Source of the DNA: a virus
Length of the DNA stretch: 64,000 bases
Reading direction: 5' to 3' (one strand)
Virus record (IMG/VR): IMGVR_UViG_3300028827_000129
Coordinates: 1 to 64,000 of that record
Shown: one piece after another, positions 1 through 64,000 of the stretch
Layout: every line of letters begins with the position of its first letter
Numbering within the stretch: the first letter of the stretch is position 1
Made by a program: the position numbers and the translations under genes
The notes under the pieces: model-generated
Seen by the model: the letters and a program-made list of their open reading frames with translations, nothing else
Told to the model about the DNA's origin: nothing
Databases searched by the model: none

Positions 1-1794
1 GACACTGCGTATCGGTCGCTGAACAAGCAGTCTGTCTTCACGGACTACACGAACGATGATTATCGTCTTGCCGCATCTGATACGGATCTGGATGATGGCG
101 TTGATCTGTCTGCGATAGGTTCGCCGTCGCAGTTCTCCGACGACATCGAAGATAACACGCGCTCGACGTGGTATATCGGCGCGAGTGAGTATGCTTCAAG
201 CGGGTTACAAGTATATGAGTATATTGCTACTGGGGGCATTATAACAGGCGGAGATGCATCTTCTGTTTATACATCTACGTTTACTTTTACCAGTGGCGTA
301 ATAATTGGCGGCTTATCAAATAGTGCATATTCTTTATCATTTTACCCAACTAATGGCTGTTTAATTGGAGGAGATGCTATAGTTAGCAGTTCTTCACTGC
401 AAGATATAACGTTTAATATGTCTGGAGGCTCTTTATCTAGTGGTACAAGTTTATTTTCCTTTAATGTAAATTGGGTGCCTGTAAATGGGGCTATTCTTGG
501 TGGACAAGCAAACTGTTCTAAATCTGTTACTTTTAATATGTTAAGCGGGGTTTTAGTAGGAGGTTATGTAGATTACACTAAGCATGTAAATGTAATATCA
601 ACAGATGGAGCATTAATAAATGGCCAAACTACTATTAATTATACCGCTGATTTTGTAGCTGTAAACGGTCTAATTTCTGGAGGCAATGCCCTCTTTTCTC
701 AAGAGGTCAATTTCTTACCTTCCGCAGGCACATTAATAGGAGGAGCTTCTTTAATCACCACTGGAGAAATAACAACCTATGACTTTATAATGTCAGGAGG
801 TTGTATTGTAAGCAATAATATTCTACCATATTCTATTACTAATGCATTTTACATGAATGGCGGGTGTAGAATTGGTGGTTTTATAATTCCCGCCCATACA
901 ATGGTATTTAGAGGTGCTGCATTTTATGGCCCAGAATTAGTATTAAACGGTAAATTTATAAGAAATGATAATTCTGGTTGGCATGTAGACCCTCAGTCAG
1001 GTTCTAATATACAGAATGAACAACTTGTAATGGCTGGTCAGCCAAAAATGGTGTGGTATGACTTGAACGGCATAGTATTGGCAAACCATAGATATATATT
1101 TAAATTTTCTTTAACACATTATAACCCAGGCATTTATTCTTTAGGAATGACAGGCTGTTTTGATTTATACGAAACAGTTCCTGGGGATTACACTCATACT
1201 TTTACTGCACAAACAGATGCTGGTGCCTTTTTCATTCAACCCATTTCTCTAGGGGTTGATATTGCATTTGATAACTTTAGCTTAAAAGAGAAAAACCCAT
1301 ACAGAGGCGCATTAGCATCAGGAACAGCACAAGTAAATGCTTATCAGAACGTCTTAGGAGCTGCAGGAGCCATTGTCGGAGGCATACCTGGCATAAGTCT
1401 TACACATACATATGAAAGCCTCTCTGGGTGTCTCTGTGGAGGTCTGAGCATCTTTGAATCAGGAATGCTGCAACACCATATTTGTGATGGCGGTTGTATT
1501 GCTGGAGCAATTGCAGAAATATATAAAACACTGATAATTTCTGGAGAAAGCCATAGTAGAGCACTAAATTATTTGGGCGATATTCTAGCAAGACATGTAA
1601 AACATTATCAATGTCCTATACATAAATCTGTTTATGAATGCAAGAAATACAATTGTATGTTTCATAAACGATTTATCTCAGCATTGAAGAGTATACAGAG
1701 ACATGTCCATAAAAATGATAAAGTGGTTCTTAAGGATAGATATGGTAGATCCTTAAGAACCACTTCAGTAATTAACAAGAACAAAAAGTATTAA
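1..1794 (+). CDS. Glycine-rich repeat tail fibre or adhesin, 3' part (partial)
   Basis: The frame is open from base 1, so the start lies upstream of the window; 597 codons are seen. Roughly the first 400 residues carry a degenerate repeat of about 30 residues, each ending in a turn such as GCLIGG, GAILGG or GVLVGG. This suggests a beta-structured shaft. A middle segment (NGKFIRNDNSGW to FDNFSL, about bases 945-1285) reads like a jelly-roll carbohydrate-binding module of the CBM4/9 kind. The C-terminus is short, basic and Cys/His-containing. This is the only plus-strand gene, and it abuts the convergent gene at 1795 with no gap. The first 180 bases are about 53% GC and the rest much lower. A receptor-binding virion protein is inferred from the architecture only. 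Confidence 0.65.
   Translation, partial: DTAYRSLNKQSVFTDYTNDDYRLAASDTDLDDGVDLSAIGSPSQFSDDIEDNTRSTWYIGASEYASSGLQVYEYIATGGIITGGDASSVYTSTFTFTSGVIIGGLSNSAYSLSFYPTNGCLIGGDAIVSSSSLQDITFNMSGGSLSSGTSLFSFNVNWVPVNGAILGGQANCSKSVTFNMLSGVLVGGYVDYTKHVNVISTDGALINGQTTINYTADFVAVNGLISGGNALFSQEVNFLPSAGTLIGGASLITTGEITTYDFIMSGGCIVSNNILPYSITNAFYMNGGCRIGGFIIPAHTMVFRGAAFYGPELVLNGKFIRNDNSGWHVDPQSGSNIQNEQLVMAGQPKMVWYDLNGIVLANHRYIFKFSLTHYNPGIYSLGMTGCFDLYETVPGDYTHTFTAQTDAGAFFIQPISLGVDIAFDNFSLKEKNPYRGALASGTAQVNAYQNVLGAAGAIVGGIPGISLTHTYESLSGCLCGGLSIFESGMLQHHICDGGCIAGAIAEIYKTLIISGESHSRALNYLGDILARHVKHYQCPIHKSVYECKKYNCMFHKRFISALKSIQRHVHKNDKVVLKDRYGRSLRTTSVINKNKKY
1721..1765 (-). terminator. Terminator hairpin for the minus-strand operon, inside the convergent gene
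   Basis: A perfect 16-bp inverted repeat (AAGTGGTTCTTAAGGA at 1721-1736 and its complement at 1750-1765) surrounds a 13-base loop. Read on the minus strand, the stem is followed within a few bases by a U-rich stretch (TATCATTTTT). Read on the plus strand, no U-run follows. It therefore best fits termination of transcripts arriving from the minus-strand genes. It lies inside the last 25 codons of the plus-strand adhesin. Confidence 0.7.
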
Positions 1795-2181
1795 TTATTC
1801 ATCTGTATCTTCTTGTTCTTGTTTTGATGATACAATGCCGGACAATACTTTATTTGCTATTAACTTATTTTGTTTTTCTTCTATTGTTTCGGCTATATAT
1901 TTGCCCCATTCTTTCCAATATTCTTCATCTTTGTAAATATTTTTATCTCTTAATATTCTTTTTATTATTTTTATATTTGCTATATTTTCAGCCAGTAAGC
2001 TCTCCATCATCTCTACTTTCATAACAATAGGTTCTAAATAATCAACCATTTTTTGTAGTTCTGTTGTAACATGATTGATAAAATCTTCATAAGCCTTAAT
2101 AATAGCTTCTGGCTCTAAAGACATTTTAGTTTTTTTATCTGGATCTTTATCTGTTTTCTTCCAATCTATTTTTTTTGCCAT
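1795..2181 (-). CDS. Hypothetical protein, helical, 128 aa
   Basis: No family was recognised. The protein is rich in Lys and Glu, with a long stretch of heptad-like hydrophobics in the middle (FINHVTTELQKMVDYLEPI), which suggests a coiled coil. It has charged ends and no signal peptide. AGGAG lies 8 bases before the ATG. It is the last gene of the long minus-strand block: its stop codon directly abuts the stop of the plus-strand adhesin, and the block's terminator lies beyond it. A small structural or scaffolding role is possible but unsupported. Confidence 0.55.
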   Translation of the reverse strand: MAKKIDWKKTDKDPDKKTKMSLEPEAIIKAYEDFINHVTTELQKMVDYLEPIVMKVEMMESLLAENIANIKIIKRILRDKNIYKDEEYWKEWGKYIAETIEEKQNKLIANKVLSGIVSSKQEQEDTDE

Positions 2182-2201
2182 TTGTTAACTCCTAGTATAT
2201 T

Positions 2202-4262
2202 TTATTTAAAGTCTATAACGTAAACATAAGTTGGAACTCTTTTATTGTTAACGCCAAATAGTATTTGTGCAGGCTCGTCATGTACGCCCATTCTTTCTGC
2301 TAAGTCATCAGCTCCAGGTAAGCTCCCATTTCGAAATACCGGAATACCATTATAATTATTAATACCCCAATGATGCCAATGTCCTATAATCATAAAATCA
2401 TATTTATATTTTTTGTACCATCCTCCATACTTAGCTCTTGCTGATGGTGTATCCGTTTGAATAGGAGCAATATGCCTTATTAGTCCTTTATGTCCTTTTA
2501 CTTCGAAAATATTATAGTCGCCATATTTCACTTCTATGCCTATATTCTTATCACTATAATTATTGATAAGCATTTCTAATTGCTGATAAACAACATTGTC
2601 CCAGTTAGAATCTTCATGACCAGATGAATTCCCAGAAACGAAAGGTGGGCTTACCTTATTAAATCTAGTAATAAAAAAGCCAGTTTTTGTTTTTATACAA
2701 AAGCTCTTACCATCTTTATCTGGATTATCTATCTTCTTTTTAGTGTATTTAACAGTTTTTAATTTATCAGATATTACTATCTTATAATTATTTCTTTTAG
2801 TATTACGTTTTATTGTACTTATATCTTTTCCTAACATTAGACATATTGTTGATACTACGTCAAAAGTTTGCTTTGATGAAAATAAAAACTGTTGCTTATT
2901 GTCCTCTGCTATAGAAACTTCATCTAAAATAATTTCCAATTGTTTCTTATTAAATCTTATAAAGTCCCATGGCATTGTTTTTACTTTATTTAATTCTCTA
3001 TAAATTTTTAAAGCATAATTTTCTCCATATACACAAATTTTATATACAGGATTAGTACTTAGAGTAGGCTCTTTTGTTTCTATATATGGAATTTTATTTT
3101 CTTCCAATAATTTTTTCAAATGTTCTATTTTATGAAGCTTAGATAAGCGCCACTGCAATCTCGTCTTTTTCCCTGAATATTTTACAATTTCGCCATCTAC
3201 AATTAAATTAACTAATAACCTTAAATAATTGTCGCTATATACTTCTATTTGATCTTCTCTACAAATTGTACCTGGAGTATAAAATAAATTTTCTTTTGTA
3301 AAAATATTTTCTGCTTCTTTTGCTGTTTTTATTGTTTTATCAGCTAATAATAATTTATGGTCGAAAGTACATTGTAATAAAGGTAAATCTTTTGTATTGG
3401 CCGTGAATTCATACAATGTTTCATCGTCATTGTATTTAAATATAGATTCTGCCGGCTCAAATACAATGTTATTTTTTTCTATATCAACTTGTGCAATTAA
3501 ATCATCTAACGTTACATCTTCAATTTTTTTATACCCAACATTAGTCAAAACTTCAAAATAACCAGGAAGGCATCTGCCATGATTACCTTTTACTGCTATT
3601 ATCCTTACATTATCAACTAATTTTCTACATTCCAATATAAATTCCCAAATTGTTTTTGTGGCCGATTTAACTTGTTCTACAACAAAAGAATCAATATGAT
3701 ATGATTGAGTTTCATAAATTGTTTCATTATCTACAATATCCCCTACTAGACAAATAACGATCTCATCAATTTTCACACCTTTTCTTGCATATGAAATGAC
3801 TTCAAAAATTTTCTCTCTTAATTTCTTAAATCTTTCTTTTGCTATTTCTGTGTTATAAACAACCTTTTCCCCGTCTTTTACTACTTTACCAAAGTGCGTA
3901 TCACTAATTGCCACAACAATACTTTCATTGCTGGAAACTTTTGGCTGAAGTATATGTTTTTTTGACTTTATTTTAAATTCTTTTTTTAGATTTACCAATT
4001 CTTTAAAACTATCATTTAAAAGTTGTCTAATTCTTGATGATGGAACTTTCTTAATAATAATATCTTCTTCTTCATCATCTGTAATTATCTCTATTTCTTC
4101 ACTATTGTCTATGCGTTTAATTTTTTTCCTAATTGCTTCTGGTGATCTATGATATCCATTTTCTTCTAACAAATGAGCTAATTCTACATAACTTAAGTTA
4201 TGTCTATTGTCATTTATAATCGACAATTCCTCTTCTGACCATGAGCTAATATTGATTCTCAT
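2202..4262 (-). CDS. Metallophosphoesterase interrupted by an intein
   Basis: Residues 1-60 look like a small helical DNA-binding region (SxEEL..I and SPEAIRKKI). Residues 113-230 and 546-686 form a calcineurin-like phosphoesterase. The metal-site motifs are SDTHFGK (D121, H123), GDIVDN (D175), GNHGR (N227, H228) and, after the insert, GHWHHWG. The coding sequence is cut at residue 231 by a 315-residue intein starting LPG after Cys231 and ending at Asn545 before Ser546. Joined exteins read GNHGR-SSGHEDSNWD, a continuous active-site segment. Spliced length would be 371 aa. AGAGGTG precedes the ATG. SbcD/Mre11-like or phage serine/threonine phosphatase-like activity is possible; the substrate is unknown. 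The placement beside replication genes favours DNA metabolism. Confidence 0.85.
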   Translation of the reverse strand: MRINISSWSEEELSIINDNRHNLSYVELAHLLEENGYHRSPEAIRKKIKRIDNSEEIEIITDDEEEDIIIKKVPSSRIRQLLNDSFKELVNLKKEFKIKSKKHILQPKVSSNESIVVAISDTHFGKVVKDGEKVVYNTEIAKERFKKLREKIFEVISYARKGVKIDEIVICLVGDIVDNETIYETQSYHIDSFVVEQVKSATKTIWEFILECRKLVDNVRIIAVKGNHGRCLPGYFEVLTNVGYKKIEDVTLDDLIAQVDIEKNNIVFEPAESIFKYNDDETLYEFTANTKDLPLLQCTFDHKLLLADKTIKTAKEAENIFTKENLFYTPGTICREDQIEVYSDNYLRLLVNLIVDGEIVKYSGKKTRLQWRLSKLHKIEHLKKLLEENKIPYIETKEPTLSTNPVYKICVYGENYALKIYRELNKVKTMPWDFIRFNKKQLEIILDEVSIAEDNKQQFLFSSKQTFDVVSTICLMLGKDISTIKRNTKRNNYKIVISDKLKTVKYTKKKIDNPDKDGKSFCIKTKTGFFITRFNKVSPPFVSGNSSGHEDSNWDNVVYQQLEMLINNYSDKNIGIEVKYGDYNIFEVKGHKGLIRHIAPIQTDTPSARAKYGGWYKKYKYDFMIIGHWHHWGINNYNGIPVFRNGSLPGADDLAERMGVHDEPAQILFGVNNKRVPTYVYVIDFK
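2628..3572 (-). mobile_element. Intein with LAGLIDADG-like homing endonuclease domain
   Basis: It covers residues 231-545 of the phosphoesterase. Block A is CLPGYFEVLT at the N-terminus; block B is CTFDHKLLLADK with the conserved His; block F/G is FCIKTKTGFFITRFN to FVSGN, followed by Ser +1. The centre (about 170 residues) contains YLRLLVNLIVDGEIV, which resembles a degenerate first LAGLIDADG helix; a second motif is less clear. The penultimate residue is Gly, not the usual His, as is seen in other phage inteins ending TGN-S. Insertion at a catalytic motif is typical because such sites are conserved. Splicing competence is inferred from intact Cys1, block B His and Asn-Ser. Confidence 0.9.
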
Positions 4263-4274
4263 ATTTACACCTCT

Positions 4275-5081
4275 TTAATTTTTTAACATATCTTTTGTAA
4301 CACTGAGATCAAAACAAGTCCATGCATCCCACATAAAGTCTTGAATATATCTATAATCTAAATATCCATATCCTTTATCTCCCCAATTTGCAGACCAAGA
4401 GTTTTTGAATTTCACTCTTCTAGTTTTATCGTCGTATCCAACAATGCATACCGCATGACCTCCTAAGCAATATTTTGAGTTACTTGGATATTGAACATAT
4501 CCATCGGGAGTTGGCTTAAACATCTCTTCATAACATCCAATTCCTATTACAACTGGCGATCTAGTTAGGGCAGCTTTTAGTTCTAATAAATTATTAATCC
4601 TAGTATATTCACCAATACGTGTCCATCTTGCAATTAATGTAGCCCAAGATTCAGGGCTTCCTTTGAATTCGTCATTATATTCCCATGCTCCTTCTGTTGG
4701 TGTGCCTAACTTTTGCAAAACTTTTAACCCATAACGAATACTTGTGCCTTCAATATTAGGCCATGGGTCTATTTCTTTGCATTTATAGTAAAGCCATTGT
4801 TCTGATAAATCATAGGGTTTACCGTGCCTATGGTCTTTCTTTCCTGCTGCTACTTCTGCTTTATGTTCTTTAGTTTCTTGCCATTCCTTTAATGCAGTTA
4901 AAGCAAAAGCTACGCAGCTACCTAATTTTCCTTGATTTTTCACTGGAGTCATTTCTTCAGTATAATCAATAAAAACCGGCAAACTTTTTATTAATTCATA
5001 CTGAGTTTTATAAGGCATTCTAGTTAATACTGCATGGTCTCTCATGTCATGCGGATCCTTCATTAAGTTAAACATTTGCAT
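4275..5081 (-). CDS. Papain-like cysteine protease (C1 family)
   Basis: The catalytic signature is complete in papain order: the oxyanion Gln and nucleophile Cys in VKNQGKLGSCVAF, His in GGHAVCIVGYDD, and Asn in FKNSWSANWGDKGYGYL. There is no signal peptide, so it acts in the cytoplasm or is packaged. A further in-frame ATG at 5093 belongs to ATGGAGG, which is really the ribosome site; the ATG at 5081, 5 bases after GGAGG, is the better start (268 aa). There is no long propeptide. Its role is unknown. It lies immediately downstream of the DNA polymerase genes. Peptidases of this family have been noted with amidoligase systems, but the island here is 14 kb away. Confidence 0.85.
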   Translation of the reverse strand: MQMFNLMKDPHDMRDHAVLTRMPYKTQYELIKSLPVFIDYTEEMTPVKNQGKLGSCVAFALTALKEWQETKEHKAEVAAGKKDHRHGKPYDLSEQWLYYKCKEIDPWPNIEGTSIRYGLKVLQKLGTPTEGAWEYNDEFKGSPESWATLIARWTRIGEYTRINNLLELKAALTRSPVVIGIGCYEEMFKPTPDGYVQYPSNSKYCLGGHAVCIVGYDDKTRRVKFKNSWSANWGDKGYGYLDYRYIQDFMWDAWTCFDLSVTKDMLKN

Positions 5082-5092
5082 ACTTACCTCCA

Positions 5093-7510
5093 TTAAATTA
5101 GCTTTCTGAAAATATATTCTTTATTATTTAAATTTATTATAATTTCTTTATTCGTATAAGTTCCCATAAAATCAAAATCAGGTCGTGAATTTATAAAATT
5201 GAAACCAGGCTGTAAATTTATACATTTAACTTTTTCTTTTTGTATTTTCTTAACATTTAATTTAGGTTCTAAAATAGCCTTTACATTTAATCTTGGTTCT
5301 GACTTTAACTTATTTAACGTACCTCGAAATATATAAATTTTGCCTTCTTCAAATTGATTTGGATTTATGTTATATGCCGATGCCTCTAAGAAGGAAGATT
5401 CACCTGATATAAAAAACTTCATTATAATCTTGCCGGACCTTGTCTTAATTGTTTCTACGTTTTCTAAACTTCCTATGATATCAACTTTTTGAAAATTTCT
5501 TAATTTATTTACATCTTCACATCTTAACCCTCCTGTATAAAATGAAACTGCATGTTTATATGGATAAAATCCATATGTTTGTCTTTCCATAAAAGTCAAT
5601 TCTATTTCATTATATCTAGTTTCAGGCTCAATCATATAATAATCTAACAATCTTTCTTGTTTTAATTTGTTAATTAAATCGTGTTTAAAAATTTCTTCCT
5701 CTTCCATTGAACCAAAACGTTGACTAGCAGCTTCTTTATTTACACGAGCCATAATTCTTATCATTTTGTCTCTATTTTTCTTTTTAATCGTATATAAATG
5801 ATCAACATTAGCAAATAGTTTTGATCTATCTGATTCTATTTCATCAAAAGCTCCAGCTAGTATTAATGATTTGGTTACAGATGTATCAACAATTGTTGTA
5901 TTAATCCTCTTAACAAAGTCTATTAAGTTCTTAAATGGTCGAGCTTTTATAATTTCTTTTGCAGATTTTTTACTCAATCCTTTAATTGAAGCCAATCCAA
6001 AACGTATTCCATCAGACTCTATTTTAAAGCTACTTGTAGAATGATTAATAGAAGGTGGGTATAACTTAAGCCCATTTTTTTGTGCGTCGCAACAATAAAT
6101 CATTAATTTAACAGAATCGTTAAAGACTGATGACATTAATGCTGTCATATATTCTTTAAGAAAATGTGTTTTAAGATATGCAGTTTGATAAGTAATAAAG
6201 CTATAAGCTACAGCATGTGATTTATTGAACCCATATTCAGCAAAAGCGGCCATTTGGTCAAAAATCTTATTTGCTATATTTTTATCAATATTATTTTTTA
6301 TGCAACCATCAACAAATTTAACACGCTCTGACTCTACTTTATTAACAAGTTTTTTACCTAGAATTTTTCTTAATCCATCAGCTTCAGCAAGTGAATATCC
6401 TGCAAGTTCTCTTGCAATAGCCATAACTTGTTCTTGAAAGATTAGAATGCCATGTGTACTAGCTAATATTTTTTCTAGTTTAGGATGTAGGAGATTGATT
6501 GTAGAGCCATTAAATTTATTTTTAACATAAAGGTCACACATTCCTAATTGGATTGGTCCTGGGCGAAATAAGGCGTTTATATCAGCTATATCACTAATGT
6601 TTTGTGGAACAACTTGCTTAACAAGTTCTGTAATTGCCGACCCTTCTAACTGAAATATTCCTACTGTGTTACCTAAAGCTAGTTGTTTATATGTCTCTTT
6701 ATCATCGAAGGGAATATTATCAATATCCAATTCGATATTTTGAGTTTCTTTTATAAGTTGTTTTGTTTTATTGATAACTGTTAAAGTTTTAAGCCCTAGA
6801 ATATCAAATTTAACAATTCCTAGATCTTCTAGAGCACGCATATCATACTGCGTAACTTTTTCTTTTTTAATAAGTCCTATAGGCGTATAGTCGTATAATG
6901 AAGTATCAGCTATAGCAACACCAGCGGCATGTTGTCCAACATGCCGCATAAGCCCTTCTAATTTTAGCGCATATTGAATAATTTTAGAATTCTTAATTTT
7001 ATTAAGCCTTGGTTCTAGCTTTAGAGCTTCCTCTAAGCTTAATTGCTGACCAGCTACACCGTCAGGAATTAGTTTGGCAATTTTATCTACTTCCTTTAGG
7101 TCTATTTTTAATACTCTACCAATATCTCTTATGGCAGTTTTGGCAAACATACTGCCATAAGTACCAATTCTAGCAACTTTATGTTCTCCATATTTTTCAA
7201 TAAGATATTGAAAAATTTCTTCTCTTCTTTCTTTACAAAAATCCATGTCAATATCTGGCAAAGAGCCAGTTTTGACATTAACTAATCCTTTAGGTTCTTC
7301 GTCAGTTACGCCAAGACAATAAGCAATAGAAGAGTTGCATTTATTAGGCTTGCCTTGAATATTTTTATCTAATAAGTCTTTAAAATAATCTATTATCCAT
7401 GGATTGGTTTTAATTAAGTTGATTTCAAAATTTAACCAATCTTTTGGAACAGTTCTTTTTAGTTCTAATGACTTTTCTTTAATTAGTGAAATAAATTTTT
7501 CTTTAGTCAT
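5093..7510 (-). CDS. dnaE: DNA polymerase III alpha (DnaE type), C-terminal half
   Basis: It carries the polymerase core after the split: LPDIDMDFC with the first catalytic Asp pair, GTYGSMFAKTAIRDIGRVL, the long fingers region (FRPGPIQLGM, HGILIFQEQVM), FNKSHAVAYSFITYQTAYLK, and a C-terminal OB-like region. It pairs with the separate upstream gene that supplies the PHP and early palm; together they make about 1197 aa, close to a normal DnaE. Its first 80 residues hold a degenerate second copy of the palm segment just before the catalytic motif (NSSIAYCLGVTDEEP). An alternative in-frame ATG lies at 7528, inside the upstream gene. The start at 7510 leaves one base after the upstream TAA, so translation is probably coupled. 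It polymerises phage DNA. Confidence 0.9.
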   Translation of the reverse strand: MTKEKFISLIKEKSLELKRTVPKDWLNFEINLIKTNPWIIDYFKDLLDKNIQGKPNKCNSSIAYCLGVTDEEPKGLVNVKTGSLPDIDMDFCKERREEIFQYLIEKYGEHKVARIGTYGSMFAKTAIRDIGRVLKIDLKEVDKIAKLIPDGVAGQQLSLEEALKLEPRLNKIKNSKIIQYALKLEGLMRHVGQHAAGVAIADTSLYDYTPIGLIKKEKVTQYDMRALEDLGIVKFDILGLKTLTVINKTKQLIKETQNIELDIDNIPFDDKETYKQLALGNTVGIFQLEGSAITELVKQVVPQNISDIADINALFRPGPIQLGMCDLYVKNKFNGSTINLLHPKLEKILASTHGILIFQEQVMAIARELAGYSLAEADGLRKILGKKLVNKVESERVKFVDGCIKNNIDKNIANKIFDQMAAFAEYGFNKSHAVAYSFITYQTAYLKTHFLKEYMTALMSSVFNDSVKLMIYCCDAQKNGLKLYPPSINHSTSSFKIESDGIRFGLASIKGLSKKSAKEIIKARPFKNLIDFVKRINTTIVDTSVTKSLILAGAFDEIESDRSKLFANVDHLYTIKKKNRDKMIRIMARVNKEAASQRFGSMEEEEIFKHDLINKLKQERLLDYYMIEPETRYNEIELTFMERQTYGFYPYKHAVSFYTGGLRCEDVNKLRNFQKVDIIGSLENVETIKTRSGKIIMKFFISGESSFLEASAYNINPNQFEEGKIYIFRGTLNKLKSEPRLNVKAILEPKLNVKKIQKEKVKCINLQPGFNFINSRPDFDFMGTYTNKEIIINLNNKEYIFRKLI

Positions 7511-7511
7511 A

Positions 7512-8690
7512 TTATTTCTCAAAATCATAAAGTGGGACTGGCACTCTGCCTGGATTTAAAAACCTTTCAAAATATAATCCATATTCTAAAGGATCAACTT
7601 TAGTTATATCTAAACAATATGTTACAAGACTTCCTGCAGAACTACCTCTACCTGCTCCAGTTTCAATTCCTTTATTTTTAGCAGTTTGAATTATATCTTT
7701 AATAATTAAAAAGTAGCTCTCAAAATCCATAAGATCTATTTGTTTTAATTCATATTCTAACCTATCAATATACTTTTTTGATGGTTTAGGAAATTTCTTT
7801 TTGAAACCTGCATATACAGCTCTTTTAAATTCTTCTTTATCATTCTCAATTTTCGGGATTTTTGGAATGCCCAAAGTTAATGTTATATCAATTTGATTAG
7901 CAATTTTAATTGTATTTGTTAAGACTTCTGGCATATGTCCCCATCTTTCCCACATTGTTTCTGGTGATTTAACATAAGTCTCTTCTGTTGTGAATTGTAA
8001 GTTGCCTCCTGTGCCGATTGATAAGAGGATTCTATGAGCCTCTGAATCGTTGGCATCAAGATAATGGCAGTCTGAAGTGATGATAACAGGAATTTTAGCA
8101 TCTTTTGAAAGTTTTAATATCTCCTTATTGAGTTTAACCTGGTCTTCTAGATCAGGTAAATCTTGTATTTCAAGATAAAAATTATTATCAAAAATTTCTT
8201 GGTAATATAAAGCTAATTTTAAAGCTTTTTCATATAAGCCATTTGATATTAATTTTGCTATCTTTCCTTTAAAACATGCACTTGTAGCAATAAGATTATC
8301 TCCATATTTTTCTAATAATTCATGATCAACCCTTGGCACATAATAAAATCCTTCCTCATAAGCTAATGAGGAAAGTTTTACTAGATTTTTATATCCTTGG
8401 TTATTTTTAGCTAATAAAATCATATGATACGCATAATCATATCCTTCTATTTTTTCTTTTCTATACCTTTCAAAAGGTGATACATATACTTCACATCCAA
8501 TAATTGGCTTAACATTATGTTTTTTCATATCAACATAGAAATTATATGCCCTACGCATATTGCCATGATCAGTAATAGCACAAGCTTCCATATTGTATTT
8601 AGCACACTTTTCAGCCAAATTGGATGTTTTTATCATTCCGTCTAAATTACTGCCATCTGTATGAAGATGTAAATGAACGTATTGTTTCAT
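7512..8690 (-). CDS. dnaE: DNA polymerase III alpha (DnaE type), N-terminal half with PHP domain
   Basis: Residues 1-200 are a PHP domain (YVHLHLHTDGS, CAITDHGNM, IIGCEVYVSP, TSDCHYLD). Residues 280-392 run into the palm with GAGRGSSAGSLVTYC and YFERFLNPGR. The protein then stops after VPVPLYDFEK, exactly where an intact DnaE continues with PDIDxDF. The catalytic Asp residues are in the next gene. No intein motifs are seen at either edge, so assembly must be non-covalent or the split is a genuine gene fission. No clear Shine-Dalgarno precedes the ATG, which lies 2 bases after the thermonuclease stop. Confidence 0.9.
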   Translation of the reverse strand: MKQYVHLHLHTDGSNLDGMIKTSNLAEKCAKYNMEACAITDHGNMRRAYNFYVDMKKHNVKPIIGCEVYVSPFERYRKEKIEGYDYAYHMILLAKNNQGYKNLVKLSSLAYEEGFYYVPRVDHELLEKYGDNLIATSACFKGKIAKLISNGLYEKALKLALYYQEIFDNNFYLEIQDLPDLEDQVKLNKEILKLSKDAKIPVIITSDCHYLDANDSEAHRILLSIGTGGNLQFTTEETYVKSPETMWERWGHMPEVLTNTIKIANQIDITLTLGIPKIPKIENDKEEFKRAVYAGFKKKFPKPSKKYIDRLEYELKQIDLMDFESYFLIIKDIIQTAKNKGIETGAGRGSSAGSLVTYCLDITKVDPLEYGLYFERFLNPGRVPVPLYDFEK

Positions 8691-8692
8691 AA

Positions 8693-9052
8693 TTATTTAA
8701 TGTATTTATCAGCAAAGCCGTTTTTTAACATTTCAAGATTTACATTAATATCTCCCTTATATACAAAACCTAGTAATCTGCCGTATTTATCTGGCTTATC
8801 ACTTAATGTTTTTACTATCAAATCACCTTTGTTTTTGCTGATAATATCTATTAATGCTTGTTTTGATTTTAATCCTTTTGTTTTTTCTTTACCTCTTACT
8901 TCTGGTGCATTAATGCCTGCTAAACGAATTTTAATATTTCTTAACCATACATGACAACCTAAATCAAGATTAACTGTAATTGTATCGCCATCATATATAT
9001 CTACAAGTTCTATTTTATAAAAATACAAACTTTTTTTGTTAAAGTTGTCCAT
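8693..9052 (-). CDS. Thermonuclease (SNase-like)
   Basis: It is a staphylococcal nuclease-type OB-fold nuclease, 119 aa. Motifs are VDIYDGDTITVNLDLG (metal-binding Asp), IRLAGINAPEVRGKEK (catalytic Arg and Glu), DKYGRLLGFVY (second Arg) and a C-terminal LKNGFADKY. It would cut DNA or RNA in a calcium-dependent way. No signal peptide is seen, which suggests an intracellular role. The start ATG overlaps the recA stop in TAATG, with AGGTG upstream; a GTG at 9061 is a weaker alternative. It is co-transcribed between recA and the polymerase. Confidence 0.88.
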   Translation of the reverse strand: MDNFNKKSLYFYKIELVDIYDGDTITVNLDLGCHVWLRNIKIRLAGINAPEVRGKEKTKGLKSKQALIDIISKNKGDLIVKTLSDKPDKYGRLLGFVYKGDINVNLEMLKNGFADKYIK

Positions 9053-10065
9053 TAGAAGCACCTATAATTTTCTATAATTTTATTTTTTATTTCTTCATAT
9101 AATTCTTTATTTTCTTTTAAATATTCTTTAAATTTATGTTCTCCTTGTGCTCTAAAGTCTTTATATGAATACCAAGCTCCGTGTTGTTCTATTACGTTTG
9201 TTTTTATACCTAATTTAATAACGTCTAATAATTTGTCTGGTCCATATTGAAAGCGAACAGGAAACTCAATCTTAATACCTGGCGGGTTACCTATTTTATT
9301 CTTTTTAATAATTGCTGTTACATCATAATATTCAGGATATGTATTAGTTTCAGCTACTTTTTCTACTTTAGCACTAAGTTCAATTCTTATAGAAGAATAA
9401 AATTTAGGAGCATTACCGCCAGTTGTTGTATTAGGATTGCCGAATAAAACTATCTTATTTCTCATTTGAGAAATTATAATAAATGTAGTTTTTGTTTTTC
9501 CTATTGTGTTGTTTAAGGTTCTTAGTCCTTGAGAAAACATTCTAGCCTGTAGACCCATATGATTATCTGAAATACTACCAGTAAATTCTTGTTCAGGACT
9601 TAAAGCAGCGCTAGAATCTAGAACAACAATACCATAAGCTCCAGTTTTAACCAGCATATTTGCTGTATCTAAAGCTTCTTCTCCTCCATCAGGAGAAATA
9701 ACATCTAATTTTGATAAATCAATGCCTAATCGTTCGCTAGCATATACAGGATCAAAAACATATTCAGCATCTATGAGCAAAGCTCTTTTATTTGTTGCTT
9801 TTTGAGATTCTGCAATAGCCATATAAGCTAACGTAGTTTTATTGCTTGATTCTTGTCCAAAAAATTCTATTATTCTTCCTTGCGGCCACCCTCCAGTACC
9901 TAAAGCTAAATCTAATGACAGTATTCCTGACGATGTAGCAGGAACTTTACCTACTTCAATATTAGCATAATTAATTAAATAACCTTTGCCTTTCTTTTTT
10001 ACTATTTGTGCTCTAGCTAGTTCTAGAGCTTGTTCTTGATCTAAATTCAATTTCTTTTTTGCCAT
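9052..10065 (-). CDS. recA: RecA recombinase
   Basis: This is a RecA of bacterial rather than T4 UvsX style, 337 aa. Visible are a Walker A region FFGQESSNKTT, Walker B GIVVLDSSAAL, loop L1 GLQARMFSQGLR, SQMRNKI, and loop L2 FGNPNTTTGGNAPKFY. The ATG at 10065 follows AAGGGG; an earlier in-frame start at 10119 would overlap the upstream gene and lacks a ribosome site. Oddity: the second Gly of the Walker A (GxxxxGKT) is Asn (codon AAT). The family role is strand exchange and recombination-dependent replication. It is in the operon with the thermonuclease and polymerase, behind the promoter at 10250-10278. Confidence 0.95.
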   Translation of the reverse strand: MAKKKLNLDQEQALELARAQIVKKKGKGYLINYANIEVGKVPATSSGILSLDLALGTGGWPQGRIIEFFGQESSNKTTLAYMAIAESQKATNKRALLIDAEYVFDPVYASERLGIDLSKLDVISPDGGEEALDTANMLVKTGAYGIVVLDSSAALSPEQEFTGSISDNHMGLQARMFSQGLRTLNNTIGKTKTTFIIISQMRNKIVLFGNPNTTTGGNAPKFYSSIRIELSAKVEKVAETNTYPEYYDVTAIIKKNKIGNPPGIKIEFPVRFQYGPDKLLDVIKLGIKTNVIEQHGAWYSYKDFRAQGEHKFKEYLKENKELYEEIKNKIIENYRCF

Positions 10066-10075
10066 AATAACCCCT

Positions 10076-10234
10076 TTATTTTTTAATGTCGTTAAGATTT
10101 GTTTGATCATATAGGTCAAACAATATTTGTCTTTCTAGAAGATAATCATTATCATTAACGCTATTTGCCAAAATAAAACGATATAAATTTTTAATTTGCT
10201 TCATCAAATCTTGTGTTATTTTTTCTTCATTCAT
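10076..10234 (-). CDS. Hypothetical small helical protein, 52 aa
   Basis: No family was recognised. The sequence is helical and amphipathic (DLMKQIKNLYRFIL) with an acidic and Asn-rich middle. It is the first gene after the promoter at 10250-10278, with AGAGG six bases before its ATG at 10234. Being promoter-proximal in the recA operon, it may be regulatory or an accessory to RecA, but nothing in the sequence shows this. Confidence 0.6.
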   Translation of the reverse strand: MNEEKITQDLMKQIKNLYRFILANSVNDNDYLLERQILFDLYDQTNLNDIKK

Positions 10235-10249
10235 TATTTGCCTCTTTAT

Positions 10250-10278
10250 AGTATAACTTGGAAACAACGTTTTGTCAA
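10250..10278 (-). promoter_or_regulatory. Consensus sigma-70 promoter for the recA-dnaE operon
   Basis: On the minus strand, TTGACA is followed by exactly 17 bases and then TATACT. It begins right after the lytic transglycosylase stop codon and ends 15 bases before the ATG at 10234, so the leader would be only about 10 bases with AGAGG within it. It is the clearest promoter in the window. Near-consensus hexamers fit transcription by host RNA polymerase early in infection. Confidence 0.8.
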
Positions 10279-10860
10279 TTAAAAAGTAGCATTTTCAAAA
10301 CTTGCAAATTTTAATTCCCCATATAATAATAATACAGATTTCCAATATTGTCCTTTAATTCCAGATCCATGATATTTTCCTAAAGCTTTTTTTATATTTT
10401 TTGTCTTTTGTAAATAATAACCTAAGATTTCTGTTCCAGCTAATATGTTTTTTACTGGGTCAAATAAATCTTCGCGGGTTTTTATGCTATACCTTGTAAA
10501 TATATCAAGCTTATGGGGATTAGCATTAGCATTCCATACAGACCATGTTATTTGCATTAATCCATAAGCACCTTTATGAGATATACTATTTACTTTAAAG
10601 CTCGATTCTTGTTGTATCATTGCCAATATTAATAACGGGTCTATATAAACATGATAACGTTGATATACATTTTTTGTAGCTATAATAATTATCGTACTTA
10701 ACATTTTTTTACTCATTTGTATGTCGTTATATTTTTTGTTTAATATAAAATTCATTTCTTTTGCTGAAATCTTTTCTGAAGATGCTTCAGCATGAAATAT
10801 ATGAAAATTTAGTATGACAAAAATAATAGCTATATGTAAAAGTATATATTTCTTAAGCAT
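10279..10860 (-). CDS. Lytic transglycosylase (SLT domain) with signal peptide
   Basis: The N-terminus is a signal sequence (LLHIAIIFVILNFHIFHAEAS). Residues 70-180 have the Slt70/goose lysozyme-like fold motifs: the catalytic Glu in MIQQESSF, HKGAYGLMQITW, DPVKNILAGTEIL, and ALGKYHGSG. It would cleave peptidoglycan between MurNAc and GlcNAc in the periplasm. The ATG at 10860 is preferred; TTG and GTG codons lie just upstream, and GGTGA is a weak ribosome site. It could take part in lysis or in local wall opening. It sits between a DHH phosphoesterase and the recA promoter. Confidence 0.88.
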   Translation of the reverse strand: MLKKYILLHIAIIFVILNFHIFHAEASSEKISAKEMNFILNKKYNDIQMSKKMLSTIIIIATKNVYQRYHVYIDPLLILAMIQQESSFKVNSISHKGAYGLMQITWSVWNANANPHKLDIFTRYSIKTREDLFDPVKNILAGTEILGYYLQKTKNIKKALGKYHGSGIKGQYWKSVLLLYGELKFASFENATF

Positions 10861-10876
10861 TATATTCACCAAACTT

Positions 10877-11779
10877 TCATAAAGAAAACATTAGCATATT
10901 TTGTTTTATCTTATTATAATTAAGATTTATTCCTGAAGCTCTTCTATGACCACCACCATTATATTGTTTTGCATATTGATTACAATTTGCTAAAGGATTA
11001 TTAGATCTTACTGAAATCGAATTAAAGCCTGGGTTTATCACTTCTAAAATGTCGATTTCGGGGTGACGTTCCAATATATATCGGCCAACAAATGTAGTGC
11101 ATCCATAATGTTTACATATTGTTCTCCCAATAGAAAAATTATTCCATTTGTAAGGTAATTTTACAAATGTTTCTTCAGCATAAAAGCATGAATTTTGTAA
11201 ATTTAATTTAAACACGTTATAAATTTCATCCAGCATTTTTGAGTTCAAGATATCTTCAAAATTTTCAAAATTTTGCCAATGTTTAAAAGCATTTTCTGGA
11301 TGCATCATAATTGTATAAGCATGTAATTTTGTAGATTCTTGATATTTATTTATTCCTAAGTCAAAGTCATTAACGTAATCTGCAAAAATTTCTATATCTT
11401 TAATAAATTTATTTTTGCGATCATAAATATACATTGCAGTAATTTTAGTGGCGCAATAATTTGTAGTACATATACTTGATTTAAACTTTGTCTTTGATTC
11501 TATAGAACTAATATGGTGGTCTAACCATATGTAATCATATGATTTTAAGAATTCAATAACTTCTTTTTCATTCTTAAGCGCTATATCTGTTATAAAAACT
11601 TTATCTCCTGGTTCATAGTCTTGTAAAAACCATTTTAAGGATTGCAACAGATTTTTATTATATTGATAAAAAAATGTCCTTATGTCTTTAATTTTTAAGT
11701 CGTCTTTAAGATATCTATTTAATACTAATGCACAACCTACTCCATCTAAGTCCTTATGTGTAAAACAAAATGCCTTCAT
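10877..11779 (-). CDS. DHH-family phosphoesterase
   Basis: The DHH motifs appear in order: HKDLDGVGCA (metal-binding Asp), ITDIAL, WLDHH, and a C-terminal DHHA1-like substrate loop YNGGGHRRASG. At 300 aa it has the size of NrnA/RecJ-core proteins that hydrolyse short oligonucleotides, pAp or cyclic dinucleotides; the exact substrate cannot be told. AGGAG lies 6 bases before the ATG. A rho-independent terminator ends 16 bases upstream of the start, so read-through or a separate promoter is needed to express it. The stop is TGA. Confidence 0.82.
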   Translation of the reverse strand: MKAFCFTHKDLDGVGCALVLNRYLKDDLKIKDIRTFFYQYNKNLLQSLKWFLQDYEPGDKVFITDIALKNEKEVIEFLKSYDYIWLDHHISSIESKTKFKSSICTTNYCATKITAMYIYDRKNKFIKDIEIFADYVNDFDLGINKYQESTKLHAYTIMMHPENAFKHWQNFENFEDILNSKMLDEIYNVFKLNLQNSCFYAEETFVKLPYKWNNFSIGRTICKHYGCTTFVGRYILERHPEIDILEVINPGFNSISVRSNNPLANCNQYAKQYNGGGHRRASGINLNYNKIKQNMLMFSL

Positions 11780-11795
11780 TTTAACTCCTTTCTAC

Positions 11796-11819
11796 AAAAA
11801 AAGCCGCATTTCTGCGGCT
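11796..11819 (-). terminator. Rho-independent terminator after the FN3 gene
   Basis: On the minus strand, a 7-bp stem (AGCCGCA paired to TGCGGCT) with a GAAA tetraloop is followed by seven T residues. Its 5' side overlaps the TAG stop of the extended FN3 frame. This supports the idea that the gene really ends here and not at the internal TGA 325 bases earlier. Confidence 0.85.
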
Positions 11820-12483
11820 AAAAGATTGAGAAACATTTATCAGTTGTTACTTGCCATTTTAGTCCTACTTCATTAGAATAATTACTCTCTATAACTACCT
11901 CTTTATTACCGTCTACATATTTGTAAGCGGTAACGGTAAAAGTATAAGAATATCCTGGCTCAATACCGTGTAATGTTATTTCTGTTACATTACCTACATC
12001 AATAGGCGAATCTCCTTCTGTAAGCCCAGTCCCAACATACGGAGGTCCATTGTTTATTTGATCTAAAGGAAATTTATTATAATAAATTTTACATCCATCA
12101 ATTTCACCCGGGCTTATATTCCATATAAGTGTTGCTGTAGTGGGTCAAGGCTGTACTGAAATGCTACAGCCTCCTGAAGCTGGTGGAGCAGGTGGGGTTG
12201 TATCAATCACTTGATTTGCGCAAAGATCTAAATAAGCACTTTTATTACCAGCTCCATCAATAGCTGCTACCTTAAATGTATATGTACCATCTGCAACATC
12301 TGTAAATACATATGTTAACGCGTTGCCAACATTTACACAATTTGTGTCCATGCAAACCTCATATGCAACAACATCAGGAGATGGACTAGCAGTCCAACTT
12401 AGTTCAACATTTGTTACAGCATATGCTTCATTATAACTGAACAAAAACATTACAAAAGTCATTGCAGTAAGTAACTTTTTCAT
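11818..12483 (-). CDS. Secreted two-domain fibronectin type III protein interrupted by an in-frame TGA
   Basis: The first frame (12145-12483, 112 aa) has a signal peptide (LLTAMTFVMFLFSYNEAYA) and one FN3 domain (LSWTASPSPDVVAYEV to TYTFKVAAIDGAGNKS). After CAGCCT comes TGA, then the same frame stays open for 108 more codons and encodes a second FN3 domain (TATLIWNISPGEIDGC to SYTFTVTAYKYVDG) before TAG. The terminator follows directly. Reading through would give 221 aa. Options are programmed TGA read-through, a recent nonsense mutation, or a sequencing error. TGA followed by C is a leaky context. GGAGG precedes the ATG. The role is probably adhesion or a host-surface interaction. Confidence 0.75.
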
Positions 12484-12501
12484 ATTATACCTCCTTTAAT
12501 C

Positions 12502-12577
12502 TGGCTCCCGGGGAGGGACTCGAACCCCCGACGAAGTGGTTAACAGCCACCCGCTCTGCCGGCTGAGCTACCCGGGA
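12502..12577 (-). tRNA. tRNA-Asn (GUU)
   Basis: A full cloverleaf is seen: acceptor TCCCGGG paired with CCCGGGA, D-arm GCTC/GAGC, anticodon arm GGTGG-CTGTTAA-CCACT with anticodon GTT, T-arm with GTTCGAG, discriminator G and encoded CCA. It lies 4 bases after the dUTPase stop and upstream of the FN3 gene, so it is processed from the same transcript. Confidence 0.95.
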
Positions 12578-12581
12578 TTTT

Positions 12582-13064
12582 TTAATTTACACCTGTAGAA
12601 CCTATACCACCACCTCTATCTAATGTTTTATCAAGTTCTTTAACTACAACAAAGTCTGCTTGTTCTACTTTATTTAGTATACCTTGAGCAATACGATCAC
12701 CGTGGTGGATAACAAATGGTTTATTACTTAGATTTATTACTCCAATTCCTATTTCATTTCTATAACCTGCATCAATAGTTCCTACTCCATTAATAAGTGT
12801 TATCCCATGTTTTATAGATAAGCCACTTCTTGCACGAATTTGTAGTTCATATCCAAGTGGGATAGCCATAAAAATACCTGTTGGAATAAGTTCTATTTGC
12901 TTAGGTTGCAGAACAATTGCTACTTTATTTTCATGGGTTATTGTGCCTCCCCATCTTTCTCTATAGCTAATTATGTCAGCCCTAAAATCAAATCCTGCAT
13001 CGCCTTTATTAGCATATTGAGGAATTTCAATATCTGGTCTCGCTCTTCTTATTTGTACTTCCAC
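12582..13064 (-). CDS. dut: dUTPase (trimeric)
   Basis: All five dUTPase motifs are present: DAGFDFRA, RARSGLS, GVGTIDAGYRNEIG (catalytic Asp), HHGDRIAQGI and the C-terminal RGGGIGSTG. At 160 aa it is slightly longer than usual, with an insert (SYRERWGGTITHEN) after motif I. It converts dUTP to dUMP and PPi, keeping uracil out of DNA and feeding dTMP synthesis. The ribosome site is AGGAGG, and the stop of the gene upstream abuts. It is in the nucleotide-metabolism run with nrdJ. Confidence 0.95.
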   Translation of the reverse strand: MEVQIRRARPDIEIPQYANKGDAGFDFRADIISYRERWGGTITHENKVAIVLQPKQIELIPTGIFMAIPLGYELQIRARSGLSIKHGITLINGVGTIDAGYRNEIGIGVINLSNKPFVIHHGDRIAQGILNKVEQADFVVVKELDKTLDRGGGIGSTGVN

Positions 13065-13065
13065 A

Positions 13066-13305
13066 TTAATCCTCCTTTTTTATTTTGTCTTTAATTACTT
13101 TCTTTATTTGTTTAAAAAGGGTATCAAACTCTTTTTCATTCAATTGTGCCTTTTTATTATTTAAACATTGAATTAGCTTATTTTTAGAAATAAAACCACA
13201 AATATAAAAACCAAATAATTCATAAATATTTAGTTTATGTAAATCAGCCCATCTATCTTGTTTTACAAATAAATATAAATCTTGTGTATGTTCTCCTATA
13301 GTCAT
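13066..13305 (-). CDS. Hypothetical protein, 79 aa
   Basis: No family was recognised. The middle is aromatic and hydrophobic (IYELFGFYICGF), and the C-terminus is Lys-rich (KQIKKVIKDKIKKED). The start overlaps the stop of the gene upstream in ATGA, so translation is coupled. It directly precedes dut. Confidence 0.55.
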   Translation of the reverse strand: MTIGEHTQDLYLFVKQDRWADLHKLNIYELFGFYICGFISKNKLIQCLNNKKAQLNEKEFDTLFKQIKKVIKDKIKKED

Positions 13306-13709
13306 TCTTTAGCCCATTTAAGAATATTTTCTGCTGTTGTCAAAGCAGTATTGATAGTAATGGGCTGATTCTTAGTTTTTAATATCTGTATAGCTAATTC
13401 AAGACCTTTAAGACGTAATAATTCTTCGTCATTTACAGTAAATAAAATATCTTGTTTTACGTTTTGCTTTTGTTCTTTTTCCCTTTTTTCTATTTGTTCA
13501 TCAAAAATATCTTTCGATTCTTCTTTTTTGTTTTCAATTAATGTAATTTTTTTAATAAAATATTCATCAACTTCTAATTCATATGTTTTACCTTCTTGCG
13601 GCCATTCATTTTTAGGTAATTCTTTTTTATTTAAAGCATACCATTGTTTATTAATTAATACACCCCCATTTGGGGTGCATCGTTCACATTTGCCTACTAT
13701 TTTACTCAT
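13302..13709 (-). CDS. Hypothetical protein, 135 aa
   Basis: No family was recognised. The N-terminus has a small beta-rich region with a Cys pair (GKCERCTPNGG) and NKQWYALN, reminiscent of a short OB or SH3-like barrel. The middle is Lys/Glu-rich and disordered, and the C-terminal 40 residues are helical. GGAGG lies just upstream, next to a strong hairpin at 13721-13748. Its TGA overlaps the next ATG. Confidence 0.55.
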   Translation of the reverse strand: MSKIVGKCERCTPNGGVLINKQWYALNKKELPKNEWPQEGKTYELEVDEYFIKKITLIENKKEESKDIFDEQIEKREKEQKQNVKQDILFTVNDEELLRLKGLELAIQILKTKNQPITINTALTTAENILKWAKE

Positions 13710-13720
13710 ATATAACCTCC

Positions 13721-13748
13721 AAGCCCCGGGGTAAACTCCCCGGGGCTT
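13721..13748. promoter_or_regulatory. GC-rich 11-bp hairpin between HU gene and next gene
   Basis: AAGCCCCGGGG and its perfect complement flank a 6-base loop. On the minus strand no U-run follows; instead GGAGG of the next gene starts 2 bases after the stem. On the plus strand it is followed only by CTTTATAAAT. It could be a transcript-stabilising or RBS-modulating structure rather than a plain terminator. Confidence 0.6.
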
Positions 13749-13764
13749 TATAAATATTGTTCAT

Positions 13765-14040
13765 TTACTTAATAGCTGCACGAAGCTTACTTGAAGGCTT
13801 AAGCGTAACCCTTCTAATCTTCTTTGGGTACCACTTTATTTTATTATCATTAAAGTTATACCGATAATGTGGCTTGACCTTAAAGCCTCGAATTGTACCG
13901 ATTCCTGTGATTCTTACAGATCCATTCTTTTTGAACTCTTTGCGGAGCTCATAAAGAATTGAGTCGTAAATCTCTGAAGCAAACTTCTTAGAAATCAGAT
14001 TTCCATGTGCAATCTTTTCAATCATTTCTCTCTTTGTCAT
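13765..14040 (-). CDS. HU/IHF-family DNA-binding protein
   Basis: The 91-aa protein follows the HU layout: N-terminal helices (MTKREMIEKIAHG, FASEIYDSILYELRKEF), then the GTIRGFKV strand, a basic beta-arm (HYRYNFNDNKIKWYPKKIRR) and a C-terminal FKPGKxLxxAI-like end (LKPSSKLRAAI). It would bend and compact phage DNA. The start is ATG at 14040, nine bases after GGAGG; the earlier in-frame ATG lacks a ribosome site. Confidence 0.85.
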   Translation of the reverse strand: MTKREMIEKIAHGNLISKKFASEIYDSILYELRKEFKKNGSVRITGIGTIRGFKVKPHYRYNFNDNKIKWYPKKIRRVTLKPSSKLRAAIK

Positions 14041-14090
14041 TTTTTTCCTCCAATAAAATATAAATTTATACAATCCGGATTGCTTATTAA

Positions 14091-14588
14091 CTATGAAATA
14101 GATAGTCGTAAAGAAATAATAGCATTATCTATTTCATCAAAAATATCCTTAGCATTTAATTCCTTTAAGCTTTTTAAATTTTTCTTTAACCAAGATAAAA
14201 TAAAAAGTAACTCATTTGTATAAACAAAAGTCCTTCCAGAGTTTAAAAACTTATATATTTCAGTTAATAGTTCTCTAGAAAATAAAAGTTGATCAATCTT
14301 ATAAAATGATTCGTTAGTATACACTTCAGGCAACAGAAAGTAATTATAAGTTTCTACATTGCCGTCTAATAAACCAGCAAACCACTCTGATAATTCCAAT
14401 AAGTTCCATTTTCCTAAATTTCTATCATGCCCTTGATATGAAGCTGGGAAATTTGAATAAATAGACAAATAATCCCATGTACTAAGAATATAAATGCCAT
14501 AATATTTATTCCCTGATTTAGTTAATTTTAATGGCCATACATCATCTGGGAATATTTTTGCTATTAATTCAAATACCTTAGCTTCCAT
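14091..14588 (-). CDS. Hypothetical protein, possibly nucleotidyltransferase-fold remnant
   Basis: This 165-aa protein is weakly reminiscent of the middle and end of RlaP-type predicted nucleotidyltransferases (YYGIYILSTWDYLSIYS, NLLELSEWFAGLLDGN, YFLLPEVYTNESFYKI). The Gly-Ser catalytic motif expected at the start is missing. It stops with TAG, showing that TAG is used as a normal stop in this genome. If the resemblance is real it would link to RNA repair, but this is a guess. Confidence 0.45.
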   Translation of the reverse strand: MEAKVFELIAKIFPDDVWPLKLTKSGNKYYGIYILSTWDYLSIYSNFPASYQGHDRNLGKWNLLELSEWFAGLLDGNVETYNYFLLPEVYTNESFYKIDQLLFSRELLTEIYKFLNSGRTFVYTNELLFILSWLKKNLKSLKELNAKDIFDEIDNAIISLRLSIS

Positions 14589-14590
14589 TA

Positions 14591-14854
14591 TTATTCAATA
14601 CCTAATTCATCTCTACACTTTTCTGCGACAAGCTTTTGGAATTCAAGATATGCAGCTTTAGATGTAAAGTTAACTGTATCTACCCACTTTCCTTGCTTGT
14701 TGCGATAAGCAGGCAAAAGGGTGAATACACCATGTTCATTTTTTCTGACATTAAAACGGATCTTTACCATATCATTAAGGACAAAACTTCCAAATGCTAC
14801 AGTATTTGCAAAATCACTTTTCTTTACTTCAATTTTAGTAATTCCCTTTAACAT
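14591..14854 (-). CDS. SpoVG-like small protein
   Basis: This 87-aa protein resembles the SpoVG beta-fold: VAFGSFVLNDMVKIRFNVR, then GVFTLLPAYRNKQGKWVD, then VNFTSKAAYLEFQ. SpoVG proteins bind RNA or DNA and act as regulators. The match is by pattern only. The ribosome site is AGGAGAG, and it sits two bases from the next gene. Confidence 0.5.
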   Translation of the reverse strand: MLKGITKIEVKKSDFANTVAFGSFVLNDMVKIRFNVRKNEHGVFTLLPAYRNKQGKWVDTVNFTSKAAYLEFQKLVAEKCRDELGIE

Positions 14855-14856
14855 TT

Positions 14857-15069
14857 TTACTCTCCTTTTTCTGTAATTTTAGCAATTGCAGAATCAATTG
14901 CTTTTTTACTAAAACCCTGGAAGGTTAACAATTCTTTAAACCCATTATTTTTATATTTTTTTCTACTATGTAGAAAATTAAGTGCATCATTTTTAACGAT
15001 GTTATTTTTACTTTTAGCATCTAAAAATGCTTGTCTACAAATAGCATAAGATAATTCTTTATATCCCAT
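14857..15069 (-). CDS. Hypothetical protein, 70 aa
   Basis: No family was recognised. It is basic and helical, with a likely short winged or SAP-like end (LTFQGFSKKAIDSAIAKI). The start at 15069 lies 5 bases after the nrdJ stop; an earlier ATG at 15084 overlaps nrdJ. Neither has a convincing ribosome site, so coupling to nrdJ translation is likely. Confidence 0.5.
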   Translation of the reverse strand: MGYKELSYAICRQAFLDAKSKNNIVKNDALNFLHSRKKYKNNGFKELLTFQGFSKKAIDSAIAKITEKGE

Positions 15070-15074
15070 AAAAA

Positions 15075-17555
15075 TTACCCACATTTACTATAATTGCAGT
15101 TGTAGCATTTTAAACAACCTTCTTCTTTCATCATTGGCTCTTTACAAATAGGACATAAATCCTTGTAGGAAATTTGTTTTCCTGCATACATACTTAAAAC
15201 TCTTGATACTACAACTGCAAATTCTGTTAAATCCTTAGAAGCTTTTTTAAGTTGTTCAATAATAAATTCTCTAGGCACACCGTGTCTTAATGATGTACTT
15301 ATTAAACGAGTTAAGGCTCTTTGTTCACCATTCATGAGTAAGTTAGCAATGTTTTTAAATTCTATTTCTGCATTTCTTATTTTTGTTACAAGAGAATAAA
15401 TGCCTTTTGATTTTTTTATAATAGATCCATTTTTTACTGTTTTAGGTAAGTAAATATCATCTGATTCTCCTGCGAAAACTTCATAAGGTTCACTATTAAA
15501 TAAACCTATTAATACTAGCCATTTTTGTCCTTTAATCATACAATGATGAATATCGCATGGTAAAACTTCTGGACGTTTAGGAGCAGTTTTAGTAACAATA
15601 CCTTCTGTGTCGATTATTTCTCCATATTTCTTTTTGTGTGTCATCGGGTCATCAAAAATTAATATTCCTTCTCTGGAGCCATCTACATATACAGATACTG
15701 CTCTTACGCCCTTTTCGTAAGCTTTATAATATATCTCTTCAATATCTTTTACTGTTGCAGATGTTGGCAAATTAAACGTGCATGAGATAGAAGCATCTAT
15801 CCATTTATATATACTTGACATTAATTTAACTTTTTGTAATGGATCAATTTTATGTGCAGGCTTCAAAAAGTCTGCAGGTAAATATTTTTCAAATATTTTT
15901 ATATATTTCTTTCCTATAGTACCATCATCATCTAATACTGAACCATTAAAATTTTCTAATAAGGCTATATCTTGTTCGTCATACTTTTCTTGCTTACGTA
16001 TATAATTAATTAAGAATTTTTTTATTTCATCTGGAATTATAAAATAGTACGTATATTTTCCTTTATCAACTGCTCGTGTTCTTCGCCAATAATAATGGCT
16101 AATTAATGGTTCTATCCCAGATGATAAACATGGCGTAGGAAAAACAGATGAAATAGAACCACTTGGCGCAATTGACATATGAGCCATATTGCGCATATGA
16201 GTAACTTTGTTGATATCGCCTTCAAAAAACTTATTGACAATATTTCTGCAGTAAGTAGTATTCATTAAAGATTTTTTATCTTTTAACAATTCAAATGCAG
16301 GAGCATTGCCTTTTTCTTTTCCTAATTCTATAGAAGACTTGAATACAATATAAGCATAATAACTCATAAAGTCTTCTATAACTTTAATAGCTTCATCTGA
16401 ATCATAAGGCAGTTCTTGATTTAACAGCCATTTATGTACATTTGTTATTCCTAAACCTATTTCCCTAAGTAATGTTACAATTTCTTTTTGTTGTGGTATA
16501 GGGCTTAAGTTATACTTTAATTCATATTCAATAATATTATCAGCAAATCTAACGATATATGGAATTATGCTTTCTAATTCTTTTTGATAATCTTCTTTTT
16601 TTATAGAAAACATGCCCATATTAATTGAGCTTAAATTGCATACAGAATAAGGAGCCATAAATTTCTCGCTACATGCATTACTGCTATGTGGGAGAAACTT
16701 TTTATCTTTTGTTTCATCATAAATAGCTTTATACATCAAAGCATTTTGTAACAAATCTCTATACTGGATTCCTGGCTCCGCACTTTTAAATGCTTGTGTT
16801 GCTATTTTATTAAATAATTTTTTCGCAGAAACTTTTTTGCTAATTCTTTCTTTATTATTAATTGTAAAAGATAGTTCCCATTCTGTATCATTTTCTACTG
16901 CTTTCATGAATTCATTAGTAATTTGTACACTAATATTAGCATTATTGATTTGCTTTAGATTATTTTTACATTCAATAAATTCTTCTATATCTGGATGACT
17001 AATAATTAAACTCTCTAACAGAGCTGGTTTTCGACCTTTTTGCCCAACGTAATCTCCAATTCTATTAATTTTATCCATCCAAGGTATAACACCAGTGGAT
17101 TCTTCAGCAGCATTTGCGACTTTTGAACCCCTAGGTCTTAGATTAGAAAAATCTATGCCTATACCTTGCCTCCATGCTGCACATTTCATTGTTTCATATT
17201 CACATTGCCCTATAGCTTCTAGTGTATCTTCTGCAATAGGCAATGTTGTACAGTTCATTGTAGAGCATTTTTTATTAATACCTAATGAGGCTATAATACT
17301 TCCACCAGCTCTAAACCATCCATCCCATAACAGATCAAAGAAAATATTAGCATACTTTTGTTGCTTATTTTCTTTTTCCATTAAAGCTGCATTTTTTGCA
17401 ACCCTCCAGAATGTTTCTGCTGGAGTTTCTAATTTACCATTAACATTTTGAGCATATTTTGTATTAAATATATCTACTGCATATTTGTCATTATGAAAAT
17501 ACTCTTCTGCAGTAATAGTTTTATTTTTGATGTAATTTTCATAATCTTTTATCAT
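15075..17555 (-). CDS. nrdJ: Class II (B12-dependent) ribonucleoside-diphosphate/triphosphate reductase
   Basis: It is 826 aa long. The catalytic Cys lies in the NACSEKF motif, with the redox Cys residues in MNCTTLPI and VCNLSSINMG, followed by AGGSIIASLG, MRNMAHMSIAPSGSIS, and NLPTSATVKDIEEIY. A C-terminal domain follows (PEVLPCDIHHCMIKGQKW) and a final zinc finger (CPICKEP, CYNCNYSKCG). No separate beta subunit or activase is nearby, which fits the adenosylcobalamin class. It makes deoxynucleotides without oxygen. GAGG precedes the ATG. The host must supply cobalamin. Confidence 0.92.
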   Translation of the reverse strand: MIKDYENYIKNKTITAEEYFHNDKYAVDIFNTKYAQNVNGKLETPAETFWRVAKNAALMEKENKQQKYANIFFDLLWDGWFRAGGSIIASLGINKKCSTMNCTTLPIAEDTLEAIGQCEYETMKCAAWRQGIGIDFSNLRPRGSKVANAAEESTGVIPWMDKINRIGDYVGQKGRKPALLESLIISHPDIEEFIECKNNLKQINNANISVQITNEFMKAVENDTEWELSFTINNKERISKKVSAKKLFNKIATQAFKSAEPGIQYRDLLQNALMYKAIYDETKDKKFLPHSSNACSEKFMAPYSVCNLSSINMGMFSIKKEDYQKELESIIPYIVRFADNIIEYELKYNLSPIPQQKEIVTLLREIGLGITNVHKWLLNQELPYDSDEAIKVIEDFMSYYAYIVFKSSIELGKEKGNAPAFELLKDKKSLMNTTYCRNIVNKFFEGDINKVTHMRNMAHMSIAPSGSISSVFPTPCLSSGIEPLISHYYWRRTRAVDKGKYTYYFIIPDEIKKFLINYIRKQEKYDEQDIALLENFNGSVLDDDGTIGKKYIKIFEKYLPADFLKPAHKIDPLQKVKLMSSIYKWIDASISCTFNLPTSATVKDIEEIYYKAYEKGVRAVSVYVDGSREGILIFDDPMTHKKKYGEIIDTEGIVTKTAPKRPEVLPCDIHHCMIKGQKWLVLIGLFNSEPYEVFAGESDDIYLPKTVKNGSIIKKSKGIYSLVTKIRNAEIEFKNIANLLMNGEQRALTRLISTSLRHGVPREFIIEQLKKASKDLTEFAVVVSRVLSMYAGKQISYKDLCPICKEPMMKEEGCLKCYNCNYSKCG

Positions 17556-17578
17556 ATTTTAATTCCTCATTTATGAAT

Positions 17579-17743
17579 TTATTGGTTTTTTGTAAAGCTC
17601 TTTTTAATAGCTTCGTCATTTACAAGTGTAGCTACTTTTAATAAGCCACTTAGTGTGATAATATCACCAGATGAAGAAATATCACACGTATTATCTTCAA
17701 ATAATTTTAATGTCATAACTGCTTTTTCTTTCTTTTCTGTCAT
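17579..17743 (-). CDS. Hypothetical protein, 54 aa
   Basis: No family was recognised. It is a short mixed alpha/beta protein (VMTLKLFEDNTCDISSSGD). The start at 17743 follows GGAGG by 8 bases; an in-frame ATG at 17767 lies inside the upstream gene. Confidence 0.5.
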   Translation of the reverse strand: MTEKKEKAVMTLKLFEDNTCDISSSGDIITLSGLLKVATLVNDEAIKKSFTKNQ

Positions 17744-17756
17744 TTTATTTTCCTCC

Positions 17757-18266
17757 TTAACTTCCAATTTGTTTCATTTCTGCAGTTAATAGAATTATTA
17801 AATTCTTTGTAATTTCTATTTGCATTTTTAGGTCATCTTTAATTTCACTCCAAAATCGTTCTTCTATTTCAGCCCATGTTAATGCCATTGATAAATCTGC
17901 GACAGAACCTTCTTCAATAGTTTTTAACATTTCTTTATTTGCTCTTTTTAATTTTTCTTGTATGCTCTTATATTTGTCAGTAATCTCTTCAAATTTAGAG
18001 AGCCTGTGGTGCTCTTTAAGGCCATTAATATGTCTAAGTGATGCTGCAGCCCTTTTATGATGAAAAGAGGCTTCATTCCACTTATAAGATAGCTCTAAGA
18101 GAGTATTTTTTATGCCTCCTATATCTAAAGATGGATCTATTGCAACATTAAAATATGTTTTCCATTCTTTAAATGTCTTTCCATTTATTTCATAGTCTTC
18201 TAAAACTTCGTATAATCCATTAAAGAAGTAATAACACTTTTTTAATTCTGCTTTACTATCTGTCAT
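17757..18266 (-). CDS. Hypothetical helical protein, 169 aa
   Basis: No family was recognised. It is nearly all helical, with a charged coiled-coil segment (EITDKYKSIQEKLKRANKEM) and a C-terminal amphipathic helix. Its ATG overlaps the TGA of the gene upstream (ATGA), and GAGGG provides the ribosome site. It may be a scaffold or chaperone-like protein; nothing specific is seen. Confidence 0.55.
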   Translation of the reverse strand: MTDSKAELKKCYYFFNGLYEVLEDYEINGKTFKEWKTYFNVAIDPSLDIGGIKNTLLELSYKWNEASFHHKRAAASLRHINGLKEHHRLSKFEEITDKYKSIQEKLKRANKEMLKTIEEGSVADLSMALTWAEIEERFWSEIKDDLKMQIEITKNLIILLTAEMKQIGS

Positions 18267-18835
18267 TTTTTGCCCTCGTCTTGTATATTTTTAAATCCTA
18301 CATGTTTTGCATTAAAAACATATGCAGCTTCAAGTAATGCAAAATATTCATTTGCGGTAATTTCAAAATTGTGTTTCCCGGGGCAATAAAGCGGGTAAAT
18401 ATAAATAGTATACTTACCCGCTTTTACAAACATTGGGTTTTCTTGAGTAAAGGTGCCTTTAATAAATAGTTGCTGATATCTTTCAAATATTTCTCTAGTT
18501 GATAAACCGTCTAAGAAAGAAAGAATATAGTTTTTATTATTTTTAGAGATATCTTTTATACTTTGTATTATATTGTTATAGTTTATTTTTTGAAAACTGA
18601 ATATTTCTATATCGTAATGTTTATTATTTAAGAACTGATCAATAGCTTTTATGCATTTTTCTCCTAAAACAATAATTTTAGGAGCCAGTCCTATTGATTG
18701 TTCTATATCAAATAGTTCAATATCTTTTATTGTGACGTATGTATATAATAAGGCTTCGATTAATTTTTTCTTTAATGTATTGACCTTTTTTTCACTTTCT
18801 TTTTTTGTATACAAAATTGGAATTTTATAAAACAT
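18263..18835 (-). CDS. Hypothetical protein, 190 aa
   Basis: The layout is alpha/beta with LAPKIIVLGEKCIKAI and a late YIYPLYCPGKHN segment. This order loosely recalls uracil-DNA glycosylase-like folds, but catalytic residues cannot be assigned. It overlaps the downstream gene by ATGA and follows the membrane gene by one base. Confidence 0.5.
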   Translation of the reverse strand: MFYKIPILYTKKESEKKVNTLKKKLIEALLYTYVTIKDIELFDIEQSIGLAPKIIVLGEKCIKAIDQFLNNKHYDIEIFSFQKINYNNIIQSIKDISKNNKNYILSFLDGLSTREIFERYQQLFIKGTFTQENPMFVKAGKYTIYIYPLYCPGKHNFEITANEYFALLEAAYVFNAKHVGFKNIQDEGKK

Positions 18836-18836
18836 T

Positions 18837-19106
18837 TCATTTTTCCTTAAAAATAAAATAATAAAAAGGATAATAAAGAACTAAAATAACACTCCAAATT
18901 TTATAATTAAAATATCCATAATGCAATTTAATTACTTCTAAACCTGAAGCTTGTGTTGCAATTCTATCTTCTTTTGTCTTTAATCCTTTAACAATACTTC
19001 TTAATGACTTAACTGAATTAGCCATTTTTCTACCCAACAAGGCATAATGTATAATAAAGAAAAAAATGTATAAGATAATTATTTTAATGAAAAGCTCCAA
19101 GGCCAT
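18837..19106 (-). CDS. Small membrane protein with two TM segments, 89 aa
   Basis: TM segments lie at the N-terminus (LFIKIIILYIFFFIIHYALL) and C-terminus (WSVILVLYYPFYYFIF), with a basic loop between. It overlaps the end of the membrane gene upstream. Its AGGAGG and ATG lie in the loop of the hairpin at 19095-19119; spacing to the ATG is short (2 bases), and GTG at 19109 or TTG at 19100 are alternatives. It forms a pair with the preceding membrane gene. Confidence 0.55.
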   Translation of the reverse strand: MALELFIKIIILYIFFFIIHYALLGRKMANSVKSLRSIVKGLKTKEDRIATQASGLEVIKLHYGYFNYKIWSVILVLYYPFYYFIFKEK

Positions 19107-19431
19107 CACCTCCTTGGAGTTGTTCTTTTAACCTATTGAGAAATTCTATAGTTCTTGCAAAATATAATTTAATTTTGTCAATAAATTGTTTAAAAAATGT
19201 TTTTTCAATTAGTGCATTTACAATAAGAGCAATTACAACTGCTATAGCACTAATTAGTAAAGACCATGTTATATCTTGAAAAACTGTAAACAATATATAT
19301 GTTAGGCTTATTTCTAAAACTATTGGATGTTTTACACACCATTTCCTCACTTCTTCGGTTGTATTTAATAATGCTAGAATGACAGATAAACTTGTTGTAA
19401 ATATAGATTTTAAAAACGCTATATTTTTCAT
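19084..19431 (-). CDS. Membrane protein, 115 aa
   Basis: An N-terminal hydrophobic segment (FTTSLSVILALL) is followed by two close TM helices (YILFTVFQDITWSLLI and AIAVVIALIVNALI) and an amphipathic C-terminal tail ending QGGDGLGAFH. The size and pairing with a second membrane gene resemble holin or holin/antiholin arrangements, but no lysis enzyme is adjacent. AGGAG precedes the ATG. Confidence 0.5.
   Translation of the reverse strand: MKNIAFLKSIFTTSLSVILALLNTTEEVRKWCVKHPIVLEISLTYILFTVFQDITWSLLISAIAVVIALIVNALIEKTFFKQFIDKIKLYFARTIEFLNRLKEQLQGGDGLGAFH
19095..19119 (-). promoter_or_regulatory. Hairpin presenting the ribosome site and start codon in its loop
   Basis: CTCCAAGG and CCTTGGAG pair (8 bp) around a 9-base loop that contains AGGTGATGG, i.e. 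part of the Shine-Dalgarno and the start of the 89-aa membrane gene. The stem lies within the last codons of the upstream gene, so ribosomes finishing that gene would melt it. That is a classical coupling layout. Confidence 0.5.
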
Positions 19432-19496
19432 TTATTTCTCCTACTTCATTTTATTTTCCTCCTTTCTAGACTTTGTTTATCAACTAAAATTAACAA

Positions 19497-20435
19497 TTAC
19501 CAGACTTGCGTTAACGATACTAATGTAAAGGGCCTTTTAGATAATTCATCTATATCTTCTTGATATTTTTTAGGTAATAATTTTTGAATATATTTTTTAT
19601 ATATATTTCTTGCCTCTTTTCTGTTATGTTCATTGATAATATCTTGAATAGTATTTTCTCCAATGTCGCTAATGAACTTTTGAGATTTCTTTTCATATGC
19701 TTTAATTACAGAAAACTTTGTAAGATAAAAAACAATTTTAGCTATTTTTTTATCGCTTAACCAATAATTATTTAATGCTCTATATTCAAAACCATACTCT
19801 TTTGGACGATGTGATCCTGCTTTGCCATAGAGTTGTTTTCTCTTTTTACTTGTAGGATCTTTATCTAAAAGAACATTGGTAACTCCAACAAACAGATCCA
19901 TGCTTTGTACTGCTTTAATTATATTTTCAATATTTTGCCCAATATCCTCTGAAGCAAAAAACGATTTTGCGATATCATCATTATAACCAACATGTATATG
20001 ACCTGCTGCAGTTCGTAACGTATTTTCTCCTGCAAGTGGATCAATGATATTCATTTCTCTTGTATATGCATTAAAATCAGGTTCACAGCCAAATATTTTT
20101 GCTTCTTCGTTATCTAATTCTTTTTTAGGAAAATTTGCAGCTGCTAATACAACTGCATCAAAATCTGTTTCTTCAATATATTTGGTTAACTTTTTCATCC
20201 TATTGATAAAATCTTTAAATGTACTAGCAGGAGTAAATCCTGCTTCTAGGTTAACATTATCAGCATGTATTGTCAAGCCTTTTTTGACCTCTTTTGGATC
20301 ATGTTTACTTCCTGGGATTTTCCCAATAGCAGAAATAAGTTTTGATGACAAATCTTTCACAGAATTAGTTTTAATTCCTTTTTCTATAAGCATAAATTCT
20401 GGATCTGCACCTATTACCAATGAAGAAAATTTCAT
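19497..20435 (-). CDS. Phage COOH-NH2 ligase (amidoligase) 1
   Basis: It is a glutamine-synthetase-fold amidoligase of the phage phiEco32 type, 312 aa. Motifs are LVIGADPEFMLIE at the N-terminus, LTIHADNVNLEAGFTP, AAGHIHVGY, and YGKAGSHRPKEYGFEYRALN. The family is predicted to use ATP to join a carboxylate to an amine. It is the last gene of the amidoligase island and follows the Lys-rich 300-aa protein. GGAG precedes the ATG. The substrate is unknown. It differs clearly from amidoligase 2 (25296-26129), so the two probably have different substrates. Confidence 0.85.
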   Translation of the reverse strand: MKFSSLVIGADPEFMLIEKGIKTNSVKDLSSKLISAIGKIPGSKHDPKEVKKGLTIHADNVNLEAGFTPASTFKDFINRMKKLTKYIEETDFDAVVLAAANFPKKELDNEEAKIFGCEPDFNAYTREMNIIDPLAGENTLRTAAGHIHVGYNDDIAKSFFASEDIGQNIENIIKAVQSMDLFVGVTNVLLDKDPTSKKRKQLYGKAGSHRPKEYGFEYRALNNYWLSDKKIAKIVFYLTKFSVIKAYEKKSQKFISDIGENTIQDIINEHNRKEARNIYKKYIQKLLPKKYQEDIDELSKRPFTLVSLTQVW

Positions 20436-20452
20436 AATTACTCCTTTTTTAT

Positions 20453-21355
20453 CTACTTAGTTGTCTTCTTTTTAACTGGCTTGAGCTTTAACTTTGGTTT
20501 TGCTTTTAACTTAAGCTTTTTTAATGTAACCTTTTTTGTTTTTGTAGGTTTAATAATCCGCTTTTTTAATGTTTCAGGGGTTACAATCCAATGCGGAAAG
20601 TTTTTAGAAATAGTTTCATTTTTACTGTCTATAGCTCTACCTAAACCAACAATACCTAAAGAGGCATGCATTGACATTGTGCTTATATTATCAGGATAAT
20701 TAGTAGCTAAAACATCGCCGAAAAATTGTTTTGGATGATAATTAAGAAAATTCTTAATAGCAGAATATGCATTATATAGATAAGATGCATCATTTGATCC
20801 ATAGAAAATGCTACTTTTGTTAAGTTTGATATCTTTTAGGAAATCGTTTAATGTCTTATTTTTATCATAAATTAAACAAGCTCTCAACAAAAGAGTATAC
20901 AAAGAAATCAAAGGAGGGCTTAAGGCCCAGTTTGACGGGCCTGTAAATACAACAGCAGGATGTTTACGACTAGGTGTCTCGAAAATTACTTCTTTTGCTT
21001 TTGTAAATTCCCATCCGAAACGTTTTTCAAATTGGTTAACAATATTTAGTGTGTTAGATGCCAAAGAAGAAATATCTTTTTTGGGATCAAATACTAATAT
21101 TCTTATTTTGTCAATATCCCAACTATCGTCTTTAGATGGATTAAATTTAAATCCATATATACTAATATGCTTATTATTAACCATACCATGGATTAAATCT
21201 TGAATAAAATCTTTGCAATACATGCTAACTGTTACAGCTTTATATTTTTGTTTTCCATTTTTACTATATGGATTCACAAGTACAAATTTGAGACCTGAAC
21301 TATAAATTTCAGCCAAAATATTATCAGCTTCTTCTTCTCTACATTTTACAATCAT
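20453..21355 (-). CDS. Hypothetical protein with Lys-rich tail, 300 aa, amidoligase island
   Basis: No family was recognised. The segment TGPSNWALSPPLISLYTLLL echoes the amidoligase 2 motif TPGSWLLSPQVSYLY, so it may be a divergent member of the same fold without clear catalytic residues. The last 40 residues are almost only Lys, Pro, Leu and Thr (LKLKAKPKLKLKPVKKKTTK), like a histone H1 tail. Such a tail could bind nucleic acid or be a modification substrate. It sits between C26 hydrolase 1 and amidoligase 1, overlapping the former by 4 bases. Confidence 0.55.
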   Translation of the reverse strand: MIVKCREEEADNILAEIYSSGLKFVLVNPYSKNGKQKYKAVTVSMYCKDFIQDLIHGMVNNKHISIYGFKFNPSKDDSWDIDKIRILVFDPKKDISSLASNTLNIVNQFEKRFGWEFTKAKEVIFETPSRKHPAVVFTGPSNWALSPPLISLYTLLLRACLIYDKNKTLNDFLKDIKLNKSSIFYGSNDASYLYNAYSAIKNFLNYHPKQFFGDVLATNYPDNISTMSMHASLGIVGLGRAIDSKNETISKNFPHWIVTPETLKKRIIKPTKTKKVTLKKLKLKAKPKLKLKPVKKKTTK

Positions 21356-22035
21356 ACCTTACTCCTTTCTAAAGTATTTTTAACTTTATTAAGGTTTAGT
21401 TTTAAATATTTTTCTAGACTATCTAAGAAGTAATTCCATCCTAAAGAATTTGGTTTCATCATTTCTGGATGATATTGTGTACCAAAAGCATTAATTTTTG
21501 GGAAATATGCTGCTTCATATTCTTTATCGACTTTTGGTACAGGATTTTTAAAGTCATCAAAAATATAAATATCTGATCTAGGCTTTTCAGCCCATGCTGT
21601 AATTACTGCTGAAGATGAAGGTTTTATCATTTGATGATGTGTACAATATGCATCAATAGTTTTACCTTCTATTGTTGTTAAATTATGTAGAATTCCTTCA
21701 TGATTATCAATATGTTGGTACATTTGCCCACCATTAATAACATTTAAAAATTGGAAACCTCTACAAATACCTGCAAGCTTAATGTTGTTTTTTATTGCTA
21801 ATTCAGCTACTTTAATATCGATATTATCTCTTTTGTCGCTATAATATGATGCAGCATTTTTACATCCATAAATAACAGGATTAATATCATGTCCACCAGT
21901 AAAAAGAATTAAATCTTTATCTTCAATTTGTTTTTCCATTGATTCTGTTGGGGAAAAATTTCTTACTTCTACATTGTAATCTCTGAATAAACAATTATAT
22001 GTTATAGAAGAAACAATAAGAATTTTCTTTTTCAT
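21352..22035 (-). CDS. Class-I glutamine amidotransferase-like / C26 gamma-glutamyl hydrolase 1
   Basis: The triad is visible: nucleophile Cys in AGICRGFQFLN, and His and Glu in QYHPEMM. An oxyanion strand FTGGHDINP lies at the start. At 227 aa it is a stand-alone domain like PuuD or folate gamma-glutamyl hydrolase, which cleave gamma-glutamyl amide bonds. In the island it could release a ligated group or supply ammonia. It overlaps the downstream gene by ATGA and is the first gene after the terminator/dyad region at 22067-22168. Confidence 0.88.
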   Translation of the reverse strand: MKKKILIVSSITYNCLFRDYNVEVRNFSPTESMEKQIEDKDLILFTGGHDINPVIYGCKNAASYYSDKRDNIDIKVAELAIKNNIKLAGICRGFQFLNVINGGQMYQHIDNHEGILHNLTTIEGKTIDAYCTHHQMIKPSSSAVITAWAEKPRSDIYIFDDFKNPVPKVDKEYEAAYFPKINAFGTQYHPEMMKPNSLGWNYFLDSLEKYLKLNLNKVKNTLERSKV

Positions 22036-22066
22036 ATTACTCCTTTCTTCTTTTATATTCTCATTA

Positions 22067-22109
22067 AAAAAACCACATATAAGATTTATTTACTTATATG
22101 TGGTTTTTT
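22067..22109. terminator. Bidirectional rho-independent terminator
   Basis: A perfect 17-bp stem (AAAAAACCACATATAAG and complement) with a 9-base loop starts with A-run and ends with T-run on both strands. Minus-strand transcripts arriving from the ATP-grasp gene would stop here. It lies just upstream of C26 hydrolase 1 and splits the island into two transcription units. Confidence 0.85.
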
Positions 22110-22114
22110 ATGAA

Positions 22115-22168
22115 GTCAATGCCGTAATGTTCATAAAATGTTAATTTTATGAACATGTAGGCATTGAC
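22115..22168. promoter_or_regulatory. 54-base perfect dyad element
   Basis: There are two nested arms: outer 9 bp (GTCAATGCC / GGCATTGAC) and inner 13 bp (ATGTTCATAAAAT / complement), separated by GTA on both sides, with a 4-base GTTA centre. No U-run follows. The symmetry suits an operator for a dimeric or tetrameric protein, a recombinase site, or a protected RNA hairpin. It lies between the ATP-grasp gene and C26 hydrolase 1, 6 bases from the terminator. The rest of the gap (22169-22252) holds a smaller imperfect hairpin (TGCCA..TGGCA) and no gene. Confidence 0.7.
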
Positions 22169-22252
22169 TTGTATCTAACCTTCTTTTCTGTGGATATTAT
22201 TGTATGCCATGAAGCGATTCACTTCTGGCAATTGTCCATATAAAATAAAGTA

Positions 22253-23023
22253 TTAACTATTTGCTTTTACATATTCAGTAAGATGACGTACAAAGCGATC
22301 TGCTGTTGTCTCTTTATCAGGATTATCTATAAAATGACTCATACTTGGTGCAGTATTTACTTCTAATACGTAACATTGATCAGGGTCATCAACAGGAACT
22401 AAAATATCTACTGCACCAAATAGAAAACCAAGTTCTTCAATTACATCTTTTGCTAGTTGTCTTATTTTCTTCTTTTTAACAGTGCCGTCATTTTCGACGG
22501 CAAAAAATCTATATCCATTAGCATAATTCTTTATTGGGTTAATTGGGTTAGTTTCTTCTGTAGGCTTTTTTTCTGTAAATTTAATTGACTTTCCATTAAA
22601 AACAAAAACTCGAAATTCTCGATTGTCTTCAATAAACTTTGTAGAGTAGGCATAACCTTCATCGTATAGCTTTTCTAATTTTTGTTTAGTAAAGCAGATT
22701 TTAAAATTATTGCCTCCCTGATGAGCTCCTTTTCTAACAACTCTTGGGAAATCGTCAGGTTGCCAATCTCTTTCTTCGCCTTTTATATGTACATCAATCA
22801 TTTTATCTCTTATCTTCTTGATATCGTCAAGTTTTTCTCTTTTAATTCCCCAAGGGACTTCAAAGTAGTTTTCAACTTCAATAATCTTTTTTACAGTATC
22901 ATTTTTTAGTTCTTCTTCCTTTAGTGCAATTGCTTTAAATCCTTCAATATTATTGATTTTTTCTGCTAAAAGATTTGCAGTTACATTAGTTTTCTTAGTA
23001 CGCTTTAACAAAACCTTATACAT
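22253..23023 (-). CDS. ATP-grasp ligase (RimK-like)
   Basis: It is 256 aa long. The C-terminal ATP-grasp lobe has LGFLFGAVDILVPVDDP, YVLEVNTAPSM (metal-binding Glu and Asn) and an earlier FIEDNREFRVFVFNGK strand. ATP-grasp enzymes form amide or peptide bonds through an acylphosphate. It overlaps the upstream class-II amidotransferase by 8 bases, so the two are probably produced together. A role in adding an amino acid or amine to a peptide or small molecule is inferred from family and neighbours. Confidence 0.88.
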   Translation of the reverse strand: MYKVLLKRTKKTNVTANLLAEKINNIEGFKAIALKEEELKNDTVKKIIEVENYFEVPWGIKREKLDDIKKIRDKMIDVHIKGEERDWQPDDFPRVVRKGAHQGGNNFKICFTKQKLEKLYDEGYAYSTKFIEDNREFRVFVFNGKSIKFTEKKPTEETNPINPIKNYANGYRFFAVENDGTVKKKKIRQLAKDVIEELGFLFGAVDILVPVDDPDQCYVLEVNTAPSMSHFIDNPDKETTADRFVRHLTEYVKANS

Positions 23024-24086
23024 TTAATTCTTCTCCTTTCAAACTATCTGGAATTTCTAGTTTAACTAAGCAATGACCACAAATAGCTTCTGATAACATT
23101 GCATATGTTAATGTTTCGTGGCATTGTGTACATTCAAAGTCACTTTCTTTAACATAACATGTTTGACATATATGGATATCTTCTATATCTACACATTGTG
23201 CATGACTTTTACAATGGTCACATTGGCTATGACGCCAAATTTTATTTGATGAAGAATGTGATGTACTATACGTCTTTTTACTATAGCTAGTTCCTCCGTA
23301 AGAATAAGTCTTATTACTACTGTAATAATTACTGTTGCTGTTATAATATGTTGTGTATGGGAAATGAGCTTCTTTTTCTAATCCATCTTTGCCTAAGATA
23401 ATTACTTTATCATTTGATACTTCTATAAAATGAAAATCATCATTATTAACAAACTTAAAACCTCTAAATTTTATTGAACAGATATGTTCTAAAAATGGCT
23501 TTTCTGAAGCAAAAAATACAATATCATTTTTCATATCCAGTAATAAATATAATGTTTTATTTCGCCTAAATAAATATAATTTATCAGGTTCTTTAACATT
23601 TAAGGCAGCAAAGGTTGCATCTCCTTTCATACTGCTAGCGTTATCTATAAATTTGTCAAATCCTAATTTATCTAATAGCATAGGTAAAATTATTGTATCA
23701 CTTTGAATATTATTTGGTACTTTTACATTATATTGTTTTTCTAATTCTTTAACATTATTGATTTTTCCGTTATGCACAACAGCCCAATTATTAAAAATCA
23801 TAGGATGGTTATTATCATTATTTTCAGCTTTTGCTCCAGTACTTGGATTTCTTGTATGTAAAATTGCTACAGAAGGCAAATTCTTTGTAAAATTTTCCCA
23901 GATTTCTGTTTTCATAAGTTCATCAGAACTTTTAGGTTCTTTGAAAAATAACATTTTATCTTCATGAATAAATGCAGTTCCTGAAGCTTCTTTTCCTCTT
24001 TGTCCAGATAAAGAAAACATTATTTCAAGATCTACAACTTTCGGCCTTTTATCACCAAAACATTTATAACCTAATATTCCACACAT
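23016..24086 (-). CDS. Class-II glutamine amidotransferase with C-terminal zinc ribbons, copy 1
   Basis: The Ntn-hydrolase domain (residues 1-230) starts MCGILGY, so Cys2 would be the N-terminal nucleophile. It also has SLSGQRGKEASG, ILHTRNPSTG, VVHNGKINN and QSDTIILPML. A Ser/Tyr/Asn-rich linker (residues 258-295) leads to zinc-ribbon modules (CDHCKSHAQC, ICQTCY, CTQCH, CGHCL). No synthetase domain is fused, unlike GlmS, PurF or AsnB. It would release ammonia from glutamine for a partner enzyme. A diverged second copy lies at 26143-27168. Confidence 0.88.
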   Translation of the reverse strand: MCGILGYKCFGDKRPKVVDLEIMFSLSGQRGKEASGTAFIHEDKMLFFKEPKSSDELMKTEIWENFTKNLPSVAILHTRNPSTGAKAENNDNNHPMIFNNWAVVHNGKINNVKELEKQYNVKVPNNIQSDTIILPMLLDKLGFDKFIDNASSMKGDATFAALNVKEPDKLYLFRRNKTLYLLLDMKNDIVFFASEKPFLEHICSIKFRGFKFVNNDDFHFIEVSNDKVIILGKDGLEKEAHFPYTTYYNSNSNYYSSNKTYSYGGTSYSKKTYSTSHSSSNKIWRHSQCDHCKSHAQCVDIEDIHICQTCYVKESDFECTQCHETLTYAMLSEAICGHCLVKLEIPDSLKGEELNV

Positions 24087-24102
24087 TTATCTCTTCCTTT
24101 CT

Positions 24103-25293
24103 TTATTTATATTCGTTATCTTTTTCAAAAGCTGTTTCATAAAGCTTATAAAGATCTGTATCGTATTGAGACGATACGGGTTTATAAGTAGCTGTAGTTG
24201 TTGTTGTCACTTTATTATTAAGAATATATGTGTATCCATGCTCATTAGATGCTTTTGTCTTTCCTCGTAAAAGTTTTTTAATTGGTTCTGATATATTTAT
24301 TGGATGCTTTGTATTATTAGGTTGTAACTTAGACTTTTGTTTTTCAGATGCCGATATATCTTCAGATGATAAATTAAGTAGATAATCAAATAAATATTTT
24401 AATCTGCTAAGCGATATTTGATCTTTAGTCATGTGTATTGCTTCTCGTATTGCATATGTGATACCTACACCAATATCAAATTTACGTAATGGTTGGTCAT
24501 ATAAATAAACATTAGGAAATAGCTTTAAGATAGAATCGACATCTTTCATCTGTTTTATTATCTTTTCTGAAGTTCTAATTACTATATGAGCATCTGAAGG
24601 GTATGTAGATGATTGTGTAGTAATACCAAATACCTTAATCCTATAAGTACTGCTAAAATCTACAAATGATGAAGATATAAGATTCATAACTTCATCTAAA
24701 AAATCATCATCAATATTCCATTCAACAGCATATTTATTTATTTTTTTATCTTTGGTTTGCGGAGTTATTGTTAATTTTGCTGGTTTTATTTTAACGAATT
24801 CTGGTGGTTTATCGGTATTAAATTTTGAAACAAAATTTAATATATCATCTTCAGATACATTAACTTCATTATTTTCTACAGATAAGGTTGCTTTACAATT
24901 AATACACACTATTGAATCTTTATAACCAGATTTTAATTGATCTAAGAAGAATAATCCATTACAAGTATCGCATCGTCGATAATATTGGCCAAAACATTTA
25001 TAACATATAATTTTGCCAAGATAATTATAGTATTGACCTTCCTTCCATGTTCTCCCACAATATGTGCATGCCTTGTATGTTAAACATTCTTTACAATGGA
25101 TATCATTGCTAGCATTAATAGCTTGTATATCATCTACTGTGTGCAGTGTTAAACATTTTTTACAATAAAACATGTCTGTATATCTTTTACAGTGTTTACA
25201 ACGGATTAACTTACCAGTTTCTTCTTCAATAGCTTTTATATTAAGTTCTATTTTGCCGTTACAAAAACAACAAATTGCAATTGTCTTTTCCAT
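24103..25293 (-). CDS. Multi-zinc-ribbon protein of the amidoligase island, 396 aa
   Basis: Residues 1-140 carry several CxxC pairs (CCFCNG, CKHCKR, CKKCL, CTYCGR, CYKCF, CDTCNG, CINCK), so four or so zinc ribbons. The rest is a mixed alpha/beta region with no recognised family, then a Thr-rich stretch. It sits between amidoligase 2 and amidotransferase copy 1, and its zinc ribbons resemble those fused to both amidotransferases. It may be the adaptor that holds the enzymes together. Confidence 0.6.
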   Translation of the reverse strand: MEKTIAICCFCNGKIELNIKAIEEETGKLIRCKHCKRYTDMFYCKKCLTLHTVDDIQAINASNDIHCKECLTYKACTYCGRTWKEGQYYNYLGKIICYKCFGQYYRRCDTCNGLFFLDQLKSGYKDSIVCINCKATLSVENNEVNVSEDDILNFVSKFNTDKPPEFVKIKPAKLTITPQTKDKKINKYAVEWNIDDDFLDEVMNLISSSFVDFSSTYRIKVFGITTQSSTYPSDAHIVIRTSEKIIKQMKDVDSILKLFPNVYLYDQPLRKFDIGVGITYAIREAIHMTKDQISLSRLKYLFDYLLNLSSEDISASEKQKSKLQPNNTKHPINISEPIKKLLRGKTKASNEHGYTYILNNKVTTTTTATYKPVSSQYDTDLYKLYETAFEKDNEYK

Positions 25294-25295
25294 AT

Positions 25296-26129
25296 TTAAA
25301 TCCAGTACTCCTTGATATCATCATTCCATTTTAAAGGCAATGAATTAATAGTTTTTTCTAAAACTGTAAGAAATACTTTTTTATCTTGAAAAAAATTCTT
25401 TTCGCTTAATTGGATAATCAATCCTAACTTTTCTTCATTTGTTGTTGCATTTCTTAGAGTTGTACATATTTTATTTAAATTTTGTGGTGTAATAGTAACA
25501 TTTGCCTCAAATGGAGTATCAATAGTTTTAATTTCTCCTATTTCTGTTCCGATAACAATATTATATGCTAAAGCTATATACAGATAAGACACTTGTGGAC
25601 TTAAAAGCCAGCTTCCTGGGGTTCTATATTCAAAATGATTAGTACCTTTAGTTCTATAATCTCCTAAATTTCCATAAACATTACCTCCTCCATTATGATG
25701 AGGAGCACCATTATTTCTTCTTTTTCTTTTTTCTTCTTTAGGATCTATTAATTCACTTAATAATTCAATGTAAATATCTAAATTTTGAACTATTGTACGA
25801 ATTTTGCTGGAAGTAACACCAGCAAAATGAATATGACCCCCAAGAGGTTTGTTCTTCTTATAATGCCCAGCTAGCCAATTTAATTGTGTCAATGTGCCAT
25901 TTTTAAAATCTAATCCTTTTGTATATGCTTGTTCAAAAACATTCTTAATTCTGGCAATCATTTCAAATGGAGTAGAAGCTACTCCAGGCCTAAGTTCACA
26001 AATAGGTGGATGACCATCACACCCAAAAGCTACAGTTTTATTTTTAGTTAAAATTGTATGAGCTGGTATTAGTACATTATTTTTATCTGTAAAAACAATT
26101 TCTGGGTCGCAACCTACAAGCAGATCCAT
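25296..26129 (-). CDS. Phage COOH-NH2 ligase (amidoligase) 2
   Basis: It is 277 aa long with the amidoligase signature: LLVGCDPEIVFTD, FGCDGHPPICELRPGVASTP, LGGHIHFAG, YGNLGDYRTKGTNHFEYRTP and GSWLLSP. These correspond to the metal, ATP and substrate motifs of the glutamine-synthetase fold. It is placed between a class-II amidotransferase gene and the multi-zinc-ribbon gene. The core motifs are more complete than in amidoligase 1. The substrate is unknown. Confidence 0.88.
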   Translation of the reverse strand: MDLLVGCDPEIVFTDKNNVLIPAHTILTKNKTVAFGCDGHPPICELRPGVASTPFEMIARIKNVFEQAYTKGLDFKNGTLTQLNWLAGHYKKNKPLGGHIHFAGVTSSKIRTIVQNLDIYIELLSELIDPKEEKRKRRNNGAPHHNGGGNVYGNLGDYRTKGTNHFEYRTPGSWLLSPQVSYLYIALAYNIVIGTEIGEIKTIDTPFEANVTITPQNLNKICTTLRNATTNEEKLGLIIQLSEKNFFQDKKVFLTVLEKTINSLPLKWNDDIKEYWI

Positions 26130-26142
26130 CTTACCTCCACAT

Positions 26143-27168
26143 TTAATGAACTAAGTCTTTATTACAATTTTCACATTTTTTATTTTTATTTAAAGGATTA
26201 TAACAAATTTTACAGTAATCTATTTGGTGGAAAGCATCAAAGCATTCTTTGCAAACAATTTGATTTTGTAGAAAATATTTTTTTCCATAAAAAACATCTA
26301 GACAAGAGTCGCAAATATTACCTTTTCCATTTTTAATTCTTTTTTCATACCAACTTTCATAATTCTCATGATTATGCAAATAAGAACTATTACTGTATTT
26401 ACCCTTCTTGACATCAACATCATAAAAAGAAATTGTGTCTCTATATAGATAATCGAACGTCATTTGCTGTTGTAATCCATTTTCATTAATGATTAAACAA
26501 GTGTTTTCACTAACCTCTTGAATATCTTTTGATGGTATAACAAAATTTCTCCATAAAGATTTTCCATTTAGATGGTATAAATATTTCTTAAGCGAAGCAA
26601 AATAAAATATATCATTGATTCTATCATAAAGATAGAATAATGGCCTTTCTTTACGATGTATAATTAACGAATAAGGATTTTCTTTATGATACATTGCAAA
26701 TGTTACAGCACCATTTAGTTGCTTTAAATACGACATTCCTTTTTCAACACCATAATGATCAAATAACCAAGCTATAGAAGCACTATCAACTTTTAGTTGC
26801 AAATTCATCCCATGCCATTCTCTAACAGCTTCATTGTTCATGAGAGTACCATTATGAACTAAAATAGTTTTCTCTAGTTTGATCGGATGATTATTTGTAT
26901 TATCTGATGAACTTCCTACACTACTTTTTCTGGCATGAAGAATCATTGTTTTTGGCAACTCTTCAAGTTTTTTCCAACGTTTTGTTTTTACAAAATCTGA
27001 TGCTTTTAATGGAGCTTTATAAACTATAAAATCTTTTTTATGTTCTGAATAATAACCAAATCCAGAGGCATCTTCTCCTCGTTCTTGTAAATATATAAAT
27101 AACTTCGTCAATAGCTGTTTGTCTGGACGCTTTTCTCCAAAACAATAATAACCTGCAATTCCGCACAT
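26143..27168 (-). CDS. Class-II glutamine amidotransferase with C-terminal zinc ribbons, copy 2
   Basis: It is 341 aa and paralogous to 23016-24086. It starts MCGIAGYYCFGEKRP, with QERGEDASGFGYY, ILHARKSSVGSS, LVHNGTLMN and KVDSASIAWLF. The C-terminus has zinc-binding pairs (CDSCLD, CKECF, CKICY, CENCN). Retaining Cys2 and the HNG motif implies both copies are active glutaminases. It overlaps the upstream gene by one base. Confidence 0.88.
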   Translation of the reverse strand: MCGIAGYYCFGEKRPDKQLLTKLFIYLQERGEDASGFGYYSEHKKDFIVYKAPLKASDFVKTKRWKKLEELPKTMILHARKSSVGSSSDNTNNHPIKLEKTILVHNGTLMNNEAVREWHGMNLQLKVDSASIAWLFDHYGVEKGMSYLKQLNGAVTFAMYHKENPYSLIIHRKERPLFYLYDRINDIFYFASLKKYLYHLNGKSLWRNFVIPSKDIQEVSENTCLIINENGLQQQMTFDYLYRDTISFYDVDVKKGKYSNSSYLHNHENYESWYEKRIKNGKGNICDSCLDVFYGKKYFLQNQIVCKECFDAFHQIDYCKICYNPLNKNKKCENCNKDLVH

Positions 27169-27647
27169 TATTCACATACCGCCTTTACTAATTTTTCTAT
27201 TTTATCAAAATGTTTTTTACGTGTATCTAAATCAAACGCAATAGCATGATTACGTTTTACAACAATAATATTTATAGAATCGCCAAAAACGGAATATATT
27301 TTTTTCTTTATGTGTGTATTGTAGCCAATTGCTATAGTTCTATCTAATCTATTTTTTAATCCATAAACATGGATTCTCCCTTTAAAATTGTATTTTTTAA
27401 ATAGGTCTGCAATTTCTTTTGCTTTTTGGTGCTTTGCATTATATGTAACTCTAGTATTTATATCAACCATTGCCGACTTTAATTTTTTGTCAGGTTTTAT
27501 TGGCTTAGCTATATTAGTCAAACGTTTATATGCTTTTTCATAAGAGCTATCTGTAAGCATATCTTTTATATTATCAAAAATAATAGTTTTTCTTTTATTA
27601 AAGTTTGTTTCAAATTCATCTGGGTTTATAGAAAATTTTGTATTCAT
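27168..27647 (-). CDS. Hypothetical protein downstream of reverse transcriptase, 159 aa
   Basis: No family was recognised. It is basic (many Lys), with an alpha/beta C-terminal half (RIHVYGLKNRLDRTIAIGYN, INIIVVKRNHAIAFDLD). Its ATG lies 2 bases from the reverse transcriptase stop, and the ribosome site is inside the RT gene, so the two are coupled. If the RT is a defence or retron-like system, this is the first candidate for its partner protein. Confidence 0.5.
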   Translation of the reverse strand: MNTKFSINPDEFETNFNKRKTIIFDNIKDMLTDSSYEKAYKRLTNIAKPIKPDKKLKSAMVDINTRVTYNAKHQKAKEIADLFKKYNFKGRIHVYGLKNRLDRTIAIGYNTHIKKKIYSVFGDSINIIVVKRNHAIAFDLDTRKKHFDKIEKLVKAVCE

Positions 27648-27648
27648 T

Positions 27649-29184
27649 TTAACCCTCTTTATATTTTTCTAACATTTTTTCAACTAATTTACTTTGTTCA
27701 TTATTGATAAGTTTAACAAAAGACATAAAACCATCTACATTGTATGTATCAGGATTGGATTTAATAAATCCTCTCCAAGCATGCATTGTTTTTCTTGGTA
27801 TCCTTAATGTTCCATCTTCATGAACACTGATACCATTAACATTTACATATGGGTAAGTCATAATTTTAAATTTATGTTTATTAATTGGTATATCTAGATA
27901 ATTAACAAAGAAACTTGTTAATTGTTTTTTGAGTTGTAATTTTTCTTCTTTATTAAGTTTCTTAGATAATGATATTGTAATATCATCAACATATCTTGTA
28001 TATGCAACCATTTTTGCTTTTGTTGCTCTGTATATAAGTTTGCGTAAAAAATTTATATACTTTTGTTCTATTCTAGACATGACAATATTAAAAATATATG
28101 TTGACGTAGGACTGCCAATGGGTAAAATAAACCCATTATTATTTGGTAATATTGTGTAATCAATAATTTTAGACGATATTAAACTAGTAAATCTTGAATG
28201 GATTAAACGTTTATAAATACGATTTCTATTCCCCATTAAAATATTATGAAAAGCATTTTTTATATCAACTTTTACCCAAGTTATTGGAGCATTCTTTTTA
28301 CTGAAATGATATTTGATAGCATCAACCATATTTCTGTTTTTAACTCCTCCATAGCTATATTTGCCAGGAGAAATATTTTTATAAAGTATTTTTAAGATAT
28401 CACGTTGTAAATTTTTAATATTTTCATTTGGCTTATGAATAAATCTAATACCTCCATTGCTTTTTTTGATAAAATATGTTTTATAAAGTTTATTTATTGC
28501 AACTCCATCAACATTGTTATCTTTAAATGACTGTGATAAGATAATAGTATTATCCAAATCTTTTTTAAAATTATGTTTACCACTCTTAACATATGTATAT
28601 ACTGAAATAAATTGATCTAGTAATGCTTTTATGACATCCCAAGATTGATCTATCTTTTTATTTTTCTTAAGATATTTTAATTTCTGTTTATGAACATTAA
28701 AATCTATTTCTTTCCCATTAATATAAATAGTTATGGCTAAAAGAGACATGAATTGATATCCTAATGTATTAAAAAAATTCATATTTATTACTTCATTATC
28801 ATTTTTTTGTATAAATTGTATTATATTTTCGTAAGACTCTCCATTAGTTTTTTCAATAACATCTTTTAATTGCAAATCTTTATACTTATCAGGAATAGTT
28901 CCATTTTTTATATGTGTGGCAATTTCATAAAACAGATTTGCTTGTTTTATATCAGAATCATTAAACCAATCCATAAATGCTTTTTTATATATATTTAAAA
29001 CTTGTATTTCCATTTTAGACAAAGAAATTTCTGGTTGTTTTTTTTCTGTATCTGGCCATTTTAAGATATAGTAAAACAATGTAATTGGACTGCAAGTATA
29101 GAACCTTTTGTCATTATAAAGTTTTACTGCCATGTTTCTTAAATTTAAATAATTTATCATACTACTATATTTTTTCTTTTGCAT
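27649..29184 (-). CDS. Reverse transcriptase, retron/Abi-like
   Basis: It is 511 aa long. The RT domain occupies the second half: IRFIHKPNENIKNLQRDI (RT1), YGGVKNRNMVDAIKYH (RT2), WVKVDIKNAFHNI (motif A with catalytic Asp), LPIGSPTSTYIFN (motif B), YTRYVDDITIS (motif C, YVDD), INKHKFKIM (D) and YVNVNGISVHEDGTLRIPRK (retron-like motif E/7 region). The first 220 residues match no family I recognise. The start at 29184 is chosen because GGAGG lies 5 bases upstream; an ATG at 29211 forms the hairpin arm. No endonuclease or maturase domain is present. It is embedded in the amidoligase island, with a hairpin-rich leader at 29185-29318. Confidence 0.88.
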   Translation of the reverse strand: MQKKKYSSMINYLNLRNMAVKLYNDKRFYTCSPITLFYYILKWPDTEKKQPEISLSKMEIQVLNIYKKAFMDWFNDSDIKQANLFYEIATHIKNGTIPDKYKDLQLKDVIEKTNGESYENIIQFIQKNDNEVINMNFFNTLGYQFMSLLAITIYINGKEIDFNVHKQKLKYLKKNKKIDQSWDVIKALLDQFISVYTYVKSGKHNFKKDLDNTIILSQSFKDNNVDGVAINKLYKTYFIKKSNGGIRFIHKPNENIKNLQRDILKILYKNISPGKYSYGGVKNRNMVDAIKYHFSKKNAPITWVKVDIKNAFHNILMGNRNRIYKRLIHSRFTSLISSKIIDYTILPNNNGFILPIGSPTSTYIFNIVMSRIEQKYINFLRKLIYRATKAKMVAYTRYVDDITISLSKKLNKEEKLQLKKQLTSFFVNYLDIPINKHKFKIMTYPYVNVNGISVHEDGTLRIPRKTMHAWRGFIKSNPDTYNVDGFMSFVKLINNEQSKLVEKMLEKYKEG

Positions 29185-29318
29185 TAATTCCTCCATTTTC
29201 GAACCTTTCATATTTTGAATTTATGAAAGGTTCAAAATTTAAAGCGTACTCTTTATTTGAGTACTAAATAAAGAAGAAAGCACTTAAGCGAAAACACTTA
29301 GGCTTATAAAAACTTTTT
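29185..29318 (-). ncRNA. Hairpin-rich leader of the reverse transcriptase (candidate msr/msd-like RNA)
   Basis: This 134-base gene-free interval lies between the FmdB-like stop and the RT start. It has an 11-bp stem (arms 29201-29211 and 29223-29233), an 8-bp stem (29251-29258 with 29266-29273), and a repeated CACTTA 14 bases apart at 29281 and 29295. The first stem ends 16 bases before the RT start codon. Retron template RNAs lie at this position, but no a1/a2 pair or conserved guanosine could be assigned, and 134 bases is short. A translational control structure is the alternative. Confidence 0.4.
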
Positions 29319-29513
29319 TTATTTACTATAGCCGTTTGAACTCCATCCTACTCCACCTGGTTTTAAAATAAATGAAGTATTGACAATTATTTTTGTTGCT
29401 ATATTATTGCATTTTGGACATTTTGCCCAATTTCTTTCATCATAAATAGAACGTTGTAGTTCAAATTGATGTTTACATTTTGGATTATCACATGCAAAAA
29501 CATAAATTGGCAT
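29319..29513 (-). CDS. FmdB-family zinc ribbon protein
   Basis: It is 64 aa with the typical MPIYVFACDNPKCKHQFE start, then CPKCNNIATKII and FILKPGGVGWSSNGY. The two CxxC-type pairs bind zinc. FmdB-like proteins are small putative regulators. The ATG at 29513 follows GGAGG; the earlier ATG overlaps that ribosome site. Confidence 0.8.
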   Translation of the reverse strand: MPIYVFACDNPKCKHQFELQRSIYDERNWAKCPKCNNIATKIIVNTSFILKPGGVGWSSNGYSK

Positions 29514-29514
29514 T

Positions 29515-29826
29515 TTAAATTCCTCCATTATGTTTTTCTTTTCGCTTTATAGGATATGTGTTTAAAATATCATTTAAAACTTGTAATAAAGTTTTCTTGT
29601 CCTTTTTTAACTCTTCTGGCCATACATAAAATGCAGTATTTCCTTTGTCTTTTATGCCTTTTACTTTAAATCGGATTCTTTTTGTTGAATATAAAGGAAT
29701 AATTTCTTCTATAACAACTTCTCTCTTTTTTGCAAATGCTACTTTTGGATCATAATAAAATGTTTTATATAATAATTTATTTTCTGCAAAAGCTACTTGT
29801 TCATAAAATAATTTATTATTTTCCAT
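29515..29826 (-). CDS. Hypothetical protein, 103 aa
   Basis: No family was recognised. It is a mixed beta protein with basic ends (FYEQVAFAENKLLYKTFYYD, IRFKVKGIKDKGN). The start at 29826 lies just after the C26 hydrolase 2 stop; a longer frame from 29934 would overlap that gene by 83 bases and is less likely. The ribosome site is weak. Confidence 0.5.
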   Translation of the reverse strand: MENNKLFYEQVAFAENKLLYKTFYYDPKVAFAKKREVVIEEIIPLYSTKRIRFKVKGIKDKGNTAFYVWPEELKKDKKTLLQVLNDILNTYPIKRKEKHNGGI

Positions 29827-29851
29827 CTTAATTTTCTTTTTTTCTCTTATT

Positions 29852-30637
29852 TTATTTAATCTCTTTAATGAACGCCTGAATGATCTTGAGACAATCATCA
29901 TTAAACATTTCCTCTGGGTGCCATTGCACTCCAATAGCTAAAACGCCATCTTTTGTTGACTCAATTGCTTCAATCACATTATCAGATGGGCTTCTAGCTA
30001 TAATATTAATATCAAAATTACTTGGAGATTCTTTCCATACAATCTTATTATTTTTATTTCTGATTGGAACTGTGCAATCAATAGCCTGATGATGCATAGA
30101 ATTTACCCATGTTATATCTTTTTGTAATGCTTTGTAAAGAAAACTGTTTTGGGCAATTTTGATTTTATGCGTAGCTACTGAGCGAATTTGTGTCTGCATA
30201 TGTCTTGCAGGACTATCTACAAATTCTCTAATATCTTGCCATAATTGACATCCATGAGCCACCCCAATGATTTGATGTCCACGACAAATGCCTAAAATTG
30301 GCTTCTTTCTTTCAATACATCTTTTAGCTAGATAAATTTCAAATTCATCTCTTTTAGGTAATCCTTGTGTGCAATTTCTATCTTCTTCTCCATAGTAAAT
30401 TGGGACAATATCATGTCCACCAGAAAGCAAGATTGCATCCATAGAGTCAATAATTTGATCAACATATTTATCTTTTTCTTCTTTTGCCCAAGTTGTAACA
30501 TCAAAAAATTCAGATGGGATTAAAACTGATGCTGCACCAGCAGCTTGTACGTATTTAGCGTATGCTTTGTTTACAGAAATTTTAGGGATATCCTTAACGT
30601 CTCTCATTACAGGAGTTGTAATACCAATAGTAACCAT
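29852..30637 (-). CDS. Class-I glutamine amidotransferase-like / C26 gamma-glutamyl hydrolase 2
   Basis: At 261 aa it resembles PuuD (gamma-glutamyl-GABA hydrolase): VTIGITTPV start, ILLSGGHDIVPIYYGEE, nucleophile Cys in LGICRGHQIIGVAHG, HHQAI and GVQWHPEEM with catalytic His and Glu. It is more canonical than copy 1 at 21352-22035. Likely reaction: hydrolysis of a gamma-glutamyl amide, perhaps reversing an island product. Confidence 0.9.
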   Translation of the reverse strand: MVTIGITTPVMRDVKDIPKISVNKAYAKYVQAAGAASVLIPSEFFDVTTWAKEEKDKYVDQIIDSMDAILLSGGHDIVPIYYGEEDRNCTQGLPKRDEFEIYLAKRCIERKKPILGICRGHQIIGVAHGCQLWQDIREFVDSPARHMQTQIRSVATHKIKIAQNSFLYKALQKDITWVNSMHHQAIDCTVPIRNKNNKIVWKESPSNFDINIIARSPSDNVIEAIESTKDGVLAIGVQWHPEEMFNDDCLKIIQAFIKEIK

Positions 30638-30649
30638 CTAAATCTCCTT

Positions 30650-31273
30650 TCATTCTTCAGATAATTCTTCTATATCATAAAACACTATTTCTTGATCTAT
30701 AGTCAATGTAGCAAGTGTTGCATGACAGCTGGTACATTCTATAAGAAATGTACCTTCAGGTACTCTGATAATATCAATCGTTTCTGTTTCTTCTATATTC
30801 TCTCCACAATTTGGACACTTTTTATATGTATATCTTGCTTTAAAACGTTTTATATTATTTCTTACAATACGAGCAAAAAATTCCTCAACATCAACAAACA
30901 TTTTAGTATTTAACAGACAAAATCTGTTTAAACTATTTTTGGATTTAAATAAGTTTTTGTTAACAGCCCAATTTTTTCTCTTTATTTTTCCATAAAATGA
31001 TATAATTATTTCTCCAATAACAGAATCGCATTCCATGCATGACAATGCTAAACTAGCATTTAAAAAATGACCTTTGTTATTTTGGGCAGGTATTGTTTCT
31101 TCAATTTCAATTAGAATAGCATTGAAATCTTCAAAGTCTTTTTTACAATGCTCACAAAATCTTGGGATAATAATACTATTATCTCCTAGTAATTCTATAA
31201 GAAAATCATACCATATATCATCCAATTCATCAAGTACAACTGATTCAATACTAAGGCAAGTCTCTATGCTCAT
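30650..31273 (-). CDS. Zinc-ribbon hypothetical protein, 207 aa
   Basis: No family was recognised. CxxC pairs occur at CEHCKKDF, CMECDS, CPNCGEN and CTSCHA, arranged as two split zinc ribbons around a basic helical middle. The start overlaps the upstream stop (ATGA). It is another cysteine-rich member of the amidoligase island. Confidence 0.55.
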   Translation of the reverse strand: MSIETCLSIESVVLDELDDIWYDFLIELLGDNSIIIPRFCEHCKKDFEDFNAILIEIEETIPAQNNKGHFLNASLALSCMECDSVIGEIIISFYGKIKRKNWAVNKNLFKSKNSLNRFCLLNTKMFVDVEEFFARIVRNNIKRFKARYTYKKCPNCGENIEETETIDIIRVPEGTFLIECTSCHATLATLTIDQEIVFYDIEELSEE

Positions 31274-31851
31274 TTAGTTTTCCTCTTTATATGTTTTTTA
31301 ACATCTAAAAGATTAAATTCGTCAAGGATACTTCTACATATGGTAAAAGGCTTTATACATCTTCTTTTTGTAACAAAGTTTCTTATTTTACCATATAAAA
31401 AATAAGTATCTCTTGAACTCATAACAATAGGTTGTTTAATAATTTCTTTATTAACGCCAGAGTTTTTTATCAATTCCAGAGCATACCAATAAGTGAATTG
31501 AGCAGCTTTATAATTTAAATCATCTTTATCATATTCCATTCTTTTAGCTAAACGTTTTCCTTTCTTTTTTGTATATACTTTATTTTCATATATATAACAA
31601 TTTATATTTGAATACTGAAAATTAAAAATAACTCCTTGTTTAACATAATAAAGCCTTAATAAATCTCTATTTTTTTCTTCACGTAAAAAACATAGCCCCC
31701 ATTGCTCTTTGTTTGGGTTTACTATTAATTTAAATTTTCTAGTCATATCATCATATTGTGTTAAATAAACATTCTTTGAATCTTTAAAATCTATATCAAG
31801 AGGTTGTATTTCAAGAACTGGTTTATTATATTGGATAAGAGCCTGAGACAT
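31270..31851 (-). CDS. Hypothetical protein, 193 aa
   Basis: No family was recognised. The N-terminal half is beta-rich (VYLTQYDDMTRKFKLIVNP, GVIFNFQYSNINCYIY); the C-terminal half is basic and helical. AAGGAG lies within the end of the upstream gamma-glutamylcyclotransferase gene, which it overlaps by 26 bases. Confidence 0.5.
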   Translation of the reverse strand: MSQALIQYNKPVLEIQPLDIDFKDSKNVYLTQYDDMTRKFKLIVNPNKEQWGLCFLREEKNRDLLRLYYVKQGVIFNFQYSNINCYIYENKVYTKKKGKRLAKRMEYDKDDLNYKAAQFTYWYALELIKNSGVNKEIIKQPIVMSSRDTYFLYGKIRNFVTKRRCIKPFTICRSILDEFNLLDVKKHIKRKTK

Positions 31852-32251
31852 GTTCAATAAAATACTCCTTTTCTTTAATATTTTTTACATGTGCATAACG
31901 ACGAATACATATACTGGTAGCCAAGTATGTAAAGGCTTTTATTTCTGTGCCATCATCTTTTATTACAGTTATTTTTTCTCTTGTATAGCCTGATTCAAAT
32001 TTATCAAAAAATGGTAACATAGAAACATTTACATCCCATAATTCTCCTTTAATTTTAACAGGCTGATAATAATGATAAGCATTATACATAGATTGCTTTA
32101 ATAAAAAAGGAATATGGTTTTGTTTTGCAGAAATTAAAACCATAGTATTTTTTGTAATGGCAGGACAAATATATTTTGCTTTTAACATATTTTTTAAAAA
32201 ACTATTATTAAAACAACCATTTTTACACGAACCATAAATAAAAAATATCAT
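31826..32251 (-). CDS. Gamma-glutamylcyclotransferase-like (AIG2/GGCT fold)
   Basis: It is 141 aa. The GGCT signature is seen: MIFFIYGSCKNGC (YGS loop), VKIKGELWDV, and FFDKFESGYTREKITV with the catalytic Glu position, then AFTYLAT. GGCT-fold enzymes cleave gamma-glutamyl amines to 5-oxoproline and free amine. The fold recurs beside amidoligases in described neighbourhoods, which strengthens the assignment. GGAG precedes the ATG. Confidence 0.8.
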   Translation of the reverse strand: MIFFIYGSCKNGCFNNSFLKNMLKAKYICPAITKNTMVLISAKQNHIPFLLKQSMYNAYHYYQPVKIKGELWDVNVSMLPFFDKFESGYTREKITVIKDDGTEIKAFTYLATSICIRRYAHVKNIKEKEYFIEHVSGSYPI

Positions 32252-32260
32252 CTTTACTCC

Positions 32261-32614
32261 TTAAAGTTTTTCTATTACAATTTTTCCATCATTGGTTGAA
32301 TAAGCAATTTTTTTTATTCCTGCTTTTTTTATATGTTTAAAACATTTTTTACATGGCCTTGAAAGTTTAAGTTTATTTTCCTTATCAACTCGTATAACTA
32401 TCAAAATAATTTTATTACTAATTTTTTCTTTTTTTATCTTACGCAAGCATGCTACTTCTGCATGCATTGTAGGCCAAAAGGGTTTACTATTATTTCGCTT
32501 ATTGGTACTAATATAGGTGGGAGTATTGTTGATAATAAGAGCTGCAATATGTTTGGATTTTTTTACATCACTTAATTTTGCTTTCTTTTTTAAAACATTA
32601 ATAATTCCATCCAT
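32261..32614 (-). CDS. Cytidine/deoxycytidylate deaminase-like protein
   Basis: It is 117 aa with the zinc deaminase motifs MHAEVACLRK (His and catalytic Glu) and SRPCKKCFKHIKKAG (two Cys). The small size and tight motif spacing fit dCMP or tRNA/nucleotide deaminases. It could make dUMP from dCMP alongside dUTPase, or act on an island metabolite. Its ATG overlaps the upstream stop (TAATG). Confidence 0.82.
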   Translation of the reverse strand: MDGIINVLKKKAKLSDVKKSKHIAALIINNTPTYISTNKRNNSKPFWPTMHAEVACLRKIKKEKISNKIILIVIRVDKENKLKLSRPCKKCFKHIKKAGIKKIAYSTNDGKIVIEKL

Positions 32615-32814
32615 TAGTATTCAATATCTTCTTCCATATATTCATTTATATGTATTCTTTTTTCTTCACTTCTTGTTCTTTTATTTTTATGAATTTTAGT
32701 AATCATCTTATTTCTAAAAGGTAAGGAATGTTTTCTTTGATATTTTCTAAACAATTTATTTTTTTTATTTTTACTACAACTACAATGATCGCATTTATCT
32801 TCACAATCACACAT
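32614..32814 (-). CDS. Small Cys-rich basic protein, 66 aa
   Basis: The N-terminus has clustered Cys (MCDCEDKCDHCSCSKN), probably metal-binding; the rest is Lys/Arg-rich. GGAG lies 8 bases before the ATG. Its stop overlaps the deaminase start. Confidence 0.5.
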   Translation of the reverse strand: MCDCEDKCDHCSCSKNKKNKLFRKYQRKHSLPFRNKMITKIHKNKRTRSEEKRIHINEYMEEDIEY

Positions 32815-32824
32815 ATTAAACTCC

Positions 32825-33946
32825 TTAATTCATCAAAGGTGTAATATTTAATGGAGAAAAAATATCTGAAAAGCTTGTAGCAGTTTTATAAATTGATAAA
32901 TTAAAAGGCTTTGTCATGTTATAATTTTTAAATAGCATTTCATTATTGCATTTTGTAAATGCTAAGTTCAAAGAACGTTTTACAAAATTATTTTTTGGCG
33001 TGTTTTTATATTCATGTTTCTTTTCTTTTTCTGTATATACACCGAAATTAATTGGCATAGACAAGAGCATATGATCAGTAAATGAAGTTTTGATCATATA
33101 AGCTTCATTTCCATATTCGTATACAGATACCATATTATTCAGACCACTATAAGTTGTACCATTTCTATGTACGATTACCCTTTTCCCAAATAAATCTTCA
33201 ATTGTAATAGATTGATTATAATGAGAAAAACGGTCAATTCTATTAATATAATCTAACTTTCTCATTACAATATCTTCTACAATTCTTTGCAAAGTATTTC
33301 TCAAATAATCTGCTAATTGCTGTAAAAACATATATGTTTTCATAAGTTCTAAACCAAAGGAAGAATTTATGTCAATATATGATGTTATATCATTATTAAG
33401 CTTTTCTTTTATTAAATTATAAAAAACTTTCCCAATATTACCAACATCAGATTCTATAAGGCAACTTATATAACCTTCACTATTGACTATAAAAAACTCT
33501 ATTATGCTACCAGGAGGGAAAATATCTAATTGCTCTGGGAATTCTAAACTATTAAGAAGTTTAAGATTTCTTGCATAATAAACACAATCTAATTCATGAT
33601 AATTAATTTTATGCTTTGTAATTTCTTCATAAATTTCATAGTAAATAGATTCTATATCTTTAGATGGAATATGCTCTAAAAAAGTTGTGGTTTTGAAAAT
33701 AGAAACATTCCGTCCAAAACCAATCCTCGAAGACAACAATAAAGGCATTATCATATTTTCTATAGGAACAACGACGCCATTAAAGCATGATTCTTTGTCG
33801 TAACAAAAATTTTCAAAACCAACAACGTAAGGATAAATATCTACTTGTCTAATTATTTTATCGAAAGCTTTTACTAAATCTTTGTTGACATAAGGAGAGT
33901 AAAGATTAAAAACTGAATGAGTTAAAGGTAATTTATTAGGTTTCAT
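32825..33946 (-). CDS. Degenerate RtcB-like paralogue, probably non-catalytic
   Basis: At 373 aa it parallels the true RtcB of this phage (39377-40534, 385 aa) segment by segment. VVVPIENMIMPLLLSSRIGF aligns with the VVATEHIVVPSWVGYDQGCG region, LDIFPPGSIIEFFIVNSEGY with LGTLGGGNHMAEIAYDEDSY, ESDVGNIG with HSGSRNVG, and KRVIVHRNGTTY with RKVWIHRKGATQ. The metal Cys, the Asn-His pair, and the guanylylated His region (SSHGAGR, here SMPINFG) are lost. It could be a structural partner or decoy. The alignment is by eye; the spacing agreement is the main support. Confidence 0.65.
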   Translation of the reverse strand: MKPNKLPLTHSVFNLYSPYVNKDLVKAFDKIIRQVDIYPYVVGFENFCYDKESCFNGVVVPIENMIMPLLLSSRIGFGRNVSIFKTTTFLEHIPSKDIESIYYEIYEEITKHKINYHELDCVYYARNLKLLNSLEFPEQLDIFPPGSIIEFFIVNSEGYISCLIESDVGNIGKVFYNLIKEKLNNDITSYIDINSSFGLELMKTYMFLQQLADYLRNTLQRIVEDIVMRKLDYINRIDRFSHYNQSITIEDLFGKRVIVHRNGTTYSGLNNMVSVYEYGNEAYMIKTSFTDHMLLSMPINFGVYTEKEKKHEYKNTPKNNFVKRSLNLAFTKCNNEMLFKNYNMTKPFNLSIYKTATSFSDIFSPLNITPLMN

Positions 33947-33955
33947 TTAGTACCT

Positions 33956-34318
33956 CTAAATCAAAACTGGGAATCTATCATGGACTTCTTTTTCTCTTTT
34001 ATGCATTGCCTCTCTAGTAACAACTTTTACAATACCATTTTTATATATTCCTTTTATATTTTTACCAAATGTTGAAAATTTTACTCCATTCTCAACAAAT
34101 TTTGAGACATTAATAATTTGACAGTCTTTCCAGTTTTGAGGATACCACACAGTTTGGAGAGATTCTTGTCTGGCGTGCCCGTCCCACTTTGCTTTTATAA
34201 TTGCATTGGGGAAAAATCCACTATTTTTTATAGAAATATTTACTTTATCTCCTATATGTACATTAATTTTACTTCCATCAAAAACATCTTTAGCGTCGTA
34301 TATCATACGACCACACAT
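33956..34318 (-). CDS. Minimal SRAP (HMCES/YedK-like) protein
   Basis: It starts MCGRMIYD, so removal of Met would expose Cys2, the residue that crosslinks abasic sites in SRAP proteins. Further family traits are GHARQESL and the C-terminal VVTREAM to VHDRFPVLI, matching the usual His-Asp-Arg-Met-Pro end. At 120 aa it is about half the usual size, and the GFYEW segment is not evident. The start at 34318 has GGAGG at 5 bases. Role: shielding abasic sites in single-stranded DNA. Confidence 0.7.
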   Translation of the reverse strand: MCGRMIYDAKDVFDGSKINVHIGDKVNISIKNSGFFPNAIIKAKWDGHARQESLQTVWYPQNWKDCQIINVSKFVENGVKFSTFGKNIKGIYKNGIVKVVTREAMHKREKEVHDRFPVLI

Positions 34319-34339
34319 AAATACCTCCTTAAACATTCT

Positions 34340-34516
34340 TTATTTATCTAAAGATGTTTTACCATCTTCAAAACCATCCCAATATCCATTTATATATATC
34401 GGATTAAAAATACGTTGACATTTTAAACATTGCCATTTAATTGAACCTGGTTTTGGATATAATTCTCCTCTACAATTTTTGTTTGGACATGGATGTTCGC
34501 ATTTTTTTGTCGCCAT
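34340..34516 (-). CDS. Zinc-ribbon protein, 58 aa
   Basis: The frame encodes CEHPCPNKNCRGELY and WQCLKCQRIF, a four-Cys zinc ribbon, followed by an aromatic tail (YINGYWDGFEDG). The ribosome site is weak (AAAAAG). It lies tightly between two genes of the same strand, which supports it. Confidence 0.6.
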   Translation of the reverse strand: MATKKCEHPCPNKNCRGELYPKPGSIKWQCLKCQRIFNPIYINGYWDGFEDGKTSLDK

Positions 34517-34530
34517 ATCTTTTTAAAAAA

Positions 34531-34938
34531 TTAAGCTACTAATGTCTTTAAATTAATGTTTTCTTTATGTCTTACAATAATATAAGAGTTACACAATAAA
34601 CATAGAATATGAGCAAGATCCATAGCATAATCTAAATTTGCAGTAATAATTCTAGCTTGTATAACATCTTTTTCTCTGTCTCTCCCAGGTAAATAAAAAT
34701 ATGATGGTCTTCCTGGTTTTGCATTAATCTGAGGAAATGATGAAGAAGCAATAGAAAAATTAGTTTTATCTATACGTATAGTATAAAGTTGTCCTAAGCC
34801 ACGTAGACTCTCATCTATATAATTATATTGAATTTTCAGCTCATATCTAAGAGATGGGGTTAAAATACGGCTTATTTTCATTGTATATTTTACAAAAGAA
34901 AAGTCCATATCATATGATTTACCTAATTTTATTTCCAT
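34531..34938 (-). CDS. Hypothetical protein, tandem paralogue A, 135 aa
   Basis: No known family. It aligns with the neighbour at 34948-35325: shared order ESLRGxG, TIRIDKTNFSIASSSFPQIN, YFYLPGRDREKDVI, then a helical stretch and KENINLKTL. It is a beta-rich half followed by a helix. The pair is a local duplication. Confidence 0.55.
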   Translation of the reverse strand: MEIKLGKSYDMDFSFVKYTMKISRILTPSLRYELKIQYNYIDESLRGLGQLYTIRIDKTNFSIASSSFPQINAKPGRPSYFYLPGRDREKDVIQARIITANLDYAMDLAHILCLLCNSYIIVRHKENINLKTLVA

Positions 34939-34947
34939 ATGCTACCC

Positions 34948-35325
34948 TTATGATAATATTTTTTTAAAATTAATTTTTTTATTACTGAAAAAGATTGATG
35001 CGCAAGTAAATAATTTTATGATGTCAGCATAAGCTTGTTTAAAATCCTCTTCATTGTCAAATTGAGTTTTTACAAGTATATTATCCATTTCTGAAGCTGT
35101 TCCTCTGACAAATACATATGGTGGATTTAATTGTGGACATGTAAGACTAGTTAAAGAAGTAAAAATTTTATTAGAATCAAGAGAAAATGATAATTTTCCT
35201 CTTAAGTGTTGATCCATATATAAAACTTGCATGCCTAAATCATGACAAGAACCACCGACGTATTTTTCTAATATGAATCTTATTTTTATATAGCCAAAGT
35301 CATGGGCTTCCATATGTCTTTTCAT
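34948..35325 (-). CDS. Hypothetical protein, tandem paralogue B, 125 aa
   Basis: It is the paralogue of 34531-34938 (QHLRGKLSFSLDSNKIF, CPQLNPPYVFVRGTASEMD, KKINFKKIL). Start uncertain: ATG at 35325 or 35313, neither with a strong ribosome site. Function unknown. Confidence 0.5.
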   Translation of the reverse strand: MKRHMEAHDFGYIKIRFILEKYVGGSCHDLGMQVLYMDQHLRGKLSFSLDSNKIFTSLTSLTCPQLNPPYVFVRGTASEMDNILVKTQFDNEEDFKQAYADIIKLFTCASIFFSNKKINFKKILS

Positions 35326-35378
35326 TACAATATTTTACATACCTCAAAAATTGATTTTATTAGCTTTTGTAAATAATT

Positions 35379-36179
35379 TTAACTTAATGATGAAACATTA
35401 AACTTTTTTATATTTTTATGCACTTCAGACTTATACCAGTCAGCCTTATTTTTATAAGCGGGTTTAAGAAACCTCAAAGTATTTATTCCCATATTATGTA
35501 AAGATGTAATTGTAACCCTTGGCATATAGAAATGATCCCAAGTAATTTTTTCGTTAAAAATATTATGCCAATTGTCAATAAGTGCTTTAGAAAAATTCTT
35601 TTTACCAGAGGTTCTTTCTGCTAAATAATAACAACATTTTTTCCCACTATACTTATCAAGTTTTCCATATGCATGATTTTTAACAAACGTAGGTAAACCT
35701 GCAGAATTATTAATTGTTTTAAAAAAGACATAAAATAATGATGTCGCAAATAAATTTTTATATATTTCTATTGGGATTTGCATAACTAATCTTTTGTCAT
35801 TAGCAGCATACGTAATTTTTTTACCACATAAATAATGTACAATTTTACTTGAAATTACAGCAATAACATCAAGAATATTTTTGTTTGGATAAATTTCTTG
35901 AAGTTTATTCTTAGTAGCTATTGCAGTACTTGTTTGATGCGAAATATAAAAATAATCATCTACAATTTGTTTTAATTTACCGGAAGAAGATAACTTGAGT
36001 AAGTTATCATAAATATATCCTCTACACGAGGAATATGTATGAAGAACATTATATTTTACTTTTCCCGTTTTAGAATCATATGTTTTATATAAAATATCAT
36101 GAGAAAATGTATTACTAAGTGAATAGCAAGGGACTTCAGAAAGAAGCTTTTTGTTCTTTCTATAAGTTCTATCGCTCAT
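35379..36179 (-). CDS. Hypothetical protein, 266 aa
   Basis: No family was recognised. It is basic, rich in Lys, Tyr and Ser, alpha/beta (LVMQIPIEIYKNLFATSLFY), with no signal peptide. AAAGGAG precedes the ATG. It stands between the paralogue pair and small basic genes. Confidence 0.5.
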   Translation of the reverse strand: MSDRTYRKNKKLLSEVPCYSLSNTFSHDILYKTYDSKTGKVKYNVLHTYSSCRGYIYDNLLKLSSSGKLKQIVDDYFYISHQTSTAIATKNKLQEIYPNKNILDVIAVISSKIVHYLCGKKITYAANDKRLVMQIPIEIYKNLFATSLFYVFFKTINNSAGLPTFVKNHAYGKLDKYSGKKCCYYLAERTSGKKNFSKALIDNWHNIFNEKITWDHFYMPRVTITSLHNMGINTLRFLKPAYKNKADWYKSEVHKNIKKFNVSSLS

Positions 36180-36227
36180 TAATTTTCTCCTTTCAATATT
36201 TAATAGAACATGGTAAATATCTATTTA

Positions 36228-36461
36228 TTATTTAATTGTGCTTCCTTTCATAGAAACAAGAATATCTACAAACTTTTCCCATTTTAAAATAATTATTCGA
36301 TTTTTTTCCATACTATATTGATAAATATTAAAGTAATTAGATAAAAGCATATGTGCATATTTTCTTGCTATATCTAATTGTTTTTTTGTTTTGCATGAAT
36401 TAATTACTGCTAATATTCTTCTATAAACAAAAGAAGCATTATAATTTTTATTGTGCAGCAT
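36228..36461 (-). CDS. Hypothetical helical protein, 77 aa
   Basis: No family was recognised. It is two or three helices (VYRRILAVINSC, LDIARKYAHMLLSNYF). Its ATG directly follows the stop of the 40-aa basic gene. Confidence 0.45.
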   Translation of the reverse strand: MLHNKNYNASFVYRRILAVINSCKTKKQLDIARKYAHMLLSNYFNIYQYSMEKNRIIILKWEKFVDILVSMKGSTIK

Positions 36462-36584
36462 TTATGGTCTTCCTTTCTTTTCCCTAACTCCTGTTTTATC
36501 TTTACGTCTAGAATTATTTGACTTACCAATAGAAGTTTTCTTAAATTTATGTTTAGACCTATCAAAAGCAGTTTTCATTGCCAT
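36462..36584 (-). CDS. Very basic small protein, 40 aa
   Basis: The frame MAMKTAFDRSKHKFKKTSIG continues with Lys/Arg-rich sequence to VREKKGRP. GGAGG lies 8 bases before the ATG and the stop abuts the next ATG (TAAATG), so it is very likely translated. It could bind RNA; the function is unknown. Confidence 0.65.
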   Translation of the reverse strand: MAMKTAFDRSKHKFKKTSIGKSNNSRRKDKTGVREKKGRP

Positions 36585-36643
36585 TTGGATTTCCTCCTAT
36601 AATTAAGCTTTTTAAATATCCTTTAGTAAAACTTTTAAGAATT

Positions 36644-37978
36644 TTAAATTTCACAGTTATCCTCTAATTCGGCCATTGCTGTTTTACGGATTTCTTCAAA
36701 AGTATATTCAACGAAAAACTTTCCATTTTTCCATACGAGCGGTAAATTGAGATAATCAAATCTGCCAGCTTTACTTTTCTTCCATTGGCAGTCTTTAGGT
36801 TGTTTATATACACTTCTCCAACCTTCTCCAGGAATATGAATAGCAGATATCTTCATGGCATAACCATATGTGTCACGATTAACTTGTTGTAAAGAACCTC
36901 CACCCATTCCAAAGGCAATATTATCAGCTGACCATTTATTTTTTTCCATCACTGAAAGAATTTCTTCTATGTTATCTGGACTAGAAATACCATCACCTTG
37001 AATAAGTCTTATACAGTCTGGTAAAACCTTATATCCTTTTTTATTAATAGAACTACCAAAAGCTTCTTCAAGTTCATTTAACGAACGAAGAACAACTTCT
37101 GAAGGTTCACCAGAATCTGGCCTTACAACAAGTGTTCCGCCAGATTTGAATATCTGTGATTTGAGCTGTTTTCCCCAAATATTTCTAATAGCATTTGAAA
37201 GATCATAACTATCAGAAACACATGCCGCTATCTTACCTTCGCCAAGAAAATTATCAATAAAATTTTTGTATGCGTTGGCTTCATTGGCTCTGCCCCATGA
37301 AGTAATAGTTGAATGTTCGGCTGCATTAATGGAGAATCCCAGCATTGAATCAGTATTATAATATTTTTGTGCAGCGAAAATGCCTGCTATTGTATCTGTT
37401 CCCATAGAAGTAGTAAGCTCAGCCATACCACCAATAGCAGCTGATTCTTCAGAGCTGGTACCTCTATATCCAAATGAATGTAGTTTAAATGGTGCTAAAG
37501 AAGGATCGCCAGTATAATTCAGATATTTAAGAATAATCTTCTTACATTCAAATTGTCTTGTAGCAACAGTACATGGGTACCATATTTGAAGAAGGCGTGT
37601 TTCTATCCAGCCAGGAAGCCAACCAAAATCTGGATGCGTAGATTCGATAGTTACCTGTACTTCGCCAATATCGACCAAATGCCCTTCTTTAACTGCTCTA
37701 ATTTCTAAAGGATAATAACCTAAATCGGCTAATTGCATCCAGCCTTTTTTGTTAAAAGCTACTCCATGTGCTTCCCAAAACTTAGCTGCCTCTTCAACGT
37801 CAGACTTTGATGGTACATTACTTAAAATTTTTTTAATGATGGCTTGTAGACCGAAGAATAATATCTCATCTCCTCCGCGCCTAGCTTCAATGTAATAGTA
37901 AGTGCCTGTGTTTTGTGGGAATTGTAGAAAATGACTTGCTTTATAAGAGTCAGTAGATGTAATTAAAGTGTTATTCAT
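36644..37978 (-). CDS. nadV: Nicotinamide phosphoribosyltransferase (NAMPT/NadV)
   Basis: It is 444 aa with family motifs TDSYKASHFLQFP, WEAHGVAFN, FKLHSFGYRGTSSEESAA, SINAAEHSTITSWGR, VVRPDSGEPSEVVLR, LIQGDGISS and MGGGSLQQVNRDTYGYAMK. It joins nicotinamide and PRPP into NMN. The next gene downstream in transcription order is separate, but the NMN adenylyltransferase lies immediately upstream, giving a two-step NAD+ salvage route. Start: the second of two adjacent ATGs, with better spacing from GGAGG. Confidence 0.95.
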   Translation of the reverse strand: MNNTLITSTDSYKASHFLQFPQNTGTYYYIEARRGGDEILFFGLQAIIKKILSNVPSKSDVEEAAKFWEAHGVAFNKKGWMQLADLGYYPLEIRAVKEGHLVDIGEVQVTIESTHPDFGWLPGWIETRLLQIWYPCTVATRQFECKKIILKYLNYTGDPSLAPFKLHSFGYRGTSSEESAAIGGMAELTTSMGTDTIAGIFAAQKYYNTDSMLGFSINAAEHSTITSWGRANEANAYKNFIDNFLGEGKIAACVSDSYDLSNAIRNIWGKQLKSQIFKSGGTLVVRPDSGEPSEVVLRSLNELEEAFGSSINKKGYKVLPDCIRLIQGDGISSPDNIEEILSVMEKNKWSADNIAFGMGGGSLQQVNRDTYGYAMKISAIHIPGEGWRSVYKQPKDCQWKKSKAGRFDYLNLPLVWKNGKFFVEYTFEEIRKTAMAELEDNCEI

Positions 37979-38019
37979 CATTTACCTCCTTTGCATCTAT
38001 GCATCTGAGTTTTTATTAG

Positions 38020-38925
38020 TTATTTTTTTGGTTCGATTTTATTAAGTAGTATACTAAAAAGTTTTTGATGAATATCAATAATCTCATCTTTCAACTTTTC
38101 AATATACTCGAACCACCGTACTTCATATATGTCATCACCCGGGTCTGGAAACCCGGAAATGTCATTTGTACTAAAAAATATTGTAGTAATTTTATCTACT
38201 TCTGATCTATAGCGCCAATCGTCTACAACGATACTACTAATATATTTTAAATTTTCTACATTTAATCCAGCTTCTTCTTTTACTTCTCTTTTACCTGCAT
38301 CTTCAAATGTTTCACCTGGTTTGATAAATCCTCCTATAAATCTATATTTATCTTCATGTTTTTTCTTGCCAAGAAGAAGTTGTGTATATTCTTTATTAAA
38401 GATAGCAACATCAACAGTAGGAATACATTTTGGCCATTGATTCATTGTAGCCCAAATAACACCATGTCTAAAATCTGCTGAAGCTTTTACTTTATTAGAT
38501 AAAACTTTTCTTCTTGCTGTAGCAGATATAAAAGTTTTTTGTGTCAGTTCTTTTGTTTCAAATTTCCCATAATAATGATCGATAAAAGAATCTCTTCCTC
38601 CATATAAAACTACACTTTGTCGAGGTCCGATAATATCATCGATCATATCATCTAATGTTTGGCTCCAAAGTTTATCTGAATGCATATCCTTTATGTAAAG
38701 GATAATTACATCAGGAAATGTTTTTAATATCATCTGCTTTCTGGCTTCAAAGTCCAATGGATTTTTTACTGTACATTTACATGGACTTAACCCAAGAAAT
38801 ATTAAAACTCGTTCATGTCTATCAATTACATATTTTATTAATTCTTTATGTGCTTCAGTAAGCTCGTCTGTCTGAAACCTGCCTACTATAACACCAACAT
38901 CATAATTTTTTTGTATTTCTTTCAT
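38020..38925 (-). CDS. nadM: NMN adenylyltransferase fused to Nudix hydrolase (NadM-Nudix)
   Basis: Residues 1-170 are the nucleotidyltransferase domain (VGVIVGRFQTDELTEAHKEL, LGLSPCKCTVKNPLDFEARK, ISATARRKVL). Residues 180-301 are a Nudix domain with GGFIKPGETFEDAGKREVKE and EAGL. The first domain makes NAD+ from NMN and ATP; the second probably cleaves ADP-ribose. It is the gene before nadV in the same transcript. Together they match the NAMPT-type NAD reconstitution pathway that some phages use against NAD-depleting defences. Confidence 0.93.
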   Translation of the reverse strand: MKEIQKNYDVGVIVGRFQTDELTEAHKELIKYVIDRHERVLIFLGLSPCKCTVKNPLDFEARKQMILKTFPDVIILYIKDMHSDKLWSQTLDDMIDDIIGPRQSVVLYGGRDSFIDHYYGKFETKELTQKTFISATARRKVLSNKVKASADFRHGVIWATMNQWPKCIPTVDVAIFNKEYTQLLLGKKKHEDKYRFIGGFIKPGETFEDAGKREVKEEAGLNVENLKYISSIVVDDWRYRSEVDKITTIFFSTNDISGFPDPGDDIYEVRWFEYIEKLKDEIIDIHQKLFSILLNKIEPKK

Positions 38926-38976
38926 ATTTTTAAACTATTTCCTTTCTACTAAAATAAACACAATTATTTCTTATTT

Positions 38977-39354
38977 TTAAGTTATATAATGTGGGCAGAA
39001 ATTATACCATCCACATATTGGACAATAGAAATCATTTTCGATTTCTGTAATGATCTTGGCACCATAAAGAGTTTTAGAATGTTCGGACCAAAAAGTACTA
39101 ACTGCTTCGCGTACTCCCTCGTCATTTTCTAGCAGAATACTTGTATCAGGGCTATCAGCATTATACCATGGAAATTTCTTGCAATCTTCTTTATTCTGAA
39201 TGTAGTGCTTATTATGCTCTCCTATTTCTTTCAGGGCTTTTTTGGCTTTTTCTTTATTGGTCTATAAAAACTCTATTTTACTCTTTTCTTCATTTGTACC
39301 AAATGAATCGCTTATTTGATAACATACTTCTATAGCATACATTACTTCATTCAT
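38977..39354 (-). pseudogene. Zinc-ribbon protein gene interrupted by an in-frame TAG
   Basis: The ATG at 39354 opens a frame of 30 codons (MNEVMYAIEVCYQISDSFG..) that meets TAG at 39262-39264. The same frame then runs 94 more codons with clear protein-like content (KKALKEIGEHNKHYIQNKED, FWSEHSKTLYGAK, FYCPICGWYNFCPHY) to TAA. No usable restart codon follows the TAG. Intact length would be 125 aa. Read-through, nonsense mutation or sequence error are all possible. The gene is between rtcB and nadM. Confidence 0.6.
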
Positions 39355-39376
39355 AGTAATCTATACAAGTTATAAT

Positions 39377-40534
39377 TTATCCTTTTACATTAATAATGGG
39401 CTTAAGATATGCAATTATTTCAACCAAATCTTTTTGCATTTCTATAACCTCAAAAATATTTTTATATGCCATAGGGCTTTCATCTATAGTAGAAGAAGCT
39501 ACTTTAGCTTTTATATCTTTCATTGCAGTTCGAAAATCTTCCATATCTATAGATTCTTTTGCCTTTTTTCTACTCATAACTCTTCCAGCTCCATGAGAGC
39601 TGGAAAATAAAGACTCTTCATTCCCAAGGCCACGAACAACAAAGGAGCCATCTCTCATATTACCGGGAATAATACCATACATGTTATACTCTGCTTGTGT
39701 AGCCCCTTTACGATGTATCCAAACCTTACGACCATTTATCTGTTTAGATTCACAATGATTGTGATTTCTGTTTATTACTATGCTGGTATCAAATTTAGGA
39801 ACATAATTTGATAGTATAGCTAATATTTCGTTAGCTATTACTTCCCTATTTTTTAAAGCAAACCGCAAACATACTTCCATATCCATCAAATAATTTTTTC
39901 CTTCTTTAGAATCTACAGAGAGCCCATAATGCTTTTCTCTTACTTTATTATCTGGAGAAGCTAAACGCATATAATGTGTAGCCATGCTATGGCCGACATT
40001 TCTGCTACCTGAATGTATCACTATCCAAACATATGAATCTTCATCATAGGCAATTTCTGCCATATGATTGCCACCACCAAGAGTGCCAAGTTGATATAAG
40101 CCACCTTTTTCTTCAAACATCTGTTCGAATTCTGGAGTTTTAGCTATTTTTTTATATTCATTCCAAGAAATAGGATATTCTCGATGTTTATGTCCTACTG
40201 GAATTCTATCATAAATGTTAGAGAAAATCTTATCTATATATGGTTGGATTTCTTCACGAACAATAGAAGTTTTAATTCCATATACTCCACAGCCTTGATC
40301 GTAACCCACCCAACTTGGGACAACTATATGTTCTGTGGCAACTACTGCTCCAATAGGCAACGAATACCCGGCATGAGCATCTGGCATTAAAGTTCCACGT
40401 ACTACAAAAGGTTGTTCCATAGCAGAAATAAATTGTTCTGCAGCTTCTCTTTCTAGTTGTTTTATAAAAAGAGCAACCTTCTTATCTTTTGGCAATCTAA
40501 ATAAAACTTCTTCTTTTGTGATCATAGCGCACAT
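39377..40534 (-). CDS. rtcB: RNA-splicing ligase RtcB
   Basis: It is 385 aa with all key motifs: PDAHAGYSLPIGAV (metal Asp), VGYDQGCGVYG (metal Cys82), LGTLGGGNHMAE, IVIHSGSRNVG, INRNHNHCE, VWIHRKGATQAE and SSSHGAGRVMSR with the His that carries GMP. It joins 2',3'-cyclic phosphate or 3'-phosphate RNA ends to 5'-OH ends, as needed to repair tRNAs cut by host nucleases. GGAGG lies 8 bases before the ATG. A leader of about 130 bases without a gene precedes it (40555-40682), with a small CCAT..ATGG hairpin. Confidence 0.95.
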   Translation of the reverse strand: MCAMITKEEVLFRLPKDKKVALFIKQLEREAAEQFISAMEQPFVVRGTLMPDAHAGYSLPIGAVVATEHIVVPSWVGYDQGCGVYGIKTSIVREEIQPYIDKIFSNIYDRIPVGHKHREYPISWNEYKKIAKTPEFEQMFEEKGGLYQLGTLGGGNHMAEIAYDEDSYVWIVIHSGSRNVGHSMATHYMRLASPDNKVREKHYGLSVDSKEGKNYLMDMEVCLRFALKNREVIANEILAILSNYVPKFDTSIVINRNHNHCESKQINGRKVWIHRKGATQAEYNMYGIIPGNMRDGSFVVRGLGNEESLFSSSHGAGRVMSRKKAKESIDMEDFRTAMKDIKAKVASSTIDESPMAYKNIFEVIEMQKDLVEIIAYLKPIINVKG

Positions 40535-40682
40535 AGCTATATCCTCCTAAACTTAATATACGTTTGCAATGGAGGGTCCATCTATGGGATGAAACCATAC
40601 TTTCTCTAAACTTATGGTGAAATTTATGATAATAATCGTTGTTTAATATATATTACGATCTTGTTCTTTAGTGCATATTGAT

Positions 40683-40910
40683 CTAGGTTTTATGCTCGTC
40701 TTCAGTTTTTCCCCAGCATAAACAATACCTATCTCCAAATACAGCTTCACAAGTCAATACTTCTCCATTGATAGTGAAAAGTTCCTCAAGTTTTTTGACT
40801 TCCATTTCTGTAAGACCGTTAACGCCTATATCAACACCTAGGTTTTTTCTATTTCTACAGTTTATGGCCTCACAAATTTTATCTATTGCAGCTATCATTC
40901 TTTTATTCAT
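40683..40910 (-). CDS. Hypothetical protein, 75 aa
   Basis: No family was recognised. There is an N-terminal helix (MIAAIDKICEAINC), a middle LTEMEVKKLEELF helix, and a C-terminal FGDRYCLCWGKTE. AGGAG precedes the ATG. The 115 bases upstream (40911-41025) hold no gene and no clear signal. Confidence 0.5.
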   Translation of the reverse strand: MNKRMIAAIDKICEAINCRNRKNLGVDIGVNGLTEMEVKKLEELFTINGEVLTCEAVFGDRYCLCWGKTEDEHKT

Positions 40911-41025
40911 AAGATTTCTCCTATCTAAGTATTGGTAATTTAGGTACTTTTCTACAAACTTTGTAAATTAGTGACAGAATGTAGGTTAGTCTTATTTATA
41001 AAGCTATGGTGAATGTAGTGCTATA

Positions 41026-41541
41026 TCAAGTTATTCGTTTGAAGTTATAGCTATCCATGGTAGCTTTTACAGGATTCCTTTTTATTTCTTTCAAGGCTTG
41101 GATAGCTGAGTCTTTATTTGGGAATAAAGCAACATAAGAGCAGTCATCATTGCCAGCCATGTAAAATTTCACTGGTAGTTCTATAGATGGTTCATAGTAG
41201 TTAGTTTGTATTTCAGCAAGACTGCGTAGATGATTCTTCCCAGTAAAGTCTAATATTTTTACAAAAACTCCTATATCCTTCCACGGCCCTCCCCACATAC
41301 AAGCTTCATCTTTATCCCATAGAATAAAGCCACAACAAATTATTTCTTTTGGAGGGCGGTATTTATTCACTTTTGATTTACTATAAGCGTAGGAGCATAG
41401 TTTTTTATCTTCTGAAAGGAACTTATGTATAGGTATTACCAGTCCATTATTTTGGACAGGCATCTCTTCCTTTGTGAAGTAGTGTTGGCATTGAGCAACA
41501 TAATCTTGACATTTATAGCAATAATATTTAAGCATAATCAT
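41026..41541 (-). CDS. Hypothetical protein, 171 aa
   Basis: No family was recognised. The N-terminus has a Cys/His cluster (YYCYKCQDYVAQCQHYF), probably a zinc site. The middle contains CCGFILWDKDEACMWGGPWK, and the end is alpha/beta. The region 41542-41693 upstream holds no gene, only a short AGCTC/GAGCT stem followed by a T-run at about 41638-41657 that could end the preceding transcript. Confidence 0.5.
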   Translation of the reverse strand: MIMLKYYCYKCQDYVAQCQHYFTKEEMPVQNNGLVIPIHKFLSEDKKLCSYAYSKSKVNKYRPPKEIICCGFILWDKDEACMWGGPWKDIGVFVKILDFTGKNHLRSLAEIQTNYYEPSIELPVKFYMAGNDDCSYVALFPNKDSAIQALKEIKRNPVKATMDSYNFKRIT

Positions 41542-41693
41542 ATTTAATCTCTATATAAATAAAAGCCTTTTTAAACGCTCTTAGAGCATCATAGAGCAAA
41601 TAAGATACATTTTTAAGAAAAGACATTAGCTTTTTACAAAAAAGAGCTCTATGAGCTTCTTAGGGCCTGTAATACTTTAAACTCAACATATGA

Positions 41694-41909
41694 CTATTGT
41701 TTCAATATATTTATTATTTTTTTATAGTTTTCAGGATCATGAGGAAAAGTACAATAAGTACATTCTTTTATCCCATTTATAAAGGTGGGGTTTCCTGGGC
41801 AATCTAAATGATACAAAGGGCAGAAACAAAATAGACAATTGAATGTATTTTTAAAATAATTATTGTGGCATGGGAAATACTCGCATTCTTTATATTCAAA
41901 AAACTTCAT
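41694..41909 (-). CDS. Cysteine-rich small domain protein
   Basis: It is 71 aa with the spacing of the cysteine-rich small domain family: ECEYFPCHNNYFKNTFNCLF, CFCPLYHLDCPGNP, GIKECTYCTFPHDPENY. It probably binds metal. Its start overlaps the RNA ligase stop by ATGA. The role in phages is unknown. Confidence 0.75.
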   Translation of the reverse strand: MKFFEYKECEYFPCHNNYFKNTFNCLFCFCPLYHLDCPGNPTFINGIKECTYCTFPHDPENYKKIINILKQ

Positions 41910-42532
41910 TTCATATCTTTTAATTTATTAGGTATGATTTCTTTATAGAACCAGTGTTCATCTGTTTGGACATGGTTAGGTCTTACATATTTCGCTATGC
42001 TATTTTCAAAATCTTCATACCTAAAATGATTCTTTAACCTAACCACATAACCTTCATGTTTTTCTTGGTCCATTTCACTCCAAATATATTCTATCAAGAG
42101 TTTATGGTATCTACCAATATACCAAACAGGAACAGGCTCAATACCTATAATATTAAACCAATCTATTGTATCTGGCCAATCAAGACATGTATTGTTTTCA
42201 TCCCATATACTAAATCCATAGAAATATGACCTTAATTGATCATAATGAATGCTATGTGTTGCATATAAGTTTTCTCCACATATTCTCCAGCCTTCTGGGA
42301 TATTATATCTTATTGTATTCCAAAAAGCTTTTACCCAGTTTCTAGATTCATGTTTGGAGTACGTTAAAGAGCGGGCATGTATGGCGTCTCTATACATAGT
42401 AGTATTTTCGCCATCCATCTTTTCTGTTACAACAATAAATTTACCGTAGAAATTTTTGTCTGTTAAAAGTTTTCTGTCGTCTTTGCCTGCATGACTCCAT
42501 GGTAAATGTGGAGTTCTAGGATACTTTATCAT
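41906..42532 (-). CDS. RNA ligase (Rnl2-like family)
   Basis: It is 208 aa. Motif I is TEKMDGENTTMYRD with the nucleotidyl Lys; motif III/IIIa is FYGFSIWDENNTC; motif IV is EGYVVRLKNHF; motif V is around AKYVRPNHVQ. It is a short ligase without the C-terminal domain of T4 Rnl2. It would seal nicked RNA through a ligase-AMP intermediate. It overlaps both neighbours. Confidence 0.85.
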   Translation of the reverse strand: MIKYPRTPHLPWSHAGKDDRKLLTDKNFYGKFIVVTEKMDGENTTMYRDAIHARSLTYSKHESRNWVKAFWNTIRYNIPEGWRICGENLYATHSIHYDQLRSYFYGFSIWDENNTCLDWPDTIDWFNIIGIEPVPVWYIGRYHKLLIEYIWSEMDQEKHEGYVVRLKNHFRYEDFENSIAKYVRPNHVQTDEHWFYKEIIPNKLKDMK

Positions 42533-42912
42533 GACATATTTGATGATTGCTTTAAAAGATGTACGATTTTTAATGTAGCAGCATATTCAGGATTAAGATA
42601 TTTATTTAAATAAATATCAAATCTTGAAGTAGTTGTTATAAAAAATACGAATGTAAGAAATATTGTAAGCATAAAAGTTAACTGTAAAATTGTAGGATTC
42701 CTATTATCACCAAAAAGACGTCGTCTTTTGATAAATAAATATATCCAAGTAAATGCTAATATAGCAAAAGAAATTCCCCATAAAGTAAAAAATGTTATAG
42801 CTTCGATGCGCGAAGCATGAACAAACCAAGGAAAAACTTTATCTACTGCAATTCCTAGTTCATGTGCTAAAGTTTCTACGCCTTTTCCTAAATCTATGGT
42901 AGGCGTCTCCAT
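42529..42912 (-). CDS. Membrane protein, two TM segments, 127 aa
   Basis: There is an N-terminal helix with HELGIAVDKVFPWFV, then TM1 (FFTLWGISFAILAFTWIYLF), a basic loop (IKRRRLFGDN) and TM2 (LTFMLTIFLTFVFFI). No family was recognised. The start at 42912 follows GGAGG; the ATG at 42924 overlaps that site. The stop overlaps the RNA ligase start. Confidence 0.6.
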   Translation of the reverse strand: METPTIDLGKGVETLAHELGIAVDKVFPWFVHASRIEAITFFTLWGISFAILAFTWIYLFIKRRRLFGDNRNPTILQLTFMLTIFLTFVFFITTTSRFDIYLNKYLNPEYAATLKIVHLLKQSSNMS

Positions 42913-42927
42913 TATAACCTCCATTTA

Positions 42928-43116
42928 TTATTCTAGTTTTATTTTATGAATTTCAGCTGCAGTAGGATTGCCTCCAAATAAAGCAGCAGCTGCTGCCTCT
43001 AAAGAACATAGTTCTTCGTCCATTAATGTTGTTTGTATTTTCTGTGCTTTCTCAAAACTTTTTGTAGCTTTAATTATTCCTAATTGCTCTGAAATAATAA
43101 CATAAACATATTCCAT
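42928..43116 (-). CDS. Hypothetical protein, 62 aa
   Basis: No family was recognised. It starts with a strand (YVYVIISEQ) and has an Ala-rich helix (LEAAAAALFGGNPTAAEIHK). There is no strong ribosome site. The 87 bases upstream hold no gene. Confidence 0.45.
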   Translation of the reverse strand: MEYVYVIISEQLGIIKATKSFEKAQKIQTTLMDEELCSLEAAAAALFGGNPTAAEIHKIKLE

Positions 43117-43203
43117 AAGTTATTTTTATCTTACATAAAAATATACAGAATACTTCCTAAAAATAATTTAGTATTAAGATATATCGATCTTTTTGTTTTA
43201 TAT

Positions 43204-43863
43204 TTAAGCATTATCGTTGATAATTTTTGAGAGCTTATCTATAAATTCATAAATATCTTGCATATTTGTTAACGGTGCAACAAAATTAGGCAATGAACGG
43301 TATTCTAAACGATTGCCTTTAATAGCATATTCTCCAGGCTGTCTACGAGCTTCTTTAATTTCTTTTTCAAATGCTTTATCCAAAGCTCGAATTATATTAG
43401 CAAAATCAAAAAGGCCATATTGATCTGAAAGTTCTAATTCAGAACCATCATGTAAAACATAAGAAGATCTGGAAGCAACAATATTACTAATATTAATCTG
43501 AAACGAAGCAATGGTTTTATTGCCGAGCAGCCGTGGGGCTTTACCATAAATGTTTCTAATTTTAACTGCTTCTTTAACATGATACTTTGTTCTGATTACT
43601 GCTTTATCTTCTTTAGAAAACGTATGTGTATGACAAGAAAAATCCACATTTTTGATACTGTCTCTATAGCATGCAATCATATTCATATAGGCTTCGAAAA
43701 TATTTGTTGAAGGTTTTGCGGTCCTGATTTCTACAAGACCAGGAAATCCATCAGTAGAATAATCTGTAGGTGGAACAGTGATGTTTTTGTACTTTCTACC
43801 ATGTTCATCTTCTTTCACTTCGAAATAGAAACCTTCAAGTTCAAATCCAAATTTAAGCAACAT
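43204..43863 (-). CDS. Amidoligase 3, stand-alone
   Basis: It is 219 aa. Amidoligase-type motifs are LLKFGFELEGFYFEV, STDGFPGLVEIRTAKPS, SFQINISNIV and IKGNRLEYRSLPNF. It is closer to the general amidoligase family than to the two island enzymes and is 11 kb from them. No amidotransferase or hydrolase is adjacent. It may act on a different substrate or draw on the same pool. Confidence 0.75.
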   Translation of the reverse strand: MLLKFGFELEGFYFEVKEDEHGRKYKNITVPPTDYSTDGFPGLVEIRTAKPSTNIFEAYMNMIACYRDSIKNVDFSCHTHTFSKEDKAVIRTKYHVKEAVKIRNIYGKAPRLLGNKTIASFQINISNIVASRSSYVLHDGSELELSDQYGLFDFANIIRALDKAFEKEIKEARRQPGEYAIKGNRLEYRSLPNFVAPLTNMQDIYEFIDKLSKIINDNA

Positions 43864-43923
43864 AGTTATTTTTCTCCTTAATTATTCAAGTATTTAATTC
43901 TAATAACATAGTTATGTATTAGC

Positions 43924-44313
43924 TTACATCCGAAGCTTAACTATTTTTGCGATCTCACAATGAGGACCACTACCAACACGTTTCAGAGTAAGACCAATCT
44001 TCTCTAGAGCTTTTTTCAGGTTGTGCATGTTACCTTTTGCGCTACCGTCAGTAAAGGTTACTTCTGGTTGTTCATTGTCTTTTCTAGCCAGTTCAGCAAG
44101 ACATTTTTTACATGTTATTGGCGCGGATGTGAGTTCCCATGGGTAATAGTTTTTATGGCAAGTATCTGTAACGTGTCCACATGTAGGCCTAACAAAACTG
44201 ACTCTATTTTTGGCTGTAATCCTGTAGGCATATTGGACCGCCTCAAGCCTGACTGTCAGGTAATGATAGTCATCTACAGCGTGCACTACTCCTGTAGAGC
44301 TTCTTGCGTTCAT
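43924..44313 (-). CDS. Hypothetical zinc-binding protein, 129 aa
   Basis: No family was recognised. It contains RPTCGHVTDTCHKNYY and ITCKKCLAEL, a likely zinc site, and a small alpha/beta C-terminus (LTLKRVGSGPHCEIAK). The start at 44313 follows GGAGG. Confidence 0.55.
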   Translation of the reverse strand: MNARSSTGVVHAVDDYHYLTVRLEAVQYAYRITAKNRVSFVRPTCGHVTDTCHKNYYPWELTSAPITCKKCLAELARKDNEQPEVTFTDGSAKGNMHNLKKALEKIGLTLKRVGSGPHCEIAKIVKLRM

Positions 44314-44333
44314 TACTTCCTCCATCCATATGT

Positions 44334-44750
44334 TTAAGATCCATGAGTTTTCTCTCGGTCTCTGAAAATGTTGTCAAATTTATCCGCGAGTTTTGGATAA
44401 ACTTTTTTAAGTTCAGAGAGGTATTCATTACTTATGCTTTCCATATTGCCATTAATAATCTTATTGAAATCTTTTAACCACTTTTCTGGAACATTAAAAA
44501 CCCACATAGCGTATGTGGAGTCATATTCATCGTCGTAAGTGGAAACAAATCCATTCATATTACAAATGGTTTTATTTTCTTCTGCATATGTATTACGGTT
44601 ATTGCCGCCTGTTCTTGTATAAATTAATATTTTATTATCCTTAACGAAACAATCTCTAAAACGTGGGTATTCGTCTGGATGTTTTCCTAACATTGGCAAT
44701 ATAAAAAATGTTGCAGGATTAACACCTTTTAACATATGATACAAACTCAC
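44334..44750 (-). CDS. Conserved phage hypothetical protein, 138 aa
   Basis: It contains YPRFRDCFVKDNKILIYTRT, then GGNNRNTY and a WVFNVPEKWLKDF segment, a pattern I recall from small unknown proteins in many phages. Function unknown. The start lies close to the 3' end of the preceding gene. Confidence 0.6.
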   Translation of the reverse strand: MSLYHMLKGVNPATFFILPMLGKHPDEYPRFRDCFVKDNKILIYTRTGGNNRNTYAEENKTICNMNGFVSTYDDEYDSTYAMWVFNVPEKWLKDFNKIINGNMESISNEYLSELKKVYPKLADKFDNIFRDREKTHGS

Positions 44751-44760
44751 ATTTATCTCC

Positions 44761-45102
44761 TCATTTCAAAATTGGTTTAACTTTGTAGCCTTCTTTTTCT
44801 AAAATAGCTAACGTGGACTTAAATTCTTCTATGTGAATTTTACCTGGATGGTATTTTTCATACCTTATAGGCTCTCTTTCACAAAAAATGTCATCATTAG
44901 CATAAATCGGCTCTTCCATTTCTGCAGATACTGATAATACCCAATTAAAATAGACTTGTACCGGATTTTCAGCATTATATATGTCAAAAGTAACATCTGT
45001 AGGAGTCTGCCAAGTTTCTATTTCTTCTATTTGTTTGTCATATTTGTTAATGCTTGGTACAAATACTTCTCTTTCAGCAATAAATTGTATATTCATACTC
45101 AT
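44761..45102 (-). CDS. Conserved phage hypothetical protein, 113 aa
   Basis: It is an acidic alpha/beta protein (YFNWVLSVSAEMEEPIYA, EEFKSTLAILEKEGYKV). AGGTG precedes the ATG. It lies between the tRNA at 45127 and the previous gene. No function known. Confidence 0.5.
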   Translation of the reverse strand: MSMNIQFIAEREVFVPSINKYDKQIEEIETWQTPTDVTFDIYNAENPVQVYFNWVLSVSAEMEEPIYANDDIFCEREPIRYEKYHPGKIHIEEFKSTLAILEKEGYKVKPILK

Positions 45103-45126
45103 GGTTTTTCACCTAGACAAAAATAA

Positions 45127-45217
45127 TGGTACCCCCGACAGGATTCGAACCTGTATTTGCCGCTTATCTAGCGTTACGGGGTATAAGCCCGCTGTTTTAC
45201 CATTAAACTACGGGGGC
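45127..45217 (-). tRNA. tRNA with anticodon UAU and long variable arm (Ile-AUA by anticodon)
   Basis: The acceptor is GCCCCCG/CGGGGGT, a short D-arm GTTTAATGGTAAAAC, anticodon arm GCGGG-CTTATAC-CCCGT (anticodon TAT), T-arm ACAGG-TTCGAAT-CCTGT, discriminator A and encoded CCA. Between anticodon and T-arms lie about 21 bases with a 4-bp CGCT/AGCG stem, so it looks class II. Isoleucine tRNAs normally have a 5-base variable loop. Confidence 0.8.
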
Positions 45218-45225
45218 ACAAATCA

Positions 45226-46095
45226 TCAGAAAATCAAACTACCCTTATCATCCCATTTCGAGTATAACTTGCAATCCGGACGTAATATAACATATTTATA
45301 AACGCGCTTAGGTATTGTACTCATACAATCATCGTCTATAACAACACCCATATCAAATATTGAGTATTTTGTATGACCATATTCTAATACTTCTAGTGCT
45401 CTTCCGTTATTACTTACATATGAAGATATATCCTTTACAAGTTTATCAGATGCTCTATTTTGCTTTATCCACTTATCTTTTACTGTATGTCCATTGCTAT
45501 ATAGAATTCTAAAAGTAACTTGGTTAGCGCCAATTTGCTTTGATCTTTTAAGAATTGTTTCAGGACTGTAATGATTAAAAGCTTTTGTTAGATTTAATGA
45601 TAACCGTAAATTGAATCGATATTTTTTAATCCTACTACATAAATAAGGAATATCAACCATAAGCTTATCTGGTGTACCATTAAAAATTTTATTTAGTTTA
45701 TTATCGAAGCTAGAAATAGACAAGCTTATAGTTGATACACCGACATGGTGTCTTAAAAAATATAAATATGCATCATTTAACATTACCCCTGTAGTTTGCA
45801 TTTCAATGATTTTGAAAGGATTTGACATTCCTTCTGAAACCATAGTTCCTAACATTCTTAAGAATTCTTTATTTTGTTGAGGCTCAGAATTTCCAGTAAT
45901 CATAACGGTATTACAACCGTTATCTCTGGCAAATTCTAGTCTTTTGATATAATCTTTTCTGTACAAATTCCAATATAAATTGTCTTTGTGTAACATGTCT
46001 TCATACTGCTCTTCGACCATTTGTGATACACAAAATTTACAGTTATTGACACATTTATTGTTAGGAACTACAATACTCAAACTTTGAATACGCAT
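45226..46095 (-). CDS. Radical SAM protein
   Basis: It is 289 aa. The [4Fe-4S] motif CVNNCKFC lies at residues 15-22 after a short strand (LSIVVPNNK). It is followed by the barrel elements TVMITGNSEPQQNKEF (Gly-rich SAM loop), IIEMQTTG, and FNLRLSLNLT. No extra cluster domain is seen. The substrate is unknown; phage radical SAM enzymes act on nucleic acids, nucleotides or peptides. Confidence 0.85.
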   Translation of the reverse strand: MRIQSLSIVVPNNKCVNNCKFCVSQMVEEQYEDMLHKDNLYWNLYRKDYIKRLEFARDNGCNTVMITGNSEPQQNKEFLRMLGTMVSEGMSNPFKIIEMQTTGVMLNDAYLYFLRHHVGVSTISLSISSFDNKLNKIFNGTPDKLMVDIPYLCSRIKKYRFNLRLSLNLTKAFNHYSPETILKRSKQIGANQVTFRILYSNGHTVKDKWIKQNRASDKLVKDISSYVSNNGRALEVLEYGHTKYSIFDMGVVIDDDCMSTIPKRVYKYVILRPDCKLYSKWDDKGSLIF

Positions 46096-46113
46096 TTTAC
46101 TCTCCTAATTATT

Positions 46114-46413
46114 TTATTTATGAACATATCCTAAAGCATGCCAAATTTCATGCCCTAATACTTTTTGGGCATAACCGTTATCCCAATATCGTAAAGGAGG
46201 AGTAATAATTACATTAGATTCTCGCCAATAACACCCAGCTGCGTTTCCATTACATAAAAACGCTCTTTTTTCTGCCTTGTTTACAATCCAGATGTCTGCA
46301 TTTAAATGCTTAACTTTAATACCATCATCTATATTGTTATATGTTTGTAAAGTAGAACAAGAAGATGACAAAATAATTAAAAGCATATAGAAAAACAGAA
46401 TAATATGCTTCAT
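46114..46413 (-). CDS. Lipoprotein zinc metallopeptidase-like, 99 aa
   Basis: A signal peptide with lipobox (MLLIILSSSCSTL) is followed by a short domain with LGHEIWHALGYVH, the HExxH zinc motif plus a third ligand candidate. There is also a Cys pair (CNGNAAGCYW). The start at 46413 is 11 bases after GGAG; a longer frame overlaps the RNA ligase gene. It is probably anchored in the membrane and may act on the cell envelope during infection or lysis. Confidence 0.7.
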   Translation of the reverse strand: MKHIILFFYMLLIILSSSCSTLQTYNNIDDGIKVKHLNADIWIVNKAEKRAFLCNGNAAGCYWRESNVIITPPLRYWDNGYAQKVLGHEIWHALGYVHK

Positions 46414-46417
46414 ATAT

Positions 46418-47569
46418 TTATACAATCTCCTTTTTCTTAAATAAATATTTATAGATTTTATCTCCATTAGCTAAAAATTGTTTTCTTAATTCTGCAATAC
46501 CTTTATCTTTGTCTCTAATGTTTTTATTGTAAATATCAAAAAGTATAAATGTAAACAGTGTTTTGCGCTTCTTAGTAATATAAAGTGCAAACTCCTTTCT
46601 ATCTGTAAATCTTACGGCATTAAGCCAAGTATATTCAAGTTCAGCTAAGTGATAATTAACTTCCTTTTCAATTTTTTCATACAGATTTTTAACTTCTGGA
46701 AAATATGTTAATAATTCTTCTTTTTCGCCTTTTAATACAAATTGAAGAATATGTTTAACAGAAAATTGGTTATTTGGACCCTTTAAGGCTGCTAAAGCTA
46801 TATATTGTTTATTTTTTATTTTTATTCGTAATCCATTACAATCTTGTAGGACGAGACCTTCAAAGGTTACATCTTTTTTTGATACTTCATTGATAAATTC
46901 TATTACAGTTTTATAATTCGGAAAATTATAAACAGATGGTAATTTTGCACCTATCTTCTTAGCGATAAAATGGAAAACATTAAGAGGATACTCTTGTAAT
47001 GTATTGTTATCAATAACATTTAATAAATATGAAGTTGGTTTTCTATATTCTCGTACAACTTTATTTGCTAAAGAACAAAATTCAAAACAATAAGTGAGGT
47101 TAGGATTAAAAAACTTTTGACAATGATCAGCTAAAGAATCCCAAAATAATTCAGAGAATGTTTTTGGACTTTCAAAGCATTTATGATCACCAAAAGTTTG
47201 GCGTGTATTAGCAAACCATTGATTAAAAGCGTGATAAACAATTATTAACGTGCCGTCTTCTTTCGAGATAGATGTAAACGGTTTATTCCATACAAAAGCA
47301 TCAGTAATTGCTTTTGCCTCGCCAAAATTAAAAAATCTTGTAAAAGGTTTAGCTGCAACTGAAAAATTGTGTCCTTCTTTCTTTAATACAAGTCCTCTAC
47401 ACTCCATTACAATGGGATGTGTTTTAGGACTATTTAACTGATCATAATTAAGAATAAAAAGAGGATATGCTGGATGAGGAATTACTTTGATGGCAAATTG
47501 ATTAGTAAGATCTTCAAGAGAATGTTCTTCTAAATATTTTAGAACATTCAATTGATAGCTGGAATTCAT
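46418..47569 (-). CDS. rnlA: T4 RnlA-like RNA ligase 1
   Basis: It is 383 aa. Motifs are VMECRGLVLKK, SISKEDGTLIIVY (motif I with nucleotidyl Lys), LTYCFEFCSLANKVV (III), FEGLVLQD (IV) and IKIKNKQYIALA (V), followed by a helical C-terminal domain. It repairs tRNA cut in the anticodon loop. No PseT-type kinase/phosphatase is seen in this window. Confidence 0.92.
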   Translation of the reverse strand: MNSSYQLNVLKYLEEHSLEDLTNQFAIKVIPHPAYPLFILNYDQLNSPKTHPIVMECRGLVLKKEGHNFSVAAKPFTRFFNFGEAKAITDAFVWNKPFTSISKEDGTLIIVYHAFNQWFANTRQTFGDHKCFESPKTFSELFWDSLADHCQKFFNPNLTYCFEFCSLANKVVREYRKPTSYLLNVIDNNTLQEYPLNVFHFIAKKIGAKLPSVYNFPNYKTVIEFINEVSKKDVTFEGLVLQDCNGLRIKIKNKQYIALAALKGPNNQFSVKHILQFVLKGEKEELLTYFPEVKNLYEKIEKEVNYHLAELEYTWLNAVRFTDRKEFALYITKKRKTLFTFILFDIYNKNIRDKDKGIAELRKQFLANGDKIYKYLFKKKEIV

Positions 47570-47590
47570 AAAGTATATCTCCTAAAAAAA

Positions 47591-47666
47591 TGGTGAGCCG
47601 CCTGGGGATCGAACCCAGGACCACCGCATTAAAAGTGCGATGCTCTACCATCTGAGCTAGCGGCTC
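47591..47666 (-). tRNA. tRNA-Lys (UUU)
   Basis: Complete cloverleaf: acceptor GAGCCGC/GCGGCTC, anticodon loop CTTTTAA with TTT, T-arm CTGGG-TTCGATC-CCCAG, discriminator A and CCA encoded. Confidence 0.95.
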
Positions 47667-47667
47667 A

Positions 47668-48022
47668 AAATCCCGGAGATATACCAGCTCGGGGTAAAAC
47701 TGAAAGGTTATGACATAGTAAACCTATAAAACCTACTACCGAGATTTTATATATCTTTTATCTATGTTCTTTGAAGAGTTAATCTTTATTGCTTTCATCT
47801 TTAATCGTTAGACTTTGCTCTTTAATTTTTGAACGTTAAGACAGTAGTGGGCAGATGATCGTATAGGAATTGAACCTATGTCTGCGCAATAATAATTGCG
47901 CTGCTCTATCCAGCTGAGCTAACGATCATGCTAGCTTTATAAGCTAGTCTAACCAATGCTGATAACCCACAGCATTACGGGGCTATGTCATTTATCAGTT
48001 TACGGTATATCCCCGGGGATAT
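47668..48022 (-). other. Gene-free structured segment surrounding a tRNA-like gene
   Basis: Apart from the tRNA-like gene at 47855-47928 it holds no gene. It contains several inverted repeats: CTAGCTT/AAGCTAG (47931-47947), AATGCTG/CAGCATT (47955-47976), TGACATAG at 47711 with CTATGTCA at 47993 flanking the tRNA, and AAAATCTCGG pairing with CCGGGATTTT next to tRNA-Lys. A 16-base perfect palindrome with ATATCCCC arm (48007-48022) abuts the stop of the next gene. Confidence 0.55.
47855..47928 (-). tRNA. tRNA-like gene with an 8-base anticodon loop, isotype uncertain
   Basis: The acceptor is TGATCGT/ACGATCA, D-arm GCTC/GAGC, T-arm CATAGG-TTCAATT-CCTATA-like. The anticodon stem GCGCA/TGCGC leaves an 8-base loop ATTATTAT (or a 6-bp stem with a 6-base loop). 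If one extra base sits 5' of the anticodon, it would be ATT (Asn). CCA is not encoded. It may be a decayed tRNA or a frameshift-type tRNA. Confidence 0.6.
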
Positions 48023-48640
48023 TTACACCGTGATTTCAGTCCTTGCGTTTGATTCAGACAAAACGAAGTCTACTTCCCGCTCAAAGTTTTCGATTTCTTC
48101 TTCAATCTTGGCAATCACAGTTTGAATGTTAATAGGATCAACAATGTTAACTTTGTTGTTCTTCAGAAAAGGCTTTGCAATAGCTTCATAATCAGCTGAA
48201 TTCGTTTTAATATCTTTGCCGAGATTTGTTTCGACAAGCTTATCAAGACGTTCTTGGACTCTATTATTTTCCTTTTCTGTAAGCATATTTACAGCGCCAA
48301 ATTGTTCTTTCAGGTGAGCAAGAAGATACTTTTGAAAGTTGATCGAATTTTTCTTTTCAATCGCTTCAGCCACAGTCATTTCGACATTATTGATCTTAAC
48401 TTTCGTAACTGCGTTCGAGTTAATAATTGCTTTCTTAATTCTTCTGTAATTATCGATAAGGCTGTTGATGGATCCGAATTTAGCTTTAGCATTCTCAACG
48501 AAGTTTTTGACATTAGTGCCAAGCGGTGATTTGAACAGTTCCCCATTTCTTTCTGCTGCAATGAAAATAGAAGTTGCAATCTTTTTATTGATTCGTTTCT
48601 CAAGAGTCTTGAGCTCAACAAGAGCTCTTGTAATAGACAT
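48023..48640 (-). CDS. Conserved phage hypothetical protein, 205 aa
   Basis: It is highly helical: SITRALVELKTLEKRINKKI at the start, then INSLIDNYRRIKKAIINSNA and VEMTVAEAIEKKNSIN, a pattern I recall from an unnamed phage family. It has a coiled-coil end. The start at 48640 follows GAGG; the longer frame from 48652 overlaps that site. Function unknown. Confidence 0.65.
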   Translation of the reverse strand: MSITRALVELKTLEKRINKKIATSIFIAAERNGELFKSPLGTNVKNFVENAKAKFGSINSLIDNYRRIKKAIINSNAVTKVKINNVEMTVAEAIEKKNSINFQKYLLAHLKEQFGAVNMLTEKENNRVQERLDKLVETNLGKDIKTNSADYEAIAKPFLKNNKVNIVDPINIQTVIAKIEEEIENFEREVDFVLSESNARTEITV

Positions 48641-48652
48641 AACTTTCCTCAT

Positions 48653-49378
48653 TTACTTCCTCCTTTTTCTTTCTTTTGGGCCATGCTGTTTAAATGACAA
48701 TTTATCCATACCATGTGTTTGTAGCTTCAGTTTGTCAGATAAGACAAAATTTTCTTCTTTATTTTCTGATAAAGTACTATTTAAATATTGTTCTATTGTT
48801 TGATATAATTCAAAAGGAGATTTGATGAGAGGGTATTGAGATAAAGCTATATTTTTAGTAAGATACAATCCATAAATGAAATTTTTACCTTTTTTTTGTA
48901 ATAGAAAGACTGGTGTTTTAAGTGCAACATGTATGTCATCTAATTTCTTTCTATCAATTGTTTTATGCCATATTTGAAGAATATTTCTTTTGCTTTTAGA
49001 TGTTTCTTGTTTTTTAGCTAACGGAATAAAAGATACCTTACAACAGTTGTCATTAATGATTTCTTCTTCGTTCTTTTTGTCATAAAATAAATATAGTCTT
49101 CCACATAAGCTGATAATATCAGCTTTTTTTGGATACGAATATGAAACAAATCTGTAATAAGCAGAAAACTTTTTACGAACTTTTCTTGAATAAAATACAG
49201 TGGGTGCAGTATCATACGTCTCTGTAAGAAAAGCTATCTGTTCTTTTGAAAGATATTTATTATATTTGTAAATGTCAATAAAAATTTCTTCTTGATATCT
49301 GGCATATACTGGAGTTTTTGTCTTATAAGAATGTGCTATACTGTCATAAACATCATGAAAGTTACTTACAAGATGCAT
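48653..49378 (-). CDS. Hypothetical protein, 241 aa
   Basis: No family was recognised. It is basic, alpha/beta with many Tyr and Lys (YYRFVSYSYPKKADIIS, FLLQKKGKNFIYGLYLTKN). It overlaps the preceding gene by 17 bases. The stop is followed by the 205-aa gene. Confidence 0.5.
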   Translation of the reverse strand: MHLVSNFHDVYDSIAHSYKTKTPVYARYQEEIFIDIYKYNKYLSKEQIAFLTETYDTAPTVFYSRKVRKKFSAYYRFVSYSYPKKADIISLCGRLYLFYDKKNEEEIINDNCCKVSFIPLAKKQETSKSKRNILQIWHKTIDRKKLDDIHVALKTPVFLLQKKGKNFIYGLYLTKNIALSQYPLIKSPFELYQTIEQYLNSTLSENKEENFVLSDKLKLQTHGMDKLSFKQHGPKERKRRK

Positions 49379-49748
49379 TGCAGTTCACTGTGGCATCAGA
49401 GAATTCTTCAGAAAGCTTAACAGGCAAAATAACATTAGGGAAGATAGCCTTTGCATCCTTAAAGTACTTAGCACATCTTCCAGCAAAGGCATGGAAATGA
49501 TTTGCAACAGCAAACGGAAGGTCATTAAAGTTCTTTTGTACCTTCTTCTTTGCTCTCCCAATAGCGCATTTTTTACCAAAGGAGACAGAAAGAGGTTTAC
49601 TTTCTTTAGACTTATTGTACTGAGAATAACCGAAATATACAGCTCCATCGTCTCCTTTGTAAGCTACGACAAAACCACGAAGTCGCCGTCGCTTATTACC
49701 TTTGTCGGTATCATTAAAAACCCGTTCAATCAACAAAGTAGTAGGCAT
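49362..49748 (-). CDS. Hypothetical protein, 128 aa
   Basis: No family was recognised. It has a beta-rich start (FVVAYKGDDGAVYFGYSQYN) and a basic centre (GRAKKKVQKNF). GGAGG lies 7 bases before the ATG. The 103 bases upstream (49749-49851) hold no gene. Confidence 0.5.
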   Translation of the reverse strand: MPTTLLIERVFNDTDKGNKRRRLRGFVVAYKGDDGAVYFGYSQYNKSKESKPLSVSFGKKCAIGRAKKKVQKNFNDLPFAVANHFHAFAGRCAKYFKDAKAIFPNVILPVKLSEEFSDATVNCNASCK

Positions 49749-49851
49749 CTTTTACCTCCACATAAGATTTTTTAATTACTACTTGTAAGAAATTTACTAG
49801 ATCAATATAGATTTAGAATTTGAAGATATTTTTGCATTATTTGCGCTTTAA

Positions 49852-50100
49852 TTATTTCTTTGTCTTCTCTGAACAATTGGAAATGGCAATAGACCCGCTA
49901 AAGTCCTTTAAGGAATGTTTTTGCCATTCATTTATTTCTCCGACATAAGTGTCGTCTAGTCCTTTCTTTAATGTGATGCATTTTATCCTAAAATTTTCTT
50001 TTTTGTATTCAAGGGCTAAAAGAATAGAATTTCCTTCAGTTTTCATCAATTTAGGAAATGCAACCTTTTTCTCATTTTCTTTAACATCTATTCTAATCAT
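49852..50100 (-). CDS. Hypothetical protein, 82 aa
   Basis: No family was recognised. It is a small beta-rich domain (IRIDVKENEKKVAFPKLM, ILLALEYKKENFRIKCI) with an acidic and Ser-rich end. GGAGG precedes the ATG. Confidence 0.5.
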   Translation of the reverse strand: MIRIDVKENEKKVAFPKLMKTEGNSILLALEYKKENFRIKCITLKKGLDDTYVGEINEWQKHSLKDFSGSIAISNCSEKTKK

Positions 50101-50178
50101 TTCTTACCTCCAATTATAAATAAGTATACTTAATTAGCATATGTTTTTGTTTTACAACAACTGTACTATTTTTGATGT

Positions 50179-50553
50179 TTACTTTACAGTATCTACATCT
50201 GGAGCAATCACACTTGGACGAAAAATGACTTTATAGCGATAAACATCAACTCCGGCATTGCCCAATTGCTCCACAAAATAAGAAACGTTATCGGATAATC
50301 CTAAAAAATGTTTCTTATAAACATCCGGCCCGGTTTTACAAGTGACCTCAAGCTGCCTTTTTTGGTCTTCAATCGAGCAACGACCTTCGATTGACAACAG
50401 ATAAGTGTCAGTTATGCCGTTGAAAAAAACCACTCGCCGGTTAATCTGGAACATTTCGGCAGCTTTTGAAAGGTTGTGCGAAGCAATCTGTGCATCTGTG
50501 CTACATCCAACAACGAAAAGTGCGGTAAGGCAAGCAATAAAACGAAAAAACAT
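50179..50553 (-). CDS. Small lipoprotein, 124 aa
   Basis: The signal peptide has a lipobox (FIACLTALFVVGCST). The mature part starts with a helix and continues as a beta-sandwich-like domain (LLSIEGRCSIEDQKRQLEVT), with one possible disulfide (CSIE..VTC). GGAGG precedes the ATG. Possible roles include superinfection exclusion, as for other phage lipoproteins. Confidence 0.65.
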   Translation of the reverse strand: MFFRFIACLTALFVVGCSTDAQIASHNLSKAAEMFQINRRVVFFNGITDTYLLSIEGRCSIEDQKRQLEVTCKTGPDVYKKHFLGLSDNVSYFVEQLGNAGVDVYRYKVIFRPSVIAPDVDTVK

Positions 50554-50595
50554 AATATCCTCCTTTTATTTCTTTATTTTTTTCTCTTTAATAAA

Positions 50596-50745
50596 TTAAA
50601 ACGATTTATAAACATTTAAAATTTCTTGTTTTGCTTTCACTTCTGTTTGTAAATGATTTATTGCGTTTTGGGCTTGTATAAACAGGATAAGAAAACAAAT
50701 GACCAAAACTGTGATTACTAAAGAAACAATTTTCTTATTCCACAT
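50596..50745 (-). CDS. Single-pass membrane protein, 49 aa
   Basis: One TM segment (IVSLVITVLVICFLILFI) is followed by a short coiled-coil (LQTEVKAKQEIL). This resembles spanin or holin accessory subunits in size, but no partner motif is seen. GGAGG lies 11 bases before the start. Confidence 0.55.
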   Translation of the reverse strand: MWNKKIVSLVITVLVICFLILFIQAQNAINHLQTEVKAKQEILNVYKSF

Positions 50746-50753
50746 CCTAATCT

Positions 50754-50834
50754 TTACCTCCAATAACAATATATGCATCCATGTACACATCTTTTTCTAG
50801 CTGCATCACCTTTTTCGGTGATTCCGATTTTCAT
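50754..50834 (-). CDS. Cys-rich mini-protein, 26 aa
   Basis: The frame MKIGITEKGDAARKRC runs into VHGCIYCYWR then TAA. The spacing CxxxCxxC is that of a radical SAM cluster motif, yet the protein ends there. AAGAGA precedes the ATG, and its end provides the GGAGG of the next gene. Confidence 0.45.
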   Translation of the reverse strand: MKIGITEKGDAARKRCVHGCIYCYWR

Positions 50835-50844
50835 TATTTATCTC

Positions 50845-51081
50845 TTATTTATATTCATGCTCTTTTTTTATTTCATTGCATATTGTTGCTTTTGCTTGCG
50901 CAAAGCAATATGATGAAAAATAACTGGTTTCTAAGCAAATATCCACTTCTTCTCTTACCAGTTTTAACTGTTCTTCTGTACAACTATACTGGCTTGGGTT
51001 TACGCTGTAATCAAATTTTTCATTCTCACAACAGCCTGACAATCCAATCAGAATAACGAGAATAATTATAGAATAACGCAT
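50845..51081 (-). CDS. Small Cys-rich lipoprotein, 78 aa
   Basis: A signal peptide with lipobox (IIILVILIGLSGCCEN) is followed by an acidic helical domain with Cys pairs (YSCTEEQ, VDICLETSYFSSYCF, TICNE). GGTG precedes the ATG. Could be the outer-membrane member of a lysis pair, unproven. Confidence 0.6.
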   Translation of the reverse strand: MRYSIIILVILIGLSGCCENEKFDYSVNPSQYSCTEEQLKLVREEVDICLETSYFSSYCFAQAKATICNEIKKEHEYK

Positions 51082-51098
51082 TTTTACACCTCATTTAT

Positions 51099-51455
51099 TT
51101 AAAGAATTTCTTTGGCAAATTTTTCCCATAGTTTATGTACAGTTCTTCTTGCTGGTGAATACTCAGTTTCGCCTATTTGTACAGTAAAACTTGCATATGG
51201 GTGATTTGCTATCCACAAATTGATATTATCAAGTTTTACAGTATATTTATTTTCTTTAACGAAAGGATAAAACTGCATCTTTCGTAACAACATTTTATCT
51301 ATTTGTGAATTATAAGGATAAAGTCGAATCCAATATTTTGGATTAAATAATACCCATATATAGTCAATAATGCGTTTTTGCAAACGCATACATCCAGCCA
51401 ATATAGCAAGACGAACTTTTAAAAACAAAAATGCTATAATGGCTTTGACTCTCAT
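51099..51455 (-). CDS. Hypothetical protein with N-terminal membrane segment, 118 aa
   Basis: It has a hydrophobic, basic N-terminus (AIIAFLFLKVRLAILAGCM) and a C-terminal domain with INLWIANHPYASFTVQIG and RRTVHKLWEKFAKEI. No family was recognised. Confidence 0.5.
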   Translation of the reverse strand: MRVKAIIAFLFLKVRLAILAGCMRLQKRIIDYIWVLFNPKYWIRLYPYNSQIDKMLLRKMQFYPFVKENKYTVKLDNINLWIANHPYASFTVQIGETEYSPARRTVHKLWEKFAKEIL

Positions 51456-51471
51456 TATAATTTCCTTAGCC

Positions 51472-51750
51472 CTATTCTAATTCCCATTTTTTAGGTAGGT
51501 TCTGTTTTTGCATCAATTCTTTCATTTCTTTTTGTAATCTTTCTACTGTATAATTCTCCCAAGGGAAATTACATAGCGGAGGTATTACTTCATAAGATAA
51601 AGGATTTACTTTTCTTCTAACAACCCTCGATCGTTTGAAATATGCACAACTTACTGTGCATACACCATTATTAGCAGGGATAAAACAAAATTTTCTTATG
51701 AACCTCTTTTCCAATTTCAACATTTTTGTCACTGCTGAAAACTTATCCAT
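51472..51750 (-). CDS. Hypothetical protein, 92 aa
   Basis: No family was recognised. It is basic with three Cys (KFCFIPANNGVCTVSCAYF) and a tail rich in Lys and Glu. The ribosome site is weak; the start may be ATG 51750 or TTG 51756. Confidence 0.45.
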   Translation of the reverse strand: MDKFSAVTKMLKLEKRFIRKFCFIPANNGVCTVSCAYFKRSRVVRRKVNPLSYEVIPPLCNFPWENYTVERLQKEMKELMQKQNLPKKWELE

Positions 51751-51768
51751 TTTCAACCAAAAATTTAC

Positions 51769-51975
51769 TTAAATAATATTCGCCTTACGCCAGAAAGTAT
51801 TAGCGTCTTCAGGTCCATACGCAAAAAGAACACTAAGATATGTTATAATAATACCAAAATAGATTGTTGGTGTAAAAATAGCACGCCATATGATTTGATA
51901 CCATGGAGCAAGTATATTGTTTGAAGTGCTAGGCCAGGATAACCATCTGAAAACACGATTAACCCAAGTGCCCAT
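51769..51975 (-). CDS. Small membrane protein, 68 aa
   Basis: Trp-rich N-terminus (TWVNRVFRWLSWPS) and one TM segment (AIFTPTIYFGIIITYLSVLF). GAGG precedes the ATG. Function unknown. Confidence 0.5.
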   Translation of the reverse strand: MGTWVNRVFRWLSWPSTSNNILAPWYQIIWRAIFTPTIYFGIIITYLSVLFAYGPEDANTFWRKANII

Positions 51976-51990
51976 ACTATTCCTCTTTTT

Positions 51991-52402
51991 CTAAGACGCC
52001 TCAACATCAACATATTCAGTCTTCGGCATATATGGGAAAGTAATAAACACCCGAGAGTTACTGTTTGTATAACATACGCCATTCGGTTTTCTGAATACTC
52101 GACCATTGACGTCATAAGCGCGACCATTGACTTCTTTGAACACTCGTGAACAGCGTTTGTTTTGCCATACGCCTTCAGAGACTTGCTCCCATTCATTATC
52201 TTCTCCGGTCAATGGCCGTACAGGTAGCCGGCGGAACAGGCGATTGAGAATATTAGCCGCATACGAAGCAGAGACCCCGCTGTGCCTTTCATTACTAAAC
52301 TCTTGGCACATGTGGACAAGGTGCTTATACATTGCTTCGTTTATATCATCTCCATCCTTTAAGAACTCTAGTTTTTTTTGCCCATTCAATAAACGTATTC
52401 AT
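51991..52402 (-). CDS. Conserved phage protein, apparent +1 frameshift in an A8 run
   Basis: GGAGG lies 7 bases before an ATG at 52402 that encodes MNTFIEWAKK and then closes after 18 codons. From the A8 run (52372-52379) the +1 frame continues with LEFLKDGDDINEAMYKHLVH, RRLPVRPLTGEDNEWEQV and NSRVFITFPYMPKTEYVDV, a pattern known from unnamed phage proteins. The long frame alone has only a TTG at 52389 and no good ribosome site. One base fewer in the A-run would fuse both into about 136 aa. Either slippage or a homopolymer error. Confidence 0.65.
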
Positions 52403-52437
52403 ATCCTTACCTCCAACTATTAAGTTTTTCTTATGAG

Positions 52438-52695
52438 TTACTCGGTATTCTTCGCCGTTTCCCGCTCATCGGTGAACTCTTCAAAGAATAAAGTCCGCCG
52501 ACACAAGCTAAGCTGCATCACAGACGGCGTACTTATCTGGACATTAGGAGTCAATTCCCCGAACATTGGGCACCAGTCGCCGCAAGAACAAGGCGGCTCT
52601 GACAGATGAAAGACGACATAAGGACAGAATTGCACCTGCCATCTCCCTGCACGCAGAATGTGTAAACTTCCTTGTTTATCAATCCTTCCTTTCAC
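52438..52695 (-). CDS. Hypothetical Cys-containing protein, 85 aa
   Basis: It starts at GTG with AAGGAG upstream. It has a beta start (GSLHILRAGRWQVQFCPYVV) and PPCSCGDWCPMFGE, possibly a zinc site. No family was recognised. Base composition is higher in GC than the region before 50 kb. Confidence 0.5.
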   Translation of the reverse strand: MKGRIDKQGSLHILRAGRWQVQFCPYVVFHLSEPPCSCGDWCPMFGELTPNVQISTPSVMQLSLCRRTLFFEEFTDERETAKNTE

Positions 52696-52713
52696 GTCTT
52701 TTATCTCCTTAGA

Positions 52714-52785
52714 TCATAGTTCCACAAATTTCGCAGATTTCTTCTCGTTCTGTAGTTCATATGGGCGTAAATTGTGAGATTTCAT
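52714..52785 (-). CDS. Possible 23-aa peptide
   Basis: ATG overlaps the TGA of the preceding membrane gene (ATGA). The frame MKSHNLRPYELQNEKKSAKF ends at TGA after VEL. GGAAAG is upstream. Coupled translation makes it plausible; nothing is known. Confidence 0.35.
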   Translation of the reverse strand: MKSHNLRPYELQNEKKSAKFVEL

Positions 52786-52946
52786 AGATCTTTCCAGAAA
52801 AAATAAAATGTTAGCATAAACCAGGCATTGCCGATGATAAAAGCGGCATCAATTGATATGTCCTTACCAGTTTCAATTGATCCTATGCAAGTGCCAACAT
52901 TCCAGATGATGCCCATGAAGAGGGATCCTAACTTAGGCCAGTTCAT
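52782..52946 (-). CDS. Small membrane protein, 54 aa
   Basis: Two hydrophobic segments (LGSLFMGIIWNVGTCIGS and AAFIIGNAWFMLTFYFF) are joined by a polar turn with TGKDIS. A similar hairpin with SGKDIS occurs in the gene at 61385-61540. GGAGG lies 7 bases upstream of the ATG. Confidence 0.6.
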   Translation of the reverse strand: MNWPKLGSLFMGIIWNVGTCIGSIETGKDISIDAAFIIGNAWFMLTFYFFWKDL

Positions 52947-52958
52947 TCAGGTACCTCC

Positions 52959-53090
52959 TTACTGCCCCGTACCAGTGGGTTTGTCTACCTTCGGTTCACG
53001 ATAGCCACAGAAAGGACACTGCCATCGATAAATTTGTTTGTTATAAGTTTTACCGCAGACTTGACAGCGAACAGCTGCATCATTTGGCAT
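52959..53090 (-). CDS. Zinc-ribbon protein, 43 aa
   Basis: The frame has VRCQVCGKTYNKQIYRWQCP then FCGYREP, two CxxC pairs. AGGAGG precedes the ATG. Such stand-alone ribbons recur in this window (34340, 55652, 60397). Confidence 0.65.
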   Translation of the reverse strand: MPNDAAVRCQVCGKTYNKQIYRWQCPFCGYREPKVDKPTGTGQ

Positions 53091-53149
53091 AATTAAGCCT
53101 CCTATTTGTTATAGTAGCGGCAATATGCCATAGAGATATTAGCAAATTA

Positions 53150-53237
53150 TGGTGCCCGGGGCGGGAGTCGAACCCGCACGGCTACTAGAGCCAGGGGATT
53201 TTAAGTCCCCTACGTCTACCAGTTCCATCACCCGGGC
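53150..53237 (-). tRNA. tRNA-Leu (UAA)
   Basis: Class II cloverleaf: acceptor GCCCGGG/CCCGGGC, anticodon arm GGGGA-CTTAAAA-TCCCC, variable arm GGCTCTAGTAGCC, T-arm with GTTCGAC, discriminator A, CCA encoded. Confidence 0.95.
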
Positions 53238-53268
53238 ATTATTATTTAAAGTCCTACCAGAAGCTCTC

Positions 53269-53345
53269 TGGCGCGCCTGCAGGGATTCGAACCCCGGACC
53301 CGCTGCTTAGAAGGCAGCTGCTCTATCCAGCTGAGCTACAGGCGC
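53269..53345 (-). tRNA. tRNA-Arg (UCU)
   Basis: Acceptor GCGCCTG/CAGGCGC, anticodon arm GCTGC-CTTCTAA-GCAGC with TCT, T-arm CGGGG-TTCGAAT-CCCTG, discriminator G and CCA encoded. It reads AGA, abundant in AT-rich genes. Confidence 0.95.
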
Positions 53346-53371
53346 GTAAAGTGCTTTATGTCGCTATATCG

Positions 53372-54388
53372 TTAAAAGAGTTTTTTCTTAATTTTATCTG
53401 TCACATCATTATAGTTGGATAGAAAATCTCCAGTAGAATAGATTGTTTTTTTGATGATGTCAATTTCTTCCGGTGCGAATGTTAAGACTTTATCTTTTAT
53501 TAAAAGACTTATGCTTTTAATAAATTCTTGATCTTCTTCTGGAATAGCAACTATTTCATATTTATTGAGGATAATACTTTTTTGATTCTTAGAATTAATA
53601 ACTAACACCTCATGATTACTTAAATTATGAACTTCTGATCCTGGTCCTGCTATAACGATAGTATTCCTTCCGACTTTAATCTTTGATTTTTTACCGCATA
53701 TAATTACAGAACCTTGAATATCTCCTATTATTTTTGATTTATCTCCACAGTTAATAAACATTTTATATATATTTATTCCAGGATTGGTAGCAATTTCCAA
53801 TGAAGAATCACAGATGATAGAAATATCTTTAAGAAAATATTTGAATTGACCATATGATTTTGCATCTACAAAGACTTTACCAGAGCCTTTAATAACGATA
53901 TTTGTACTGCCATTAATCTTAATGTTAGCATTATCAGCAACATTAGCTGTTGAATTTTCTCCAAGTTTAATATAACAATCTTTTTTGCATTTTACATTAC
54001 TATTTTCTGCTACATCAATACGACATCTATTGCCGGCAATTACTGTTGAGAATCTGCTCGCATGAATAAAACAATCATTTTCTACTGAAAAAATGCAATT
54101 TGAAGGAAATGAGTAAAAAGCACAGTTATGCCTTGCTTTTATATTTAGATTTGAATCTTGTAAATTATCTTTATATTTCCATTCAATAAAAATTGGGGTA
54201 TTAATAATGTAGTCTATTATTAATGTCATTGGAGAGTCATGAAATTTTACATGTTTTTTTAGCATATAGCCGGCATCAAGCAGATTTTTGAATAATTCTT
54301 GATCTGTAAATTCTTGATTAAAATTGATATTTTCTTTATTATATGTGTAAACTTTAAAAAAGTTTCTGGGCTTACCCAGATTAAACAT
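53372..54388 (-). CDS. Beta-solenoid-like repeat protein, 338 aa
   Basis: Residues 80-260 consist of short repeats with alternating hydrophobics and Asn/Gly turns (FIHASRFSTVIAGNRCRIDV, CYIKLGENSTANVADNANIK, GSVIICGKKSKIKVGRNTIV), typical of a right-handed beta-helix. The N- and C-terminal parts are globular. No signal peptide and no catalytic motif. It sits inside the tRNA cluster between tRNA-Arg and tRNA-Leu. Function unknown; could be a structural protein or an ice-nucleation-like stack. Confidence 0.55.
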   Translation of the reverse strand: MFNLGKPRNFFKVYTYNKENINFNQEFTDQELFKNLLDAGYMLKKHVKFHDSPMTLIIDYIINTPIFIEWKYKDNLQDSNLNIKARHNCAFYSFPSNCIFSVENDCFIHASRFSTVIAGNRCRIDVAENSNVKCKKDCYIKLGENSTANVADNANIKINGSTNIVIKGSGKVFVDAKSYGQFKYFLKDISIICDSSLEIATNPGINIYKMFINCGDKSKIIGDIQGSVIICGKKSKIKVGRNTIVIAGPGSEVHNLSNHEVLVINSKNQKSIILNKYEIVAIPEEDQEFIKSISLLIKDKVLTFAPEEIDIIKKTIYSTGDFLSNYNDVTDKIKKKLF

Positions 54389-54402
54389 AGTACCTCCAAT
54401 TT

Positions 54403-54489
54403 TGGTGCCGGAGGAGGGAGTTGAACCCTCACGGAGTTACCTCCACCGGATTTTGAGTCCGGCGCGTCTGCCTATTCCACCACTCCGGC
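54403..54489 (-). tRNA. tRNA-Leu (CAA)
   Basis: Class II cloverleaf: acceptor GCCGGAG/CTCCGGC, anticodon arm CCGGA-CTCAAAA-TCCGG, variable arm GGAGGTAACTCC, T-arm GAGGG-TTCAACT-CCCTC, CCA encoded. Confidence 0.95.
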
Positions 54490-54520
54490 TAAATTTGCAA
54501 GTAGAAGATTTGTCTATTTT

Positions 54521-54961
54521 TTATTTCAAAGTAACACATGTGATAAATGGAAAATTCAGAGAGTCTATTATTTGCTCTATAATTTTCCAGTTACCACCTG
54601 CGAGACCAGCTCCTATCCTAGGAATCCCAATTTTTAAATTGCCAAAGCATTCCTTAACTAAAAACATTGAAAATTTAATTGCTTGATAATCTACTTGTTT
54701 GGTTCTACGACCATAAAAATATTGAGTGTACGCATTAATTATGAACTTATCGTTTGCTAATTTTGCAACACTTATTGTTCCAAGTTTTGTACGGTCGCCA
54801 TATGAAGTTTTCAAATCAACTTCATAAGCTTGAGGATACCGCTTTTTAATTTGTAAAGCGATACCAGCGCCCATTTTATGAAAACAATTGCATCCATGAA
54901 CAATAACATTAAAATAACCACTGTCAAAAAGATCAAGCAAATTGCCTTTAAGATAATTCAT
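54521..54961 (-). CDS. Macrodomain protein (ADP-ribose-binding)
   Basis: It is 146 aa with macrodomain motifs VIVHGCNCFHKMGAGIALQI, AYEVDLKTSYGDRTKLGT, IINAYTQYFYGRR and IGIPRIGAGLAGGNW. It is similar to Poa1p/TARG1-type domains that remove ADP-ribose or ADP-ribose phosphate. The start at 54961 is chosen because a longer frame would run into tRNA-Gln. It may counter host ADP-ribosylation and connects to the NAD theme. Confidence 0.85.
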   Translation of the reverse strand: MNYLKGNLLDLFDSGYFNVIVHGCNCFHKMGAGIALQIKKRYPQAYEVDLKTSYGDRTKLGTISVAKLANDKFIINAYTQYFYGRRTKQVDYQAIKFSMFLVKECFGNLKIGIPRIGAGLAGGNWKIIEQIIDSLNFPFITCVTLK

Positions 54962-54997
54962 AATATGACTCTCATGGTTACATAGTGAAAACACGAG

Positions 54998-55071
54998 TGG
55001 CTGGCCCGCAGGGATTCGAACCCCGATCCCGAGAGTCAAAGTCTCGTGTCCTGCCATTGAACGACGGGCCA
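54998..55071 (-). tRNA. tRNA-Gln (UUG)
   Basis: Acceptor TGGCCCG/CGGGCCA, D-arm GTTC/GGAC, anticodon arm CGAGA-CTTTGAC-TCTCG with TTG, T-arm CGGGG-TTCGAAT-CCCTG, discriminator G, CCA encoded. It lies between the macrodomain gene and the large structured RNA. Confidence 0.95.
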
Positions 55072-55651
55072 AAAAATGAAAAGCAAAAGAAGAATAAATT
55101 CATACCAGACAGAGGCCAGATGTCTGGTATATTTTCTAATTACGACTCTGGCTGAAGGCCGACTTTCTTTAAAACACATAAAAAAAGATTATGGTTTAAA
55201 AGGAAGTCCCAAGGTAGGCTGAACTAAAAACCTATTTATCCCTCCTTGGCAAGGATAAAAGGTTAAGTGTCCTGCAACATATCCAGGATATGGGGTCTGC
55301 ACCTTTCGGTAACCCTTTCGCCAAGGTTTTTTTAGAGCTGATTCCACAACTACCTTTCGGTGGCTGTTTCATAATCAACCCTTAACCATGCTCTAATTTG
55401 CATTAGAGGTTAGGTCCTTGACTCCACCCACAGCCTACCTCAACATAGGTGAGTTTCGCAATCTGTGGGAATCAGCAAGCAGTAATAGAAAAATAAATAC
55501 TTGGGTACAGCTTACGGGGAAGCTCGGATGGATAACATAAAGAAGTCATTTACCTCCATCTATTTATTTTCATATAATCTTTTTTATTTCAAAAATGATT
55601 TATTGAGAGATTATATTATTTATTTTGCAGTAAATTTCTGATTATTTTTTT
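55072..55651 (-). ncRNA. Large structured RNA region, ROOL/GOLLD-like candidate
   Basis: This is 580 bases without a credible gene, between tRNA-Gln and a 51-aa zinc-ribbon gene. It is full of helices: a 10-bp closing hairpin (ATACCAGACA and complement, 55102-55130), a 10-bp long-range pair (55212-55221 with 55431-55440), a 7-bp pair (55261-55267 with 55381-55387), a 9-bp pair (55338-55346 with 55467-55475) that crosses the first and would make a pseudoknot, a GCAA-capped 7-bp hairpin (55391-55408), and several GAAA loops on the minus strand. Large ornate RNAs of phages sit near tRNA genes and have this size. Strand is inferred from the loops and neighbours. Confidence 0.6.
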
Positions 55652-55807
55652 CTAGCTACGTCGGTTACCGCAAACAGTACACACCCATACTTCTGTTCCT
55701 GACTTCGACTTACCCTTATTATGGAGTCTCTTATATTTACCATAAACTTTGTCCTGATAAGAATGTTCGCAAGAACAGATAATAATTTTAGTAAGATTCT
55801 TAGACAT
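55652..55807 (-). CDS. Zinc-ribbon protein, 51 aa
   Basis: Frame MSKNLTKIIICSCEHSYQDK, then a basic loop, then VWVCTVCGNRRS and TAG. Four Cys form a zinc ribbon. GGAGG lies 6 bases before the ATG. It is the last gene before the structured RNA region. Confidence 0.75.
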   Translation of the reverse strand: MSKNLTKIIICSCEHSYQDKVYGKYKRLHNKGKSKSGTEVWVCTVCGNRRS

Positions 55808-55850
55808 AATTTCCTCCAAAGCTTTAAGTTAGTTTTTTAAATAATGTTCT

Positions 55851-56063
55851 TTATTTTATATTGTTATCTTCAATCTTAGCCCAATGTATTGTTATAAAAT
55901 CCATTAAAACATCATAGTCTGACATAAATTCATAATCAGCATGACGTTTTCTCATCATATTAACAATTTCATCAGCCAGCAATTTACGTGTAACACATTT
56001 ACCATTAGGTAATGGTTCTATAAATGTAACCACAGCATGTGGATTATAGTTATATTTATTCAT
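55851..56063 (-). CDS. Hypothetical protein, 70 aa
   Basis: No family was recognised. It is a small alpha/beta protein (HAVVTFIEPLPNGKCVTRKL) with a helical, Met- and Asp-rich end. The start overlaps the TGA of the upstream gene (ATGA). Confidence 0.5.
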   Translation of the reverse strand: MNKYNYNPHAVVTFIEPLPNGKCVTRKLLADEIVNMMRKRHADYEFMSDYDVLMDFITIHWAKIEDNNIK

Positions 56064-56905
56064 ATACATTTACTCACTTTACGACAAATTTCAACCCAGC
56101 GGTAGTAGTTCTCCTTCGTCATTGGGAGGATAGGAAAGAACTCTTTGAACACAACTGTGCGCTCGCCAATATTATTGACGCGCTTTAGGGTTGAAGTGTT
56201 CCAGAAGTTCAGTGCTTCTTCCACAGATCTGTCCTCGATAAAGTGGGTTATTGGCAGCTGGCGTTTTGCAATAATATACTGCTGTGAGGTAAGGCAAAGG
56301 AATGCTAGTGGTGGGGAATTGTGAGGTGAAACAATAACCTGCGGAGAGTAACCGAAGTAATAGGTACCATTCACAGCCCTATTTGGGGCATAGATGTTGT
56401 AGTGCGGCTGGAGTTTTGCGCCACAAGCAGTTGTTGGCTTGAAAAATTCTTCCAGGCTGCTATAGAGGACAAACTTAACCGTCAGGCGGTGTTGGTAACG
56501 CCTTGCCAACTCAGTCAGGGCCATGTCACGAATGGCCAGAGCAGCCTCCTTTGACCGAGTGGCACACCACTTTAAGTATGGACTTTCATTGCGGCAGCAT
56601 TTCATTAGACTTGGTGACCTCTTTGGCGATTTCCAAATGGGAATGAGACAATACATACATTTTGTGTTTGAACAAGACTGCTCCCCGTGGAGCGCTACCT
56701 GTTTGAGACCATACTCGCATATTGCACAGTTCGCAGCAACATTGTGCCAATAGTTGAAACCAGGCCAGCGTAGCTTAGCTTTCCAAAGAGAACTGTCATG
56801 GCTCGGGTTATCTGCGAGCCAGTCCCACTGTGCGGCTGTAACAGCGAGGGCCACCTCCGGTTGACCTAAATGCATCTTAGGTTTACAACATTTAGGTCTT
56901 TGCAT
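56060..56905 (-). CDS. Cys-rich phage paralogue family, member 1, 281 aa
   Basis: Shared layout with the next gene: KPKMHLGQPEVALAVTAAQW, WLADN, LRWPGFNYW, CAICEYG, CMYCLIPIW, then WCATRSKEAALAIRDMALTE, IYAPNRAVNGTYYFGY, FLCLTSQQYIIAK and FKEFFPILPM. The Cys pairs probably bind zinc. GC is near 50%, far above most of the window. It overlaps member 2 by 14 bases. Confidence 0.65.
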   Translation of the reverse strand: MQRPKCCKPKMHLGQPEVALAVTAAQWDWLADNPSHDSSLWKAKLRWPGFNYWHNVAANCAICEYGLKQVALHGEQSCSNTKCMYCLIPIWKSPKRSPSLMKCCRNESPYLKWCATRSKEAALAIRDMALTELARRYQHRLTVKFVLYSSLEEFFKPTTACGAKLQPHYNIYAPNRAVNGTYYFGYSPQVIVSPHNSPPLAFLCLTSQQYIIAKRQLPITHFIEDRSVEEALNFWNTSTLKRVNNIGERTVVFKEFFPILPMTKENYYRWVEICRKVSKCI

Positions 56906-57710
56906 ATAGCGTCTCCTTGACTTTATTAATAAGCTTAATCAGCGCTGTGCAGTTGTTGTTTGTCAACGGCATGATTGGCAGAAATTCCTTGAAGATGAGC
57001 TCTTGCTCGTTAGCTTTGCGCTTGCGCCACTCGGCAGACTCCCAGAAGCTGAGCGCAGACGCGACATGCGAGTTAATTAAGAAGTGCGTGCAAGACAGCA
57101 CGCTACGTGCGATAGTATACTGCTGCGAGGTAAGGCACAGCCACGTAGAGGGATCGTGTAGCCGCCAACCGTAGATTGCTTGAACGCCATACCCGAAGTA
57201 GTAGGTACCATCGACTGCTCGATTGGGTGCATAGATCTCATAACTAGACTGGAGCATACGCCCCGCGTTTGTTATAGGCCTGTAAAGGCCTTCCTTAGCG
57301 GTGTAGCAAAACGACTTCAAAGCGAGGCGCTTCCAATGGTGCCGTACTAGCTCAGTGAGAGCCATGTCACGGATAGCTAGCGCAGCCTCTTTAGAGCGTG
57401 TAGTACACCACCGCTTATAGATGCTCTGCCCAACGAGGCACTTGTGGGTAGGCCATGCGCGCCAAGCTGGAATTAAACAATAGTAGCATTTTTGTCGACC
57501 TCCTTGGAGCTTGCCGTATTCGCAAAGTATGCAGGCTGAACGTATACCATAGCCCCAATAATTGAAGCCGGGCCAGCGTAACTTGACTTCTCTAGGTTCG
57601 GCGTTGTTTGAGTTGCTTGCGAGCCAGTTCCAGTGAGCAGCCATAGCAGCAAGAGCTACTTCTGGTTGGCTTAAATTCATTTTTGGTTTGCGACATTTAG
57701 GTTTTTTCAT
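56892..57710 (-). CDS. Cys-rich phage paralogue family, member 2, 272 aa
   Basis: Close paralogue of member 1 (KPKMNLSQPEVALAAMAAHW, LRWPGFNYWGYG, CILCEYG, CYYCLIPAW, TRSKEAALAIRDMALTELV, IYAPNRAVDGTYYFGY, FKEFLPIMPL). The start at 57710 follows GGAGG by 6 bases; a longer frame lacks a ribosome site. Tandem duplication is clear. Confidence 0.65.
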   Translation of the reverse strand: MKKPKCRKPKMNLSQPEVALAAMAAHWNWLASNSNNAEPREVKLRWPGFNYWGYGIRSACILCEYGKLQGGRQKCYYCLIPAWRAWPTHKCLVGQSIYKRWCTTRSKEAALAIRDMALTELVRHHWKRLALKSFCYTAKEGLYRPITNAGRMLQSSYEIYAPNRAVDGTYYFGYGVQAIYGWRLHDPSTWLCLTSQQYTIARSVLSCTHFLINSHVASALSFWESAEWRKRKANEQELIFKEFLPIMPLTNNNCTALIKLINKVKETLYAKT

Positions 57711-57823
57711 GCGGTACCTCCGTGTAGTAGCTAAGTTAGTGGAACCGCTAGGGCTTAATTTCCTTATATCCAATAAGTCACTTAACAATTCGCTGCATAT
57801 CAACTTTCATTTCACTACAGTTT

Positions 57824-58066
57824 TTAATAGCGTTCTTTTCCTTTATCTTCTTTATTAATCTTGGCTATCTTTCCACCGCCGTCTTGCGCCCAGTAAGCCG
57901 CACACAAGCGATCAACTTGCCAAGTAACAGATGGGTCTACCTTAAGAACAATAACTGCTGTACGTGGTTCTCTGGCTTTCTCATGGGAAATCCCAAGAGA
58001 TACGCCAAAGAGAGCAATCAAACCGCCGACAATACCAGTAAAAATGATTATAAATAATTGTTGCAT
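57824..58066 (-). CDS. Small membrane protein, 80 aa
   Basis: N-terminal TM (LFIIIFTGIVGGLIALFGVS) and a hydrophilic domain (VLKVDPSVTWQVDRLCAAYW). No strong ribosome site. It lies among the Cys-rich paralogues. Confidence 0.5.
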   Translation of the reverse strand: MQQLFIIIFTGIVGGLIALFGVSLGISHEKAREPRTAVIVLKVDPSVTWQVDRLCAAYWAQDGGGKIAKINKEDKGKERY

Positions 58067-58081
58067 AGTTTTAATTGGTAG

Positions 58082-58777
58082 TTATTCAAATGCACACGTA
58101 GATGAAGAAATCCTAATCCAATCTATTGCTTGTTTGTTGGGCATCTTGTCAGCGAGTTTGAATCCGGTTTCGGCCATGCGCTCAATACTGATCTGTCCAC
58201 GGCAGATGCCTTGCACAAGTAAGCCGAAGTCGCGGTCATAGTTAGGTAACATATAGTCGGATGGCTTGTAGGTAGCTCGGCTCCTGTCGATGCAGATAGC
58301 GTTTTGTCCGCTCCGGTATTTGATTGTAAGACCAATGCTGTAGTCGATAGCGGCTACATAAGCCTTCTTGGTATCAGTAAACGGAATTTCCAATTTGACG
58401 TTACGGCCATGTAAACTGCTGTACATTTCGTGTAGAACTTGATAAGCCAATCTAGAGATACTGGCTGCTGCCTCCGTGTCGTAAGAATCAAGCCATCTTC
58501 CGTAAGGTGAGTCTGGGTCTGTACATAAGGAGGTTTTACTATTAGCCCAGCGACCTAAAAGTGGGCACTTTAGGCACGTGTCGCCGTGGTGAACATCGTA
58601 CCAGCAACAGGCGCAATCCAATGGTATCTTGAGGTACTGCAGCATCGGCCACTTAGATTTGTCGGCAGCATGGTTCGTAGCGACCCACTCCCAGTGCTCA
58701 GCACAAACAAGTAAGGCAAGGCGCTTTGTAGGCTGCTTCGGCCAGGGTGCTCCAAGGAACTTCTTTGCGTCAAGCAT
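58082..58777 (-). CDS. Cys-rich phage paralogue family, member 3, 231 aa
   Basis: The N-terminal half matches members 1 and 2 in order: RLALLVCAEHWEWVATN, CACCWYDVHHGDTCLKCPL, SPYGRWLDSYDTEAAASISR. The second half differs. GC-rich like the others. The start at 58777 follows GGAGG. Confidence 0.6.
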   Translation of the reverse strand: MLDAKKFLGAPWPKQPTKRLALLVCAEHWEWVATNHAADKSKWPMLQYLKIPLDCACCWYDVHHGDTCLKCPLLGRWANSKTSLCTDPDSPYGRWLDSYDTEAAASISRLAYQVLHEMYSSLHGRNVKLEIPFTDTKKAYVAAIDYSIGLTIKYRSGQNAICIDRSRATYKPSDYMLPNYDRDFGLLVQGICRGQISIERMAETGFKLADKMPNKQAIDWIRISSSTCAFE

Positions 58778-58845
58778 CTTGGTCCTCCACATAGCGATTA
58801 TAAAACAAAGTTAACGCTTTTTGGTAATCAGTTTCATAATAAATT

Positions 58846-58980
58846 TCAGGATCTTTTTTTATGCGGTAACAATTCATTCATGAGGAATTGTCCCATACGA
58901 ACTTTATTTCTTATTTTGTTATCATAAAACCATTTCCGCATAACCGCATAATAGATATTAGCGTTTACCTTGTAAGACAT
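58846..58980 (-). CDS. Small helical protein, 44 aa
   Basis: Frame MSYKVNANIYYAVMRKWFYD continues with RMGQFLMNELL. It is a shortened paralogue of the next gene. GGAG lies 8 bases upstream of the ATG at 58980. Confidence 0.55.
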   Translation of the reverse strand: MSYKVNANIYYAVMRKWFYDNKIRNKVRMGQFLMNELLPHKKRS

Positions 58981-58999
58981 ATTTTTCTCCTTGTTAAGT

Positions 59000-59233
59000 T
59001 CACCATATATCTTCACAAGGTATGTTATCGTCAAAATCATCTACGTAACGAATAAAAAACAACATTGCTGCAATATCATCATCAGTTTCGTCATATATTT
59101 CTGAGTCTGTTTTACTTTGTAACAGTTGATCTATAAGATATTGTCCTAAACGAAACTGTTTACGAAGATTCGAACTATCGTACCAAATACGTGCTGTTTC
59201 GTAAAAGTTATGATGTTTTACTTTTTCAGCCAT
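59000..59233 (-). CDS. Small helical protein, 77 aa
   Basis: It shares NFYETARIWYDSSNLRKQFR and LGQYLIDQLLQ with the 44-aa neighbour, and has an acidic tail. AAAGGAG precedes the ATG. Function unknown. Confidence 0.55.
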   Translation of the reverse strand: MAEKVKHHNFYETARIWYDSSNLRKQFRLGQYLIDQLLQSKTDSEIYDETDDDIAAMLFFIRYVDDFDDNIPCEDIW

Positions 59234-59266
59234 TACAAACTCCTTTCGTAAAGTAGGTTAACCTTA

Positions 59267-59959
59267 TTATGGGCACCACATCCACCAACGACTACGATGC
59301 CCAGGATAATCGAGGCAAAACCATTTTGTATTTTCGAACTTACCGTATTCATAATTGTGCCAGTGACCAAAAAACCAAAGAGACGGTTTATATTTTTCTA
59401 ACACATAGCTTAAAGCTATTCTATTACCATCGTTTAGTTTTTCGGTAGAACCTGTGCCATATACCTCGAATTGCGTTGGGCAAGTATGAGACACAACAAC
59501 ATCGACTCGTTTATGAGAAAGCATTAATTCAAATTCTTTATTGGTTATGTTTTCTTCAAAAAACCAATCATGACCTGGCGTTCGTAGATCTTTGTCTACC
59601 GAACTTGCACCACCAGCAAATAAAACTATTCTGCCGTCTGGTAGTCTTAACGTAGAGCCACGAGAACCATGAAAGACCTGATTATACATTTCATGTATAT
59701 TGCCGTCTTGTATTAAGTGTGGCAATTCTTCATGATTCCCGTCGCACCAGTAAATTTTGCTATTGCCTGGTTTGATACCCTTCAAACGCCATTTACTTGT
59801 ATGCCCATACAAAACAGGAGCTTTTATCTCCATTTTGGGCCACCAGCCAAAATCTCCACACTGCAAAACAATATCAGGTTGTTTTTTGGAGATAAGCTGA
59901 TTTAATTTTCCCCATTCGCCGTGCAAGTCACCAACAACAAGAATGCTGGCTTTAGACAT
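59267..59959 (-). CDS. Calcineurin-like metallophosphoesterase, 230 aa
   Basis: Motifs GDLHGEWGKL, LQCGDFGWWP, CDGNHEELPHLI, VVVSHTCPTQFE and FGHWHNYEYGKF form a complete dimetal site. It resembles single-domain phosphoesterases or Ser/Thr phosphatases. It is unrelated in detail to the intein-bearing enzyme at 2202-4262. AAGGAG precedes the ATG. Confidence 0.88.
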   Translation of the reverse strand: MSKASILVVGDLHGEWGKLNQLISKKQPDIVLQCGDFGWWPKMEIKAPVLYGHTSKWRLKGIKPGNSKIYWCDGNHEELPHLIQDGNIHEMYNQVFHGSRGSTLRLPDGRIVLFAGGASSVDKDLRTPGHDWFFEENITNKEFELMLSHKRVDVVVSHTCPTQFEVYGTGSTEKLNDGNRIALSYVLEKYKPSLWFFGHWHNYEYGKFENTKWFCLDYPGHRSRWWMWCP

Positions 59960-59972
59960 TGTTTAACTCCTT

Positions 59973-60383
59973 TTAGTTTATGGTAGGATTCTCGGGGTTA
60001 AAGCTTTCAAGAAGAGTATTGATATTATCAGAAATATTGAAAGCTTGTTTGATAGCTTCATAGATGGTTGCGTACACTAAGAATGTGTACGTATCGGCAT
60101 AGGCTTGATATGCTGATTCGTCTGGAAGGTTAGACTCTTGGTTATCTTTTATAGCCAAGAGAAGCGTACCCTTAGCCAACATAGTAGTTTCTTTACAGCC
60201 TTTATCAGCAAGGCGTTTTGTCTGCTCTACAGCTTCGTTATAAAATTCTTGTTCTGAGATATGATTAACACCTCGTTTGAGCAATTCGACACTAGCAGCT
60301 CGAAGACTTCGCTTTGCATATGCACGAGCTGTAGCTAGCATAGTCATATGAACCTTATGCTTGTCATTTCCAGACAATATCAT
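59973..60383 (-). CDS. Hypothetical helical protein, 136 aa
   Basis: No family was recognised. It is all helical (MLATARAYAKRSLRAASVEL, QAYADTYTFLVYATIYEAIK). AGGAG precedes the ATG. Confidence 0.5.
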   Translation of the reverse strand: MILSGNDKHKVHMTMLATARAYAKRSLRAASVELLKRGVNHISEQEFYNEAVEQTKRLADKGCKETTMLAKGTLLLAIKDNQESNLPDESAYQAYADTYTFLVYATIYEAIKQAFNISDNINTLLESFNPENPTIN

Positions 60384-60396
60384 AATTAACTCCTAC

Positions 60397-60570
60397 TTAA
60401 TTAGTTTTTAAATATGCAGTAGAATCTGCTTTGGGAGTAGCTTTTTTACAGCAAATCGGGCAGGGTCTAACTCGCACTTTGAAGTCGGACAAACCGCCGT
60501 CTACAGCTAGCGTAGTGAAGAGTTCGCTCCCACATTTGTAACAAATAGCTTCAATTTCGATGCTAATCAT
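60397..60570 (-). CDS. Zinc-ribbon protein, 57 aa
   Basis: Frame with EAICYKCGSELFTTLAVDGG, then RPCPICCKKATPK. Four or five Cys form a zinc ribbon. AGGAGG lies 6 bases before the ATG, overlapping the end of the upstream intergenic region. It is real by codon content and ribosome site. Confidence 0.7.
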   Translation of the reverse strand: MISIEIEAICYKCGSELFTTLAVDGGLSDFKVRVRPCPICCKKATPKADSTAYLKTN

Positions 60571-60595
60571 GGATGCCTCCTAGTGAAAGCTGAGT

Positions 60596-60717
60596 TGGTG
60601 GAGCCGGCAGGACTTGAACCTGCATGAAGAGCCTCTGCCATAGAGGCATGGCTCTTCTGCCGAATTGAACGGCCAAGATCGCCAACCAATAGCGTTTGCC
60701 AGTTCCGCCACGGCTCC
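60596..60717 (-). tRNA. Atypical 122-base tRNA-Leu-like gene
   Basis: Acceptor GGAGCCG/CGGCTCC, a Leu-style D-arm (GCGGAACTGGCAAACGC), T-arm GCAGG-TTCAAGT-CCTGC, discriminator A and CCA encoded are intact. Between D- and T-arms are about 67 bases instead of 33. A GCCG-TTCAATT-CGGC hairpin offers anticodon CAA, and a separate 8-bp GAAGAGCC/GGCTCTTC arm follows. About 34 extra bases suggest an insertion or an altered fold. Confidence 0.65.
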
Positions 60718-60744
60718 ATATTAAACATATCAGATAAAACTCTT

Positions 60745-61161
60745 TTATATGATTTCAATGGGCGTTATAGCTTTAGCAAGACGAATATTGTCTGCTAATG
60801 GCACAGTCTTCACATAAACACCAGTTAACTGAGGGCCTATTGTTTGATATTCCATTGGCACATCTATCCAGTTACGTGCCCAGAAATCTTTAATAATACT
60901 TTGTGCTTCGGTATAGAATACTGGAATCCGCCGTGGAGTTTGTCTCCTAGGAAGAAGACCCTCTACTTTACAAGCTAATAACGCAGTGCCGTACAATGGT
61001 GAATATTTTAAGGGCGAGTCGTATAAGAAGATATATGAGTCACCAGGGGCTTCAGTACGTTCATTAAGTGCATAATAAAGTTGACAACCTTGAGATGTAA
61101 ATATCGAATGATAACCGATAGAATTCCGACAAACATATTTGTAGTAAAGTCTTTCACTCAT
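60745..61161 (-). CDS. Hypothetical protein, 138 aa
   Basis: No family was recognised. It is alpha/beta (SQGCQLYYALNERTEAPGDS, PVFYTEAQSIIKDFWARNW). Two bases separate it from the next gene. Function unknown. Confidence 0.5.
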   Translation of the reverse strand: MSERLYYKYVCRNSIGYHSIFTSQGCQLYYALNERTEAPGDSYIFLYDSPLKYSPLYGTALLACKVEGLLPRRQTPRRIPVFYTEAQSIIKDFWARNWIDVPMEYQTIGPQLTGVYVKTVPLADNIRLAKAITPIEII

Positions 61162-61163
61162 TA

Positions 61164-61385
61164 TTAGCCCCGTAACTTCAAACGTGTATCAATAGAAAAC
61201 TCTTGACCTTTTCCAATACCAATGCCAATGCCGCACAATGCATAACAATCCGGGCACATAATAGCCCATAAATCATGATATGTTTTGGCATTATAAAATT
61301 TTGTAAAATCTTCTAATGATCGTTCACATAGTTCACAATTTCCAAGAGGTCCAAGCCACTTACTAGAAGATTTATGTACTTTCAT
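61164..61385 (-). CDS. Zinc-binding phage hypothetical protein, 73 aa
   Basis: Two CxxC pairs flank a hydrophobic core (GNCELCERSLEDF, WAIMCPDCYALCGIGIG) and a GKGQEF end, a layout seen in small phage proteins of unknown role. Its ATG overlaps the upstream stop (TAATG). Confidence 0.65.
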   Translation of the reverse strand: MKVHKSSSKWLGPLGNCELCERSLEDFTKFYNAKTYHDLWAIMCPDCYALCGIGIGIGKGQEFSIDTRLKLRG

Positions 61386-61540
61386 TATTGTTTTTCCTTT
61401 ATTTCTTCAACTGCAAACCACACAGCAAACCAGATATTTTCTATTATGAAACTTATATCTTTTCCTGATTCATTTCCTGTAAACATGCAATAAATATAGT
61501 AAATGGCCCAATAAAGGGCCATTATTCGTATCCAGAGCAT
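61385..61540 (-). CDS. Small membrane protein, 51 aa
   Basis: Two hydrophobic segments (IMALYWAIYYIYCMF and FIIENIWFAVWFAV) joined by TGNESGKDIS, similar to the gene at 52782-52946. The stop overlaps the next ATG. An AATGGCCC/GGGCCATT hairpin lies in its coding region. Confidence 0.5.
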   Translation of the reverse strand: MLWIRIMALYWAIYYIYCMFTGNESGKDISFIIENIWFAVWFAVEEIKEKQ

Positions 61541-61544
61541 ATCT

Positions 61545-61676
61545 CTATTCAGATTCAGACGAAGAAGGGAAGCATTTCAAACATTCTTCTTTCCTTGCGC
61601 CAACGGAAAAAATCGCGCAAGTAAAAAACCCAATAATGTAACCAATGCAAACACCAAAAAAGAAAAATTTCATCAT
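61545..61676 (-). CDS. Small membrane protein, 43 aa
   Basis: One TM segment (FFFFGVCIGYIIGFFTCAIF), then a basic Cys-containing stretch (ARKEECLKCF) and an acidic Ser-rich end; stop TAG. GAGG precedes the ATG. Confidence 0.5.
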   Translation of the reverse strand: MMKFFFFGVCIGYIIGFFTCAIFSVGARKEECLKCFPSSSESE

Positions 61677-61702
61677 CTTAAATAACCTCTTTTCCTCCAA
61701 CA

Positions 61703-62029
61703 TTAAATCTCATTTACTTTAATACCTAAGTTATTGAATATCCATTCTGCAACTAAATGTCTATGACAAAACTTATCAGATCTTTCCCAACATAGAAGAA
61801 CTCTACCTTTCAAATCATTATAGACTTTTTCTGGATCCAACATATCCAGAACTTCTTTATAGTAACGTTCGGTATATATTTGAACATTACCAATTTTTTT
61901 ATATTGGGAAAGAATGCTCCATGTAGGAGCTAATATTTTATAAGATTTTCCTCTAAATCCATATGGTGCTTTCAAAGCAATACTTACACCGTTAGATCCT
62001 TTATATTTTGCAAAGTATGATGTATTCAT
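61703..62029 (-). CDS. DUF488-like protein, 108 aa
   Basis: The C-terminal half has GRVLLCWERSDKFCHRHLVA then EWIFNNLGIKVNE, the signature of DUF488-type proteins. The N-terminus is basic and beta-rich. Function of the family is unknown. GGAG is upstream. Confidence 0.7.
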   Translation of the reverse strand: MNTSYFAKYKGSNGVSIALKAPYGFRGKSYKILAPTWSILSQYKKIGNVQIYTERYYKEVLDMLDPEKVYNDLKGRVLLCWERSDKFCHRHLVAEWIFNNLGIKVNEI

Positions 62030-62034
62030 TTTAT

Positions 62035-62574
62035 TTACCTTTCTGTCAAGAATTCCATAATCCAGTTAAAATGTTGTTTAATGCCAAGATTCCATACATC
62101 AATCCCAAGATATTTTGCTACCTTTATTGCAAATCCAGTTCCTCCGGTTTCATGCCCCCATGGAGTCCAGCATATTACCATACTACTTTTTTTGTTTAAA
62201 TCCTTCCCAAGCAATTGGTTTATGTTTCTACTCATAAGGGCATGATACTTTGGATTTGAAAAAATCGCGGGGGGATTAGGATGAAACCGTGAAATCATTT
62301 CATCTGCAAACTCACTTGGAAACTCTGGTACTATATATCCTTTATATACATTAGCTATTCTTTCATTATAACCATTCCATGGCAGATATATTTCTTTTTT
62401 ATTCTCCCCATCTATACATCCTTTTTCAAATGCTGTATCTGCCCCTATAGCTCCTCCTGATCTTAACATTAAACCTTTTTTTGACAATTTGTATCCCAAT
62501 TGATACATCATTTTTAATATTTCCTTTGGAGTTTGTCTTGAACCTATACCAGTATAAGCATTAACACGATCCAC
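62035..62574 (-). CDS. SLOG/DprA-like nucleotide-binding protein, 179 aa
   Basis: YTGIGSRQTPKEILKMMYQL, LMLRSGGAIGADTAFEKG, EIYLPWNGYN and a C-terminal GGTGFAIKVAKYLGI show a Rossmann-like SLOG domain with the GG motif for a nucleotide. GTG at 62574, 8 bases after GGAGG, is preferred to the ATG at 62589 that overlaps the ribosome site. SLOG domains bind nucleotides or nucleotide-derived signals; role here unknown. Confidence 0.75.
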   Translation of the reverse strand: MDRVNAYTGIGSRQTPKEILKMMYQLGYKLSKKGLMLRSGGAIGADTAFEKGCIDGENKKEIYLPWNGYNERIANVYKGYIVPEFPSEFADEMISRFHPNPPAIFSNPKYHALMSRNINQLLGKDLNKKSSMVICWTPWGHETGGTGFAIKVAKYLGIDVWNLGIKQHFNWIMEFLTER

Positions 62575-62773
62575 AACATTTACCTCCATTTAATTTTCTT
62601 ACTGCAACAGCTTCCTCTTTTGTGGGAGGCTTTCCAAGATCTACAAGTTCTTCAGCGTTTCTCTTTGCTTCTTCCATATCATTAGCATATACAGTGTATG
62701 TATGATCTTCGATAGCGATTGTATCAGCATCGAGAAAAACTTGTTTTCTTATAACAATGTCAAATGCAGGCAT
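62561..62773 (-). CDS. Hypothetical protein, 70 aa
   Basis: No family was recognised. A strand-helix layout (YTVYANDMEEAKRNAEELVD) and a Cys-rich end (GGKCCGSC). GGAG precedes the ATG. It overlaps the SLOG gene start. Confidence 0.5.
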   Translation of the reverse strand: MPAFDIVIRKQVFLDADTIAIEDHTYTVYANDMEEAKRNAEELVDLGKPPTKEEAVAVRKLNGGKCCGSC

Positions 62774-62900
62774 AATTTCTCCTTTTATAGAGAAATGTTG
62801 CTATTATAAAAAATCGGGGGGAAAAATATTGAAAAATCAACGATTTTTGAAAAATCGCGGGAAAAGAAATATTTTAGAAGATTTAAAGAGAAATTTTATT
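62774..62900 (-). terminator. AT-rich spacer with a terminator-like hairpin
   Basis: No gene is seen. AAAAATC/GATTTTT (62832-62848) with a 3-base loop is followed on the minus strand by CAATATTTTT, so it could end the transcript of the 363-aa gene. GC content of the stem is low, so strength is uncertain. Confidence 0.4.
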
Positions 62901-63992
62901 TCAAAAACCAAAATCTATAACTTTATCATTATTATTTTCTTTTTCACAATAAAATCTTTTTAATTCTTTTGCATCATTAAAAGCTTTCCATGCAATAAAA
63001 TGCAATCTTTTATTAAAACCTTTAAGATATTTATACATATCTTTTGGCATCAATATTTTCTTTTTATCAATCAATCTTCTGAAAACATTATAAATATCTT
63101 TTGTTTTATCAATTGCTTCAGGCTGAAAATATGCAAACTCATCTTCAAAGTAAAACGGTTCTTCAAGTTTTGCTTTACTTCTCACAATTTCGTTATGATA
63201 ATATATAGCAAAACTCGCAATATTCAGCAGAGAGAAAATCGCCATATCAATATTAGCGTTAAAATCGCGCAGAAAATTAAATCTCTCTTCTGTATTCATT
63301 TCTTCAAGCCTTAACATTTCTTCTTGACTTATTCTTTTAATATTTTTTGGCCAAATAAGAAATAAACTTTTATCTTTATTCTCAACAATCAAATTCAAGA
63401 TAAATTTTCTTTCTCTTTCTGTAACAGTCTTAAGTTTCTTAATGAAAATCTCTTTATAATATTCTTTTCTTTCTTCGCAATATATAATATAGTTTTCTAT
63501 TTCTTCTTTGACGTCTCTTGAATACATATAAAGATTCGGATTTGAAAATCGGAAAGTTGGATCTTCATCTTCGCCATAAACATAATGTCTTTCAACAAAT
63601 TCCGCGCAACACATTTCTGTTTTATTCTTATATTTTCTGATATTGTTTATAACAATGTCTTCATCAACATCATTCGGATCATAAAACTCATCAAATATCG
63701 TTTTTGCCATTTCTTCTTCATTGAAGAAATGATTTATAGCCTTTAAAGAATTCTCTTCACATTCGCCTCTGATGCTCTTCTCTTTGACAAATCCCTCATT
63801 TTCAAGTTCTTCAATAGCTTTTCCGTAAATGACAATTTCGCGGGGCGAAAGAGAAATGTTATTCAAAAAGAAAGAGACAAAACCATTTTTATCTCTTCTT
63901 ATAACACATCCCAATTTTTCAGCATAATCCAAAAGTCTTTTACACTCTTCTTCCGTAAACTCTTCATCTTTATATTGTAGTTCATTCACCAT
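62901..63992 (-). CDS. Hypothetical helical protein, 363 aa (start possibly outside window)
   Basis: No family was recognised. It is acidic and nearly all helical, with Glu/Lys-rich segments (EEFTEEECKRLLDYAEKLG, EEMLRLEEMNTEERFNFLR). The ATG at 63992 has only a weak AAGA upstream, and the frame is open to the window edge, so a start further upstream is possible. Confidence 0.5.
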   Translation of the reverse strand: MVNELQYKDEEFTEEECKRLLDYAEKLGCVIRRDKNGFVSFFLNNISLSPREIVIYGKAIEELENEGFVKEKSIRGECEENSLKAINHFFNEEEMAKTIFDEFYDPNDVDEDIVINNIRKYKNKTEMCCAEFVERHYVYGEDEDPTFRFSNPNLYMYSRDVKEEIENYIIYCEERKEYYKEIFIKKLKTVTERERKFILNLIVENKDKSLFLIWPKNIKRISQEEMLRLEEMNTEERFNFLRDFNANIDMAIFSLLNIASFAIYYHNEIVRSKAKLEEPFYFEDEFAYFQPEAIDKTKDIYNVFRRLIDKKKILMPKDMYKYLKGFNKRLHFIAWKAFNDAKELKRFYCEKENNNDKVIDFGF

Positions 63993-64000
63993 TCTTATAT

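Follow-up and report, generated by a model that had tools for sequence, protein, structure and literature searches.

Genes and layout of the amidoligase block

The window analyzed here is the first 64,000 nucleotides of IMG/VR record IMGVR_UViG_3300028827_000129, a 170,083-bp sequence from an uncultivated phage. An amidoligase block lies at 19497-32614, and all of its genes are on the (-) strand, as are the RNA structures described below. The block has two PF14395 ligases, one ATP-grasp ligase, two class-II glutaminases, two C26 hydrolases, one gamma-glutamylcyclotransferase (GGCT) and one deaminase, together with a reverse transcriptase (RT). An earlier note on this DNA had assigned the genes to these families (COOH-NH2_lig, ATP-grasp, GATase_6/7, Peptidase_C26, GGCT, deaminase and RT) from the sequence alone, and the assignments proved to be sound; each family scores above its curated cut-off in profile searches and the catalytic residues are intact in alignments. 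A search of the whole record found no PF14395, C26 or GATase_6 copies outside the block, and therefore the clustering of these genes is not due to chance. Amidoligase_2 (PF12224) has no match anywhere in the record. No nucleotide-level relatives were found among phage records. The terminase of this phage recurs in identical form on another IMG/VR contig (L012, 87 kb), in which PF14395 finds no match.

The two PF14395 ligases are ligA (25296..26129; PF14395, 1e-28) and ligB (19497..20435; PF14395, 1.3e-12; PHROG 3815, 1e-59). The G-x-D-P-E, E, GHxH, R and EYR motifs are invariant in both, and a phylogenetic tree places them in separate subfamilies. The ligB protein belongs to the classical phage subfamily, which is represented in 316 phage records, and ligA belongs to an Ignavibacteria-like subfamily, its nearest relatives being in a ligase/zinc-ribbon/glutaminase triad of Ignavibacteria loci. 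The structure model of ligA (pTM 0.84) resembles the glutamine synthetase superfamily (YbdK, TM 0.64; Dop, TM 0.58) and indicates a fold of the glutamine synthetase/GCS type. The ATP-grasp ligase (22253..23023; ATP-grasp_3, PF02655, 9e-7; PHROG 2599, 2e-17), which was also checked by alignment, overlaps the end of the second glutaminase gene, GAT2b, by 8 nt.

GAT2a (26143..27168; PF13522, 1e-14) and GAT2b (23016..24086; PF13522, 2e-13) are stand-alone class-II glutaminases with the glutaminase-site residues present, i.e., an N-terminal Cys after the Met, an Arg, HNG and an Asp; the alignment gives GAT2a a C-terminal zinc ribbon as well. The two proteins are sisters with a tree support of 96, and none of the 30 comparison records has two GATase II genes. 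The pair is a lineage-specific duplication and the sole such case among the doubled enzymes.

Three proteins that the earlier note had left unnamed lie inside the block. One of them, unk396 (24103..25293), is a zinc-ribbon protein related to the ligA companion of the Ignavibacteria (hhalign score 36.5 versus 27.3 for the best of 100 shuffles), and another, unk159 (27168..27647), has a C-terminal domain that resembles the same companion (24.1 versus 16.3 for the best of 100 shuffles). In the Ignavibacteria triad the zinc-ribbon gene alone separates GAT2 from ligA. The possibility that unk396 is a degenerate Amidoligase_2 was ruled out because PF12224 is unmatched in the record; its structure model was too poor for use (pLDDT 46). 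The third protein, unk300 (20453..21355), is cassette-associated, with a homologue beside the cassette of contig L033 (HMM match, E = 1e-9). Equating unk300 with the hypothetical proteins that adjoin other cassettes was rejected, as they have no PHROG family in common.

Two proteins belong to the gamma-glutamyl hydrolase family, C26A (29852..30637; PF07722, 1e-49; Cys, HHQ and HPE motifs intact) and C26B (21352..22035; PF07722, 2e-22; PHROG 7218, 8e-35; motifs intact). Both have the nucleophile Cys in GxCRG and the His-x-Glu pair, and C26A matches Lin1909 (3e-25) and PuuD (1.5e-12) in the PDB. The gamma-glutamylcyclotransferase (GGACT; 31826..32251; PF06094, 1e-10) has the YGS/YGT motif and the conserved catalytic Glu in an alignment. 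The earlier note saw ligating and hydrolyzing enzymes opposing each other here, and from their sequences both kinds are apparently active. The remaining genes of this part encode a 195-aa protein that matches no family (31270..31857), a 207-aa protein with weak zinc-ribbon matches only (30650..31273), an FmdB-like zinc ribbon (29319..29528; PF09723, 9e-10) and a small cytidine/dCMP-type deaminase (32261..32614; PF00383, 5e-10) in which HAE and PCxxC are present. A single-sequence profile of the deaminase has no match in other cassette loci; the gene is at the edge of the block and is probably not a cassette member.

An intrinsic terminator, with a 27-bp hairpin ahead of it, divides the block (22067..22170). 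The terminator has a perfect 17-bp stem and a T-run (22067-22109), the hairpin beside it (22113-22170) is 89% complementary, and the 217-nt gap that holds the terminator has a folding z of -10. The division into two units proposed in the earlier note is thus real. The unit after the terminator consists of C26B, unk300 and ligB and has neither a GATase II nor an ATP-grasp gene.

Relationship to other phage cassettes

PF14395, ATP-grasp, class-II GATase and GGCT genes clustered on one strand place the block with the amidoligase cassettes of phages phiEco32, PaP3, LUZ24 and RIO-1, already known as the 'peptidoglycan modification cassette', and so the kind is not new. As the earlier note recognized, this is a neighborhood of the phiEco32 kind; the same gene set is present in PaP3, Kuravirus, crAss-like, Leptolyngbya, Vibrio and Alcaligenes phages, and hundreds of sequenced phages carry a cassette of this kind. 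The gene set has been published as a peptidoglycan modification module, where action on the cell wall is a prediction, and one published guess is that the cell surface is modified against superinfection (PMC5498523).

The phiEco32, PaP3, LUZ24 and RIO-1 cassettes likewise have ligB, ATP-grasp, class-II GATase and GGCT genes, some of them C26, and there too the genes are clustered, in a region of early genes. However, in the classical cassette Amidoligase_2 accompanies a single PF14395 ligase and a single GATase II, whereas the block described here has two PF14395 ligases, two GATase II and two C26 genes, no Amidoligase_2, and the zinc-ribbon companions and a retron-like RT in addition. Amidoligase_2 is not universal in this kind of cassette and therefore its absence marks a variant. 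Besides this record, 23 virus contigs have a ligA-type ligase; ligB is also present in 16 of them and Amidoligase_2 in none of the 23, and ligA seems to occupy the slot of the missing Amidoligase_2.

Single-sequence scans of IMG/VR with ligA, GAT2a and the RT gave no matches, and the IMG/VR relatives were retrieved by alignment-based scans. Multi-ligase cassettes of uncultivated phages (L023, L028, L037, L043, L046, L051 and others) resemble the block in having ligA-type and ligB-type ligases, a GATase II with a C-terminal zinc ribbon, an ATP-grasp gene and often GGCT, and in lacking Amidoligase_2. They differ in having one GATase II and in lacking an RT; a second ligA is frequent, and C26 is present in none of the full-set contigs. 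This form, found in about 20 other uncultivated phages, is apparently undescribed. The proteins most closely related to ligA and to the two GAT2 proteins, with identities of 30-38%, are in the Ignavibacteria triad (L054-L062), where the zinc-ribbon protein is kin to unk396 and unk159; unlike the block, the triad has three genes only, and ligB, C26 and GGCT were not found in it. Leptolyngbya phage Lbo-JY46 (L016) and IMG/VR contig L029 have at least two C26-family genes with one ligB, GGCT, ATP-grasp and GATase II, but they differ from the block in having one GATase II and no ligA, and L016 has an Amidoligase_2-like protein. The two C26 proteins of the block may be two old subtypes that are paired likewise in L016 and L029, although tree support for this is weak.

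On gene content, the block is best described as an enlarged, rearranged hybrid of the phage amidoligase cassette, and the comparison resolves the parts of such cassettes into a three-gene minimum in the Ignavibacteria, the multi-ligase form and the present hybrid. Of the 22 other virus contigs that have both GAT2 and ligA, 21 carry the two genes on one strand and no more than 1 kb apart, and the ATP-grasp gene often directly adjoins the pair; one contig retrieved by a scan for the GAT2 clade (L134) has GAT2 and no detected ligase. That a stand-alone glutaminase almost always accompanies ligA offers a direct biochemical handle on the cassette product.

The embedded reverse transcriptase

The RT (27649..29184; RVT_1, 2e-18) is retron-like, with YVDD and an N-terminal extension of about 220 aa. 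Its start is more likely at 29184, where GGAGG is followed by ATG, than at 29211. The best PADLOC, NCBIfam and PDB matches are to retron RTs (type II-A/St85, Ec83, Ec78, Ec86), including RT_II-A in PADLOC (4e-28) and retron St85 (2e-28, under the NCBIfam cut-off); all of the PDB matches are retrons. The protein differs from these retrons in being under the family cut-off and in its long N-terminal extension, and the msr-msd RNA and the effector are putative here. A structured leader (29185..29318; z = -4.3) precedes the gene and is a possible candidate for a retron ncRNA; it matches no Rfam family at the gathering score, and no relatives were found for covariation. A diversity-generating retroelement was ruled out because there is no template/variable direct-repeat pair near the RT.

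The earlier note was right that an RT is embedded in the block. It could be imagined that the RT takes part in the function of the cassette, e.g., as a retron with a sensing or regulatory role, since it is inside the block in the same orientation and has the structured leader. However, RVT_1 is unmatched in each of the 24 other cassette-bearing virus records that were checked, the leader has no known ncRNA family, and the potential effector next to the RT, unk159, was ruled out as an Avd-like or retron effector because it is kin to the zinc-ribbon companion of ligA. We consider such a role extremely improbable. Given its absence from the 24 records, the RT is probably a passenger outside the pathway.

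Predicted function and alternative explanations

The sequences indicate three ATP-dependent carboxylate-amine ligases, two glutaminases and three gamma-glutamyl-cleaving families in two tight, co-oriented units, and we predict that the cassette builds and trims glutamate-type amide bonds on bacterial peptides. Each ligase would activate a carboxylate as an acyl phosphate. Gene order suggests that ammonia released from glutamine would pass from GAT2a to ligA and from GAT2b to the ATP-grasp ligase, in which case both steps would be glutamine-dependent amidations. Presumably ligB forms another amide bond, to an amino acid or a gamma-glutamyl group, and the C26 and GGCT enzymes would remove gamma-glutamyl groups from host peptides or from the product. 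The likeliest substrate would be a peptidoglycan precursor or another glutamate-containing peptide, modified early in infection. We give about an even chance to the block being a hybrid 'peptidoglycan modification' cassette in this sense, with amidation by ligA and the ATP-grasp ligase, a bond made by ligB and trimming by C26 and GGCT on the wall or a glutamate-containing peptide. Class-II asparagine-synthetase-like enzymes are known to amidate the meso-diaminopimelate of cell walls. Arguing for this scheme are the gene set shared with other phages and its published interpretation, the intact motifs, the ligA fold and the linkage of GAT2 to ligA; in addition, GNAT acetyltransferases adjoin ligA-type cassettes, and YheC/D ATP-grasp genes often adjoin the chromosomal PF14395 ligases of spore formers. 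As a counterpoint to a cell-wall role, small metabolites are also among the substrates of the C26 and GGCT families. We found no paper that measured the activity or the substrate of the cassette.

Protein tagging would use many of the same enzymes. In this case the ligases, acting in the manner of RimK or of a Pup ligase, would attach an amino acid (glutamate, glutamine or a different one) to a protein of the host or the phage, and C26 and GGCT would reverse it, in host takeover or counter-defense. The ATP-grasp protein matches the RimK/ribosomal S6 ligase PHROG, the fold modeled for ligA is similar to that of Dop from the Pup pathway as well, and genes suggestive of counter-defense (NAD salvage, RNA ligases) are nearby; however, no dedicated tag protein was found, and in many unrelated phages the cassette is surrounded by replication genes, where no protein that could be a constant target is apparent. 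We consider tagging unlikely. A role in nitrogen metabolism, in which glutamine, glutamate and gamma-glutamyl compounds are recycled for phage synthesis, has been proposed for Planctomycetes phage ZRK32, which has the same gene set (PMC10945688), and ammonia and glutamate could be released by the glutaminases and C26. Recycling is hard to square with three ATP-consuming ligases, though, and the linkage of the glutaminases to ligA speaks for coupled amidation; this explanation is quite unlikely.

The earlier note also regarded the block as two sets with each class doubled. It would be possible to read the paired ligases, C26 and GATase II genes and the terminator between the units as two complete cassettes acting on separate substrates. 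We think this very unlikely, because ATP-grasp and GGCT are single, the ligases represent old subfamilies that occur together in the 16 other virus contigs, the C26 subtypes may pair elsewhere, and the post-terminator unit is without GATase II and ATP-grasp. What survives of the doubling is the GATase II duplication; two full sets are disfavored by the single-copy genes, by the separate subfamilies of the two ligases, by the ligA-type ligases without Amidoligase_2 in other phages and perhaps by the C26 subtypes. Duplication of a whole cassette was rejected in view of the ligase tree and of the single ATP-grasp and GGCT genes.

A further idea, which we rate as decidedly unlikely, is that the ligA/GAT2/zinc-ribbon triad is a distinct and self-contained system for glutamine-dependent amidation, belonging to phages and mobile elements. 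The companion (unk396, unk159 and the Ignavibacteria protein) would be a substrate recognizer or carrier, and the triad would have merged here with a classical cassette and acquired a second ammonia donor, serving the ATP-grasp ligase. If true, this would be a multi-step amidation pathway not described before. By analogy, the LysW-type carrier proteins of RimK-like ligases might be a parallel for the zinc-ribbon companion. GNAT acetyltransferases adjoin ligA-type cassettes, and YheC/D ATP-grasp genes often adjoin the chromosomal PF14395 ligases of spore formers.

A known phage cassette in enlarged form

The minus-strand block at 19497-32614 belongs to a known kind of phage amidoligase ('peptidoglycan modification') cassette, which is enlarged and rearranged here, because the same gene set is present in PaP3, Kuravirus EcoN5, the crAss-like phage cr108_1 and Alcaligenes, Vibrio and Leptolyngbya phages. 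In other phages the set consists of a PF14395 ligase, an ATP-grasp ligase, a class-II glutamine amidotransferase (GATase) and a gamma-glutamylcyclotransferase (GGCT), often with a C26 hydrolase and usually with Amidoligase_2 (PF12224), a second glutamine synthetase-like ligase. A search with ligB (19497-20435), one of the two PF14395 ligases in the block, matched 316 phage records. In the literature the cassette is predicted to be a peptidoglycan modification module, and another group has read it in terms of nitrogen metabolism (PMC10945688); we found no published activity measurement for it.

All of the enzyme families named in the earlier note were confirmed by Pfam and PHROG searches. The catalytic residues are also in place, with intact active-site motifs in ligB and the other PF14395 ligase, ligA (25296-26129), both C26 hydrolases (C26A, 29852-30637; C26B, 21352-22035), both GATases (GAT2a, 26143-27168; GAT2b, 23016-24086), the ATP-grasp ligase (22253-23023) and the GGCT (31826-32251); the deaminase motif was seen by direct reading of the translation. 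No extra PF14395, C26 or GATase_6 copies were found elsewhere in the parent IMG/VR virus record of 170,083 bp. The block genes are co-oriented and either overlap or are separated by gaps mostly shorter than 30 nt, with two larger spacings, a leader of ~130 nt before the reverse transcriptase (RT, 27649-29184) and a 217-nt gap before C26B. The latter, which folds at z = -10, has a hairpin of 27 bp and a terminator whose 17-bp stem is perfect, so the note was right that a terminator divides the block into two units.

The ligases and the Amidoligase_2 slot

In the ligase tree, ligB groups with the classical phage ligases and ligA lies outside this group, its shortest path leading to ligases of Ignavibacteria loci; several of the forks are weak. 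IMG/VR was scanned with a ligase alignment and then with a ligA-subfamily alignment (loci L022-L053). LigA-type ligases are present in 23 other virus contigs (each counted once), which are interrelated, were retrieved by ligase queries and are in many cases fragmentary. LigB also occurs in 16 of the 23, and 13 have two ligA-type genes within the stretch examined. Amidoligase_2 was found in none of them, either with a purpose-built profile or with Pfam over whole records, and there is none in this virus's record. Seven contigs have ligB only, and six of these have Amidoligase_2 by the purpose-built profile (four by Pfam); the seventh, L029, has no match and ends inside the cassette. Because Amidoligase_2 is absent from the ligA-type contigs and present in six of the seven with ligB only, these sequences would most simply imply that ligA has taken the Amidoligase_2 slot. 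The same distribution speaks against the suggestion of two sets, since the constant feature is one set of at least three ligases.

Other conserved neighbours of the multi-ligase cassettes (L022-L052) are a GNAT acetyltransferase, a sigma-70-like factor and several families without an assigned function. LigA-like PF14395 proteins are also chromosomal in many spore-forming Bacillota (L064-L133), where YheC/D ATP-grasp genes adjoin them in about half of the loci and mutS/mutL-like genes lie downstream in many.

Glutaminases, companions and a predicted chemistry

Because GAT2a and GAT2b are sisters (SH-aLRT 96), next to the Ignavibacteria GAT2 in the tree, and at most one GATase_6 match was obtained in each of 30 comparison records, the GAT2 pair is the sole duplication peculiar to this lineage. 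In both Leptolyngbya phage Lbo-JY46 and L029, which have a C26 pair each, C26A clusters with one member and C26B with the other. This grouping suggests two old subtypes, although its support is about 86 and the branches are long. The best matches of the RT are retron RTs in every library, at a score below the retron cut-off; it has an N-terminal extension of ~220 aa, and a search near the gene gave no proven ncRNA. As RVT_1 is absent from all 24 other cassette-bearing records that were searched, the RT is probably best seen as a passenger in the block.

The gene order ligA, zinc-ribbon protein, GAT2 is present in eight loci of genome contigs, and two more are broken by a contig end. These contigs are labelled Ignavibacteria or relatives, save for one Gracilibacteria contig whose proteins are almost identical to those of an Ignavibacteria contig. 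Downstream of the triad in one locus (L061) are Mu Gam-like and DUF932 genes, which are typical of phages and plasmids. In profile comparisons, the block proteins unk396 (24103-25293), which has zinc ribbons, and unk159 (27168-27647) each match the triad zinc-ribbon protein with modest scores that beat 100 of 100 shuffles. The 176-kb Ignavibacteria-labelled contig PAAX01000035.1 (L057 and L059) has two near-identical ligA/zinc-ribbon units, one at each end and in opposite orientations; instead of chromosome, this contig may represent a phage or some other element.

Glutamine synthetase-superfamily ligases and ATP-grasp enzymes use ATP to activate a carboxylate, which is then joined to an amine. 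The ligA structure model (pTM 0.84) has a fold that matches this superfamily, and overall it fits best to YbdK, a carboxylate-amine ligase, and to Dop, the Pup deamidase. Since GAT2a and GAT2b have an intact glutaminase site without a recognised synthase domain, their ammonia presumably passes to a partner enzyme. A GAT2 lies on the same strand within 1 kb of a ligA in 21 of the 22 other virus contigs that have both, and in many a single GAT2 is located between ligA and the ATP-grasp gene. In the block, ligA and unk396 lie between the two GAT2 genes, and there is an 8-nt overlap between GAT2b and the ATP-grasp gene. Judging the chemistry from the enzyme families and the partners from gene order, we predict two glutamine-dependent amidation steps, one by ligA with ammonia from GAT2a and one by the ATP-grasp ligase with ammonia from GAT2b. 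From their families, ligB would add one further ligation, and C26A, C26B and GGCT would trim gamma-glutamyl groups. Our guess is that the substrate is most likely a cell-wall peptide, or possibly a cytosolic peptide or protein; GNAT acetyltransferases occur near ligA-type cassettes, which is compatible with a peptide or amine substrate.

Three aspects appear to be new, though part of this may already be in the earlier literature: the multi-ligase cassettes of uncultivated phages, which lack Amidoligase_2, the Ignavibacteria three-gene unit and the glutaminase-ligase pairing, which is open to direct test.

Genome setting and neighbouring genes

The window covers bases 1-64000 of the 170,083-bp record. 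Most of the replication and metabolism genes are on the minus strand, and the terminase, portal and capsid genes are further along on the plus strand. Among phage records, the best relatives of the terminase are in Acinetobacter phage ME3, Moorella phage MTATph1 and Bacillus phage KLEB27-3 (31-37% identity).

Several neighbouring genes deserve mention. A nicotinamide phosphoribosyltransferase (PHROG 448, 1e-140) adjoins a nucleotidyltransferase-Nudix protein at 36644-38925, apparently a phage NAD salvage pair of the type linked to countering NAD-depleting defences. An RtcB-like tRNA-splicing ligase (39377-40534) and a T4-type RNA ligase (46418-47569), in a neighbourhood that includes at least eight tRNA genes, are a tRNA repair set. 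A radical SAM protein (45226-46095; PF04055, 4e-9) has no PHROG match, and a papain-family cysteine protease (4275-5093; PF00112, 3e-17) adjoins the DNA polymerase gene. Two small neighbouring proteins (34531-34938, without a PHROG match, and 34948-35325) have translations that are similar by eye. So are the N-termini of three adjacent ORFs (281, 303 and 236 aa; the first without a Pfam match) at 56060-58792, a GC-rich stretch (47% versus about 29%). Finally, the GC content reaches 62%, versus 31% for the genome, at positions 70000-78000 of the full record (L006:6000-14000), where long ORFs are present on both strands; this region may be a recent acquisition or an assembly join.

Follow-up and report, generated by a model that had tools for sequence, protein, structure and literature searches.

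Retrons and the retron-like RTs of phages

Reverse transcriptases (RTs) are familiar both from host defence and as part of the cargo of prophages. Retron-type RTs are common in phages, and the carriage of bacterial retrons by phages has precedent. Among the validated retron RTs, the region X motif NAxxH is found in 14 of 16 and the region Y motif VTG in 14 of 16; Ec48 departs from both, its region Y having H in place of T, and Mx65, like Ec48, lacks the N of NAxxH (PMC6868368). Ec48 and the P2-like phage retrons (e.g. pro147) have a two-TM membrane effector by the RT, and the type XIII retron RTs of Flavobacteriaceae (e.g. L221, L229 and L241) carry an N-terminal extension of 140–190 aa before the core.

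The Staphylococcus jumbo phages and Listeria phage LPJP1 are large phages encoding a retron-like RT of 454–517 aa, with an N-terminal extension of 165–210 aa and a coupled or overlapping downstream gene. RTs are conserved in the staphylococcal jumbo phages, and their role there is unconfirmed (PMC10638138). We found that the 1.1–1.28 kb upstream of the RTs of these phages, in which the longest ATG-started frame is at most 59 aa, is a tandem array of 4 to 6 units per phage, with a spacing of mostly ~170–210 nt (Table 1). Each unit consists of an invariant short hairpin, which is CATTATATGAATACGTATAATG in the staphylococcal phages and a different one, in four copies, in LPJP1, and, after it, a longer hairpin whose sequence varies and whose inner z-score is mostly −3 to −7. 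Of the 215 pairs predicted in the staphylococcal set, 53 have undergone a two-sided compensatory change at least once, and these include pairs of the short hairpin in some units. By analogy, a short constant hairpin and a long variable one next to a retron-like RT look like a repeated msr plus msd. A literature search with terms for such arrays returned no description of them, though one may exist elsewhere. In the upstream sequence of ~35 other RTs, among them the phage RT that is the subject of this analysis, nothing comparable was seen.

An intact RT gene with a retron-like core

The RT lies in a window of 64,000 nt, the whole stretch of DNA analysed here, which belongs to a virus record of 170,083 bp. 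A 54-bp terminal repeat in the record suggests a complete genome. The phage encodes a portal, a capsid, a terminase, its own DNA polymerase and a ribonucleotide reductase, and neither tyrosine nor serine integrase families were matched in it. The nearest matches to the phage DNA polymerase came from phage contigs of human faecal origin, none of those listed exceeding ~39% identity; matches that distant leave the phage itself without a close sequenced relative here. In the window, a DNA polymerase III alpha-like protein (5093-8690) is split in two overlapping ORFs (7512-8690 and 5093-7528), which match the N- and C-terminal parts of one PHROG, 405.

Table 1 Features of the RT locus in the window, and RNA arrays upstream of phage RTs
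Feature	Position	Strand	Basis or remark
RT gene	27652..29211 (stop codon 27649-27651)	minus	single uninterrupted ORF, 520 aa
RT core, fingers-palm-thumb, retron-like	27652..28497	minus	pLDDT ~85-97; Z 23.1 to Ec86
N-terminal extension, ~228 aa, predicted all-helical	28497..29184	minus	AlphaFold pLDDT ~35-65
Region X, NMVDAIKYH, retron NAxxH with N to D	28306..28332	minus	
Catalytic motif, YTRYVDD	27982..28002	minus	residues 404-410
Region Y, VNGISV, retron VTG with T to N	27823..27840	minus	residues 458-463
RT ribosome-binding site, GGAGG	29190..29194	minus	sequence
Leader stem-loop 1	29278..29305	minus	fold
Leader stem-loop 2, GTACTC-7 nt-GAGTAC	29246..29264	minus	weak terminator/operator-like palindrome
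Leader stem-loop 3, 16-nt arms (94% complementary), 9-nt loop	29197..29237	minus	fold
Downstream gene, 159 aa, no family	27168..27647	minus	1-nt gap to RT stop
Upstream gene, 69-aa FmdB-like zinc ribbon	29319..29528	minus	Pfam Zn_ribbon_8 8.9e-10
Most structured intergenic RNA, rank 1 of 30	22036..22252	minus (RT strand)	z -10.5 and -11.6
Staphylococcus jumbo-phage arrays	L189 3142-4418, L190 3163-4361, L191 3217-4316, L192 3175-4415		
Staphylococcus jumbo-phage arrays, further	L295 1220-2316, L296 1221-2316, L297 1142-2418		
Listeria phage LPJP1 array	L007 4302-5508		directly upstream of retron-like RT

The RT gene proved genuine and intact. The first-ATG start of the ORF (29211) falls within a leader hairpin. 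The ATG at 29184-29182 is preceded by a Shine–Dalgarno (SD) sequence, GGAGG (29194-29190), at a spacing of 5 nt, and the RT is therefore more likely a protein of 511 aa than of 520 aa; judged from the sequence, this ATG is probably the true start. The intact catalytic motifs and the retron-like VNGISV..IPRK region described in an earlier, sequence-only reading were both borne out: the Pfam RVT_1 match (E 2.4e-18) spans RT residues 248-452 around the YVDD box, residues 363-370 are LPIGSPTS, and RIPRK occupies residues 470-474 behind VNGISV. The GC content at codon position 3 (GC3) is 0.161 in the RT gene and 0.13-0.21 in its neighbours, which indicates a settled phage gene. The gene could be read as a decaying or neutral passenger without present function, being an orphan on a long branch with no partner; the 520 open codons, the full set of intact catalytic motifs in an AT-rich genome, the good SD and the phage-like codon composition make this quite improbable.

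RT residues ~240-520 form a complete reverse transcriptase, the core beginning near residue 239. An AlphaFold model built with 32 phage and prophage RTs was confident across residues 231-520 (pLDDT ~85-97), and a structure search with the model of the full RT effectively covered residues ~213-520. The closest solved structure was that of the retron Ec86 (VIA-align Z 23.1, 3.7 Å, 291 residues), followed by Ec78, Ec83 and Eco8 (Z 21-22), with Ec67 also among the matches. The best Z of the non-retron structures was 20.0 for group II intron RTs, 18.8 for a DGR RT, 17.9 for DRT2 and 14.4 for AbiA; rows less than 1 Z apart were treated as tied, and the group II RTs therefore stand just slightly behind the lower-ranking retrons. 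In sequence searches, the retron models ranked above other RT models: the best 25 PADLOC models listed were all RT models, almost all of retron types (top RT_II-A, 3.8e-28), the NCBIfam RT matches were three retron models (St85 RT, E 2.2e-28), and retron RTs were the only matches at E < 0.01 when solved structures were searched with phmmer. The PHROG match was to family 2825, 'polymerase' (3.5e-32). In a careful tree of 89 rows, which held no AbiA, AbiK, Abi-P2 or UG reference sequences, the RT was split from the group II RTs at 100/100 support, and it grouped with neither group II intron nor DGR RTs. These results indicate that the RT core, by its sequence and modelled fold, belongs to the retron lineage.

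Hallmarks of DGRs and group II introns were absent. No TR/VR pair with adenine-biased differences is present in the whole 170-kb genome, the one related repeat match in the TR/VR search being a paralogous amidotransferase pair, and motif 4 of the RT, LPIGSPTST, lacks the SQ found in IPIGSLTSQ of BPP-1. The group II intron reading was likewise rejected: an Rfam scan of the window at gathering thresholds returned tRNAs only and no intron RNA, no maturase domain was found with Pfam, and the tree separated the RT from this group.

Abi and several DRT proteins are in general built as an RT joined to a large helical extension, and in Abi RTs the helical parts come after the RT. The large helical extension of the window RT and the alignment of its model to DRT2 and DRT9 structures (Z 16.9-17.9) are consistent with an Abi- or DRT-like antiviral RT, performing template-independent or ncRNA-templated DNA synthesis and using the helical domain for oligomerisation or priming. 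The extension is N-terminal, however, and the protein ends at the thumb, at residue 520, with no C-terminal helical domain; retron models and structures are clearly higher-ranked. An Abi-like RT, which the sequence-only reading had offered as one possibility, is less likely, since nothing follows the thumb in the window RT and its structure match to AbiA is far poorer than that to Ec86 (14.4 vs 23.1). We consider an Abi- or DRT-like enzyme unlikely overall.

Distance from described retrons

With the bacterial retrons (Ec86/Eco1, Ec83, Ec78, Ec48 and the II-A/St85-like retrons), the window RT has core sequence and fold in common, and it likewise has regions X and Y correctly placed and a structured leader upstream. 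Unlike them, it carries DAxxH, VNG and a 228-aa helical N-terminal extension, and its locus is without a recognised msr-msd, effector or type. In region X (DAIKYH) the alanine and histidine are retained and N is replaced by D. Validated retrons deviate likewise, and DAxxH and VNG therefore neither prove nor rule out retron membership. The RT scored 99 bits against the St85 model, whose curated cut-off of 235 it did not reach, 73 bits against the TIR retron model (cut-off 600) and 54.5 against Ec67 (cut-off 450), and topped out at 97 bits on the PADLOC models. Its identity to the phage and prophage retron RTs aligned with it is low (~22-28%). The substitution pattern in regions X and Y resembles that of the Ec48/P2-like retrons; no two-TM protein was found next to the RT. 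The type XIII RTs reach ~590 bits on RT_XIII, whereas the window RT scored 75.8, aligned over the core alone, and their N-terminal extensions show no similarity to that of the window RT. No known retron effector was found among the RT neighbours with Pfam or PADLOC, which gave only weak short matches.

A quick tree set the RT beside the Ec48/P2-phage clade with a support of 86, which the careful tree did not reproduce; there, the RT stood on a branch 2.26 long with no firmly supported neighbour. No close relatives emerged when viral and bacterial contigs were scanned with the single sequence or phages were searched by tblastn, profile-guided scans yielded relatives at the level of the core only (~22-37% identity), and the RT was not matched in 41 records related through the phage DNA polymerase. 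As judged from its sequence, then, the RT is highly diverged from every described retron type and is not a clean retron. Of the earlier idea of a phage-borne retron, the retron-like RT in a phage stands, whereas the designation as a retron does not follow from deviating motifs and a locus in which no msr-msd was recognised and no effector found.

A kinship with RTs of candidate phyla (Uhrbacteria/Saccharimonadia) was considered and rejected as unproven. These RTs grouped with the window RT at 94/95 in the careful tree; the branches are long, and attraction is therefore suspected. When the candidate-phylum group and two viral RTs were used as a profile, the window RT was not among the best 24. 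The genes concerned lie at 4608-5855 of L205 and 4785-5806 of L207 (Saccharimonadia, Uhrbacteria), and relatives of the candidate-phylum RTs occur in 16 further genomes among 379 sampled from the phylum of the Uhrbacteria genome (E ≤ 1e-12).

Leader, N-terminal extension, neighbours and possible roles

Three stem-loops occupy the 136 nt ahead of the start codon, and the third sits immediately upstream of the RT ribosome-binding site. Compared with shuffled sequences, 29150-29340 folded with a z-score of −5.0. The strictly intergenic part, 29212-29318, gave −2.2, which puts it at around ninth place among 30 intergenic regions; perfect hairpins whose stems reach 10 bp or more number 52 across the 170-kb phage. 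Of the two clean hairpins and a repeat announced for the leader, the hairpins are present and number three, their weight was overstated in view of this ranking, and the repeat was not recovered, no 11-mer being repeated in 29150-29345. Rfam E-value matches to microRNA families at hairpins were dismissed as chance matches to perfect stems.

A compact true retron would have this leader (29183-29318) as its msr-msd, with the RT making msDNA and the 159-aa protein or the N-terminal domain serving as effector. The position of the leader directly upstream of a retron-like RT, its three stem-loops with the z-score of −5.0, and the coupled downstream gene are what such a retron would offer. Set against this, no Rfam msr match was found at the leader, nor a convincing long-range a1/a2 pair, the best arms being AT-rich and 71-76% complementary. 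The leader is also unexceptional within the phage, its large hairpin, lying right against the SD, may be just a translational or mRNA-stability structure, and the 159-aa protein matches no effector family. We regard a compact retron as doubtful.

The 220-residue N-terminal extension noted earlier as unfamiliar remains so, with the core starting near residue 239. Modelled alone, the N-terminal part had a mean pLDDT of 41. No credible Pfam match to the extension was found, nor a tblastn match across 50,697 phage records or a homologous stretch among the related RT loci collected. The 159-aa downstream protein had no credible family match in Pfam, PADLOC, PHROG or NCBIfam and no phage tblastn match. 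No relative shares the N-terminal domain or the downstream gene, and neither is therefore demonstrably conserved with the RT. The downstream gene starts 1 nt past the RT stop, so that translational coupling, asserted outright in the sequence-only reading, is plausible from the operon position and geometry of the two genes.

The RT surroundings are a known type of phage cluster, with a phiEco32-like COOH-NH2 ligase, an ATP-grasp protein, two peptidase C26 proteins and two related amidotransferase proteins (23016-24086 and 26143-27168). The latter are paralogous class-II amidotransferases with cysteine-rich C-terminal tails, and the 5' ends of their genes are ~65% alike in DNA. The RT lies between genes of this amidoligase island on the same strand, which is what a regulator of the island would show and is the sole support for that proposal. 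Nearly all window genes are on the RT's strand, however, and neither a DNA-binding domain nor conserved co-occurrence was found; amidotransferase relatives are present in hundreds of phages, for which no RT neighbour was noted, the flanks being unread. A regulatory role is extremely unlikely, and the amidoligase setting of the RT looks incidental. PADLOC matches of neighbouring proteins to LmuA (E 0.001) and PtuB (E 2e-4) were short and weak and were not taken as effectors; the PtuB (Septu/retron HNH) match, E 1.7e-4, falls on a zinc-ribbon-like protein at 30650-31273. Elsewhere in the window, 56241-57710 and 58783-59233 contain tandem duplications with 60-70% DNA identity.

The presence of an intact, highly diverged retron-lineage RT in a 170-kb phage in which no integrase was detected raises the question of what reverse transcription gives a phage. 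We propose, at a probability of roughly 0.4, that this is a divergent retron-lineage RT which copies a structured phage RNA and acts in phage conflict together with its N-terminal domain, the 159-aa protein or both. The enzyme, whose catalytic core is intact by its motifs and which carries its own, predicted all-helical N-terminal domain, may use its C-terminal part (region Y and thumb) to recognise a structured transcript of the phage and copy it into a short cDNA. In concert with the N-terminal domain, the coupled protein of 159 aa or both, it could then exclude rival phages or interfere with RT-based defence of the host.

The RTs of the Staphylococcus jumbo phages and LPJP1 resemble the window RT in the size of the host phage, in the N-terminal extension and in the coupled downstream gene. 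Neither their N-terminal parts nor their downstream genes show a recognisable relationship to those of the window, their RT motif (MGSPLS, LGNPVS) differs, and the window RT has no array. It is conceivable, though rather unlikely, that the window RT represents an unrecognised class of phage RT parallel to these, with a lineage-specific N-terminal domain, which copies structured phage RNAs (in trans or from arrays) and serves the infecting phage and not the host. Together, the window RT and the jumbo-phage RTs make the benefit of reverse transcription for a phage a testable question. Should such RTs use phage RNAs as templates, RT-based weapons or regulators in lytic phages would constitute a novel type of system; should they not, the window RT stays a divergent relative of retrons.

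The proposed template need not be the leader. The most structured intergenic RNA of the phage (z ~−11) sits between the ATP-grasp and peptidase C26 genes, ~5.4 kb downstream of the RT; it begins with a stem-loop at the 5' end, continues with a two-part hairpin of 24 bp and ends in a textbook terminator. This order of a small stem-loop, a long hairpin and a terminator is similar to an msr-msd layout, and the arrays of two-hairpin units upstream of the jumbo-phage RTs lend the idea some precedent; on these grounds it is, speculatively, the best alternative candidate for a template in trans. It has no sequence link to the RT, which lies 5.4 kb away, the terminator alone accounts for the final hairpin, and the element may be a terminator region only. 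Action of the RT in trans on this or another structured phage RNA, such as genome 81326-82007, is very unlikely. The latter (L090 17326-18007) is a non-coding stretch of 682 nt in which perfect hairpins (of 11, 23, 15 and 16 bp, among others) follow one another, their loops being of the TTTA/TTAA type and repeated ATAAAACATAA linkers joining them, and is possibly an origin or a terminator cluster.

Follow-up and report, generated by a model that had tools for sequence, protein, structure and literature searches.

Can a protein that lacks the catalytic residues of the RNA ligase RtcB still be an RtcB in descent and fold, and what use could it have in a phage that also encodes an active RtcB? 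The question is raised by a gene for a 373-residue protein at 32825-33946 (minus strand) of the window, which is the first 64 kb (64,000 nucleotides) of a 170-kb virus record; the structural genes lie outside the window. The first-pass annotation described the product as a catalytically stripped RtcB paralogue next to a genuine RtcB.

The terminase and portal of this phage are closest (31-37% identity) to those of Acinetobacter phage ME3, Moorella phage MTATph1 and Bacillus phage KLEB27-3. Three RNA ligases and no fewer than seven tRNAs accompany the gene studied here. One is a genuine RtcB with all catalytic residues present in our residue table (39377-40534, minus strand; PF01139, E 1.2e-89), one is Rnl2-like (41906-42532, minus strand; PF09414, 5.7e-32) and one is T4 Rnl1-like (46418-47569, minus strand; PF09511, 4.8e-22; phrog_562). 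RtcB, Rnl1, Rnl2 and tRNAs together are what large phages typically carry for RNA repair, and combinations of the three ligases have been described in phages (PMC7824862). The two RtcB-related genes share a genome but are about 5.4 kb apart, so "next to" applies only loosely.

Several other genes of this region, all on the minus strand, deserve mention in their own right. The gene directly upstream (33956-34318) has a strong ribosome-binding site (AAGGAGGT) before ATG-TGT-GGT-CGT (MCGR...). Its product, with VKVVTREAMHKREKEVHDRFPVLI at the C-terminus, resembles by eye an SRAP/HMCES protein, though a very short one; Pfam, NCBIfam, PDB and phage searches gave this identity no support. At 27649-29211 there is a 520-residue protein with a long N-terminal extension. 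Its residues 248-452 match a reverse transcriptase domain (RVT_1, 2.4e-18), and among the PADLOC models it is closest to those of retron type (RT_II-A, 3.8e-28). The cluster at 22253-32251 contains two class-II glutamine amidotransferase-domain proteins, a RimK/S6 glutaminyl transferase-like protein, a peptidase C26 and a gamma-glutamyl cyclotransferase-like protein; together they may form a system for peptide ligation or a gamma-glutamyl system. At 36644-38925 a gene that by eye is nicotinamide phosphoribosyltransferase-like adjoins one that, again by eye, is nucleotidyltransferase-Nudix-like, a probable NAD salvage pair.

Similarity to RtcB and predicted fold

Library scans of the 373-residue protein gave no match to PF01139, phrog_1075 or the NCBIfam RtcB models at E 10 (Pfam, PHROGs and NCBIfam), and the PADLOC scan was negative. 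The relationship to RtcB was assessed by profile comparisons with controls. When the single sequence was aligned by hhalign to a profile of 14 diverse RtcBs, cellular-type ones included, the score was 50.2 (probability 88%, E 3e-6, 207 columns). As controls, 307 unrelated phage proteins of similar size reached no more than 25.9 with the same profile, and 250 shuffles no more than 25.5.

An HMM of 16 phage RtcBs gave 18.4 bits, against 7.6 for the best of 5000 shuffles and 10.2 for the best of some 10,000 phage ORFs, RtcB fragments set aside; two separate regions of the protein contribute to the match. Four further RtcB HMMs gave 6.3-14.6 bits, above all shuffles, one of them by just 0.1 bit. 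With a sixth, deep model dominated by the clade of the phage's own RtcB, the score was 7.3 bits and one shuffle scored higher. Hydrophobicity counts were uninformative.

By BLASTP the protein matches the phage's own RtcB with E 5e-4 (22% identity over 240 residues), and its best match is a Stenotrophomonas phage RtcB (E 8e-8 over 313 residues). Only two matches were returned by tblastn from 50,697 phage records, that Stenotrophomonas phage RtcB and a near-copy, both RtcBs, at E 8-9. Small pairwise E-values from large searches need discounting, as is seen from a 46-residue stretch of the protein that matches an RlaP nucleotidyltransferase with E 3e-6 in a single comparison. An identity as RlaP (PF10127) was rejected: the phage genome has no PF10127 match, the GS...SDxD motif is absent by eye and the similarity is confined to the 46 residues. 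We take it to be due to chance.

Could the resemblance to RtcB likewise be a chance similarity of an unrelated orphan protein? The negative library scans agree with this, as does the free multiple alignment, where conserved-column counts for the protein are no better than those for shuffles; the RlaP match illustrates that isolated local matches arise when thousands of proteins are searched. However, RlaP is matched by a single short stretch, while the RtcB profile score is far above those of 557 controls and spread over 207 columns, the HMM match comes from two separate regions, and length and order agree with RtcB. We therefore consider an unrelated orphan very improbable.

Because the hhalign match and that to the HMM of 16 phage RtcBs exceed their controls, homology is accepted despite the null library scans, in agreement with the relationship first proposed. 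The protein is in all likelihood a very distant, roughly colinear RtcB homologue, below what family models detect. It had also been claimed that five segments follow each other in the same order and spacing as in RtcB. The roughly colinear alignment and the agreement in length and order bear out the order, but order alone is unconvincing, given that the column counts do not beat shuffles.

It should be kept in mind that structure prediction depends here on what is supplied. AlphaFold2 without an alignment gave a poor model (pLDDT 34.5), and a fold search with it matched nothing. With 23 RtcB relatives as alignment, the model reached pLDDT 65 and pTM 0.70, residues 1-270 being well above the C-terminal 100 (pLDDT mostly 31-51). 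This second model matches RtcB structures with Z 19-21 over 307-350 aligned residues and everything else with Z at or below 5; as RtcB rows were its input, the match is partly circular and indicates compatibility with the RtcB fold rather than independent proof. The alignment-based model is in accord with the secondary structure predicted for the protein by itself (Q3 0.62, while shifts of 15 or more gave no more than 0.43), an agreement to which we give little weight because the same sequence lies behind both. The protein probably has the RtcB fold; the structure prediction proposed with the original claim gave an RtcB-like model only when RtcB relatives were supplied.

Active site and integrity of the gene

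RtcB is a 3'-phosphate/5'-OH RNA ligase (PF01139; in phages phrog_1075), with seven Mn/GMP positions that in P. horikoshii numbering are Asp95, Cys98, Asn202, His203, His234, His329 and His404. His404 is the residue that becomes guanylylated. Published structures show Mn bound by Asp95, Cys98, His203, His234 and His329; His404 lies in that pocket too (PMC10630183). As reference for these columns we used 98 phage RtcBs. Each position is conserved in 97-98 of them, the exceptions being one N-to-S change and one record in which the metal loop is deleted.

In the alignments, D79, C82, N156, H157, H174 and H314 of the phage's own RtcB correspond in the 373-residue protein to R, F, S, I or a gap, E and I. 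The replacements lie in recognisable stretches, all read on the minus strand. LSSRIGFG (33710-33733) stands at the site of the metal loop VGxDxGCG, with Arg for Asp95 and Phe for Cys98. At DIFPPGSIIE (33497-33526), the site of GTLGGGNHxxE, Asn202-His203 has become Ser-Ile (His203 being aligned with Ile or a gap), and at LIESDVGNIG (33431-33460), the site of xxHSGSRxxG, His234 is replaced by Glu and the Arg by Gly. LSMPINFGV (33038-33064) takes the place of SSSHGAGRV, with Ile for the guanylylated His404 and Val for the next Arg. In the SHYNQS region (33209-33229), the site of the HN motif with His329, the alignment is uncertain: Tyr or Asn is aligned, and a His is found one or two residues off. 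In both alignments and HMMs the best-conserved stretch is the VIVHRNGTTYS region (33149-33181; VxxxRKGAxxA in RtcB), where the Arg is kept and the Lys is Asn. Further, the phosphate/GMP-pocket residues R178, K276 and R318 (own-RtcB numbering) are lost, and R275 and several glycines are retained.

The first-pass annotation was right, then, that the metal-binding Cys, the Asn-His pair and the guanylylated His are replaced. The Mn ligands that define RtcB (Asp95, Cys98, His203 and His234) are absent, as is His404, and judged by these residues the protein is not an RtcB ligase. By established RtcB chemistry, the RtcB route to ligation of RNA with a 3'-phosphate or a cyclic phosphate is closed where no RtcB-GMP intermediate can form. 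It is very unlikely that this protein would perform that chemistry. It resembles the family in overall length, in the order of the conserved stretches and in the fold predicted with RtcB relatives as input, and differs in the missing equivalents of Asp95, Cys98, Asn202, His203, His234 and His404, in an identity of only about 15-21% and in being missed by the family models.

Loss of catalytic residues could also mean that a former RtcB copy is drifting without function. A very long branch in the tree, and the lack of orthologues in the virus records searched, would fit such decay. Nevertheless the gene runs from an ATG at 33946 to a stop at 32825 through 373 codons that contain no stops or frameshifts despite about 80% divergence. 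A likely ribosome-binding site, AGAGGT (33952-33957, minus strand), is well placed before it, in a tightly spaced run with 9 bases to the upstream and 10 to the downstream gene. The in-frame codon score, 0.201 per codon, is near those of 27 neighbours (0.176-0.386), and the other frames score negative. We computed that the chance of an open frame after neutral change of 200-300 residues is about 1e-6 to 1e-9. Since neutral drift over about 80% residue change would almost surely leave stops, the gene has probably been kept for some use, and a decaying gene is given only a very slim chance.

Origin and relatives

The proposed origin as a paralogue of the phage's own RtcB is not established by our comparisons. 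The match of the protein weakens once the profile is limited to the clade of that RtcB, the hhalign probability being 2%, against 88% with the diverse profile. The own RtcB and the related viral RtcBs (L112-L188) are catalytically complete, unlike the 373-residue protein, and the profile match to them is weak, although the own RtcB is in the same genome and can be aligned colinearly. In the best tree the protein falls on the own-RtcB side, on a saturated branch of about 7-10 changes per column. An alternative origin is kept by the AU test (p 0.425), and the pairing with the own RtcB is likewise kept (p 0.35). "Paralogue" should here be read as a second RtcB homologue in the genome.

None of the searches, which covered about 80 virus records, turned up an orthologue. 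They took in 30 virus records that share the terminase and, among viruses with related RtcBs, 50 complete records and the flanks of 80 loci; the others were a scan of viral contigs, searches by way of the neighbour genes and DNA polymerase, and tblastn against phages and plasmids. Searches with a joint alignment of the pseudoenzyme and RtcB gave a single true RtcB (L111) and no orthologue. An extra match in G063 was rejected as an orthologue, as it proved to be an RlaP nucleotidyltransferase. All these searches have low power for a protein of 20% identity, so the missing orthologues are weak evidence of absence. One 87-kb record (L029, IMG sample 3300003542) has an identical terminase and is probably another copy of this phage; it contains no match to the protein, and by position it should not cover the gene.

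In general, more than one RtcB homologue in a genome is nothing new: the RtcB paralogues of Myxococcus xanthus and the RtcB2 of PrfH operons, compared here by their published description, are examples, but these are enzymes that work, to a varying degree, in ligation or capping (PMC10630183, PMC9223846). In the portion available of a survey of 1,183 RtcB-family sequences, three diplonemid proteins keep all function-critical residues and no stripped members are mentioned (PMC12699882). The first-pass view that a pseudo-ligase in a phage with an active RtcB is undescribed agrees with our searches of the open literature, in which no description of an inactive RtcB was found.

Two viral loci show other irregular RtcB genes. 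In L170 (9938-11098) an otherwise complete RtcB has an in-frame loss of the metal-loop stretch with Asp95 and Cys98, which no other frame holds; this is possibly a second, mildly stripped RtcB. Three RtcB-related elements lie in a row in L150 (9190-11655). One is a fragment from the N-terminal part of RtcB, one is complete, and one is an ORF with the RtcB C-terminus at its end, before which lies an unrelated stretch that by eye is like a homing endonuclease. The row suggests interrupted RtcB copies.

Possible roles of the protein

The reading that we prefer is that of a full-length pseudoenzyme derived from RtcB, whose fold is retained as a binding surface, most likely within the RNA-repair programme of the phage; we give it about an even chance of being correct. 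Of the seven residues involved in binding of the two Mn ions or attachment of GMP at least six are gone, and catalysis would be gone with them; during RNA repair the retained surface would make contact with a partner, be it the active RtcB, some other protein or RNA. There is precedent for a non-catalytic use: RtcA and RtcB bind the CARF domain of RtcR without needing catalysis (PMC9650030). The idea is testable for this reason.

What would be bound? The pI of the protein is 6.7, in a genome whose proteins are mostly basic. Given this non-basic pI and the loss of the phosphate pocket, our best guess is that it binds a protein or serves as a scaffold, its partner being the active RtcB or some host factor, rather than capturing broken RNA ends. 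In particular, with the R178, K276 and R318 equivalents gone, the old pocket is an unlikely place for simple binding of 3'-phosphate ends, and both nonspecific RNA binding and 3'-phosphate capture are less attractive. More specifically, the protein may partner or regulate the active phage RtcB or act on the host RNA-damage response, and would then be the first non-catalytic protein with the RtcB fold; this we put forward only tentatively, as somewhat doubtful.

The fold may instead have been turned to a new ligand or catalytic site in place of the metal site, giving another enzyme or a ligand sensor. The gene is intact and coding, and some active-site positions are again polar or charged (Arg, Glu, Ser), beyond merely small. 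Yet the hydrophobic replacements (Phe, Ile, Ile) cannot bind metal, and one sequence cannot reveal a new conserved site. Such neofunctionalisation seems to us unlikely, with a modest share of the probability.

A decoy or inhibitor would mimic the RtcB surface against host RtcB or its regulator RtcR, or sequester damaged tRNA from host sensors. The binding of RtcR by RtcB without catalysis would make this feasible, and phages commonly counter host RNA-damage responses (PMC7824862). However, at about 20% identity the protein is too divergent for close mimicry of the surface of cellular RtcB, and the Arg and Lys of the phosphate pocket are lost. We regard this role as improbable.

A pseudoenzyme derived from RtcB would be surprising to a specialist in RNA repair, even if it rests on one very divergent sequence and on a function that we infer. 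Among the phage and bacterial proteins examined, the RtcB active site looks almost invariant. An intact homologue without it would show the RtcB fold to be useful even when it does not catalyse, and might mean a further layer of regulation in the RNA repair by which phages answer tRNA-cutting defences.
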